Below are positions 1 to 48,417 of a stretch of DNA of 48,417 nucleotides, one piece after another. The notes under the pieces were generated by a model, which was not told the origin of the DNA, ran no database searches, and was given only the letters and a program-made list of their open reading frames with translations. Each line of letters starts with the position of its first letter. Position 1 is the first letter of the stretch. A program made the position numbers and the translations under genes. This DNA is from Zygnema cylindricum (taxonomy: Eukaryota > Streptophyta > Zygnematophyceae > Zygnematales > Zygnemataceae): NCBI GenBank assembly GCA_037447655.1, contig JBBHKE010003524.1, positions 1-48,417 of the forward strand. The letters run 5' to 3'.

Positions 1-1
1 T

Positions 2-442
2 GAACTAGAGGAAGCTGGCCTAATCTCTCGGTCAGACTCCACATTTGCAGCTCCCACTGTCATGCCTCGAAAAAAGGATTCTGAGGGTAATTTTACTGAA
101 CGTCGAATGTGTGGTGACTATCGTGAACTAAATGCTAGAACGGTTCAAGATCGTCATCCCATGCCTCTTGCCGAAGAAATATTTGATCATGTAGGCGGAG
201 CAAAGTATTTTAGTACCCTTGACCTCCGTCAGGGATTCAATCAAATTGAGATAGAGGAAAAAGACCGGCATAAAACTGCCTTTTGGGGTAGCGACGGCCG
301 ATGGGAATGGGCCGTAATGCCATTCGGACTGAAAAATGCTCCAGCAGTTTTTCAAAAAGTCATGGACTCCGTTCTTGGAGGCTGTAAGTTTTCTAGATGC
401 CACCTTTCGAAATTTTATATTTTCTCGCATTTAGCAAGGTGA
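2..442 (+). pseudogene. Ty3/gypsy reverse transcriptase fragment
   Basis: An open frame enters from the left edge and runs to a stop at 440-442. It holds the N-terminal half of a Ty3/gypsy reverse transcriptase: a CGDYRELN block, the STLDLRQGFNQIEI block (first catalytic Asp region), the KTAFW block and the MPFGLKNAP block. The catalytic YxDD box should follow at about 415-430, but that stretch reads KFYIF, so the aspartates are gone and no active enzyme can be made. gag, protease, RNase H and integrase are absent. It differs in sequence from the chromovirus at 11.8-18.8 kb, so it is another lineage. The element may continue left of the window. Family assignment is secure; whether it is a lone fragment or the edge of a longer element is unknown. 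Confidence 0.9.
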
Positions 443-791
443 AAATTGTCGAATTTTCTTTTCTCGCTTGTTTGTTTTTATTTCAACAGGAATACTAAGC
501 CGATGGATGACCACAAGGACCCACGGTCTATTTATATTCCTTGCAGGAGTTATCTTATCAAGGATAATCTGAATTTATACTTAAATAAATTAAATCAAAA
601 CATAAACAACCGAGAAAAATAAATAAAAAATGACGATATGCCCGACACTTATGATGTTTGAGATAGCCAAACTCAAAAGATCCGCATAAGCAAATAGAAA
701 TAAATACACAATCACAAGAAAGAAAAACAGCAAATCAATAATCCCAACATGCAACTTCCACACTAATAAAAGCTCAGCCACAGTCGAGAAA
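443..791. other. AT-rich intergenic stretch, no gene seen
   Basis: No coding region, RNA gene or structured repeat was recognised between the gypsy fragment and the target duplication of the solo LTR. The last five bases before the LTR, AGAAG at 792-796, are its left target-site duplicate. Confidence 0.6.
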
Positions 792-796
792 AGAAG

Positions 797-1024
797 TGTT
801 GGATTGGCACGTGAATGCCGGTTCAATACGGGGTAGAATGTGATACGTCACACTTAAACCCGCCTAAAAGAAATAGGTACGGACCCGCCAAGCTCTACAT
901 CGAGCTGGTGGCACAGTGGTTAGTGCGCTGAGAGCTCAAGTCAGAGGTCCCAGGTTCGGGCCTTGGCCGGCTCACTTTTCCCTAGTATGGGACATACCGA
1001 ATCCCGGATTTCTAGGAAATCAAA
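797..1024 (+). mobile_element. Solo LTR of TRIM family B, split by Copia-1
   Basis: Starts TGTTGG and ends CAACA once the nested Copia-1 (1025-7375) is removed; the last base of the LTR is 7381. Flanking AGAAG at 792-796 and 7382-7386 is a perfect 5-bp target duplication. It aligns over its length with the 223-bp LTR of the TRIM at 36364-36874: related TGTTG start, a GTCACAC/CCACAC block, the same tRNA-like core opening GAGCTGGTGGCACAGTGG, a CCC-loop-GGG hairpin after it, and a CGGATTTCTAGGAA-type end. It is more diverged than the 36-kb copy, so it is older. Copia-1 landed within the last few bases; its target duplicate is TCAAA (1020-1024) against TCAAC (7376-7380). Restored length is 229 bp. 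Confidence 0.85.
902..973 (+). tRNA. tRNA-like sequence inside solo LTR (family B)
   Basis: 72 nt that fold as a cloverleaf: acceptor GAGCTGG/CCGGCTC (all pair, one G-T), D stem GCAC/GTGC, anticodon stem CTGAG/GTCAG with one mismatch at the loop, T stem CCAGG/CTTGG with loop TTCGGGC. The anticodon loop AGCTCAA would give CTC (Glu), but position 33 is G instead of the near-universal T, so decoding is doubtful. The A box (TGGCACAGTGGTTAGTGC) and B box (GGTTCGGGCC) are close to RNA polymerase III consensus, and a TTTT run lies 3 nt after the unit. It is part of an LTR, not a free tRNA gene. Confidence 0.55.
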
Positions 1025-2016
1025 TGTTGAAATATAAGGTATTTTCTAGGTTAGTTAAAAGATTTAAATAAGAGCAGGAAAAAGCAGAGGCAGCCTGCTT
1101 CTAGCTTCTCTCTAGCCCCCATACTTCTCATATTCACTGAAGGTTGGAGAGGTAGCTAGAGCCATGGCTGCCTATGCTCCTTCTAGAGTTCAGAAGGCAG
1201 ATCCTTGGTAAACTTACCAAAAGGATTGACGGACCCAGGATTAGATCTTGGTACCTACCATCCGTCAAAGTAGCCGTTAGTCTTACCCTGTAGTCTAAGA
1301 CCAGTGCGGAAGTATATAGGGTACGATAGCAACTTAAAGATGACGAAAAAGAGAAGTTTGATTTACTGACAAACGGACCACAATCACACAGACACAGTTA
1401 AAAATAGAATTACACCGAAAATGTACTACTTATATTTTTAACGGCTATAAATTAAGGCTGACATTAATCTAACGACGGAGAAAGAAGCCGGCATCGCGGA
1501 ATGGTCAATTTGGCGGTTTTCGGTCACAACCACAACGGGTGACACGTGGCAGCATGACATTGGATGACGGCATCTCTGAGACATATCATGGCGAACCCGG
1601 ATATGGTAGGCGTCGTCTTTCTGGCCATGTCGTACAATGGCCGTACAGAAAGTACTTCGGACCAAGTACCTTTCTGTACTGTACACTCATTTGATTGGTT
1701 CCGTACATCAGTAGATGAGGGTTTAGAGAGGGGTTTAAGACTTAGAAAATTAGAGATAGCCGCCTCTCTCTCAGAGAGCTTTTGTATAAAAGGGTCATCT
1801 TTGACCATTGATAATTAACTGCTCAGGGGAGCAAATTCAAGGATTCTTTTTGTGGCAGACTCAGGGGAGTCACCCTTCCAAGGGGTGTAGTCTGGTCAGT
1901 CTGTATCCTGTCAGGGTGTCAGCAATATTTAGACAAAGCTCAAAGAATTGAGGTTATCCTAGAGGCTTCTAACAAGGTGCCTACTCTGAGTACCTATGGA
2001 GGTCTTAAGAGTTGCA
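1025..2016 (+). repeat. 5' LTR of Copia-1
   Basis: 992 bp, TGTTGAAATA...GAGTTGCA. It carries a TATA box at 1785-1792 and, downstream of it, a CTGCTCAGGGGAGCAAATTC block also found in the LTR of the minus-strand relative near 10980. A GACGG...CCGTC pair brackets 1228-1266, and inside it CCAGG-7 nt-CTTGG resembles a tRNA T arm. An ATG at 1996 lies just before the LTR end but in a different frame from gag. Confidence 0.95.
1785..1792 (+). promoter_or_regulatory. TATA box of Copia-1 5' LTR
   Basis: TATAAAAG 225 bp before the LTR end, the usual place for the U3/R promoter. The 3' LTR has TATAAATG at the equivalent site (7144-7151), so the two copies differ in the box itself. Confidence 0.7.
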
Positions 2017-2017
2017 G

Positions 2018-5000
2018 GTTATTGGCCCACCCTCTAGGGTGCCCATATTAAATGGGACAGGGTTCATCTACTGGTAGAGTATGGTGATGGGAGCCCTATG
2101 TGATAAAAGATTTTGGGGAATAGTGAGTGGGCGAGTGAAGCGCCCATCCGGTCCTGCTATTCCTCCAGGGTTTGGAGGAAGCAGATTTGGTAGGAAACCA
2201 GATCCACCGTCATCAGAGGAATCAGAAGACGGAGAAAGCATCGTGATGGAAAAAGGGAAAGAAAAAGAGAAATCCACACCTATAGCAACCGGATCTGCTT
2301 TCATGTCTCCTATTCCGAGGAATGAGGAGAATGATATCGATACCTGGGACTACAACAACATGGCAGCCAAGCATTTTATCCTCCGTCATCTCACACAAGG
2401 ACTCGCTGGTCCTCATTTACAGGTGGAAAGGGCATCCGATCTGTGGGATGCGCTTATAGAGATGTACCGTAGCGGTACTATTCAGGAACAGAAGCTAGCA
2501 GACCAAAGGATCAATGGATACTTTCACAAAGGAGAGAAGATGCTCGATTTCTGCAATGAGCTGGCTATACTTTTCATGGAGTTAGAGTGTGTCGGAAAAG
2601 TAGAAACCGAGAAGGAAAAGGTACATTGTTTACTCATGAAACTACCCGATGAGTATGAGAACATTGTAAACCAGGTACAGGATCTACCGGACTCCAGGTG
2701 GGTATGGAATTCAGTAGTTGGTATGATTCTCGTTCGAGAGTATACAATCGAAATCCGAAGGGGAGTTAAGAACGGACAAGCCTTGGAGGCTGGAGCAAGT
2801 TGGAGAAACAAAGATTCCCGGAAACCCCTTGGAAGTCATGGAGAGGAAGACCTGAAAAATCAATCCGATGAATCTAGAACGAGGGGACCAAAAGGGCTTT
2901 GTCACTTTTGTAAGAAACCCAAGTATTACATGGCAGAATGCACCAAACTGACCGAGCTTCGGATAAAGGAGGGGCAGACCGGGGGTCAAACACGAGGGAA
3001 GAAAAAAGCACTTGTCACACAGGTACTCGAGGAGGAATCCGATGAGGAGGACGACGAACTTCTTTTGGATGAGGAGTTGGAGGCAAAAACAGAAGTCGAA
3101 ATTCCACGAAAGCAGAAATTTGCTTTCGGTGGACTGAAAGGTGAAGGAGGCTGGATTGTGGATTCAGGTGCATCTATGCACATGTGCAAAGATAAGCATC
3201 TGTTTACTAAGCTGAGAAAGATCCTTACAGTAGAGATTGAATATGGGGATGGGAGGGTAGTGACCACTACTTATGTAGGATAGGTAGATTTGAAAGTCGT
3301 AGTGGAAGGTAAAACCTCAATAGTTATGTTCTCCGATGTATTGTTTATTCTGGAGTTAAACAAAAATCTTATCTCTACATCTGTATTAGATGATAAAGGA
3401 TTTGAAACTAGCACCAGAAAAAGAGTCTTTACAGCTAGCTTTGACGAAGATGTGTATTTCACTGCTGAGAAAGGTAACCAAGGAATGTTCAGGCTTGCTT
3501 TAAGTAATGAAAAACTCAAACTTTACTATGCTGGTGTCAATGATATTATGTTGTGGCATAAGGGACTTGGGCATGTGAATCTAGAAAAGTTAAGAGAAAT
3601 GAAAAAGTTGGGAGTAGTTGAAGGGATACGCTTTGGGGAAAATGATAATGTGAGTGATTGCAATGGGTGTGCTCAAGGTAAAGCACACAGATTACCATTC
3701 CCAAAGGAAGCAACTTATAAAGGAGAAAAAGTTCTTGATTTGGTACACACGGACATTAGGGGACCGGCGAGAGTGCCATCACCCGGAGGCAAAAGATTTA
3801 TGCTAACCATTATTGATGATTGGTCCTGGTACTCCCGAGTATACTTTCTGAAAAATAAATCAGAAACTCCGGAGTATTTCAAACAATATAAGGCATGGGT
3901 TGAGAAACTTCACGAGACCTCAATAAAGAGAGTGAGAAGTGACAATGGAGGAGAATATACCTCCAATCAGTTTGAAGAGTTCTTAAGGGAGGATGGTGTT
4001 CAACATCAAAAGACAGTTCCAGAAAACCCGGAACAGAATGGTGTTGCCGAGAGATTGAATAGGACACTAAATGATAGTGCACGGAGTATGTTGTCAGATA
4101 AAAAGATAGGAAAAAGATTTTGGGCAGAAGCTATGAATTGTGCAATTTATTGGAGAAACAAAGTTCTAACTTCGGCGGTGAAAGGCCAAACTCCATATGA
4201 GAAATGGACCGGCCGAAAACCATATCTATCTCATTTAAAGGTTTTCGGTAGTAAAGTCTTCAGTTTAGATACAGATAAATCAAATTGGAAACTAGATCCT
4301 AAAGGGAAACCAGGATACTTGCTAGGATATAATGAGGATGTAAAAGGGTATAGAGTATATGATCTAAAGAGAGAAGATATAATATTAGTTAAACATCTGG
4401 TAGCTATGGATGAAGGGAAGTCGGTAGATCCCTTTAAATCCTCAAAACCTGTCAGAATCAGAGTTGAGTCAGACAATTCTGATGACTTTCATCTCCCTAA
4501 CTATCCGGGTTTTCAAGAAGACGATACTCTTGCAAGTTTGGATGATATCTTTGCCGATTCAAAACATACAGAGAAAGACTTGAACTTGGAAACGCCAATG
4601 ACACAAGCGGAAGACGTGGTGGAAACGGATATGGATCCAAGGGACAGGGGAGAAGCCGTGGTGAATCGAAAGAATCCACAAGAACCATCTATTCCAGCCT
4701 CAGATTTTGAGGGAGGGAGAAGAAGCAGCAAAAGGCTTCAAGACAAACAAGTTAATAACAAGGTAACTAAACTATCTCACCCGGATGAACCTCGAACATA
4801 TGAAGAGGCAATGAACTGTCCGGAAAGAAACCGGTGGAAGACGGCCATCAATGAAGATATGACTTCAATCATGGCGGCTGATACATGGGAGCTGGTGGAT
4901 TGTCCTCCCGATAGAAAACCAATTGGATGTAAGTGGGTTTTCAAACTAAAACTGAATCCGGACAATACAATTGAGCGGTATAAGGCTCGGTTAGTGGCGA

Positions 5001-6370
5001 AAGGTTTTACTCAGAAAGAGGGAATAGACTACGAAGAAACCTTCGCTCCGGTCGTCAGATTTCCCTCAGTCCGAATACTTCTCAGTCTAGCAGCTGTAGA
5101 AGACATGGAAGTCCACCAGATGGACATAGACAGCGTTCCTACATGGAGAACTAGAGGAGGAGATCTTCATGCGACAACCCGAAGGATTCGTGGAACAGGG
5201 AGAGGAAAGTAAGGTATGCCGGCTAATCAAATCTCTCAATGGTTTGAAACAGGCGCCCAGACAGTGGAACAAGAAACTTGATGAGTTCCTTACCAGTCTG
5301 GGATACTTTCGCATCAGTTTAGACCATTCAATTTATGTTTTTGATGATGAGGAAGGTGTCATCTTTATTGCAATTTACGTTGATGATCTTTTTGTTCTGA
5401 GTAAGTCATTAAAGAAAATTAACAAACTAAAAACAGATCTAAAAAGAAGGTTCGAAATGAAAGATATGGGGGAGGCTAGATATACTTTGGGAATACAAGT
5501 AGAGAGAAATAAGAAAAAGATGATAATTAGATTAACTCAGAAAGAGACAATTGGAAACATGCTGGAAAAATTTCAGATGAACAAAGCTAACAGTTGCACT
5601 ACTCCCATGGATCTAAAGAAGGGAAGTGAGGGGAGTGAGGAAAGAGACATCCTAATTCGAGATGATGAACTAGGTCCAGAAGAGAAGAAGTTTATGCAGA
5701 CTATTCCATACAAACAGGTAGTGGGCAGTCTGATATATTTTATGAATCGTACCAGACCGGATTTGGCAGCAGCTGTAGGAGTGCTAAGTAGGAGTCTAAA
5801 TGCTCCAACAAAAAGGGATTGGGAAGCAGCAAAAAGGGTCCTCAGATATCTCATAGGAACTAGGGATCTATAGCTGCATCTGGGTGGGGAATATACTGAC
5901 ATCACCAATTGGAGTGATGCCAGCTATGGGGATGCTCCGATGAGAAGATGTACATCTGGATATGTGTTGTATGTGGGGAATGGTGCTTGTTGCTGGAGCA
6001 GTAAGCAGCAAAAGGTCATTGCTCAGTCTACCATGGAGGCAGAGTATATGGCATCTTGCTCTGCTGTGAAGGAATTGATGTGGGTTAAATCGTTGCTTGG
6101 TGAATTGGGGCATCTTAAGAGTGGAATTCAGAAAATATTCTGTGATAATCAAGAGCAATTGCAATTGCTGCTAATCCCAAACATCATTTTAAAGCAAAAC
6201 ACATGGACATCAGACTTAGCTTTGTTAGGGAAAAGGTGGAGAACAAAATAATAATTCTAGAATACAGACCAGACAGGGAGATGGTGGCAGACATGATGAC
6301 CAAGCCGGTACCTTCTCCTAAATTAATTTTCTCCAGAGAGAGATGTGGACTTAAAATCAAAAGTGACTAG
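2018..6370 (+). pseudogene. Copia-1 gag-pol polyprotein, disrupted
   Basis: One polyprotein reading with five breaks. Gag (from 2018): copia-type gag with LMKLPDEYENIV, then a zinc knuckle at 2900-2941 in which the His of CX2CX4HX4C is Tyr. Protease: DSGAS at 3161-3175. Integrase: pre-integrase WHKGLGHVN and CNGCAQGK zinc module (about 3550-3700), then the D,D,E core with HTDIRGP, RSDNGGEYTS and NGVAERLN (about 3750-4060). RT: about 4790-5700, active-site YVDD at 5376-5387. RNase H: WSDASYGD, MEAEYMA and FCDNQ (5905-6155). Breaks: TAG at 2075-2077, TAG at 3281-3283, a frameshift near 5134, TAG at 5871-5873, a frameshift near 6152. The terminal stop is TAG at 6368-6370. Domain order and motifs are seen directly; inactivity of this copy is inferred. 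Confidence 0.93.
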
Positions 6371-6383
6371 AAAATAAGGGGAG
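6371..6383 (+). other. Polypurine tract of Copia-1
   Basis: AAAATAAGGGGAG lies between the pol stop and the 3' LTR, as expected for the plus-strand primer of reverse transcription. Confidence 0.8.
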
Positions 6384-7375
6384 TGTTGAAATAAAAGGTA
6401 TTTTCTAGGTTAGTTAAGAGATTTAAATAAGAGCAGGAAAAAGCAGAGGCAGCCTGCTTCTAGCTTCTCTCTAGCCCCCATACTTGTTGTAGTCACTGAA
6501 GGCTGGAGAGGAAGATAGAGCCATGGCTGCCTATGCTCCTTCTAGAGTTCAGAAGGCAGATCCTTGGTAAACTTACCAAAAGGATTGACGGACCCAGGAT
6601 TAGATCCTGGTACCTACCATCCGTCAAAGTAGCCTTTATTCTTACCCTGCAGTCTAAGACCAGTGCTGAAGTATATAGGGTACGATAACAACTTAAAGAT
6701 GACGAAAAAGAGAAGTTCGATTTACTGACAAACGGACCACAATCACACAGACACAGTTAAAAATAGAATTACACAAGAAACGTACTACTTGTATTTTTAA
6801 CGGCTAAAAATTATGGCCGACATTAATCTAACGACGGAGAAAGAAGCCGGCATCGCGGAATGGTTGATTTGGCGGTTTTCGGTCACAACCACAACGGGTG
6901 ACACGTGGCAGCAGGACATTGGATGACGGCATCTCCGGGACATATTATGGCGAACCCGGATATGGTAGGCGTCGTTTTTTTGGCCATATCGTACAATGGC
7001 CGTACAGAAAGTACTTCGGACCAAGTACCTTTCTTTACTGTACACTCAATTGATTGGTTTCGTACATCAGTAGGAGAGGGTTTAGAGAGGGGTTTAGGAC
7101 TTAGAAAATTAGAGATAGCCGCCTCTCTCTCAGAGAGCTTTTGTATAAATGTGTCATCTTTGACCATTGATAATTAACTGCTCAGGGGAGCAAATTCAAG
7201 GATTCTTTTTGTGGCAGACTCAGGGGAGTCACCCTTCCAAGGGGTGCAATTTGGTCAGTCTGTATTCTGTCAGGGTGTCAGCAATATTCAGACAAAGGTT
7301 AAAGAATTGAGGTTATCCTAGAGGCTTCTAACAAGCTGCCTACTCTGAGTACCTTTGGAGGTTTTAAGAGTTGCA
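6384..7375 (+). repeat. 3' LTR of Copia-1
   Basis: 992 bp, matching the 5' LTR without net length change. Differences are scattered substitutions; one cluster is at 6484-6491, where four of eight bases differ. TATAAATG at 7144-7151 corresponds to the 5' TATA box. Confidence 0.95.
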
Positions 7376-7386
7376 TCAACAAGAAG

Positions 7387-9266
7387 TGTGTGTCGTGATA
7401 ACGCGGTCGAAATCCACTCAAAAAGACGAGAAATGTGAAGGGAAACTGTGTAGGTTTTGGCCGAAGCCGTATAGATTAATTTGTGAGGCTTTACAAGATA
7501 TTAAGAATGTAATAGAAAACTAGACGCTTGACGCAAAGGCAAAAAATCGCCTCTAAGCTGTCTGAACAATTTTACAAATAAGAAGATGGCTGTAGAAAAT
7601 CCTCAATACTGAAAATAAATAATTCCTGCACTTGAAATTGTGTGTAGGAAATGATCCGAAATGAATTAAGTAACAAAATCTGCTCTTAGTGAAAACAAGC
7701 CAATCAAAGTACAGCGTGCTATGTAAGTATTTGCGTCTAGTTTGGATTCAGCCAATAGGAGGCCGAAATCCTATGCCCTACATTACAAAATCTATGACCT
7801 ACGGATTAAAACCCTTCCTATCTACATGTTAATGCGTGAACCTCCAAATGGTTCACGACTTAAAATAGTCCAATCACGTCGCTTCGTCAGAACAGACAGT
7901 CGCTTTTTCTGTCACACGCGTCAATGGTCCAGATGTGATGTTATGAAAAATTGCAAACTCTGCGTCGACGGCCGAGATGCTACTCCATGCGAAATGATTA
8001 AAATCTGTTGTTGCTCGGAATTCACGCGAATGAAAGTTGGTACGGTACGATTATTTGTACGAGCGCAAATTCGAAAATGAGTCTTCGGCGGATATTCCAG
8101 GAAATGAGAATGGGTACAGTAGGACCGTAGGTACAGTCCACTTTGTTGTCGCGCAAATTCGGACAAATAACAGTCGTACGGTTTACGTGAAAAATCGAAT
8201 CCAGCGTCGGCGGAAATCGCGCAGAATATATATTGTACGGACGACGTGAAATGACGAAATCCTCCGTCGACGGAAATCACAAAAGATGTATGTCGTACGG
8301 TCGAACTCGCCGTTGCCGGAAATTACGGCCAACGTAAGTATGTACGGCCTTGCAAAACCCAAATACACCCAAATATAAATTAGTGTGGCAGCTACCCATC
8401 TTAACACCTAAATAAAAACAATTAAAATGACCGACGAGATGCGGCATGACAGCTGTCGTGCATGTGTCAATAACGTGAAGATGCATGCAATATCATCAGT
8501 TGTGTTCCACTTAAACCGAAATGATGAAAATATGTTGTGAATGAAATAAGACATGAAAGAGAAAAATGAATAAATCATGGAGCACAATTCTTGGAGTGCT
8601 CTCGAAAATTCCGTGTGTCCGCTCCTTGTAATCTCAACATTCCGTTCGGATCCACCTCGATAATCCGTAGGATGTGTGCAGAAACATAGCGTCCAAAGTG
8701 TCGAAAGATTGCCTGCGAAAATAAACATAGTCTCCGTATGAAATTAAAGATATTTGAAAAATAATTATTTTGGCTACCCTTCATGTATATATTTATGGCA
8801 GGTAGAGCGAAAAAAATAGAGAAAACGAAATTGGGAATCCATGGCCGAATGTCCTTGAATCTGTGACGTCGACGTTGTCACAAGTGAGCGTGACCTCACG
8901 ATGTTACAAAACCCTAAACGTCTGCCACATCACAAAATTACAAAAGTCTAGACGTCAACAACTGTCGTTGTTTTTGTTAGCGTCACTAATTTCGTAGTCG
9001 TCGTCAACCGTCACATTTCAAAGTTTCGATTTCATTTTCGCACATAGGGACGCATTTCAAAGTGGTACGGAACACTTCACTACAGTCCAACATACTTTTT
9101 CAAAGTATCGGTTACATAGAGACGTACCCTTAGAACTTAGAAGCTAAGCTTAAACGAAAAAAGTGGGGCGAAAAACATACATTTTCAACACGTGTTCAAA
9201 ATTTTCACGAATCTAGTTGGCCTATACCGTCTAAGGAGCAGCTGACGTCAGCAAGGCTCGCCCATA
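7387..9266. other. Anonymous intergenic DNA, rich in GTACGG words
   Basis: No gene was recognised over about 1.9 kb. Short open frames occur on both strands but show no known motif or shared codon pattern. The stretch is rich in GTACGG/CCGTAC words and contains the degenerate 60-bp array at 8176-8335. Confidence 0.6.
8176..8335. repeat. Degenerate ~60-bp tandem array
   Basis: Two full and one partial unit, each starting GTACGG, then a GTGAAA/GAAATC block, a CGTCGGCGGAAATC/CGTCGACGGAAATC block and a T-rich end. Unit starts are near 8176, 8234 and 8295. Conservation is partial, so the array is old. Confidence 0.5.
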
Positions 9267-9350
9267 CTCTTCAGTCTTGACAGTTGACCTATACTTCCAA
9301 GCACGAAACTCTTCAGTCTTGACAGTTGACCTATACTTCCAAGCACGGAA
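9267..9350. repeat. 42-bp tandem duplication
   Basis: Two nearly identical 42-bp units, 9267-9308 and 9309-9350, each containing CTTCAGTCTTGACAGTTGAC and ending CCAAGCACG(A/G)AAC. Only one substitution was seen, so the duplication is recent. Confidence 0.85.
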
Positions 9351-9781
9351 CTTGAACGTGATTGGTCCACACCTCCCAGGAGCCGCGGAGAGTGGGACAG
9401 CATATTCCCGCCTCCAGGATGCAGGATATCCTGCAGAAAAATGCAAACGGACGGCCCATATATCTTCTCACAATTGCTTGGGGCTTTTCCGTTTTTCGGA
9501 GGGACGGTCGTCCTCAATGCCGTCAATATTTTACAGGCAAGAAAAGAAATGACGCATAGTTAAAAAATAGGTGAAAGTACACCCATAAAACATGCCTATT
9601 GTACGCAAAAAAATGCATTATACCCTTAAGACCCATATTGTATTGGCCGCAAAATGAAATAAAATAGTAACAGGGTTGAGTTTCACATCGATCAATAGAG
9701 AATTAAACGTCATGTCTAAATTTGAAAAAAAAACCGGACAAAAAAAATAAAATTCTGTGAGTTTTTAGCTACTTTTTATTT
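9351..9781. other. Intergenic, no gene seen
   Basis: Short overlapping frames only. No motif, RNA gene or terminal repeats were recognised. Confidence 0.5.
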
Positions 9782-9967
9782 CTACCGTCAGATTCGGACG
9801 ATCGGACGGTCTATGATCAAAGTAGCGAACTAAAAAGATCACATGAAAAGCCTAAAACACAACTTACGATTGGACTATCGTCAGATTTGGACGACCGGAC
9901 GGTCGTTGATCAAAGTAGTGACTTAAGACGATCACATGAAAATCCCATTACACAACTTACGATAAAG
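9782..9967. repeat. 93-bp tandem duplication
   Basis: Two units (9782-9874 and 9875-9967) of the form CTAYCGTCAGATTYGGACGA...GATCAAAGTAG...GATCACATGAAAA...CACAACTTACGAT, about 80-85 percent alike. Each holds an internal CGGACGRYCGGACGG block. It borders the truncated end of the Copia-2 gag. Confidence 0.75.
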
Positions 9968-10059
9968 GCGCCAACAAAAGACCTACAATAGAAACGCCTA
10001 CTTTTAAACTATGAAATGACATGACTTTTCCCAACGGCCGTTCCCACTCGCCGTCACAA

Positions 10060-10817
10060 AAATATCGTACTATCTCAAAAAAGATACGCACAGTCTGGAA
10101 TTTTGTGCTCCTAATGATATTCTCATACTCTTTAGGTAGTTTCATCATTAATGTGTTCACTCTTTGTCTCTCAAACCATGAGTTACCTGCACTCTCTAAC
10201 TCTCCAAATAATGCTCTTAAATCATTGCAATAATTATTTCTACTTCCTCCTTTATAAGTATAAGTTGCAATCTTATTTTTTGCCAATTGTTGTTGCTGCA
10301 ATGATCCACTCTTCTATTTGTTAACTAGTGATATCCAAATCTGAGATGAAGATTTGACATGCATAAGGGGAATGGCAATGCCCTTTGCTACACTTTTAAG
10401 AATTAAGAGCTTGGCAACCTTGTCTTTTTAGGTCCACTTTTCATACTCTGATCTTTCGGTCTGAACCCTTGTCGCCGTTGCTGGTGGTGCTGCTGCCATT
10501 ATCACCTTCAGCAATGGTGTAACTTGAGTTGCAACTCCTCCTTTTTCTCCTTCTATGACAATCTCCTCTCCTTCCTCATCTTCATCCTCGGTGATGGTGG
10601 CAGCTGTTCTACCAACTGTAGAGGCGGAGGTGCCAGAAAAACGTGTCCCTCCAAACCTAGGTGGAGGTGGGCATCGAATTTGTCCAAACACTATGCCCCA
10701 TAGATGCTTCTCAAATAGTTCTCCCTCCATCATCATTTCCCAATACAAAAAGTATGATCCATCAAATATGGGCACCCTAGAGGGTGGGCCCATAACTTGA
10801 AATTCTGTGGTCTCCAT
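10060..10817 (-). pseudogene. Copia-2 gag fragment (relative of Copia-1)
   Basis: On the minus strand a gag begins METTEFQVMGPPSRVP and runs through a KHLWGIVFGQI block and an acidic stretch to 10428. After a frameshift it resumes at about 10301 with QQQQLAKNKI and MMKLPKEYENII. It aligns with Copia-1 gag (VIGPPSRVP, KRFWGIVSGRV, LMKLPDEYENIV) and shows what precedes the first TAG in Copia-1. The homology ends near 10060, before the zinc knuckle, so protease, integrase, RT and RNase H are missing. The coding match to Copia-1 is clear; the cause of the truncation is unknown. Confidence 0.85.
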
Positions 10818-11360
10818 TGACCCACAGAATGAGCAGCATATGTAAAGCCTCTAGGATAATATTTTCCCCTTCCACTTTCCCACTGAATAAGTGCCGCCCA
10901 GGCACACAAATATTCTGATCACCCTCACCCCTGTGAGGACAAGTCTCCCTTGAGTCAAACGCAAAAAGAATCATTGAATTTGCTCCCCTGAGCAGTAAGT
11001 TATGGCTGGTCAAAGAAGACCTTTATAGTTACAAGCTCTCTTAGAGAGGTACCTAAATATCACTAAGTCTTGCTCTCCCTACTCACGACTACCTACTACT
11101 AAACCCTAGTCTAATAAGAACACTATATAGTACAAAAAGGTACATTAGGAGATGTACTTAATGTACGACCATTGTACGACATAGTCTACAAGGTGACACC
11201 TGTCAAATCGGGAGCCATGGTTCCTCCTCCCATCTTCTCCGGTATCAAATAATGTAGCGCCACGTGGCACCGCGTGACGCTATCTCCAAATGACGCCAAA
11301 AGCTCACTTCGCGTGGCGGCTACAATGCCGGCCGTCCGATCAAAACATATTTTACACGGT
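10798..11360 (-). repeat. LTR of Copia-2, outer boundary uncertain
   Basis: Upstream of the Copia-2 gag on the minus strand. It shares with the Copia-1 LTR the block CTGCTCAGGGGAGCAAATTC, the GATTCTTTTTG block after it, ATCCTAGAGGC, and, farther upstream, a GCCGGCAT...GCGG...CACGTGGC block. TATAAAGG is at about 11018-11025 on the minus strand. I cannot see where the U3 end lies; 11360 is where similarity fades. The sequence near 11465-11620 may also belong to it. Confidence 0.7.
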
Positions 11361-11467
11361 TAAGATTCGCGTACATGCATGAAATGCTCTTTTTGGTTAG
11401 TATGCTGTTAATTAGTTGTTGCGTTAATGTTTGTATATCTTTGAAACCCGTCACGTGTATTTTTTCG

Positions 11468-11538
11468 ATAACGCCTTAGTGGTTAAGATGTACGACTATG
11501 AAGAGGTCCACAGACCCAGGTTGAAATCTGGACTTAGG
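11468..11538 (+). other. Possible tRNA-derived SINE head
   Basis: CCTTAGTGGTTAAGATG resembles a polymerase III A box, and CCAGG-TTGAAAT-CTGGA resembles a T arm with a B box 35 bp downstream. The acceptor ends do not pair well, so this is a relic at best. A CT tract follows at 11627. It could be a SINE head, or a tRNA-like part of the Copia-2 LTR read on the opposite strand. Confidence 0.35.
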
Positions 11539-11626
11539 CATCATTTTAGTAAAATATCCTCTACTTCAAAATCTACCACTTTCTAAATATGGTGGTAGCC
11601 ATGGCGTGCCTTTGATCCTCACTCTA

Positions 11627-11656
11627 TCTTTCTCTCTCTCTCTCTCTCCCTCTCTT
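11627..11656. repeat. CT microsatellite
   Basis: Nearly pure (CT)n over about 30 bp, followed by pyrimidine-rich DNA to about 11750. The frame read through it is low-complexity Leu/Ser and is not taken as a gene. Confidence 0.85.
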
Positions 11657-11794
11657 ATTGTCCCTCTTTTTCCTTTCCCTACTCTCGTATTGTATATTGT
11701 GTTGCTTTATCTACCTCTTCTCCTCCTCGTCTCCCTCCTCTTCTCCTTTGCAGGCAGCAGAAGTGAACTATTAATTACCTCTTTTCAATAGCTA

Positions 11795-12013
11795 GAAATT
11801 CCGCGGCTACTTTTGAATTTTAACCCGTTTCATTAATACCCTCTTGTTAGTTTGACACCGCGTTGTCACCTAAACACACCCATCACTATATCATTTGAAA
11901 TGTAACCCCAAATAGCGCGATTCTTTTGCGGATGTCTACCAAATTAATAACTTTATATTCGTCACCTTTGAATACCCAGTTAGGAACAAGATCGATCCAC
12001 TATTACTGTTACA
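11795..12013 (-). repeat. Truncated 3' LTR of the chromovirus
   Basis: Matches 18602-18820 over about 219 bp, with GAAATTCCGCGGCTAC at one end and ACTGTTACA at the other. The remaining about 746 bp of LTR is absent. Confidence 0.9.
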
Positions 12014-12026
12014 TCATCCCCTCTTT
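12014..12026 (-). other. Polypurine tract of the chromovirus
   Basis: Minus strand AAAGAGGGGATGA directly before the LTR start TGTAAC. Confidence 0.75.
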
Positions 12027-12079
12027 ATTTTTTATTGACCTTAGTTAAAACACATTTCATTTTCATGATCGAACTTCTA

Positions 12080-15000
12080 TATTATTATTCCTCCAATACC
12101 TTTGTAAAAACTCATAATTTTTATCTTCTAAAGTTAACTACTCTTCCGGCCTCCCAAGATAATGCACTTGCCAGAATATAGTGTTACCGACTTTAAACCG
12201 TTGTGCAACCCAATCTATTACCTATTTGTAGACCTCATGTTCTATAATTATTGAGGGATCCAATTCCAATTCTCCTTCAGTTGGTCGAAATTTTGCTCGT
12301 TTGAATTAGCTCATGTGTATCACTGGATGAATTTTTGTTAAAGGCGAAAAGTCCAATTTGGCAGCAATTGACGATGTCATCTCGATTAACAGTAAATGGC
12401 CCAATGTATTTAGGAGCAAATTTCCCCGTTGGATCCGATTGTCCCTCGATCTTGCACATGTAATGAGTAGTTGAAAGCCAAACTTTGTCACCTGTGCTTA
12501 CCACCCAATCACCCCAGTTGCGGTTAGCATTTTATTCTAGTCTTCTTTGCGCCTCCACCAATGCATCCCGGACTGTTTTCCAAACTGTTTGAATGTATGC
12601 CCAAAACTCTATTCTAAAACCCCTATTCTCTTGAGTGACCCCTATTATTAAATCTAATGCATCTCTCGGTTGATATCCGTATGCAATTTCAAACGGTGAT
12701 AATCCTGTACTAGCATGTTTACATGAATTGTATGCAAATTCAATTAATGGCATTTTAGATTCCCATGTGTTTTGAACTCCACTGCAAACAGTCCTAAGCA
12801 TTTTTTCCAGTGTACGGTTCATCGTTTAGGTCTGTCCATTTGTTTGAGGATGATAAGAGGTACTCATTTTTAATTCAATGCCTAAATGTAGCTGTAATTC
12901 TTTCCACAATGCAGACGTAAATTTAGAATCCGTATCATTGAGTATAGACAAGGGAACTCCATGATGTTTGACCACGTTGTCAAAGTATAACTTTGCAATA
13001 TCTACAACGAAATGAGTAGTTTTGCAAGTGATAAAGATTGTTATTTTACTGAACCTATCGACTACCACCATGATATTGTCATTTCTTATAGATGTAGCTG
13101 GCAATCTGACAATAAAATCCATACTGACAGATTCCCATGGTCTTTCAAGAATATCTAAAGTTTTTAAAAGACCTATAGGTTACTAGGTTATTAGGTTTAC
13201 TTTGTTGACAAGGAACACAACTTTCCAAGTGTTTTGACACTTCTTTTTGCCATCCCTGGCCAAAACAACCTATTCTGCAACCGAATAAGAGTTTTATCAC
13301 GACCCTGATGTCCTAAATGCTCATGGGCTTCTTGTTAAAGTTATTTTCTTAGGTCTCCCACTTTAGGGATGCATAATCAGTCCCCTATTCGCAAATATAG
13401 TTATCCATTTTCTATTCTAATTTTTTTGACATGCCTCTCATTCAATGGGTTAGAATTCCCTTCCATAATATTCTTACATATCACAGCAAATTAAGGATCT
13501 TTATCATAACCATTTCTAACAGCATCTAAAAACAATTCATCTCGAAGTACCACACTTATTTCAAAACATCTACTTAAAGGATCTGTGACTACATTTGTCT
13601 TTCCAGGAATATGTTTGACATTAAATTTGAAATATGTCAATTTGTGCATCCACCTAACTTGTCTACCAGTCATAATCTGTGCGTCACTTAATCTTTGTAG
13701 ATAAGAGAGTTCCTTATTATTACACTGAATTATAAATTCTTTAATATGCAAATAACAACGCCATTTCACCAATGCATGAACTATTGCGAGTAATTCTTTT
13801 TCTTGTGCTGGATAGTTCTTTTCAGCATCATTGAATTTTTCGGACTCAAAAGCAATAGGATGAAAATGTTTGCCGACTTTTTGACTTATGACTGCACCTA
13901 GACCTTTATCCAATGCATTAGTAGTGATCAAAACCTCAAATTCCTCTGCAGGATCGAATACACCAGTGTAGGGGCTGAGGTCAACTTCCCTTTTAGTTCA
14001 TCGAAAGCTCTCTCCTGATCGGCTCCCCACACAAACGTCTCGTTCTCCCAAAGTAAATCTGTAAAAGGTGCGGCGATCATACTGAAGTTTCTGATAAATT
14101 TCCTGTAATAAGTGGCCAATCCCAAAAATGATCTAACTTCTATGACATTAATGGGTTGTTTCCAACTTTGGATTGCAGTAATTTTGGATGGGTCTATTTT
14201 AACACCTTCCCCACTATCTATATGTCCCAAAAATAATTGTTCACTTTTAAGGAAACTGGATTTTGACAATTTTCCATAAAGTTTTCTTTCCCTTAACCTT
14301 TCTAACACTTTCCTTAAATAAATTACATGTTGTTTTTAGATTCGATGTAAATTAGAATATTATCTATAAACACCTAAACAAACTCATCTTTATAATCTAA
14401 AAAGGTTTGGTTGATTAATCTTTGATAAGTAGGCGGTGTATTCGTCAAACCAAATGGCATCACTATCCATTCAAAATGACCGACTCTAGTTCTAAAAGCA
14501 GTTTTATCAACATCTTCAGTTCTAATTGGCACCTGATTAAAGCCACTACGTAGATCAATCAAAGAAAATAATTTAGCACCTTGAAACGATCTATCAAATC
14601 AAAAATTAAAGGTAATGGATACTTATCCTTCACCGTAAACTTATTCAGGCTACGATAGTTGACACACATTCTTAACGTTCCGTTCTTTTTTTTGACGAAG
14701 AGAATTGGTACTCCGTACGGTGATTTGCTGGGTTGAATATGTCCTTTCTCCAGAAGCTCTTTGATTTGTTTCTTTAACTCCTCCTGCCCAAAAAAGCTAT
14801 GCTTATAAATTCTTGTGACACGAGGATTACATCCAGGTTCCAAGTTAATAACATGTTCTACATCTCAGGAAGGTGGCCTTCCTAAGGGTAAATCACTTAG
14901 AAAAACATCCCAAAATTCAAAAATCAAATCCTTAACAGCAGCATCAGATGTATTAATGTCAGTTACAAAATCAGATTTTTGTTTTACAAGATTTTTAGTG

Positions 15001-15670
15001 GTGTCTGATTTAGGAATAACATCAATGTTAGTGTTTTCTCCCCCCCTTTCATGAGTAACTTCCTCAATTACTAATAACAAGAAATCATGATTTGTTTTAT
15101 CCTTTAAATGCTTTTTAAATTGTTTAGCAAAAATCAAACCTTCCATTCCCAATTTGGTTATGTTATTTATATGATTTCTGTGCAACTTTTTCGAGGGTAA
15201 TGCTTGCAAAACCTTCTAGCCGTTGTCAAACATCACTCTCAAGGTGTTAGTTTATCAATTAATTTGAGGGTTATGTTCTGTAAACCAATACTTTCCCAGT
15301 ATTAACTCTTCACTACCCAAATTCATTATTTCACACACAACTTTCATTTTATTACTTTGGATATCCACTTATAATGTGTCAGTTTGTAAATCTAATGTGG
15401 ACTTATTACCATTTGCCACCTAAACATGCAAAGGTTTTTCCCTTATGACTGTAGGAATTCTATTTTCCTCTACAAACTTATGTGAAATAAAATTATGTGT
15501 AGCACCCAAATCTACCATAACTCTTAATGGTTTCCCTTCCACTAAAGACTCGAATCTGATCAAACTATGTTTGGTGTCATCGTTACTTAACTGTCCTAAC
15601 ATAGGTCTGTTGTTGAAAGTTTTATCAAAAGGATTGTTCAAATTATTGAGTGTAGTTAGCATCATATAAA
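12080..15670 (-). pseudogene. Chromovirus pol, heavily mutated
   Basis: Reading from high to low coordinates. Protease 15665-15420, with DLGATHNFI where DSGATHNFI is expected, so the Ser after the catalytic Asp is Leu. RT about 14843-14310: [36 protein letters not shown]; the YxDD box is FIDN, preceded by a stop. A WKQP...FLGLATYYRKFI connection domain follows, then RNase H 13931-13491 (TTNALDKGLGAVISQ, YPAQEKELLAIVHAL). Integrase about 13350-12532: HEHLGHQG zinc module, VVVDRFSK, NDTDSKFTS and YHPQTNGQT, then RTLE, so all three acidic positions can be found. C-terminal GPF module 12420-12300 with one frameshift, and a chromodomain relic at 12245-12090 with two stops. Many stops and shifts; no functional protein is expected. 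Confidence 0.9.
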
Positions 15671-15803
15671 TTCAGCTATCCTAGCCTTTCCATTCATTAG
15701 CTTGCCCTCCAAAGTTAACTCCTTAACCTCTGGATTTGGTCGACTCAATTGGGGACTTTCATCTAGTCTTTTCCGTTTCCTAGCTCTTGGGCTTCTTGCT
15801 CAA

Positions 15804-17088
15804 CTAAGTATAATGCAATATCTTCTTGAAGACCTTCATTGACATCAACTGTTTTAAGAGATGAGATCCTTTATCTGTACAGTCCTTAGCGTAATGATCT
15901 GGACCTCCGCATTGAAAACAAGTGACTTTCTTTTTGGGTTTTGTACACTCTCTACTGAAATGACCCTCCTCTCCACAATTATAACAGTTAATTTTCTTCA
16001 ATTGTCCACACAAATGCCCTATGACCTCTTTTCTTACAGATAGTGCATGTAGGAATACTAAGGTTAGGTTTTTGAGCATTAATACTCGGTTTAGGACTCT
16101 TAGTGTATCCCCCTCTATTGTGAAATTTATTTCCTGCATTAATACTTTGTCCACCCCTCTGATTTCCCCTAAAAAGATTTTGCCTATTCACAAGACCCGC
16201 ATTCAGACCCTCTTCCATAAATTCCTCCTCACCCCTCTCTGATACTTCATTCAAATTACCCTTGAGTGATCGAGTATCCCGATTATACCCCAACTGATCC
16301 TCTAATTCCAATGACTTACCTTGTAATTCTATCAAATTAATAAATTTTTGATGTTTCAGTTGTGATTTCAGTATAGGATTCAGATAGTTCAAGAAATGCA
16401 ACTTAGCCATTTCATAAATCAAACCTATAACATGAATGCTAGATGAGTCAAATTCCACAATATAATCTTTCACAGATCCAGTCTGCTTACAGTTAAGCCA
16501 CTTTTCTTCCATTTTGGCTTTATAAGTGATAGACAAGAAATGCGATTTGATCGCAGTCTTAAAAGCTTCCCTATCAGCATTGTCAGGAATCAAATTAGAC
16601 ATCCTCTGAGTGTAATACGAAATCTGAGCATCACCTATCAGACTGCCAACAACAAAGGAAGTGTAATCATCATGATCACAATTCCTAGATTCGAAATAAT
16701 ACTCCATATGAAAAATCCAAGCATCTAACTCATCAATCTTCTCACCATCAAATGATGGTGCTTCACTGATAGACAATTTCAGATCCATTATCTTCTTAGG
16801 TTTATCGTGATCATCATCTCTAAAAGTGGCATTTCTCTTACTACTCTCACCCTTTTGGCCATTAACATCATTTCTGGTTTTTATTAAATTTATTAACTCA
16901 TCCAATTTCTGGTTTGAAACATTTCTATTTTCTTTAACATCTTTCAATTCACTTTTAAACTCAGAAATTGTTTCATCCACAGCAGCAGCATGATTATTCA
17001 ATCTTTTAACCAATTTTACAATACGCATTTTGAACACATTGAAGGCATTTTCCATTTCACGTTTCAATGCAGAATTTGCCATTATCAA
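15804..17088 (-). pseudogene. Chromovirus gag with zinc knuckles
   Basis: Starts MIMANSALKREMENAF at 17088 and keeps a 366-codon open frame to 15988, with a coiled-coil-like Lys/Glu-rich N-terminus and a retrotransposon gag core (FDGEKIDELDAWIFHMEYYF). It then breaks in the first zinc knuckle (CTICKKRGHR) near 16022. The shifted frame resumes with CGQLKK and two intact CX2CX4HX4C knuckles, CYNCGEEGHFSREC and CFQCGGPDHYAKDC (about 15985-15880). Gag packages the element RNA; the knuckles bind nucleic acid. One frameshift separates core and knuckles, so this copy is probably dead. It is the best-preserved part of the element. Confidence 0.9.
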
Positions 17089-17855
17089 ACCCTAAAATCA
17101 AGTAATAAGAAAGGTAGAGTATAATTATCCAAAAGAGTTTGCAGCAGATTTGAAGTCCTCACATTTCTCCAATCAAAGCCTTCCCTGCCTTAACAAATCT
17201 TCTGAAGTATATCAAAATCTGAAAATCAAATAAACATTAAAAGTAAATTAGTGAAATTTTAATTTTCTCAATCATTTAAATATTAAGGTAAAAAGTTTCC
17301 CCACATATTTTGCAGCAGCAAAATTCCAGCTCTCAAAGGTAAAATTCAACCACAAATTTTGCATCAGCAAAATTGAAAGCAATCAAAGGTAACAATTTAG
17401 GGTTTGAAAAGTTTTAAGTCATTTCTAGACTCATTTGCTCTCAAAGAAGTAAAGTGCTCCACTTTCCTCCTCCACCATTAGCAAATTCCCCATTTCCCAC
17501 TACATCTGGATCTTTTGTTCTCTAATTCTCACATTCTCACCTTTCATGGCTTCAAGCCCTCCCTCTACACATGAATCATTGCTAAGAGAAGGCAAGTTTG
17601 TTTGGCCTCTACGCAATTGGAGTGAGTTTCAGCGGTGGTTACACTACCCACCCCGACTTAGTTCTTAGGACTTGAACATGCCCCACGTCTAACTAGCGGT
17701 CGCTGGCAGTGTGATCACTCAGTTTCCCTCCAATCCCCTACCACTTCACATTGTGGTTCTACCGACACAGGTTAGAGCACCCTCAGCAGTCACGGCAGTC
17801 GATTTGCGGGTGAGAAAACTTCTCCCTGGTTTCTATCCAAAGCTTTGATACCAAA
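17089..17855 (-). other. Untranslated leader and primer-binding site of the chromovirus
   Basis: About 750 bp between gag and the 5' LTR with no convincing frame. Minus strand TGGTATCAAAGC at 17853-17842 matches 11 of 12 bases of the plant initiator tRNA-Met primer site and is 2 bp from the LTR end. Confidence 0.8.
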
Positions 17856-18820
17856 TGTAATAGGATCTTTTACCTCTCAGAAAATCCCATTACGACAACC
17901 CATTTGAACCACACATTCCACACATTGGAAAATACACATCCACATTGGAAAGAACTCACATAAGGATAAACTTTAAATTAGAAGAAGCTTTTGTCCACAT
18001 AACATTAGCTCGGTCTCTTGCCCTCCTAGCTCAACCCTTCTCATTAAAGTATTTTCCTCTACTCTCCCCTCTTAAATATTCTATCTCTTAACTAAAACAC
18101 TACTTAGTTTGTAAGAGATTTCAATGCCAAAATGTCAATGCTCCAATTAGGTTTTAATCGCTCAGGACCACGATCAGTAAGCATTTCCGCTAACTTTTTC
18201 TAAGGAAAAAGCTGTTTACTTTTCTCTTAGACTTCACTATTTATCCATCATCGCCCTTGACTAGCCAGGCTAGAGTCAACGCTCCGTTGAACAGGTTTTA
18301 CCTGGGTCAATCATTGATCAACAAGGACTCCAACTGACCAATGCAAAAGCGTGCGAAATCTCTCACTAACTACGCAGAATTTTCTAACCAATCAAATGCT
18401 ACATTTTACTATGTAACATTTACGTGCAAAAGTGCGCGCGAATTGAAACGCGACTTCGCACGTTTGCGCGTCATAAATTTTACACGCGAAACTACCTTCG
18501 AAATTTACAAATTCTAACTTATGACGTTTCATACTAAAAATCGTACGAAACGAACCATCATGTGTACTAAATGGCTATTAGTAATTTATAGACGTATGCT
18601 TGAAATTCCGCGGCTACTTTTGACCCTTAACCTGTTTCAATAATACCCACTTGTTAGTTTGACCCCGCGCTGTCACCTAATCACACCAATCACTATATCT
18701 TTTGAAATAGAACTCCAAATCGCGCGATTCTTTCGCGGAAGTCTACCAAATTAATAACTTTATATTCGTAACCCTTGAATACCCATTTACGAACAAGATC
18801 GATCCATTATTACTGTTACA
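17856..18820 (-). repeat. 5' LTR of the chromovirus
   Basis: 965 bp; minus-strand TGTAAC start and TTACA end. AT-rich ATATTTAAGAG near 18070 (minus) is a possible TATA region. Its first 219 bp recur at 11795-12013. Confidence 0.88.
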
Positions 18821-18823
18821 CCC

Positions 18824-19940
18824 CTCTTCTTCCTCTTCCCTGATAATAATTTAGATCGGGCGTTTTCAGTGTTGTCGCATTGAGGGAACCGGTCGGTTGG
18901 GTTCCCATTGATGAGCTCGGGCAATTCTCCTCGGTCGATTTAAGGAATGAAATGATTGAGTCCAAGGTGTTCGAAGCCCTCGATAAGAGAATGTCCCTTA
19001 AGTGTGTCATTTTTGCCGGTAAGGCATGGGTGAAGACCGATGCCTTATCATTCTCTTCAATAAATTTCCCCATATTTGCGAGTTGCTCAATAATAATATT
19101 AAATCTCTTTGCAGCCTCATCGATCAATTCATTTGGTTTCACTTTGAAGGATGTATAATCAGAATAAATATGTTGCCCCTTGTTTTGAAGACTCTTCTCA
19201 AAATGATTTTCAAGGGCCACCCAACAATCATGGGCGAATCTTCAGGTAAGAAAAAATCGTGAATGGAAGTGCTACATGATTGAAATAAGCCGCGACGGCG
19301 AAAAGATTTTTCTTCGTCCACACCCGATAAGCTCTCCGATCTGAGGTAGGCATCTTGTCCACCCTTTTTACCACCTTCCAAAGGCGTTTTAATTTAAATT
19401 GGCCTTTGATAAATTTCTTCCACGATTGATAATCCGTCCCATCGAAGATGACATTTTTTCCGGACATAGATTCAACTTGCTCGTCCCCTTCACTCCAATC
19501 ATCAAGATCGGAATCGTCATCGATGGGAAGTTTCCCCTTTCGAATTGATTCCCTCATCTCCTCCTCATCTCCTTCCGTATCAACGACGCTTTGTGTCGGA
19601 ATGCGATCTCCGAAAAATAGAGGTCTCGTGACACGGTTCGTCTCCGAGATCCGTTGATCAACATATCGGAAAATTCCATCCATCAATTTTTGAAGACGAT
19701 CTTCCATCGGGTCATCTCCCTCCTTCTTTTTCCCCTCATTCTCCTTCTTTTGTCCGAACGGATCAATTGGAACGGCTTCCTCAAAAGTTTTGCCGGTGAA
19801 AGCAAATGGAGTTTCTACTTCCGGATTCGACGATGATTCGGATTCCGTTGGATCTCAGGATTCGGATCCGGAGGTCGAGGAATTAACGTAGAAGAAGAAG
19901 GCATCATAAGAGAAGGGGTATTTTTCTTCTTTCTCCCCAT
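18824..19940 (-). pseudogene. Copia-3 gag, disrupted
   Basis: A possible start MGRKKKNTPSLMMP is at 19940. The frame shifts and is open again from 19707 (MEDRLQKLMDGIFRYVDQ), through an acidic DDDSDLDDWSEGDE stretch and a gag-type IFDGTDYQSWKKFIKGQF block, to a stop at 19228. It continues at 19220 in another frame with a copia gag core (KPNELIDEAAKRFNIIIEQL, LSRASNTLDSIISFL) and ends in YYQGRGRRGV, where the chromovirus is inserted. The zinc knuckle that normally follows is absent. Assignment to copia gag is by block pattern, not by a catalytic motif. Confidence 0.75.
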
Positions 19941-19984
19941 GGCGGCCAAACTAGCCACCCTTCTACACCTCAAAGGAGCACACA

Positions 19985-19997
19985 GGCTCCGATACCA
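19985..19997 (-). other. Primer-binding site of Copia-3
   Basis: Minus strand TGGTATCGGAGCC, one mismatch to the initiator tRNA-Met complement, 2 bp from the LTR end. Confidence 0.8.
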
Positions 19998-20440
19998 CTT
20001 GATAGGATCTTACACAAAATCAGAGTGCAAGACTTACAGCAGAAGTATTCAGATAATTCACACGAGAGAGAACTGTCCACGAAAGCCAATATATTTCACT
20101 GTCTCCCATAAAAGATTAAGTTTTCCTCCCCCTAAGCTGCAGTATATAGTACTGCAAGTGTAACGTCACACTATCAAACGAAAAACACACGAAACATAAA
20201 GTGCGCACGAAGCGCCTACCAATCAAAACACGTCTACACGCGAAACAGCATAAAACTAAAGTACTAAACAAACGTACACCTAAATCGTACAACTACAAAG
20301 AAAATTGTACACGCCAAACAGCACAATACCTGGTCGTCGCAAAACAGAATCTTCGCGAGACCAGGAATCTACAAAACGTCCAGTAAAACATAATGACTCC
20401 AAACCAACCTGGACAACTAGCTTCACGTAACGACAAACTA

Positions 20441-20978
20441 CACCGCGCATCGTTATTAGTGTCAAAGTTTAAATAGTGTGTAAGTAAATATACCGTCATT
20501 GACGCTAATTAAGAATTTGAAAATTAAAAAAAAATAGGTTTATTCTAATTTCAGTGTTCATGCTAATTTGGAACAGCAAAAATGGAAAATTTTCTGTACG
20601 ATTATATACATTATTATATGTATCCGTACAAAATATAAAAAATCGTACACCGTAGTGAAATATAAATATCCGTACATGTCAGACATATTTACATGTCAGA
20701 CCAATCCCGTTTTTTTAGCGCACGTTCCTATGCGAACGCGTCCGATTTAATTCATTTTTTGTAAAATTTTCAACTAAAAAGGTACATTTATGTACGGTCT
20801 GACATCGACCGTACACCACACTTTTACATATTAATGTACTTTCATTCTGTACGCTAATTTGTACGGAACTTCAATTAACGTCAAGGAAAAATTAAAATCA
20901 CGTATACTATTTTTGGAAAAAAATCAAAATTTTAAGAACCCAAATTAGTGACCGTGACACTAATAACGATGCGCGGTG
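20441..20978. mobile_element. TA-flanked MITE with perfect inverted ends
   Basis: 538 bp with terminal inverted repeats CACCGCGCATCGTTATTAGT... and exact complement, perfect over at least 24 bp, bordered by TA on both sides (20439-20440, 20979-20980). The interior is AT-rich and holds no gene but several GTACGG words. TA duplication and non-coding interior fit a Tc1/mariner-type (Stowaway-like) MITE. The element at 34350-34897 has related ends and similar length. It lies next to the LTR of Copia-3. Confidence 0.8.
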
Positions 20979-20981
20979 TAG

Positions 20982-21462
20982 CTGGCCGCGCGACAGACCG
21001 CGCGGACGATTACAACATTGATTCTAACAGAGAAGAGGGAGGAGTAAGAGGACAAAGAAAGGCGAGAGAGAAAAGGAAACAAGAGGCGAAAGACAGAGCT
21101 AAAGGAGAGAAAAAGAGTGAAAAAAGAACTGGGAAGTAAAAGAGAGGGAAAGAGGACACAAGACTCGAAATTCTCACATTGTTAAGGGAGAATCGAAGTG
21201 GGAGGAAATTTGGGGACTGGCCTATAAGGGAGGGCTGATGATATCCAGGGCCTAGGAAACAACAAAACGGAGGCCCATGATTTGTGATTTATACCATCTC
21301 AACTTACATTACTCGTTGTAAAAATTGGTTACCGAGGCTGTCTCACCAAACTAAGTAAATTCTCGCATATTCCTAATAAAAAAAGTAAGACAGATTACCG
21401 ATTTTAAATGTGGAAGTTTCCAAGTCTCGTGTGCTAATTCCGCTGGGTCTATAAAGTCTGTC

Positions 21463-21464
<2 letters not shown>
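20982..21464. other. Purine-rich intergenic stretch
   Basis: 21020-21160 is strongly A/G-rich and gives a Lys/Glu/Arg-rich frame by composition. No gene is claimed. Confidence 0.5.

Positions 21465-21510
<46 letters not shown>
21465..21510. repeat. Poly-T tract, 46 bases
   Basis: Uninterrupted run of 46 T, followed by GGGGGG at 21520. It could be the tail of a retroposed sequence on the minus strand, but no body was recognised upstream of the poly-A on that strand. Confidence 0.95.
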
Positions 21511-21513
<3 letters not shown>

Positions 21514-22949
21514 TTAATGGGGGGGGATACTTGGATTTCTGGCATTCTACTCTAGGAGTGAGCTCATGGGACAATTTAATATTTTTTTTTTCTTTTTTCT
21601 TCTAAAAATGGACTTCACTTTCTTTTTTTCTTTTTGCCTCTTTGTTTTCATTTGGAAATTTGGCAGAATTTTAGGAGCTCTTTATTGTTGAAACCTACAG
21701 GTTTCTAGCTCAAATATAGTAAACATGCCATTCACCTTTTTACTACTTTCGGTTTTAGCATAAATTCTTGTCAACAGTTTATTGACGATTTTGCTGTGGG
21801 TCACAAAATGTTCTTCTTATTCCAATTGTAATAGACTCGTATCTTGTTGCAATATCTCGACAAGTTTGGTAAAATTCACATATAATAAACTGAAACTAGT
21901 TGGTTTTTTTTTTCCCCGCTTCGGATTTTTTCCTGAAATGTTAACAGCAAATGAATGAGAAATTAGTTCATATTTTTAAATAAGTTTCCGCTATTTTCAG
22001 CTATACTTACCTGAACGTTATTGGCCTCATCTCTGGTTCCAGTTTCAAACGACTTTAAGAACTGTGAAATGTGCGACTAAATTTCGGTATTATGGAGTTT
22101 TTTTTTTCCCTTTTTCTTATTTACTTCGGAAAATGTCTTTATGGGATCAGTTAAAGGAGTGCATAAAAATTTCCTGAGGCTTCAAACATTCACTGTCAAT
22201 AATTTGACCCACACTAGATCTGGTGGAATCTTTGAATCACTAGAAGAAACGAGAGACAAGAGTCAAGGCCATGAGGCACCAACTCCCTAGATATGCTGCC
22301 GCCGCATCTCGTCCGTTGGATTAAGCCCATTCCCCATCTGAGAAGGGCAAATATGCCTTAATTCGTGCCCTGGAGCCCGATTATTGGTCAAAAGCCCCTC
22401 TACTCAGAGAATTTGTGGATGATTTCACAGAGGCGGTCGTCAAAGACTGAAAGAGATGAAAAAAAATGGAAGTGTGGGAGTCACGGTGCGTGTGAGGTAA
22501 GAAGGTCAATATGTTGTTATATCCCTTCTTTTGAGCTGCTTTAATACCAGTGACGGACGACATCACTGAGGATGAGCCGATAAAAAACAATAAAGTTTCT
22601 TATCATCAATTCAGGTTCTAGACTTCCCACATTTCTCCAACTTTTGAATTCAATTTTAGGGTTAGAAATGTGGATCCATATGACGATTTTGGACGTCGTG
22701 ATAGGGGATCGTACACTAAACAAAATGAGATTTTGGGCAAATGAAGCGATTTCCCCAAAGAAAAAAAAAAAACAACGCTTGATGCTGCAATTATTGAAGA
22801 ATTTGTTGGGAATGATTCATCTTATTTAGTCTGCGCGTCAATCGTTAGGTTTCTTTTATTAATGTACAAACGTACAATTTGAAAGTCACAACATTGCTTC
22901 CACGAGTTGCACCCAATATAAACAGCATCAAACTTCAACTGGAAAGAGC
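21511..22949. other. Intergenic; possible degraded exons at 22325-22745
   Basis: No recognised gene. A plus-strand frame at 22325-22450 reads KGKYALIRALEPDYW and REFVDDFTEAVVKD, unlike random AT-rich translation. A GTAAG donor at 22497 and a TTTTAG acceptor ending at 22659 could bound a 163-bp intron, after which VRNVDPYDDFGRRDRGSY is encoded (22663-22716). A stop before the donor means these do not form one clean gene. I do not recognise the protein. Confidence 0.25.
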
Positions 22950-23027
22950 TACCTCACCGCCATCCCCTACCAGGAAAAAAAAACATCATAGACTTCACAG
23001 TTTAACTGCAGCTTCAATTGTGTCAAC

Positions 23028-23459
23028 TAGTGTTGGGTATCGAGGACCCATTGCCGATATTCGATATATATCGAATTTCATGTACCCGATATTCGATATA
23101 TCGCTTCGATATATCGAATTTCAAATTATCGCGATATATCGCCGATATATCGTATTGCCGATATATCGAAAATCAAAATTTTACATTTTTTTTTAAACAC
23201 CCCCCCCTCCCCCCCCCCCCCCCCGCTCAGTGGGGGGGGGGGGGGGGCAAAATATCCGTACGATTTTTCGTACGATTCTCCGTACTCTTTTCGTACGGTT
23301 TTCCGTACTCTGACTGTACGGATATGCAATTTTTGCGATATATATCGCGATAATTTATGTTGGTCCCGATACGATATATCGAGGAATCTGCTCGATCGAT
23401 ATTCGATATATCGAATATCGAAAATATCGCGATATGAAACTACCCGATACCCAACACTA
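23028..23459. mobile_element. hAT-type MITE with 8-bp target duplication
   Basis: 432 bp with inverted ends TAGTGTTGGGTATCG, flanked by GTGTCAAC at 23020-23027 and 23460-23467: an exact 8-bp target duplication as in hAT elements. The interior is built from CGATATATCG-like words and a C-run/G-run pair (23201-23247) around CTCAGTG that can form a long hairpin. No transposase. Copy B of the duplication has the empty site near 39597. A truncated relative is at 46758. Confidence 0.9.
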
Positions 23460-23467
23460 GTGTCAAC

Positions 23468-25898
23468 ACACTCAAGAAAAGATATTTAACTTCCTTCAAT
23501 TCCATATATATTCAACAAAAGCGAGTATCTAGCCATTGCAAAAAAATTATATTTGCGAATTACCCTCTCTTCCTTTTTTTCGCGTCCATTTGAAAACAAA
23601 TCCGCAACAATGACATGCCACCTTTTAAAAAGTTTCAACAAATTACGCAAAAACAAAGTGTTACCTTCTTTTCCATTTTTCTAGGAACTGTAAGCGCAAT
23701 TGGAGATGGACAAAAAGGGGCGGATTTATCTCCCTGATCTCCCTTTCTCCCAATTTAAAAGTTTCCAACCCCTCCGTCCATTGCCTACACTAACAAAACA
23801 AATACCGCATTCGCAATCTAAGACGAAATGCAAAAAACCATATCAGTAAACTTAAAATAACGATTTGGACGGAAAACATGCTCTAAATGTGAGCCAATAT
23901 TCCTTCTTTCAATAACCCAAAGTTCGGACAGTGAACCTTACACTAGGCTACACCATGGATCGTTATTAGTGTTAAATAAATGTACAGCGTGGGGGTTATT
24001 TTCATGCAACCAATTCCAATTTGATTGATGTGGACGGTTTTCAACCACTTACTAGATTAGCGTTGAGAACAAAACAACTAGTTTTACTAACATGAGTTTA
24101 TGTGCAAAGGCCTAAAATAACTGGGACCTAATATTGTAATTTGGCTAACAAGGAATCAGATTCAGCTAAGTACAGTAATCAAAGAAACAATAATGATCAG
24201 CTAAGTATATAACTCCATTTTCTATTTTTTTTTGAAAATTCATGTTTTTTTGCCTTAAGAGGGAGGGCTTTTGTCCACATCTCCACTCTCTAGTGCTCCA
24301 ACTGTCTCTGTGTGCTGAGCTGCAATCTTCCCCTGCTGTGCAAACAATTTTTCCCCTTTTATTAGTTCGTATTTCAACGATTGGTTTTTTCCCCTTTTAT
24401 TAGTTCGTATTTCAACGATTGGTTTTCTTTCATCAATAAATCCTGCCAAACCCTCCATGGACACTAGATTTGGCAGTACAACAACATCTTTTTTCTATTC
24501 TTTCAAACTTTTTACGATTTTGCCCTCTTCCTCCCTATTCACTTTTTCGTCTGCATCCTTCTCTCCCTCCAATCATCTTGTCGTTCCCTCGCGTTTTCAC
24601 TCCCCGCCGATGGACTTTCTGAACAACTTGTCATCAGCTTCTAACTGAAAAGGTCCAAATTTCCTTCTAATGACTCCTATTTTTTCTCTCCTCTTCTTAC
24701 TTTTCCTCTCCTCCAACCAGTTCCTCTTGTTTACTTCCTGTTTTTTCTCTACATAGCTCTAAACCCGTCGACGTCTTGTTGCAACAATTAATGAATCGAT
24801 CACAGTCATAGTCAACCGATCGATTGACTGATCCATCAAACCATCAAACCAACAATCAACCAATGAACAAATGAATAAATCTATCAATCAATAAAGAAAC
24901 AAGCAAATAGAAAACAACTGTATCAGCGAAGGCACACTTTCGGAGCAATTACATGGATGTGTTTTGTTGCCCGAACATTCTACCAACCTTCAAAACCTGA
25001 CAATGAATCCGATCAGATTTTCTTTGAGCCATTCTATATGATGGAATTCAATTTTGGCCAGCTGTCCGCAGCATGGGTAGCCATGCATCACTGCGTCTCT
25101 CTACACTCACAAATTTAGAAAAAAAAAATCTTACATTAATTATTCAACACCTTGAAAATTCTAATGCACAATAAGCATACCGAAAATTGCACTAGATTAA
25201 ACCTTCCAACAATGAACATTTGAACCGTTCGCATACATACTCCTCAATAACCAATACACTTGGAAAAAACCAGACTCCCTTCAGACTATTTCTATAACAT
25301 CGATTCTAAACGCTTTTGCATTGTATCCAATAACGAAAATGTTGGTCACTATCCTTTTCCTTCATATGACGATTTATGCAACTCCTTCGATTTTGTCATA
25401 GTTTCTTCACCTTCCAGATCCCCTTTAGACGAGATAAATAATCCTTGATTTGTCTCAGTTTACAGCCCCTATAGAATACACAAAACTCCTAATATTTCTC
25501 CTTTTGAACGTTTTTCTATCCCCGCTCACATTTTCCAAAAACACATCAAGATACCATTTGCAATACGAATCAATATAGATTGACCCAACAGAACCCAGGT
25601 TTCCAACCACATCCAGGAACAATTCATGCAGGAAGAAAAATGCAAAAAACAGTTGATAAACAATTTGCACATCATGAAAATTTGTACATTAAATGCAAAA
25701 TGTCTCGATCATAGAAAAAGCAAGCAAATCCAAAATTTCCTTTTAGGCCTAATTTACAAATTACCTCCCAGCTACCCAACAAAAACTCTAATCTGCCTGA
25801 TAAAAGCTACTTCACAACCTGGTGTGACAAAATGAAAACCTTCCTAATCGCAATTTTCTCATCTTTTTCCTTTTCTCACACTCGCCCACTCTCACTCG
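23468..25898. other. Non-coding part of duplication copy A
   Basis: Downstream of the minus-strand PstS-like pseudogene; corresponds to about 39605-42051. A direct repeat of about 40 bp (CCCCTTTTATTAGTTCGTAT...) occurs at 24354-24423. Pyrimidine-rich stretches at 24480-24740 give serine/phenylalanine-rich frames that differ freely between copies. No gene is called, apart from the weak candidate at 25260-25448. Confidence 0.6.
25260..25448 (+). other. Small open frame, alike in both duplication copies
   Basis: About 60 codons containing LPSDYFYNIDSKR, VSNNENVGH and DLCNSFDFVIVS. The copy B frame at 41450-41641 reads LPLDYFYKINSKR, VSHNENVRH and DLWNSFESVIVS. The two align over about 170 bp without an indel, although flanks have many. 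Amino-acid changes are frequent, however, so selection is unproven. The product is not recognised. It could be an exon, or simply a stretch that escaped indels. Confidence 0.25.
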
Positions 25899-26361
25899 CT
25901 ATGAAATCTTCTTGGCCCACGCGATACCAGCTGCAGTGTACTGGCTCGTAAGAAGATCGAACAGGAATAAGGCGCCCAATCCCTGCGCGGTGAAAGACAT
26001 GGTGTAAAGCACAAATTTCTTGATTGTTGCCCCGCCTTTCAGTTTGGCCAATTCGAAGACAAGGACGCAAATGGGGTAAGTCACAAGTCTAGAGGCATCG
26101 ATAAGGTTAACGTTGTTCCATGGCAAGTTCAAAGCCCTCACAGTTCGGGGAAGGGCGGCGTAAATATCTCCACGGTCGGTGGTTCCGGCAACAGCTACGA
26201 AGTTTCCACCCAAGTACTTGATAGCCACGGGGAAAATCTTGTAGGTGATAGCTCGGATTCCAGTCTGCAAGTAGTCGAAGGCGTTGGGGGTTGCGGTGAG
26301 GTACGCTCCGATTCCATTCGATCCTGTCTTGTATACAACCGACCTAGAAATACCACTTTTC

Positions 26362-26608
26362 TGTTGAGGATCGGCGATATTCTACATATCGCATGGGCGC
26401 CAAAGTGAAAACTTTGGTTAAATGGCCAAGCCGGGGATCGAACCCGTGACCTTGTGTTAGCCGTACACGAGCTCTACCAACTGAGCTACCCGGCCGATGT
26501 GCATGCAAGCGCCTGAAACCGAATTTACGGCAATTAACGGCGCATTGGCGTAACCAGCATATACTGCGATACACACGTGTGGAGTCCGAAGTGGACATTC
26601 CTCCAACA
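26362..26608 (-). repeat. TRIM-A LTR copy 1
   Basis: 247 bp. On the minus strand: TGTTGGAGGAATG, then about 110 bp, the tRNA-like unit, a CCAAAG-TTTTCA-CTTTGG hairpin and a GCGATATG...CATCG-type end ...GATCCTCAACA. Confidence 0.9.
26424..26495 (-). tRNA. tRNA-like unit, TRIM-A LTR copy 1
   Basis: 72 nt cloverleaf: acceptor GGCCGGG/CTTGGCC (two G-T pairs), D stem GCTC/GAGC with loop AGTTGGTA, anticodon stem CGTGT/ACACA (outer pair mismatched), loop ACGGCTA, T loop TTCGATC. Read by position, the anticodon is GGC (Ala), but base 33 is C. The T stem begins with A instead of C in this copy (ACGGG/CCCGG). A box TAGCTCAGTTGGTAGAGC and B box GGTTCGATCCC are near perfect. Confidence 0.6.
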
Positions 26609-26669
26609 CGCCCCCTCACGATGTACTCCATCTCGTGTGGCTTGCCAACGCCCCCTTGCTTTGATACCA
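26609..26669 (-). other. TRIM-A internal domain 1
   Basis: 61 bp; minus strand TGGTATCAAAGCAAGGGGG at the start and CGTGAGGGGGCG at the end. It is almost nothing but primer-binding site and purine tract. Confidence 0.85.
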
Positions 26670-26916
26670 TGTTGTGTTTCGGCGATATTCTACATATCGC
26701 ATGGGCGCCAAAGTGAAAACTTTGGTTAAATGGCCAAGCCGGGGATCGAACCCGGGACCTTGTGTTAGCCATACACGAGCTCTACCAACTGAGCTACCCG
26801 GCCGATGTGCATGCAAGCGCCTGAAACCGATTTTACGGCAATTAACGGCGCACTAGCGTAACCAGCATATACTGCGATACACACGTGTGGAGTCCGAAGT
26901 GGACATTCCTCCAACA
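26670..26916 (-). repeat. TRIM-A LTR copy 2 (middle)
   Basis: 247 bp, nearly identical to copy 1 but with a variant terminus (CGAAACACAACA on the minus strand in place of CGATCCTCAACA). Confidence 0.9.
26732..26803 (-). tRNA. tRNA-like unit, TRIM-A LTR copy 2
   Basis: The most tRNA-like of the set: T stem CCGGG/CCCGG fully paired, anticodon loop ATGGCTA with the canonical T at position 33 and anticodon GGC (Ala). The alanine identity pair G3-T70 is not present (C3-G70), so charging with alanine is not expected. Confidence 0.65.
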
Positions 26917-26977
26917 CGCCCCCTCACGATGTACTCCATCTCGTGTGGCTTGCCAACGCCCCCTTGCTTTGATACCA
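26917..26977 (-). other. TRIM-A internal domain 2
   Basis: 61 bp, same primer-binding site and purine tract as internal domain 1. Confidence 0.85.
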
Positions 26978-27213
26978 TGTTGAGGATCGGCGATATTCTA
27001 CATATCGCATGGGCGCCAAAGTGAAAACTTTGGTTAAATGGCCAAGCCGGGGATCGAACCCGGGACCTTGTGTTAGCCGTACACGAGCTCTACCAACTGA
27101 GCTACCCGGCCGATCGCCTGAAACCGAATTTACGGCAATTAACGGCGCACTGGCGTAACCAGCATATACTCCGATACACACGTGTGGAGTCCGAAGTGGA
27201 CATTCCTCCAACA
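26978..27213 (-). repeat. TRIM-A LTR copy 3
   Basis: 236 bp; differs from the others mainly by loss of 11 bp (TGCATGCACAT region) just upstream of the tRNA-like unit. Confidence 0.9.
27040..27111 (-). tRNA. tRNA-like unit, TRIM-A LTR copy 3
   Basis: 72 nt, as copy 1 but with the paired T stem CCGGG/CCCGG. Anticodon loop ACGGCTA. A and B boxes intact. Confidence 0.6.
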
Positions 27214-27545
27214 TTTTCCCACTCCAGGAAGCGGAGCTGCATAGGGGGCTCTTGACGGAGGCCGGCCTTGACGGAGGCCGGCCAGAAACAGTACTTTGCG
27301 AGCCATCGGCAGATGACTTCGGTGGTTTCGGAGCCGTCCGCTCGAGCCAAGGAAATGACGTTTCCAGAAAGGCCGGCCTTAATCGAGGACCGGAGACGGT
27401 GGAGGTGTAGATTTTGGCGACTTGGTCGCTGGTCTTACGGATTCCAGAAGCCTTCTTGGTGAAGAAAGAGTACGTGATGCCCGTGAAGGGAACGCTAATC
27501 TTGGCAGCTCCTCCGGCCTCCAAAAGTTACGTGAAGAGAAGTCAA

Positions 27546-28097
27546 TGTGACGTGAAAATCAATCAACCGGAGTCTTATTAGGTATATGTACGCTTGAATA
27601 GGTGTATGTACGGTTGAATATATGTCACGGTACAGTTCAAGGTACATTTTGGATAGACATCAAGCATACTTTGCATAGACGTCAAGTTTTGATAAAACGT
27701 AGCCGTTTAAGTGTACTCTACGACAAGTTTAAGTGTCGCAAATTTTGAGTAGGTGTCACGCAGTGAATTTTGACCATTGATATGATTACGTAGGTCAAAA
27801 GTTAGGATTCTAATCCTTTACGTGGGACACAAGTAGCGTAGTACTTACGTCATTCACATATATAAAAATGTACTCATGCTCACATTGAAATCAATCATCA
27901 ATCTACTGAATGATTCTCTCCAATTTTTCTCTACAGCTAGTTTTGCACTAAGTTCTTATTTTGTCATGGAATTAATCTATCTTCTTTTTTGTTCAGTAAC
28001 TAAGCCATGCCATGCTTTCTCATAAAGAGAATTGTTTTCCTTAGCTTCCTGTCTTGTAATTGATCAATCCTATGGCCACTTCTTTAGAATCTCAACA
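27546..28097 (+). repeat. 5' LTR of Copia-4
   Basis: Ends CTCAACA directly before the primer-binding site. TGTGACGTGAAA is the likely start, but similarity to the 47-kb copy reaches back to a GTTACGTGA motif at 27527, so the true start may be earlier. TATATAAAAA at 27859-27868 is the promoter TATA region. Confidence 0.75.
27859..27868 (+). promoter_or_regulatory. TATA box of Copia-4 LTR
   Basis: TATATAAAAA. The lone LTR has ATATAAAAA at 47812-47820 in the same context (CACATA before, TGTAC after). Confidence 0.65.
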
Positions 28098-30255
28098 TGG
28101 TATCGGAGCATTATGTAAAATTACAGACATCCAAAAATTTAATGGCAGTAATTATTTACTATGGAAAGCTAAGATGACCCGTATTCTAAAATATGAGAAT
28201 TACTGGGGTATTGTAGCAGGTACTGAACTAAAACCTACTGAAGCTTAAATGGCAGCACGATATGATAGAATGGCAAAAGAGGCAGCGACATTAATTTTTT
28301 AGCAGTGGAAGACAGGCAACTTTTACACATAGTTGAGATAGAAAAACCTAAGGCTATGTGGGACAAATTAAGGACTGTATGTCAGCGTACTAATCCGTCC
28401 AACATAATGCAATTAAAAAACAAATTGCTGGACTTTAGTATAGAGAGTGGAGATACTATGGAAACCCATATTAATAGACTGAAAGAGCTTAAGTTACAGT
28501 AAGCCGCAGTCGACACAATACTGAATGATGATGATTTGATCCTCACACTGTTTAGGTCATTGCCATCACAGTATGCTATGATAATCACTGCTTTGAAAAG
28601 GTTAGCTACTTTAGACTTTGATGCAGTATGTCAGCATTTCATTCAGGAAGAAGTTGAAATTAAAAGAAAAGAGGAAAAAAAGCCAGATGCAACTCTTTAT
28701 GCCAAAGGCAAACAGTCAATAAAACGTACTGAGTCAGTAACTGCTTGTGCTATATGTGGGAAAACCAATCACCAGACTGCTGACTGTAGATTTAAAAAAT
28801 AAAGAAACTCAAAACTTCACGAAAAAAATTGTTTGTTACAGTTGTGGAAAACCAGGTCATAAGTCTTCAGTTTGTCGTAATAAAGACAAGAACAGACAAA
28901 ACAAACCATCATTTGCCATGACCATTCAGGATGAGACTAAACTTTTTCTCACACAATCAAATGCTTAGAAAAGTAAATGGATTATAGATTGTAGAGCATC
29001 ATGCATATGTGTAATGACAAGTCCATCTTTTCTTCTCTCACAGCATTACAAAATCCTCGACAAATTGTACTTGCAAATGATAAGATTTTAGAGACCAATT
29101 TAATAGGCAAGGTTAAGTTACAATTATACTGTGATACTAGTAGTCATGAAGGGCATTTAAAAGATGTTTTAGACTTTCCAGGTTTTAAGCATAACCTTTT
29201 CAGTGTTATGCATGCTGTGATAAGTGGACTTAAAGTTGAATTTGAGAAAAAGAAAAGTGAACGGTGTGAAATCAAAAGTGAGGGGAAGCTAATCGCTCTT
29301 GGATATTCGGAAGGGAATCTTTTTGTTCTACGCTTGGATGATGAAGATACACAGATGAATTTCAGCACAGAAGCACAGACTTTAGAGCTATGGCATCAAC
29401 GACTTGGTCATCTGGGAGAGCAGAATCTCAAATGACTCATCGAAAAAAAGATGGTATGAGGACTTGAGGACGTCAACGCCAAAGACAACCATAAGGTGTG
29501 TGAAGGATGTACTCAAGGTAAAAAAAGAAGGCTTCCTTTTCATAAAGATGATAAACCCAAACATAGAAGGAAGTTGGAGCTTATTTATTCCGACTTCAGC
29601 GGTCCTCACCTCTTAAGTCTTGGAGGTTCTAGATATTTCATCACGTTTATGGATGAGTGCACTAAAAAAGTATGGTTGTATTTTATGAAATCCAAGAGTG
29701 AAGCCCTTGAGAAATTCAGAGAGTTTAAAACCATGGTAGAAAACCAAACAGGAGAACGAATCCATATTTTAAGGTCCGATAATGGGGGAGAATATACCTC
29801 TAATGCTTTTATGGAAAACTGCAAAATTTGGGGGATACAACAAGAATTCACAGTAGCTTATAGTCCATAGCAAAACGGAGTATCAGAAAGACTTAACCAA
29901 ACTTTAGTTGAAATTGCACGTTATTTAGTACATAGTGCAAAACTAAGTCAAAACCTATGGGCTAAAGCTATCCTTACTGCAGTTTATTTGAAGAATTGTT
30001 CTCCTAGTACTTTTGTGAAAGATATTACACCTAAAGAAGCTTGGTCAAGCTTTAAACGAAATGTTAAACATTTTATAGTTTTTGGAAGCAAAACATTTGT
30101 TCACATCCCAATATAGAATAGAAAGAAATTTGACAAAAATAGTTGGACTAATGTCTTTGTAGGTTATGACATAAATAGAGATCCAGTATTTAAAACATTC
30201 GAAAAGATAAATACAGTATTGGATGTTTCTGTAATCAGGTTGATAAAAACAGTTT
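28072..30255 (+). pseudogene. Copia-4 gag and partial pol, decayed
   Basis: Gag starts ATG at 28072, inside the LTR end, and reads through the primer-binding site (FNGSNYLLWKAKM, KALVC-type LKNKLLDF, LPSQYAMIITAL). Two zinc knuckles: CAICGKTNHQTADC and CYSCGKPGHKSSVC (28745-28885). Protease relic at about 28978: IIDCRAS where IVDSGAS is expected, so the catalytic triplet is broken. Integrase: WHQRLGHLGEQNL, CEGCTQGKKRRLPFHK, YSDFSGP, RSDNGGEYTSNAF and a stop before QNGVSERLNQTL (about 29370-29910). No RT. At least two frameshifts (28245-28305 and about 29430) and several TAG/TAA stops. The element is old. Confidence 0.88.
28098..28110 (+). other. Primer-binding site of Copia-4
   Basis: TGGTATCGGAGCA abuts the LTR end with no spacer; one mismatch to initiator tRNA-Met over 12 nt. 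Confidence 0.8.
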
Positions 30256-30324
30256 AAAGAAAGATAAGATATAACCCTACACTTGTTTACAAAACGAAGG
30301 TTTTTGATATTTTACAAATTGTAA

Positions 30325-30334
30325 NNNNNNNNNN
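30325..30334. other. Assembly gap (10 N)
   Basis: Ten N bases. A fixed-size placeholder of unknown true length; the DNA on both sides may not be adjacent in the genome. Confidence 0.99.
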
Positions 30335-30570
30335 CAACCCCACTTTACCTGAGGAACCTTTTTTTTGTCTACTCCGACAACGCTTAGACAAAGTGTCCGC
30401 AGTAATGCAACGGGTCAGATAGCTGCCAAGTCTAAAGAAACAGGGCCATGGCGTTCACTTACCGGACATGCCAGTAGTTCAGCCCTATCGGTTGGAAAAA
30501 CAAACAGCATGAAACGTGCGTACATCTTGTTTTGATTATAAACAGCGCTGGAACCACTTATCATCTTAGT
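30335..30570. other. Intergenic; weak exon-like stretch
   Basis: No gene called. On the minus strand an open run (KMYARFMLFVFPTDRAELLACP) ends exactly at a consensus donor GTAAGT (about 30455), and a TTTCTTTAG...CAG acceptor lies about 40 bp on. The neighbouring gap prevents further reading. Confidence 0.2.
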
Positions 30571-30764
30571 GAGTTTAGATGTGGCACTTAGCGATAATCG
30601 CATTACTTTATCTATCGCATTACTTTGTTAATCGCAATAAATGCGATTAACCCTTACGAATAAAAATTATTTCCAAAAAAAACGGCATTCCCAATTAGCG
30701 TAAATAACGCTAATTGTTTCATTACGCTATCTATTTCATTACGCTAATAGCGATTCACGGTGTA
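30571..30764. mobile_element. Short foldback MITE
   Basis: Arms made of ATCGCATTACTTTATCTATCGC on the left pair with GCGTAATGAAATAGATAGCG read from the right. The right end, GCGATTCACGGTGTA, matches the ends of the elements at 20441 and 34350. The left terminus is degenerate. Confidence 0.45.
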
Positions 30765-31303
30765 GATTTGAGTGATTCTACTATTCACCAAGGTCGCGAC
30801 AAATATTAGTTTTGTTCTACATGCGTGCAAAGTACGACAAACAAAAAGGTTGGCTATCCCGACTTGATGACCGTACAGGCCATTCACTTGCGGTACCGGG
30901 ACAAAGAAATCTGAACCGTCGATAGACTGGGCAACGTAATGACGCCTGTGAAACAGATTCGCAACAGCCTCATCTGTTTTTTTTCCAAGGAGTCCATTTC
31001 ACCCCAACTTTGTCGTTTTATCCGTGGAAATTCTCGGACTTGCGCACCGGTAACTGCCAGGAAATCTGGCTACGTGGCATCGCTACAAACCGTGCCTCAA
31101 AACTCCAAAGGCTGAGCAAGCCGACAATTTTGTCACAAATAAGAACCAGAAAACGACAGATTATGCTCCCATCATAGATGTCTCATTCGTACGGATTATG
31201 ACATTTTTACGAAATTTCGTTATTTTTTTTAAATTTTGAGTCTTTCGTTAAATGCGTATACTTTTCGTACGGATTAAACGTACGGAAAAAGAACAAAATG
31301 TAA
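30765..31303. other. Intergenic, no gene seen
   Basis: No coding or repeat structure recognised. Confidence 0.5.
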
Positions 31304-31434
31304 TGTACGGAACTTTACAAAAAAAAGACTTTTCATTTTCGCGTGCGACGTTTAAAAGAAATATGTACGGTACGGAAATTTATGAAAAGAGACGTTTCAT
31401 TTTCGCGCGCGAAGCTTGAAAGAAATTTGTACGG
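31304..31434. repeat. ~62-bp tandem duplication
   Basis: Two units each reading TGTACGG...TTTCATTTTCGCG(T/C)GCGA...AAAGAAAT, ending at a third TGTACGG. About 80 percent alike. Confidence 0.6.
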
Positions 31435-31515
31435 TCCATCATTACAACGAAGTCGCCATTGAATCCGCCATTGAAGGCTCGATTGAAGTTTCCACGGACC
31501 TTTTCACTAGCAGCC

Positions 31516-31668
31516 ATGCCTAGGCCTCGAGGATCAGAGTGGGTTCGTGTTAAGGATTCAAAGGGTGGGCTGATTTGGGACAACAAATTGTGCATTTGTA
31601 TCTGAGGAAGGAGAGATAGTGGAAGAAGATACTGACGAAGACATGGATGAAGATCTAGAGTGATAGAA
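31516..31668 (+). other. Possible remnant of a hAT-type transposase gene
   Basis: ATG at 31516 opens MPRPRGSEWVRVKDSKGG, like the start of BED-finger hAT transposases, and stops after about 30 codons. A second frame directly after (about 31609-31668) reads EEGEIVEEDTDEDMDEDLE and then a stop, like an acidic C-terminus. One reading is an internally deleted element that kept only first and last codons. The finger cysteines are not properly spaced, so this is tentative. Confidence 0.25.
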
Positions 31669-31734
31669 GAAATAACCCTATTCAAGGTTTTCAATGAGTT
31701 AATTTCTATGTGTATACTAAGTTATTTCTCTCCC

Positions 31735-31995
31735 ATAAATACAAAAATGATTTTTTTTGCTTCCATTGTGAATGTGTCATTATGTGATGTTGATGTACAA
31801 AAATAGATTTCAATTCTGATTTTGTCATTATTCAATGTTGACAAACAAAAATGGTTATTTTTTTTGTTTCAATTCTGAATTTATCGTTATTAAATGTTGA
31901 CACACAGAAATAGATATATTTTTTTTTCAATTGTGATTTTGTCATAATTCAATTTCGACATTCAAAAATTGTTATTTTTTTCTTCAATTGTAAAA
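31735..31995. repeat. Degenerate ~60-bp tandem array
   Basis: About four units of TTTCAATTSTGA...TTTGTCATTATTCAATGTTGACA...AAAAATGGTTATTTTT type. AT-rich and non-coding. Confidence 0.6.
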
Positions 31996-32029
31996 TTTTG
32001 AATGTTGACATGTTGTAATAAGGACCAAG

Positions 32030-32135
32030 AGCCGGCATGGCGCATGGAGGGCGTCGGCGCTGACTTGGCGTCGGAAGACGTCGGCGCTGACAGGGTGCTG
32101 ACGCTCCCTCGGCACTGGCGACACTACAGCGCCAA
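32030..32135. repeat. GC-rich repeated block
   Basis: GGCGTCGGCGCTGACTTGGC is repeated in variant form (GACGTCGGCGCTGACAGGG, GTGCTGACGC). It stands out from AT-rich surroundings. No gene. Confidence 0.45.
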
Positions 32136-32493
32136 GACAGTGTGATTGTTGGTTGCCTGATCAGCGTCCAGCGAAGCGACAATGTCGTCGCTAATTTAGA
32201 ACTTTTGAATTTTGATTAAGTTGTCGTCGTATTTTTAATTATTTATTAAATGTTTTAATATTATTTGATTTTCGTTTTTAGTATGAAGTCAACTTCGGTC
32301 AACGCATTTTAAAATATTTGGTATTTGTTTCATGTGCATATTAGTTATTTTTTTGGCGTTTCATGCGTGCGTTTTATGCGCATGAGAACTCTATGGTTTG
32401 TACCTTTCGGGGGATACCAAACGGCGGTATTTTACTACGAACATGATGTAAGCTTTTTTCGCTGTGAGAACCTAAAAGTCAAGCGTTTGCTTA

Positions 32494-33455
32494 GGCCTGT
32501 TCTCCATTAGGCGGTCCCGGTAAACATGCGGATACGTCTATTTTTTAAGTTTACTGGCACTGCCTTCCATTATGTCGTGCCAGTTAACATCGTTTCTCAA
32601 TTATGATTGGCGTCATGTAGGTTAGAGTCAAGATTTTAAAAATCTGCCAAATATCTTCAAAGGAAAGTCAGAACCAAAATGTGGACCACCTAAAAATTTT
32701 GAAAATCTGCAAAATATCTTCAACGTAAAGTTAGAACGAAATATTTGTAACAGCGTAATGTACTTAAAGTATACCAACGTAATGTACTTAAAGTATAGTA
32801 CGAGAATGCTCCAACGTACTATTTGTACCTTCATCAGGGTTTGTAACAAACCCTAACTTTTTCACTGCCATGGCTTTTACTTGAACGCCTGCCTCCAACG
32901 GAAAGCCTCTGCCGTATTATGTGACATATGTCACATTTTTACGTGTGTTAATAGAGACTCTTGCCTCCAAAGGAAAGCCTCTGCCGTATTATGTGACATC
33001 TGTCACATTTTTTACGTGTGTTAATAGAGCGAAAGCGCGGCAAACTGTGGACAGTGGATAGCGTGTACGACGTGTTCGGTTCTCATCGCCTATTCGTGTT
33101 GGCGATTTTTTTTATCTTCACTTGAAAATCGCGCACATCATCCAGGGTGTACATCGCGCACATCGTCCAGTTTGAAGGGACTCTCTTCAAACTGGACGAT
33201 GTGCGATCGTCCAGTAAGGAGATACTCTCCTCGGCGAGGAGAGTATCTTCACACTGGACGACGTGCGCAATTGCTTCGCGAATCTAGAAAAGCTAAAAAT
33301 CCAACGGTCGATAATTACGCCTATAATGTTGGAGCGATCCGGTAAACATATTTCGAAATGTTTCGTCTGACAAAAAAAAAAATTTGTACGAATCTGTACG
33401 AAAGTGTACGGCATCCAGTAAACAACACAACTTTTCCTCTAATGGAAGTTCACCC
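32494..33455 (+). mobile_element. Harbinger-like MITE, copy 1
   Basis: 962 bp between TTA duplicates (32491-32493 and 33456-33458). Inverted ends: left GGCCTGTTCTCCATTAGGCG, right (complement) GGGTGAACTTCCATTAGAGG. A 3-bp TTA/TAA duplication and G-rich ends fit PIF/Harbinger MITEs. Inside are a perfect 20-bp hairpin (33158-33177 with 33185-33204, loop 7) and a near-perfect 29-bp palindrome centred on CTCCTCGGCGAGGAG (33222-33250). No transposase. Related copies are at 44490 and 45232. Confidence 0.85.
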
Positions 33456-33728
33456 TTAAATAAGTTGGAGCTTTTTCCCAGTGTTGCGTATCGAATCGGA
33501 GCGGCCAGTTTTTTTTTTTTTGGAACCCGCAAAGCAGAGGTCGCAATCGGGTACCCGAATCCGTACCCGATCCGTACCCGACCGCCCGGGTCGGATGCGG
33601 AACGGATTCGAGTGCAAAATTTTGTGGGGCCGGCCGGATTAGGCCGGGTGATACAGAAAAAAAAAAGTAGGGTACGACCGGGTTAGCAAAAACCTAAAAA
33701 AATTGAAGGTTTCTTAGGTACGTTCCAC

Positions 33729-34341
33729 TTACACGATTCACACTAGAATTGGATGATAAATGAGATGAGGAAACGAATAATCACGTACCATTCATTCCGC
33801 AAAAAAACAAAACAGAGGCGCCAAACAGGTCGACCGCTCGGCTGTCAACCTTTTAGGAGCGTAGCGAAGGACAAAATATATGATTTGGAGTGTAGCGACG
33901 GACAAAACATACGGTCGTGCGTCAAAACTTGACAGCTGTGGTAAATCATCTTCCTTTCCGGAAAACCTTTTCGAAATGCAGAAATGCGACTTTGAAAAAA
34001 CAGGAAGTCGTATCCCGAATGAATGATCCGTACTGTAACGATTTTTTTTTAAATGCTAACCAATTATCAAATAGCCAATCAAAATCATCTAAAATATAAC
34101 TTAAAAAAATGTAAACTTAAAACTTCTTTGGAACTTTGACGAAGCGTCCGCCCCCCTTCTTAACGATGGTTTGGTACGCACGGATTTGAGTCATCGGCGA
34201 CTAATCGTACGACAACATGAATCACATCGCGACGTTTTTATTGACGTGAGATGGCGTCAATGGCTATTCACATCCTAACAAAAAAAAGGACATTCATTTC
34301 CTCATCTCATTTCATCATCCATTTATAGTGTGATCGTGCAA
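33729..34341. mobile_element. MITE with long inverted ends, copy 1
   Basis: 613 bp. Left end TTACACGATTCACACTAG, right complement TTGCACGATCACACTAT, followed by an extended GGATGATRAATGAGATGA repeat on both sides. Interior matches 46012-46456, including GGCGCCAAACAGG and GACCGCTCGGCTGTCAACC. No gene. The target duplicate is unclear in this copy. Confidence 0.75.
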
Positions 34342-34349
34342 CTAAAGTA

Positions 34350-34897
34350 CAGCGTCAATCGCTACTAGAGTATATAACGCCAATTCGGTGCCCTTTTTTC
34401 AAAAAAAAAAACCTTAAATACAATCCATAATTCTATTTTTTCCATTATTTTAATTAGGGTTTTATTTCAATTAGCGTTAATAATTGAAGTACACCTCGAT
34501 GGAAATAGTGTGGCGTACGGAAAGGATCTCTCTGTACGAAATGGTACTTTTTGAATTACAAAGGCATAAAAAGACACTTAACATTATTGCACACACATGT
34601 GAATGTGCACTAGAAGAAAGAGACGCAAACTCGTCGAAAAAAATCACATTCTCATATGTTCGTCCGTCGACCGTGTGAACAACGCGACGACGTACGAATT
34701 GTCGGAATTTGTACGGATACACATATTACTGTAGTCATTTAAGGGCGGGTATTTATTATTCTGGACAACCCAAATTACAGTTAGTGATTATTTAATGTAT
34801 ATAATTTTTTTCAAAAAAAAAAATCACTATTAGTGTTTGTAACACTAATTCTTTTTTTACGCTATTTATTCCTTTACTCTAATAGCGATTGACGGTG
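34350..34897. mobile_element. TA-flanked MITE, second copy
   Basis: 548 bp between TA dinucleotides (34348-34349, 34898-34899). Ends CAGCGTCAATCGCTACTAGAG and complement CACCGTCAATCGCTATTAGAG. Same type and length as 20441-20978. Interior non-coding. Confidence 0.75.
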
Positions 34898-35190
34898 TAC
34901 TGTACTGTAATGTCCATACTATCCAACATTATTGTACTTTGTACTCTTGGCAACGTGGAAGGTATGAGGGAGATGTACCAGTAATTCTGTACTTATTCGG
35001 CTAGGGGCGGGTATTAGTAGTCGAGGGAAATCAAGTTTCCGTTACCTTTTTTTTTCGTAAACGCGTATCGGGTACCAGGTAATAATATAGGCGCGTGACA
35101 TAACCCGGCCGGGTTTCGAGTGTTCAGATTTTGAAAATAATAAAATTGTCGCTTTCGGGTATCTAATTTTTTTGACTTTTGCAACCTCTG

Positions 35191-36363
35191 ACTAGAGTAC
35201 ACAATTGGTTTTACCGTTAATTTTTTGTCAATTTAGGTTTATAAAACTATGTATTATATAAGTCTGTTAGTAATGACACAAAAAGACAAATTTATTTCAT
35301 ACCAAAATATAATGGGAACGATAAAAAAGTTGTTCTTCAAAGCAAACACCACGGCAAAACCTTTTCAGATAATAGTAAAAACTTGAAGAAGCCTCAAGGA
35401 TTTTAAAATACCATGAATTCCATATTAAATCCTCAAAACCCATGAAAAATCCTAAACAAAACTCTTATCTCATGTAAGCATTCTATAAACAAAAGAGTCG
35501 TCACATAGTTTTAGCCTTACTACTCGTACTACTTTGGAATAACGACAACTCGTAACATCGCGAGCAAAGATTTTGTGAATTTCAATCCCTATCCGAATTG
35601 ATTTATCCTAATTCAAATGCATGCTTACAAATGGGCATATGATATGTATGTTATATGGGTTTTTAGTAAAAATCGAACAAACCCCGAAAAGTTAGGAGTT
35701 CACACATCGAGGATCCGTCAAAATACATTTTATTGCACTCAATTAAACTTTAGTGAAAGCGTACCATTTGTCCGTCTAGCGTAAACATTCACCATCCGTA
35801 AAGACAAAAAATCAAGTGCTGAAGGCTAAAAAATCTTAAAAGCTTTTAAGAAAAAAATATAACTTGATGCACGTGCACAAAACACAATTCAATCAAACAT
35901 CACCTACTCTGAGTATTTTATTAGAATGGATTTTCGACCCTTTAATATTGAATATTGTAATCAGTTTTCAAACCATGACGACACTTCAAACTCAAACATT
36001 ATAAAAAAAAGGCAAACCTTGTAGAAAGAGCTAAAGAAAAAGAAACGAAACAGTAATGTGGTCGAAACAAAAAAAAAGGCTACACAAGAGTGAATGCCAA
36101 AACAAAAAAAATAAAACCAATGTAATAAGGATATTTTTACAAACAAACACTGATAGGTTAGATACATTGACTTAACCTACGAGGACGAATGTTTAACCAA
36201 AGAAATGTAATTCGAGTTGACGTTACTGTACAAAATCTAATAAAAAAAGTACATATTTAGGTAAAGGTTCTAAAACTCAACCAAGCAATGGCAACTGTGA
36301 CGTAGCTCAACTATATTTAAACTCAAAACAATGAGTTATAAACATTTTTTTTATATCTAATTC
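35191..36363. other. AT-rich intergenic DNA, no gene seen
   Basis: No convincing frame or repeat. AATTC at 36359-36363 is the left target duplicate of the TRIM that follows. Confidence 0.6.
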
Positions 36364-36586
36364 TGTTAAGATTCTTAGAATCGGGGGATAGAATGGACGA
36401 TCCCAATAAAGGGATTGATGGAGCCGGCCAGGATTTGAACCTGGGACCTTTCACTTAAGCTGCGAACGCACTACCACTGTGCCACCAGCTCACATGTTAT
36501 GCTGGTGGGTCCAATTTTATATAGTTTTTAGTGTGGTTTACACCACAATTCCGGGTACTGAGCGGTACAGTTTTTGTACGTCAACA
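36364..36586 (-). repeat. TRIM-B LTR copy 1
   Basis: 223 bp. Order on the minus strand: TGTTGAC, TATA box, tRNA-like unit, AATCCC-TTTATT-GGGATC hairpin, CTTAACA end. Confidence 0.92.
36421..36491 (-). tRNA. tRNA-like unit, TRIM-B LTR copy 1
   Basis: 71 nt cloverleaf: acceptor GAGCTGG/CCGGCTC, D stem GCAC/GTGC, anticodon stem TTCGC/GTGAA fully paired (one G-T), T stem CCAGG/CCTGG with loop TTCAAAT. Loop AGCTTAA gives anticodon CTT (Lys), but position 33 is G. A box TGGCACAGTGGTAGTGCG, B box GGTTCAAATCC. No TTTT terminator directly follows. Confidence 0.6.
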
Positions 36587-36652
36587 CCCCCCCTCGAGAG
36601 GTAGCCGGTCATAATAGTCCATGTAAACCTGGTCCCCCTGGCTTTGATACCA
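36587..36652 (-). other. TRIM-B internal domain
   Basis: 66 bp containing only the primer-binding site, a short spacer and the G-rich purine tract. Confidence 0.88.
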
Positions 36653-36874
36653 TGTTAAGATTCCTAGAATCGGGGGATAGAATGGACGATCCCAATAAAG
36701 GGATTGATGAGCCGGCCAGGATTTGAACCTGGGACCTTTCACTTAAGCTGCGAACGCACTACCACTGTGCCACCAGCTCACATGTTATGCTGGTGGGTCC
36801 AATTTTATATAGGTTTTAGTGTGGTTTACACCACAATTCCGGGTACTGAGCGGTACAGTTTTTGTACGTCAACA
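36653..36874 (-). repeat. TRIM-B LTR copy 2
   Basis: 222 bp, one base shorter than copy 1 net; differences include CTAGGAATC against CTAAGAATC. Confidence 0.92.
36709..36779 (-). tRNA. tRNA-like unit, TRIM-B LTR copy 2
   Basis: Identical in the 71-nt unit to copy 1: same stems, same AGCTTAA loop (CTT by position), intact A and B boxes. Confidence 0.6.
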
Positions 36875-36879
36875 AATTC

Positions 36880-38599
36880 AACATTTAAAATTTAAAGTTT
36901 AAGATGATTAGAAATGATCGCAAGCTGAGAAGATGTACAAATTTATGTACACTGAATCAATTTGTTTGTAAACTTGCTAACTCGGACAAAAATGATTCAA
37001 AACTAGATCGACAAACGATATTGCCGTTATATGGTTCAATTTTGTTATTATTGCCCCTTGTGAATTGAATCGAACACACAAAATTAAAATCTAAACTACG
37101 ATTTTGAAAATGTAAAGGTGTTGTGAAGAATTTAGAATGAAAAGGTTGAATTCAACATTTTTTGCCGCTCATAGATTATGAAATATAAACTAAAAATTGT
37201 ATTTGTGATGACTTTAGATTGGGGCTGGTTGGTTGGGTAGCACGTTATCTACATATCATAAACATATAATGCGTATTTAATAATGCATGAACAAAAATCC
37301 CAATCTGAACGAAGTCTTATTTTTAATTATGATTTTTTTTCCATTTTTTTGACCAAAATCTATCCCCACATGTACAAAAAATCAAGTCATATTAATTTTA
37401 GATTATACGGCCTTTCCTCTAATTGCTTGATTAATTATTTTTTTCGTGATCTTTTGACAATTTTCAACTTACGGCGAAGTACCATCAGGAAAGTTTGTAA
37501 TTGTACAGCCAAGATTACAGGGTGCTACATTTTAAACGATGTTATAACGCACAGAGACTGTAATCCATGTGTTCGAAAAAGAATGGTACCACGTAAATAA
37601 AGATTTTATATTGAAAATTGTCAAATATCATTCACACCAACCAGCTTTAACTTGAAATCTTCATTTGCGTACCATGTACACGCGCACCAGGTCATCATTC
37701 AACACATTTATGTACTCTTTGCAGACGCATTGTCAACGACCAGCTCATTTTTTTAGGGTTCCTTTTTTTTTCGCGTGATGAATGAGCGTTGCTAGAAATG
37801 GTGTTACAAATGGGCGCTAACAAAAATAGCGTGACAAAAGACGTTACGAGATTATTTTTGTGATTTCGGTTGTATTTTTGAATGTAAATGTCATTTGCAA
37901 AAGTTGTTGATTTCCGTTAGGTTGCCGTCTTGACGCGTACGTTCAATAACCAACGTGTCGCGGCTCATTTATTTTCTACAAATGCAGGTACATCACCATT
38001 TACAGAAACATTTGAAGCGAATGCTTCGCGAATAAAGATCCAACGGTCATTGTTACCTCTCACACCTTTGGAGCATATTGGCAAGATTCTCAGTTATGTT
38101 GTTCGCGGATAAAAACAAAATAAAAGGTACAACGTAGTACGGAAAGGTCTGAATTTCTGTTACCAACCTCACTCTTCGTTCGATAGAACTACATCTTTAA
38201 TATTAAATGACGTTCTCGTGATAGTTGATGTTGCTCCCCTACCTTTGGTTGTACAAATACTTTTTACTGTCGTTCTATATGTGGTACATTATGGATGTCA
38301 AAACTTTACAGAAGTTTCAAAGTCCTTAAGTTCCTCTCTCACAAATGAAAGTTACTTTTCAACATTCCCCATAATTTCTATCCTATTACTCACTTATCAA
38401 TTTACACGCCTCTCTACAAAACTTGAGTTTTTGAGCTAGTAGGGCATTTGTCGACATGTTTGCTATCATATGGAAATCTGGTAAGTGTTGCATTTGAACT
38501 ACTTTTTTCTGAATATTCTCTTTGACAAACCTTAGCCTGATATCATTGTGTTTGCTCTTAAAATCATGGCGTAGACTTCCAGATATTACAATGACTGCT
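36880..38599. other. Intergenic, no gene seen
   Basis: A 105-codon frame at 37283-37600 has only composition-like Phe/Lys/Asn content and no motif. At 38020-38080 the words GCTTCGCGAAT and ATCCAACGGTC recur from the Harbinger-like MITEs, so part of that element or of a sequence it captured lies here. Confidence 0.5.
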
Positions 38600-39530
38600 T
38601 GATTGTGGCACTACAGTATTTGAGGTCTCAATTGCATCCACCCTAACTTTTGCAAAATTGCTTTAACCCAAATAATATCTTTTACTGCCAAACAAACTGC
38701 TATAACTACTAGAAATTTTAGCTCCACAACTACTAGAAATTTTAACTCCACAGTGGATTGAGCACTTTCTTTTTGCAACTTGCTGCTCCAGCACATGTGT
38801 TGCTCCAATTTGATGAATGTATCCAAATGTTGATTTCTTGGTCGTGTCGTCTCCGTGGCTCGCATCACTCCAGGTGTTGATTGACATTTCTCCTCCTCCT
38901 AAGTGTAACCATAACTTTTGAATTTCGATAAGATACCGAAGTACTATTTTTGTTGTTTCACAATGTTTTTTTCGCGGATCTTGTAGTTTTCCACTTAAGA
39001 CTCCTACTGCATTTGAATAAGCAGGTCGAGTACAATTCATAAAGTAGATAAGGCTACCAACTACTTCTTGTTATGGAATGGTTGGCATAAATTCTTGCTC
39101 TTTTGTTTCAGGTGTTCTATCCTTATAAATTATACTTTTTATTAGTATGTAAGGGAGTAGTACAACTGTTAGCTAATCCAATACCAACCTTTTCTATCAA
39201 GTTTCCTGATGCTTCTTTCTAGGTAAACGTAAGATTTTATTGGCTCTACTATAATATACTTTGCCTCTTTTAAGTACTTTTTCAAGTTCCTTGTTCAGTT
39301 GTGCCTGAAGTTCTTGAATCCTGTTTTGTGATTTGCAAAGGATCAATAGGTCATCTACATAAACAGCTATGTATCAAATCTTATCTTTATCATCTGGTAA
39401 GACGTAAACCGATTGATCTGAGCTACTTCCGTGTCAAAAAGTTGTCTAGTTTCGAATTCCACTGTATAAGAGCCTGTTTAAGACCATACAGAGATTTGAT
39501 CAACTTATAAACGCTTTCGGAAAATCAGTT
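38600..39530 (-). pseudogene. Copia RT/RNase H fragment
   Basis: Minus strand, from high coordinates: KLIKSLYGLKQAL (about 39500-39460), active-site YVDD inside IAVYVDDLLILCK (about 39375-39335), NCTRPAYSNAVGVLS, then RNase H with WSDASHGDD and the QSTVE motif (38850-38740). A 27-bp tandem repeat (38697-38750) doubles the KFLVV segment after QSTVE, within the RNase H active-site region. Frames are broken in several places. No LTR or gag nearby. The fragment ends where segmental-duplication copy B starts. Confidence 0.85.
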
Positions 39531-42500
39531 TTAACGTCCATCAGCCTCCTAGGAAAAAGGAACATCTTTCACGTCAATTTTTACATGCAACTTCCATTGT
39601 GTCAGACAAACTAAAGAAAGATATCTAACATCCCCAAATGCCATAGACATTCAACAAAAGCGAGTATTTTGCGACTTGAAGAAATTTACTCACATTCCAT
39701 ATTTTTGCAAAAACGAAAAAAATGATATTGTGATTTACCCTCTCTTCCCTTCTTTGCATTGATTTGAAAACAAATCCGCAACAATGACACGCCAACTTTT
39801 TAATGGCTTCAATACATTACACAGAAACAAAGTGTGGAGAAGGGTTTGGTATCTTCCTTTCCATTTTTCTTGGAAATGTCGGTGTAATTGGAGACGGACA
39901 AGAAGGGGCGGATTTGTCTCCCAAATCTCCCTTGTTTCCAACGCCTCCGTCCAATGCCTACACTGACAAACCAAATACCGCATTCGCAATCTACGACAAA
40001 ATGCAAAAAACCACGACAGTCATATCACTAAACTTGGCAAAACGTTTTGGATGGAAATACCCGAATTGCGCACAGTGGCCCTTATACTAGGGTACACCAT
40101 GAATCGCTTTTAGTGTTAAGAAATGTACAGCGTGCGATTTATTTTCATACAAACAATTTTAATTTGACTAATGTAGACGGTTTTCAACCACTTACCAAAT
40201 AAGCGTTGGGAAAAAACAATTAGTATTGCTAATAGGAGTGTATGTTTCAGGACCAAAAAAATGACTGGCACTAAATTTATGTTATTTCTGCTAACATCGA
40301 CTCAGAACCAGCTAAGAACAGAAATTAAGTAAATAAATAAGTTCAGCTCAGGACTTGACTCGAAAAAATAAAAAATCTTGAAATACATGTTCTTTGGCCT
40401 TAAGAGTTGGGGCTTTTGTTAGCATCTCCACTCTCTTTGAAAGTGCTGCAATTGTCTCCGTTTATTGAGCTCCCATTCTTTGCCTGGCATGCAAATAGTT
40501 ATTCCCCTTTCATTAGTTCTTGTTTTAACGATTGGTTTTCTTTCATCAATTAATTCTGCCAAACCTCCATGGACACTAGATTTGCCATTACAAAAACACC
40601 GTTATTCTTTTTTTTCAAATTTTCTACTATTTTCCCCCTTTCCTTCCTATCAGCTTTTTCTTCTACCTCCTTCTCTCCCTCCAATCATCATGTCGTTCCC
40701 TTAAATTTTAACTCCCCACCGTTGGACTTTCTGCACACTTGTCTCCAGCTTCTAACTGAACAGGTACCAGGTTAATAGCTGTCCACTTACAAGGTTAATA
40801 GCTTTCAACTCACAGGTGAGCTAAAAACTCACATTACCACCTTTTCCACTCCCCCTCCATTTTTTCCTCCTCCAGATTTCCTTCTAATGACTCCTACTTT
40901 TTCTCTCTTTTTCTTGCTTTTCCTCTTCTCCAACCAGTTCCTCTTGTTTACTTTCCTGTTTTTTCTCTACATCGGTCTGAACCCGTCGACGTCTTGTCGC
41001 AACAATTAATGAATCGGTCACAGTCACAGTCAATCGATCGATTCACTGATCCATCCAACAATCAGCCAATGAAAAATCAATAAATTAATCAATCAATAAA
41101 CAAACAAATAAATAGATAACAACCGTGCCAACTGAGGCACACACTTTCGGAGCAATGACATGGAGGTGTTTTGTTGTCCAAACGTTCTCCCAACCTTCAC
41201 AACCGTGATAAAGATTCTGACAAATTTTTTTCTAGGCAATTCCATATGATAGAAGAAAATTTTTCCCGTTAACCCACAACAGGTTAGCCATGCATCACTG
41301 CATCTCTCCACTCACAAATATAGAAAAACATAAATTATCACATTTTCTATTCAACACTCTGAACATTCCAATATACATACAGCAGATTACACAAGATTAA
41401 ACCTTCCAACTATGGATAATTTCGAACCATTTGTAGAAATATTCCTTAATTGAAAATATTATTGGAAAAATCCAAACTTCCTCTGGACTATTTCTACAAA
41501 ATCAACTCCAAACGTACAGGTATTGTATCTCATAACGAAAATGTTCGTCACAAATATTTTCCTTCATTTAACGATTTGTGGAATTCCTTCGAATCTGTCA
41601 TAGTTTCTACACCTTCCATATCCCCCATGGACGAAAAGTAAAAGACTTGGCTTGTCACAGCTGACAGCCCTTGTGAAATACTCAAAAGTTGGAACATTCC
41701 TGCTTTTGTACGTTTTTCTATCCTTACTCAAAGTGTCAACAAAATACATCAATATACGATTTGCATTACTGAATCAACGTACATTAAGCCGACAAAACCC
41801 AGAATTCCAAACACATCCGGGAACCAATCATTGAGAAAGAGCGAAGGAGAAAAAGGCAAAAAACACTAATTGTCCAAGCAAATCCAAAATGGTTTTTAGG
41901 CCCTATTCATCCATTACCTCCCAGCGACCAAATAAAAGCTCTAAACTGCCTCATAAAAGCTACTTCACCACCTCCAGTGACAAAATGAAAATCTTACTAT
42001 TTGCAATTTTCACACCCTTTTACTTTTCTCACGCTCTCCCACTTTCACTCTCTATCTGATCTTGTTGGCCCAGAAGATACCAGTTGCGATGAGCTGGCTC
42101 GGAAGAGGATCAAATAGGAATTCAGGGGCCAATGCCTGCGCGGAAGTAGACAAGGTGTAAAGTACGAATTTCTTGACTGTTGCCCCGCCATTCAGTTTGG
42201 CGAATTCCAAGACGAGGGTGCAAATGGGGTAAGTCGATGGTCTGGGGACATAGACAGTTCGGGGAAGGGCAGCGTAAATATCTCCACAGTCGGTGGTTCC
42301 GGCAGCGGTCACGAATTTTCCAGCCAAGTTCCTGATGGCCGTGGGGAAAAGTTTGTAGGTCGTAACTCCGATTCCAGTCTGCAAGTAGCCGAGAGCGTTG
42401 GGGGTCGCGGCGAGGTACTCCCCAATTCCACTCGATCCTGACCTGTATACAACCGACCTAGAAATGCCGCTTTTCCCACTCCAGGAAGCAGAGCCGCAGG

Positions 42501-42760
42501 CGGGGCTTTTGACAGAGGCAGGCCAGAAAGAGGACTTTGCGAGCCATCGGCAGACCACTTCGGTGGTTCCGGAGCCGTCGGATCGAGCCACGGGAATGAC
42601 GTTTCCAGAGAGACCGGCCTTAATCGCGGACCAGGAGACGGTGGAGGTGTAGATTTTGGCGACTTGGTCGGTGGTCAAACGGAGTCCGGAAGCCTTCTTG
42701 GTGAAGAAAGAGTACGTGGCGACAGTGAAGGGAACGCTGAGCTTGGTTTTTCCTCCGGCC
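39530..42760. repeat. Segmental duplication, copy B
   Basis: Direct repeat of 22950-27519 without the MITE and TRIM insertions. The MITE empty site is CATTGTGTCAGACAAACT near 39590-39607, and the TRIM empty site is CCGCTTTTCCCACTCC near 42467-42482. It includes exon 2 of the PstS-like gene up to 42760 and about 2.5 kb of downstream DNA. Confidence 0.9.
41450..41641 (+). other. Small open frame, counterpart of 25260-25448
   Basis: 63 codons with LPLDYFYKINSKR and DLWNSFESVIVS. See the copy A entry; coding status unproven. It lies about 410 bp downstream of the PstS-like stop, on the opposite strand. Confidence 0.25.
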
Positions 42761-42919
42761 TGGACGTCCGATGTCATACAGCCCGTCGAGACGGACTCGT
42801 TGTTCCGAGACATGCCCAGGATAAATCCGGCGATTCCGGCAGAGGATCCCACAGAGGCGTATGACCCGTACAGAGCCTTGTTGCTCAGGCAGAGCTGCCC
42901 GACATACTGTAGATACCAG

Positions 42920-42961
<42 letters not shown>

Positions 42962-43318
42962 TCAGTGCAGAATGTGGGTTCAAAATTACAGAATCAAGGA
43001 AAAAGAGAGACAGAGAGAGGGAGATATGAGAGAGAGAGAGAGATAAAGCTAGAGAGAGAGGGAGGGAGATTGAGAGAGAGAGAGAGAGATATGTCAGTAC
43101 ATAAGAGTTCAAAATGTGGGTTTGGACATGTATTTGCGCTTAGCAGAATAAATGCTTTCATCAAAATAAAGAGGTACAAAAACCAGTCGCAAAATCGAGG
43201 GAAACGGAGGTTGGCAAGACTACTATGAAAGAAGTATTTACAACAACAACAAACAGCTGTGCTTCACTGCAATGCAGAGATCTTTCACTACCACAATAAA
43301 AGACCTATGTAATGTGGA

Positions 43319-43350
<32 letters not shown>

Positions 43351-43487
43351 ACACAGAAGATGATGACGATGATGAAAATAGAACAAACCTTCTCCACAGA
43401 TGTGGCGCCACCGATTTTAATTGCTGCCTCGGCGCTGTTGACTGCTGCGAGAGCGACGATGGCGAGGAAAGCGACAATGGCGGCCAT
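42052..43487 (-). CDS. Secreted PstS/DING-like phosphate-binding protein, two exons
   Basis: Exon 1 43487-43389 (33 codons) and exon 2 42906-42052, phase-0 intron with GTTTGT donor and CTACAG acceptor; 317 residues. Residues 1-21 (MAAIVAFLAIVALAAVNSAEA) are a clear signal peptide, so the protein is exported. The mature start IKIGGATSVEKYV resembles the GGATLP region of DING proteins. PstS phosphate contacts can be placed: GSSAG loop (about residues 54-58), TSD (about 77), and RSDGSGTTE holding the Arg and Ser-Gly-Thr phosphate loop (about 141-149). YSFFTKK, LTTDQVAKIYTSTVSW and TYPICTLVLEF are further family blocks. Likely role: binding phosphate or another small anion outside the plasma membrane. 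About as long as bacterial PstS. It lacks 13 residues present in pseudogene copy A. A TATA box is at 43582-43587. Function and expression are inferred; the intron is GA-repeat rich. Confidence 0.82.
42920..43100. repeat. GA microsatellites in the PstS-like intron
   Basis: (GA)n runs at about 42922-42959, 43030-43042 and 43074-43090; another at 43316-43350 near the donor. On the sense (minus) strand these are CT tracts, a suitable polypyrimidine tract just before the acceptor at 42907. Confidence 0.9.
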
Positions 43488-43581
43488 TTTGACTGGCAGG
43501 GGAGAGATGATGAAAACAGTGATGCAGAGGCGGTGGTCAGAGTTGAGTGCTGAGTCACTTCTCGTTCGTCGCTCGAAACCC

Positions 43582-43587
43582 TTTATA
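43582..43587 (-). promoter_or_regulatory. TATA box of the PstS-like gene
   Basis: Minus strand ACTATAAAGGG, about 95 bp upstream of the start codon; transcription would begin near 43555. CACGTGG (G-box-like) is at 43634-43640. Confidence 0.6.
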
Positions 43588-43691
43588 GTTTGCAGCTGCT
43601 AACGCCAAGGGTTTCGCGCGAACTCTTCTGACCACGTGGCAGCTCTCAGAGATGCGCATCTTAGCTACGCTCCAATAGCGCGAGGCGGAAA

Positions 43692-43885
43692 GGTTGGAAT
43701 CTTTTTGGACTGTTTCTAATGTCGGCGGGCCGCGGATGATTCTGGAATTTTGCGGGTAGGCGCAACTGGGTTGAGTGTGTTTAGAAATGGCTGGAATCTT
43801 TCTGGACTGTTCTCACTGTCGTTGGCCCGTGCCATTTTTGGATTATGCGGGAGAGGCGCAACTGGTCGAGTAAGTACAAATGGAA
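43692..43885. repeat. 97-bp tandem duplication upstream of the PstS-like gene
   Basis: Units 43692-43788 and 43789-43885 share GGYTGGAATCTTTYTGGACTG and GAGGCGCAACTGG-type blocks (GTAGGCGCAACTGG in unit 1), about 80 percent alike. It sits 100-300 bp upstream of the promoter and could affect it. Confidence 0.75.
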
Positions 43886-44486
43886 AGGCTCCTTCTTGCA
43901 CGGGAAACAAGAGCCGCAGAGGGCCGCGGTCGGTGCCTGGCATATTTGTAAAAGGTGCGGCTGATGCCGTACAGATACCTTTTGGGGAATTCACGAACTG
44001 CTTTGTAATCTGTGCGCTGTCCAAATCTAAAAGTCGAGCGTTTGCTTCGAAAGTTCGGCACAGTCCCAGTGTTGCGAGTCGAACTGAAACTGCCGGTCGG
44101 GTACTTATTCCGTTACGCGCAGACCGGTACAGTAGCGCATTGTAAGGTGCTTCGCTTTTGAAATCTAAAGGTTAAGCGTTTGCTTAGCACACTATTTTAG
44201 GGAGATTTTCCCATAGCGACACACGGTGCAGTCCGCAGACCTGCCAGAATACAAATGCGACAAAATATGCCCGCAGGTCAAACGGTCTAGCACGGTATTC
44301 GTACTCTACACACGTACCAAACAGGCTACTCAAATCTACATCCCTTGATGCCCAAAGCTAATGCAAAGTAATTATGGTAGCGCGTCGCGACATCGAATCC
44401 ATTCTATTTTACATTTTTACTACCTACTCCTAATCCAATCACTTCAGTCGCATGACGGAATACGGAGATAAACCTAGAAAGCGCAC
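43886..44486. other. Intergenic; repeated AAGCGTTTGCTT motif
   Basis: TCTAAAAGTCGAGCGTTTGCTT (split over 44026-44047) recurs at 44163-44184 and at 32470-32492, each time as a flank of repeat DNA. CAGTGTTGCG at 44072 also occurs at 33479. Probably old MITE debris. No gene. Confidence 0.45.
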
Positions 44487-44489
44487 TAA

Positions 44490-45228
44490 GGGTAGAATTC
44501 CATTAGGCGGTCCCAGTAAATGTACGGAAAATTCTACTGACAGCGTTTACTAGAAGACTATTCCATTTTGTCGGGTCAGTAACAAACCTTCCTCAATTAT
44601 GATTGGCGCCACATTGGTTACAGTCCAGATTTGAAAATCTTAAAGAAAATCTTCAAACGGAAAGTTAGAACGAAATCTGTACGACCGGAAGTAGTTAATG
44701 ATTCGTAAGTAAAGTTTGCTGCCAGATTTTTGATTTTGAAATCGGAAATCAAAATTTCGAAACGGAATGGCAAAAAGACGCGCCAAACTTTGAATGTCGG
44801 TGGATGTCAGACGGAGCGTGCCAAAATATTTTCGGCTCACCTGCATCCAGCATGGCAAGCGACACATGGACCGTACGACGTAGGTACATGGCCTATACGA
44901 CGTGTAGACCTGTGATCGCTTATTTAAAGCAGATATTCTTTTGTTTTTTCAAGTGTACCAATGGTACACGTCTAGTATCGTACAACTCTCCTCGCGAGGA
45001 GAGTATCGTCACACTGGATGATGTGCGCGATTGCTTCGCGGATCTGAAAAAGTGGAATATCCAACGGCCAGGAATTACGCCTACATCATTAGAGCTTCCC
45101 GAGAACTTTCCAGTAACTATACTTCGTCTGACAAAAAAAAAATTTAAGGTAGGGCGTGGTACGAATCTGTACGAACTTGTACGGCGTTTAGTAACGAACC
45201 ACACTTTTCGTCTAATGGAATTCTACCC
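44490..45228 (+). mobile_element. Harbinger-like MITE, copy 2
   Basis: 739 bp with ends GGGTAGAATTCCATTAGGCG and complement GGGTAGAATTCCATTAGACG, flanked by TAA at 44487-44489 and 45229-45231. Same interior blocks as 32494-33455, including the CTCCTCGCGAGGAG palindrome near 45000. An open frame at 44804-45367 spans this element and its inverted neighbour; it is not taken as a gene. Confidence 0.88.
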
Positions 45229-45231
45229 TAA

Positions 45232-45926
45232 GGGTGAACTTCCATTGGAGGAAAAGTGGGGTTGTTTACTGGACGCCGTACGATTTCTTAGATTCGTACC
45301 ATTTTTTTTTGTCAGACGAAACATGACGAAACATGTCTACTGGATGGCTCCAATATTATTGGCGTAAGTATCGACCGTTGGATATTTCACTTTTTTACAT
45401 TCGCGAGGCAATCACGCACATCGTCCAGTTTGAAGAGACTCTCCTCGGCGAGGAGAGTTTCTTCACACTAGTCGCGTACCATTGGTACACATGAAAAGTA
45501 AAAAAAAATCCACCACGAACAGGCAATGAGAATCGAGCACGTCGTACACGCCATGTGCCTTCCGCCACAATGTATGATGGTCGACCGAAAATATCTTCGC
45601 ACGCTCCTTCTGACATCCGCTGACCTTAAAAGTTTGCGGCGCCTTTTCTTTTTCGAAATTTTGATTTTCAATTTCAAAATTATAATCTGGTCGCAACATT
45701 TTCGTACGAATCATCAACTTCCTCCGCCTGTCCAAAAATATTATGTAAAGATTTTCAGCTTGAAGAATATTTCTAGATTTTAAGAATCTGAAAATTAACC
45801 TACGTGGCGCCAATCATAATCGAGGATTGATGTCTACTGGCACAACATAGTGAAAGGCTGTGCCAGTAAACACTAGAAATAGACGTATCCGCATGTTTAT
45901 TGGGGCCGCCTAATGGAGAACATGCC
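45232..45926 (-). mobile_element. Harbinger-like MITE, copy 3, inverted against copy 2
   Basis: 695 bp, opposite orientation, starting GGGTGAACTTCCATTGGAGG and ending (complement) GGCATGTTCTCCATTAGGCG, with TAA at 45927-45929. It shares the TAA at 45229-45231 with copy 2, so one element inserted into the target duplicate of the other. Together they form a 1.44-kb imperfect palindrome centred at 45230. Confidence 0.88.
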
Positions 45927-46011
45927 TAATTGCGATACCCCAAGAAATCGGGGGTGCCTCATCGTGATAAGTGTGATTGGCGTCACAAATATGGAAAGTG
46001 ATTGGTTTCTA

Positions 46012-46456
46012 TTGCTGCATTCACACTAGAAATGGATGATGAATGAGATGATGAAACGAATAATCTTGTACCATTCATTTCGCAAAAAAACAAAAATAGG
46101 GGCGCCAAACAGGCCGACCGCTCGGCTGTCAACCTTTTTGGAGCGTAGTGACAGACAAAATATATGGTTAAGTGCGTCAAAACTTGACAACTGTGGTAAA
46201 TCATCTTCATTTCCGGAAAACCTTTTTGGAATGCATAAATCCGACTTTGAAAAAATAGGAAGTCGTATCCCGAATGAATGAATGAATGGTACGGACGGAT
46301 TTGAGTCATCGACGCCTAATTGTAAGGCAACATGAATCACATCACGACGTTTTTGTTGACGTGGGATGACGTCAAGGGCGATTCACGTCTAAACTGAAAA
46401 AATGACATTCATTTCCTCATCTCATTCATCATCCATTCCTAGTGTGAATACAGCAA
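46012..46456. mobile_element. MITE with long inverted ends, copy 2
   Basis: 445 bp between TA dinucleotides (46010-46011, 46457-46458). Inverted ends run about 40 bp: TTGCTG(C/T)ATTCACACTAG then AATGGATGATGAATGAGATG. Interior matches 33729-34341 minus about 170 bp. No gene. Confidence 0.82.
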
Positions 46457-46517
46457 TATGAGATGACCCAGAAAATAGAATAAAATGGAGTGTCACAAGA
46501 GCTGCAGTAAAACAAGA

Positions 46518-46718
46518 CTATCCACAATCCGAGGTGTGAACATCGTAATCTTGACCTTGCCATTGTGCCCAAATGGTACCATTGGAAGTATTCACTCCAG
46601 TAGCGCCTTTCCCATAAGGGCCCTCACTATCCACGCGAAAATAAAGTGTCGACAAAACTAAATGACACGATCGCTCTTTCCGGTGACAACATATAAATGA
46701 TAGTTCTACGTACAGATT
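46518..46718 (-). other. Possible terminal exon of an unrecognised gene
   Basis: Minus-strand frame ending in TAG at 46518 encodes YFRVDSEGPYGKG, GVNTSNGTIWAQWQGQ and YDVHTSDCG. This balanced composition is unlike the AT-driven translations around it. An AG acceptor could be at about 46625. Upstream on that strand come a MITE, CT-rich DNA and a retroelement LTR, so any earlier exons are far away or lost. Family not recognised. Confidence 0.3.
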
Positions 46719-46757
46719 GGACAAAGTGAGTTTTAATATCTCACTTACGCCTTTATT

Positions 46758-46916
46758 TAGTGTTGTGTATCGAGGACTTCTTGCCGATATTCGATATGCA
46801 CCTAATTTCGGGTACCAGGTAATCGATATGTCGCTTCGATATATCAACAAGCCCAATATCGCGACATTTTGCCGATACGCCGATACATTATATGGCGATA
46901 TATCGAAGCTTGTTTT
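46758..46916. mobile_element. Truncated hAT-type MITE
   Basis: Starts TAGTGTTGTGTATCGAGGAC, like the left end at 23028, followed by GCCGATATTCGATAT and CGCTTCGATATAT blocks. The right end and target duplicate are missing. Confidence 0.75.
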
Positions 46917-46964
46917 TTTGTTTTATTTGTAATAACTCGCAGTTCTTTGTGCCCCCATACTCGT

Positions 46965-47210
46965 TCCAGAAACCCTCCCCATTCCCATATCCCTTTTCTG
47001 TGTCCTCTCCTTCTCCATCTCCCTCTACCTCTCCCTCTCCCTCTCCTCTGCCTCTTTCTCTCCTTTTCCTTTTCCCTATCCATTTTCCTATCCCTTTTTT
47101 TTTGCCCACTACCTCGCCTTTTCCATAAAACCTTTTCCGACTCTGTCCCTCTCTCTCTCTCTCTCTTTCTTCCTCTCCCCCTTTTCCTATCTCTTTTTTG
47201 TTAAAATTTT
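46965..47210. repeat. Pyrimidine-rich simple repeat
   Basis: CCCTCTCC/TTTTCC-type low-complexity DNA with (CT)n at 47148-47166. Frames through it are Ser/Pro/Leu-rich by composition only. Confidence 0.85.
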
Positions 47211-47250
47211 GCTTTCATTTTCAACGAAGGACCAAAAAGTCAAACTTGGT

Positions 47251-47542
47251 CAAAGTTACGTGGGAAATAAGTTGAAGTTAGTTGAAGTTACGTGGGAAAG
47301 AAGTTGAAGTTAGTTGAAGTTAGTTGAAGTTGTGTGGGAAAGAAGTTGAAGTTGTGTGGGAAAGAAGTTGAAGTTAGTTGAAGTTACGTGGGAAAGAAGT
47401 TGAAGTTAGTTGAAGTTACGTGGGAAAGAAGATGAAGTTACGTGAGAAAGAAGTTGAAGTTACGTGAGAAAGAAGTTGAAGTTACGTGAGAAAGAAGTTG
47501 AAGTTACATGAGAAAGAAGTTGAAGTTGAGAAAGAAGTTACG
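47251..47542. repeat. Minisatellite at the head of a copia LTR
   Basis: About a dozen units assembled from AAGTTGAAGTTACGTG(G/A)GAAAG and the shorter AGTTGAAGTT. It runs directly into the Copia-4-type LTR. A single GTTACGTGA copy is present before the 27.5-kb LTR. Confidence 0.88.
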
Positions 47543-48046
47543 TGTTGTGAAAAAAAATAAACCGAAGTCTTGTACGGTTGATTAGAAGTGAAGTATGACT
47601 TGGTAGATGTCACGGTACATTAGCGTAGACGTCAAGTTTTGGATGAAACGTAGTCTTTTACTCGTACAGTACGGCAAGTTAAGTTGTCGCAGATTTTGAG
47701 TATGTTTCACGAAGTGAATTGTGACCGTTGATTTGTTTACGTAGGTCACAAGTTAAGATTGTACTTCTTTACGTGACACGCAAGCAGTATAGGTCTACAC
47801 GACACCTACACATATAAAAATGTACCAATGCTATGCGTTAAAAAATAAATCATCAATCTACTGAATGATTCTCTCCAATTTTTCCCTACTGCTAATTTTG
47901 CACTAAGTGCTTTTATTTTGTCAAGTCATGATTTATCTTCTTTCTTTGTTCAAGAATTAAGCCTTGCTATCTCATATAGAGATTTGTTTTCCTTAAGCTT
48001 CCTGTCTTGTAATTGATCGATCCTATGGCCACTATTTCTAAATCTC
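47543..48046 (+). mobile_element. Solo or truncated LTR of Copia-4 type
   Basis: Matches 27546-28090: GTCACGGTACA, GACGTCAAGTTTTG, TTACGTAGGTCA, ATATAAAAATGTAC (TATA), CAATCTACTGAATGATTC and CCTGTCTTGTAATTGATCRA. It stops at AAATCTC, 4-6 bp before the CAACA end of the 27.5-kb copy, and passes into CT-rich DNA. No internal region follows, so it is a solo LTR that has lost its last bases, or a truncated element. Roughly 80 percent alike by eye. Confidence 0.82.
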
Positions 48047-48417
48047 TACCCTCTCCCTTTTCCTCTCTCCTTTTCTCTCTCTTTTCCTCTCCCTCTCCTT
48101 TTCCCAATCCCCTTTTAATTTCCATTTCTTGTCTCTATCCATCTTCATTTTCCTCTCATTTTTGAAAGGATCGATAACACAATCGGAATGCGCAGAAAAT
48201 TGACAAATTACAATGCGGAAGCGAATTTAACTCACATCAAATATCAACCAGCTCACATACATTAAATCCTCATGAACATAGATAGAGACAATACAAAATT
48301 CAGAAAAGGAATTCTGACATTAATTCTCATACATTAGTTCTACAATAGTTTCTCCTTAATTTCTCCTTAGTGTTTCTTAGTTGTTACCTAATCCCTCACT
48401 AGCTGGCATTTTAACTA
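48047..48417. other. CT-rich then anonymous DNA to the window edge
   Basis: 48047-48130 is CT-rich low complexity. The rest has no recognised gene or repeat. Confidence 0.5.

Follow-up and report, generated by a model that had tools for sequence, protein, structure and literature searches.

Helenus-type retrotransposons with a tRNA-like unit in their LTRs in the streptophyte alga Zygnema cylindricum

The window, i.e. the whole 48,417-bp contig that was analysed out of a 352.8-Mb assembly of Zygnema cylindricum, contains members of three families (F1, F2 and F3) of non-coding LTR retrotransposons of about 510–555 bp, with a tRNA-derived unit in their LTRs. By layout and features as published, F1–F3 belong to the Helenus kind of TRIMs (Kojima 2024, PMC10886601). 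The explanation that we consider probable, taken as a whole, combines Helenus-type TRIMs, a start by RNA polymerase III (Pol III) at the unit of the 5′ LTR, a Copia element as helper, and growth of the F1 array at one insertion.

The F1 array occupies positions 26,362–27,213 on the minus strand in the order LTR–61–LTR–61–LTR, with one tRNA-like unit per LTR and TTTTC duplicates outside (26,357–26,361 and 27,214–27,218, as read on the plus strand). The 5′ LTR (26,978–27,213) measures 236 bp and has an 11-bp deletion with respect to the middle (26,670–26,916) and 3′ (26,362–26,608) LTRs, both of 247 bp. The two internal domains (26,917–26,977 and 26,609–26,669) are identical; each is 61 bp long, starts with the primer-binding site (PBS) TGGTATCAAAGC and ends with the polypurine tract (PPT) GTGAGGGGGCG. 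The coordinates bear out the initial annotation, which had described three LTRs of 236–247 bp, two 61-bp internal domains, a PBS, a GAGGGGG tract and a TTTTC duplicate. Between the outer LTRs there are 3 differing positions in addition to the 11-bp deletion; the middle LTR departs from these two at 7 and 8 positions. A T4 run is present in all three.

ARAGORN detects a tRNA in the 5′ (27,039–27,111), middle (26,731–26,803) and 3′ (26,423–26,495) LTRs, all on the minus strand, and the corresponding Rfam RF00005 scores are 49.4, 53.7 and 42.4 bits, above the gathering score of 29 bits. The cloverleaf proposed for every LTR is present, with a length of 73 nt in the element sense instead of the 72 nt first given. 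No tRNA was called by ARAGORN in 3000 dinucleotide-shuffled LTRs (1000 each from F1, F2 and F3) or in 20 shuffled windows. The A and B boxes previously noted in the F1 LTRs were found again, and are kept in most F1 copies of the genome.

The array lies in a segment (23,540–27,519) that has a relative within the window at 39,716–42,761, with 73–83% identity. The alignments end exactly at the edges of the F1 array and share a 5-base overlap on the relative, where a lone TTTTC (42,471–42,475) marks the uninterrupted paralogous site. The relative is the empty site of the F1 array, with one TTTTC, and integration with a 5-bp duplication is thereby demonstrated. Because the intact relative carries a PstS-like (PBP_like_2) ORF, the F1 array breaks up a paralogous copy of this gene region. 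The PstS-like gene region is present in the window as two diverged copies (23,540–27,519 and 39,716–42,761), one of them broken by the array; protein identities among the matches listed reach 32% for the PstS-like ORF and 40% for the Copia ORF. The ARAGORN calls and the Rfam scores above threshold in F1 and F2 would also be expected from a tandem cluster of true tRNA genes of the host, but this origin is exceedingly improbable, given the presence of LTR ends, PBS, PPT, TSDs and an empty site, and an anticodon loop that differs among the units of the F1 window array. In addition, alanine tRNAs of eukaryotes do not usually have the anticodon GGC.

The initial annotation identified the F1 array and missed two further elements of the window, at 36,364–36,874 and at 797–1024 plus 7376–7381. 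The former is a full F2 element of 511 bp on the minus strand, with GAATT on both sides. Its 5′ LTR (36,653–36,874; 222 bp) contains a tRNA-like unit at 36,708–36,779 with TATATAAAA upstream of it, its 66-bp internal domain (36,587–36,652) carries the PBS TGGTATCAAAGC and the PPT CTCGAGGGGGGG, and its 3′ LTR (36,364–36,586; 223 bp) contains a second unit at 36,420–36,491. The two LTRs differ by 2 substitutions and 1 indel, and their units score 56.3 and 53.4 bits in Rfam. In the sense strand of this F2 copy, T runs stay below four.

The latter is a solo LTR of F3 on the plus strand, whose main part (797–1024) and remaining end (7376–7381) lie on either side of a nested Copia element; AGAAG is found at 792–796 and 7382–7386. 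ARAGORN places a tRNA-like unit at 902–975, for which the Rfam search gave no tRNA match even at an E value of 10; other F3 loci, such as L049, L050 and L065, do receive ARAGORN tRNA calls. The Rfam matches above gathering in the window are five, all of them tRNA. The nested Copia (1025–7375; 6.35 kb) is inserted within the terminal bases of the F3 solo LTR, with the target duplicates TCAAA/TCAAC. It has LTRs of about 990 bp that are 95% identical, and an internal region starting with GGTTATTGGCCCA, which we take to resemble an anticodon-loop primer site. At the contig start, positions 2–439 contain an RVT_1 domain, probably of a non-LTR element, and an inverted repeat of about 1.4 kb (44,499–45,917), 70% identical to its own reverse complement, has related pieces within 32,491–34,333.

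The three families have in common the PBS, a G-rich PPT, TG...CA ends and the tRNA-like unit, the F3 PBS being known from copies such as L050. Comparison of F1 with F2 and F3 gives the highest similarity in the tRNA-like unit (z over shuffles of 4.0 and 3.3, respectively), followed by U3 (2.0 and 2.0) and U5 (1.0 and 1.7). F2 and F3 are related along the full LTR, with z values over shuffles of 3.9 for U3, 10.1 for the tRNA-like unit and 3.3 for U5.

A genome search with the F1 LTR produced 54 match rows from 40 scored out of 306 candidates, so that the F1 copies analysed represent those closest to the query; 40 stretches around the listed places were examined, of which L046–L048 re-cover earlier ones. 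Checked in this way, as the initial annotation had suggested, the genome yielded repeated copies with recurring LTR ends and TSDs. Among F1-only chains with both outer ends, cut or foreign-end loci being excluded (L015, L016, L030, L035, L036, L038 and L041 among them), an exact 5-bp TSD at unshifted ends is found in 16 of 26, window array included, and is missing in 10, two of which (L018 and L019) are near-duplicates. Two-LTR F1 units (L010, L014 and L026) measure 553–555 bp. For the seven F2-ended chains, an exact TSD was detected by script in three (L052, L063 and the window element) and by eye in L074 and L075, which lie on the same contig; the exact F2 duplicates are GAATT, GCATT and AGTTC. 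Those of F3 are AGAAG at the window solo LTR and GAGTC, seen by eye, flanking L050. In L018 and L019, an F1 LTR is followed by the inverted first 36 bp of that LTR, with CTACC on either side and a CACACGTGTG palindrome close to the join; this pair of loci has the appearance of alleles or of a duplication.

The pattern of the LTR/PBS junction, AACATGGTATCAAAGC, has 110 matches in the genome versus 1 for a reversed control, and the genome copy numbers of F2 and F3 are known through this PBS pattern only. Of the first 30 PBS loci in contig order, 25 carry F1, F2 or F3 LTR or internal sequence, with an ARAGORN tRNA in 16 of these 25. A PBS variant, TGGTATCAGAGC, occurs in L022, L024 and L027. A search for the F1 tRNA-like unit pattern gave 0 matches in a collection of viral contigs that may omit records of the host genome.

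These copies also bear on the origin of the unit. The tRNA-like units could be separate SINEs inserted in some LTRs of an ordinary TRIM, and a SINE insertion has been proposed as the remote origin of such elements in the available text of Kojima 2024 (PMC10886601). For the families described here we judge this highly improbable: none of the F1 LTR matches examined has the unit cleanly missing, the matches instead spanning the unit or being cut or interrupted (L015, L027 and L038), and no direct repeat is visible by eye around the unit in the window LTRs. The initial annotation had named two outcomes that would speak against its reading, namely a unit that is a separate SINE with its own target duplicate, present in the LTR of only a few elements, and LTR boundaries that are not reproduced elsewhere. 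LTR boundaries and TSDs recur in other copies of the genome, as do the A and B boxes in most F1 copies; thus, neither outcome was seen.

The unit-bearing TRIMs had been put forward as a tRNA counterpart of Cassandra. This was the right idea, with element, TSD, PBS, PPT and A and B boxes all confirmed; the accompanying view that no family of this layout was known was wrong: Helenus has it (Kojima 2024, PMC10886601). In the parts of that paper available to us, Helenus elements are TRIMs with tRNA-derived LTR sequence from fungi, animals and Selaginella, with a published length range of 311–1263 bp. The Zygnema elements agree with them in length, in LTR sequence that is tRNA-derived (by ARAGORN only for the F3 window unit) and contains A and B boxes, and in a short internal domain with PBS and PPT. 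They further agree in the 5-bp TSD, as in the fungal and plant groups, in the occurrence of solo LTRs and of several families per genome, in a link to Copia, as in fungi, through a candidate autonomous LTR partner with a similar PBS, and in tandem arrays, which are reported for LTR-11_DR. Selaginella moellendorffii, the single plant host in the published list, has Helenus with an LTR of 120 bp and an internal domain of 85 bp (PMC10886601), whereas in the present host, with three families or more, the LTRs measure about 222–247 bp. Mosaic arrays across families are not mentioned in the portions of Kojima 2024 (PMC10886601) at hand. Among the papers listed in a search of freely accessible journal articles, there was no Helenus report besides Kojima 2024.

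Similar small RNA genes in LTRs are known from Cassandra, a TRIM that, in the text available (PMC7215508), likewise combines a Pol III-type small RNA gene per LTR with tandem LTR/internal arrays. Cassandra LTRs contain 5S rRNA in place of the tRNA-like unit, and its array units are almost identical, whereas some arrays in Zygnema join different families. A survey of plant TRIMs that includes algae and Selaginella (Gao et al. 2016, PMC4717578) describes comparable small non-coding LTR elements, and its main text, in the form available, is without the words tRNA and polymerase III. In the window, no 5S rRNA match above Rfam gathering was obtained in the LTRs, and the Rfam searches of the window gave no hammerhead ribozyme. 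The latter in an LTR is the hallmark of Retrozyme. The layout is one already described; what the present elements add is another green-lineage host, a candidate Copia helper, mosaics across families and terminators that differ between families.

Transcription signals were counted in LTR copies with a query coverage of 95% or more, each set of identical copies entering once (47 F1, 23 F2 and 14 F3). Both A and B boxes are present in 40/47 F1, 13/23 F2 and 7/14 F3 copies. A T4 run follows the B box in 46/47 F1, 5/23 F2 and 13/14 F3 copies, and TATAWA precedes the A box in 0/47, 17/23 and 2/14, respectively. Judged by these motifs, Pol III is a plausible polymerase for F1 and F3, and a doubtful one for F2, which may use Pol II in view of its few T4 runs and frequent TATAWA. 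Most likely, Pol III would initiate via the A and B boxes at the tRNA-like unit in the 5′ LTR, and the transcript would cross the internal domain and end at the T4 run just past the unit of the 3′ LTR. With such a start and stop, the repeated R region would correspond to the tRNA-like unit plus a short trailer. As T4 is present in all three F1 window LTRs, a transcript starting in the 5′ LTR would have to pass one. A functional Pol III promoter is left unproven for Helenus too in the available text of Kojima 2024 (PMC10886601).

Two hairpins follow the tRNA-like unit in each of the three window families. Within the last 34 nt, a best perfect stem of 5 pairs or more is present in 44/47 F1, 17/23 F2 and 13/14 F3 copies, two of the 13 F3 stems being a different hairpin. 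The named stems are reached by 0/5000 F1, 84/5000 F2 and 117/5000 F3 shuffles, which makes the F2 and F3 hairpins weak taken singly, and stems of at least 4 and 5 occur in 162/5000, 264/5000 and 373/5000 shuffles, respectively. The post-tRNA hairpins are partly within chance. In the F3 tail used for these shuffles, the two terminal letters came from an incorrect position, which leaves the stems unaffected. These hairpins, together with the TATATAAAA shortly before the unit of the F2 window copy and the F2 counts of TATAWA and T4, would suit a full-length RNA made by Pol II, in which the tRNA-like unit would either be carried along as a passenger or define the RNA ends as a processing signal (RNase P/Z). 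We consider this possible, if on the unlikely side: T4 after the B box is kept in nearly all F1 and F3 copies, where TATAWA is absent or rare, and tRNA genes of plants, too, may have TATA-like motifs upstream.

Tandem arrays also occur outside the window, and several combine families (mosaic loci on C327, C1450, C535, C1404 and C2522). L020, L022 and L024 consist of an F1 LTR, an F2 internal domain and an F2 LTR, with inexact flanks (AGATT and AGATG) at L024. L027 and L039 show the order hybrid LTR, F2 internal, F2 LTR, F1 internal, F1 LTR. The hybrid LTR (L027:55–295 and L039:667–907) is F1 up to the B-box region and F2 beyond, and only here does the switch fall inside the tRNA-like unit. The left flank of L027 and L039 is common and the right flank is different; based on the shared left flank, the two represent one event. 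L039 has GGGAG on both sides, within a GGGAG-rich stretch, and L027 has no matching flank. In the mosaics, the internal domain belongs to the downstream LTR wherever an LTR follows. PBS pairs spaced 286–306 bp are also found on C1377, C2373, C2498 and C2535.

Strand transfer confined to R was rejected as the source of the mosaics, since the junctions of L020, L022 and L024, as well as the F2 LTR/F1 internal junction of L027/L039, are located at the LTR/PBS border. LTR recombination or template switching has been proposed for Cassandra arrays (Kalendar et al., in the text available as PMC7215508), and either fits the arrays described here. The shared TSD of the window array speaks for an array that either grew at one insertion or arrived as a single unit; most likely, the three-LTR array would have grown at one insertion, through unequal LTR exchange or template switching. 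Near-duplicate pairs of loci (L018/L019, L027/L039 and L030/L035), and the agreement of L027 and L039 at the left flank and not at the right, raise the question of whether the window array and the mosaics are assembly joins or haplotype duplicates. This is very unlikely, as the same TSD borders the window array left and right, its empty site lies on the contig that carries it, and separate mosaics occur (L020, L022, L024 and L039). A more elaborate proposal, which we hold to be rather improbable, is that the tRNA-like unit marks the R region for moves of reverse transcriptase between TRIM-family RNAs. The families would then form one recombining pool of modules, each an internal domain with its downstream LTR, and F2 would have shifted to Pol II or to tRNA-processing cuts for its RNA ends while keeping the unit.

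The remaining five of the 30 PBS loci (L056, L062, L067, L069 and L073), extended to 8 kb as L083, L079, L080, L081 and L082, have long LTR pairs in all five cases, and ARAGORN found no tRNA over the 8 kb of any of them. Pfam assigns L083 (two frames) and L081 (one frame) to Copia; immediately downstream of the PBS, L079, L080 and L082 look similar to L081 by eye. The two frames of L083 contain Copia gag, integrase and RVT_2 domains. Its LTRs are about 95% identical and begin with TGTTGAG, its TSD is CATAC and its PPT is AAGAGGGGG. Because PBS, PPT, LTR ends and TSD length are shared with the TRIMs, this Copia is named as their likely helper, a candidate partner proposed from its cis signals. 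The PBS match is given by construction, as these loci were found through the PBS search, and PBS identity alone is not decisive, since the internal region of the window Copia does not begin with the TRIM PBS and a Gypsy-like element has it. The autonomous Copia would supply gag, reverse transcriptase and integrase, and priming would use initiator tRNA-Met at TGGTATCAAAGC, plus the GAGGGGG tract. The Gypsy-like element is degraded (11,791–18,828), with matches to gag and RNase H, an integrase match below threshold and the PBS TGGTATCAAAGC near 17,853.

The host belongs to the streptophyte side of the green lineage, outside the published Helenus plant, Selaginella. Its manually joined HSP90 exons match Viridiplantae, all organism names given among the 120 matches listed being those of green plants or algae. 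In an HSP90 tree of 41 rows, the host forms a pair with a transcript (97% over 662 columns) and groups with Closterium, mosses and seed plants, separated from prasinophytes with 99/98 support; no core chlorophyte was recognised among the rows. A clade of 14 rows with seed plants, Diphasiastrum and Physcomitrium excludes the host, but it excludes Sphagnum as well, and the tree has no resolved backbone. A COX1 search gave two weak fragments. The presence of Helenus in a second green-lineage host suggests that the combination of tRNA and LTR is older there, or has arisen more often, than one family implied. For these TRIMs, a Copia element whose cis signals match can be named as candidate partner, and Cassandra is still without one, according to the literature available. 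Automatic tRNA counts may be inflated by copies of such elements, the same warning being given for rust fungi in the available text of Kojima 2024 (PMC10886601). With terminators and TATA motifs unevenly distributed among the families, one genome could serve to test the tRNA-like unit as promoter, processing signal or passenger.
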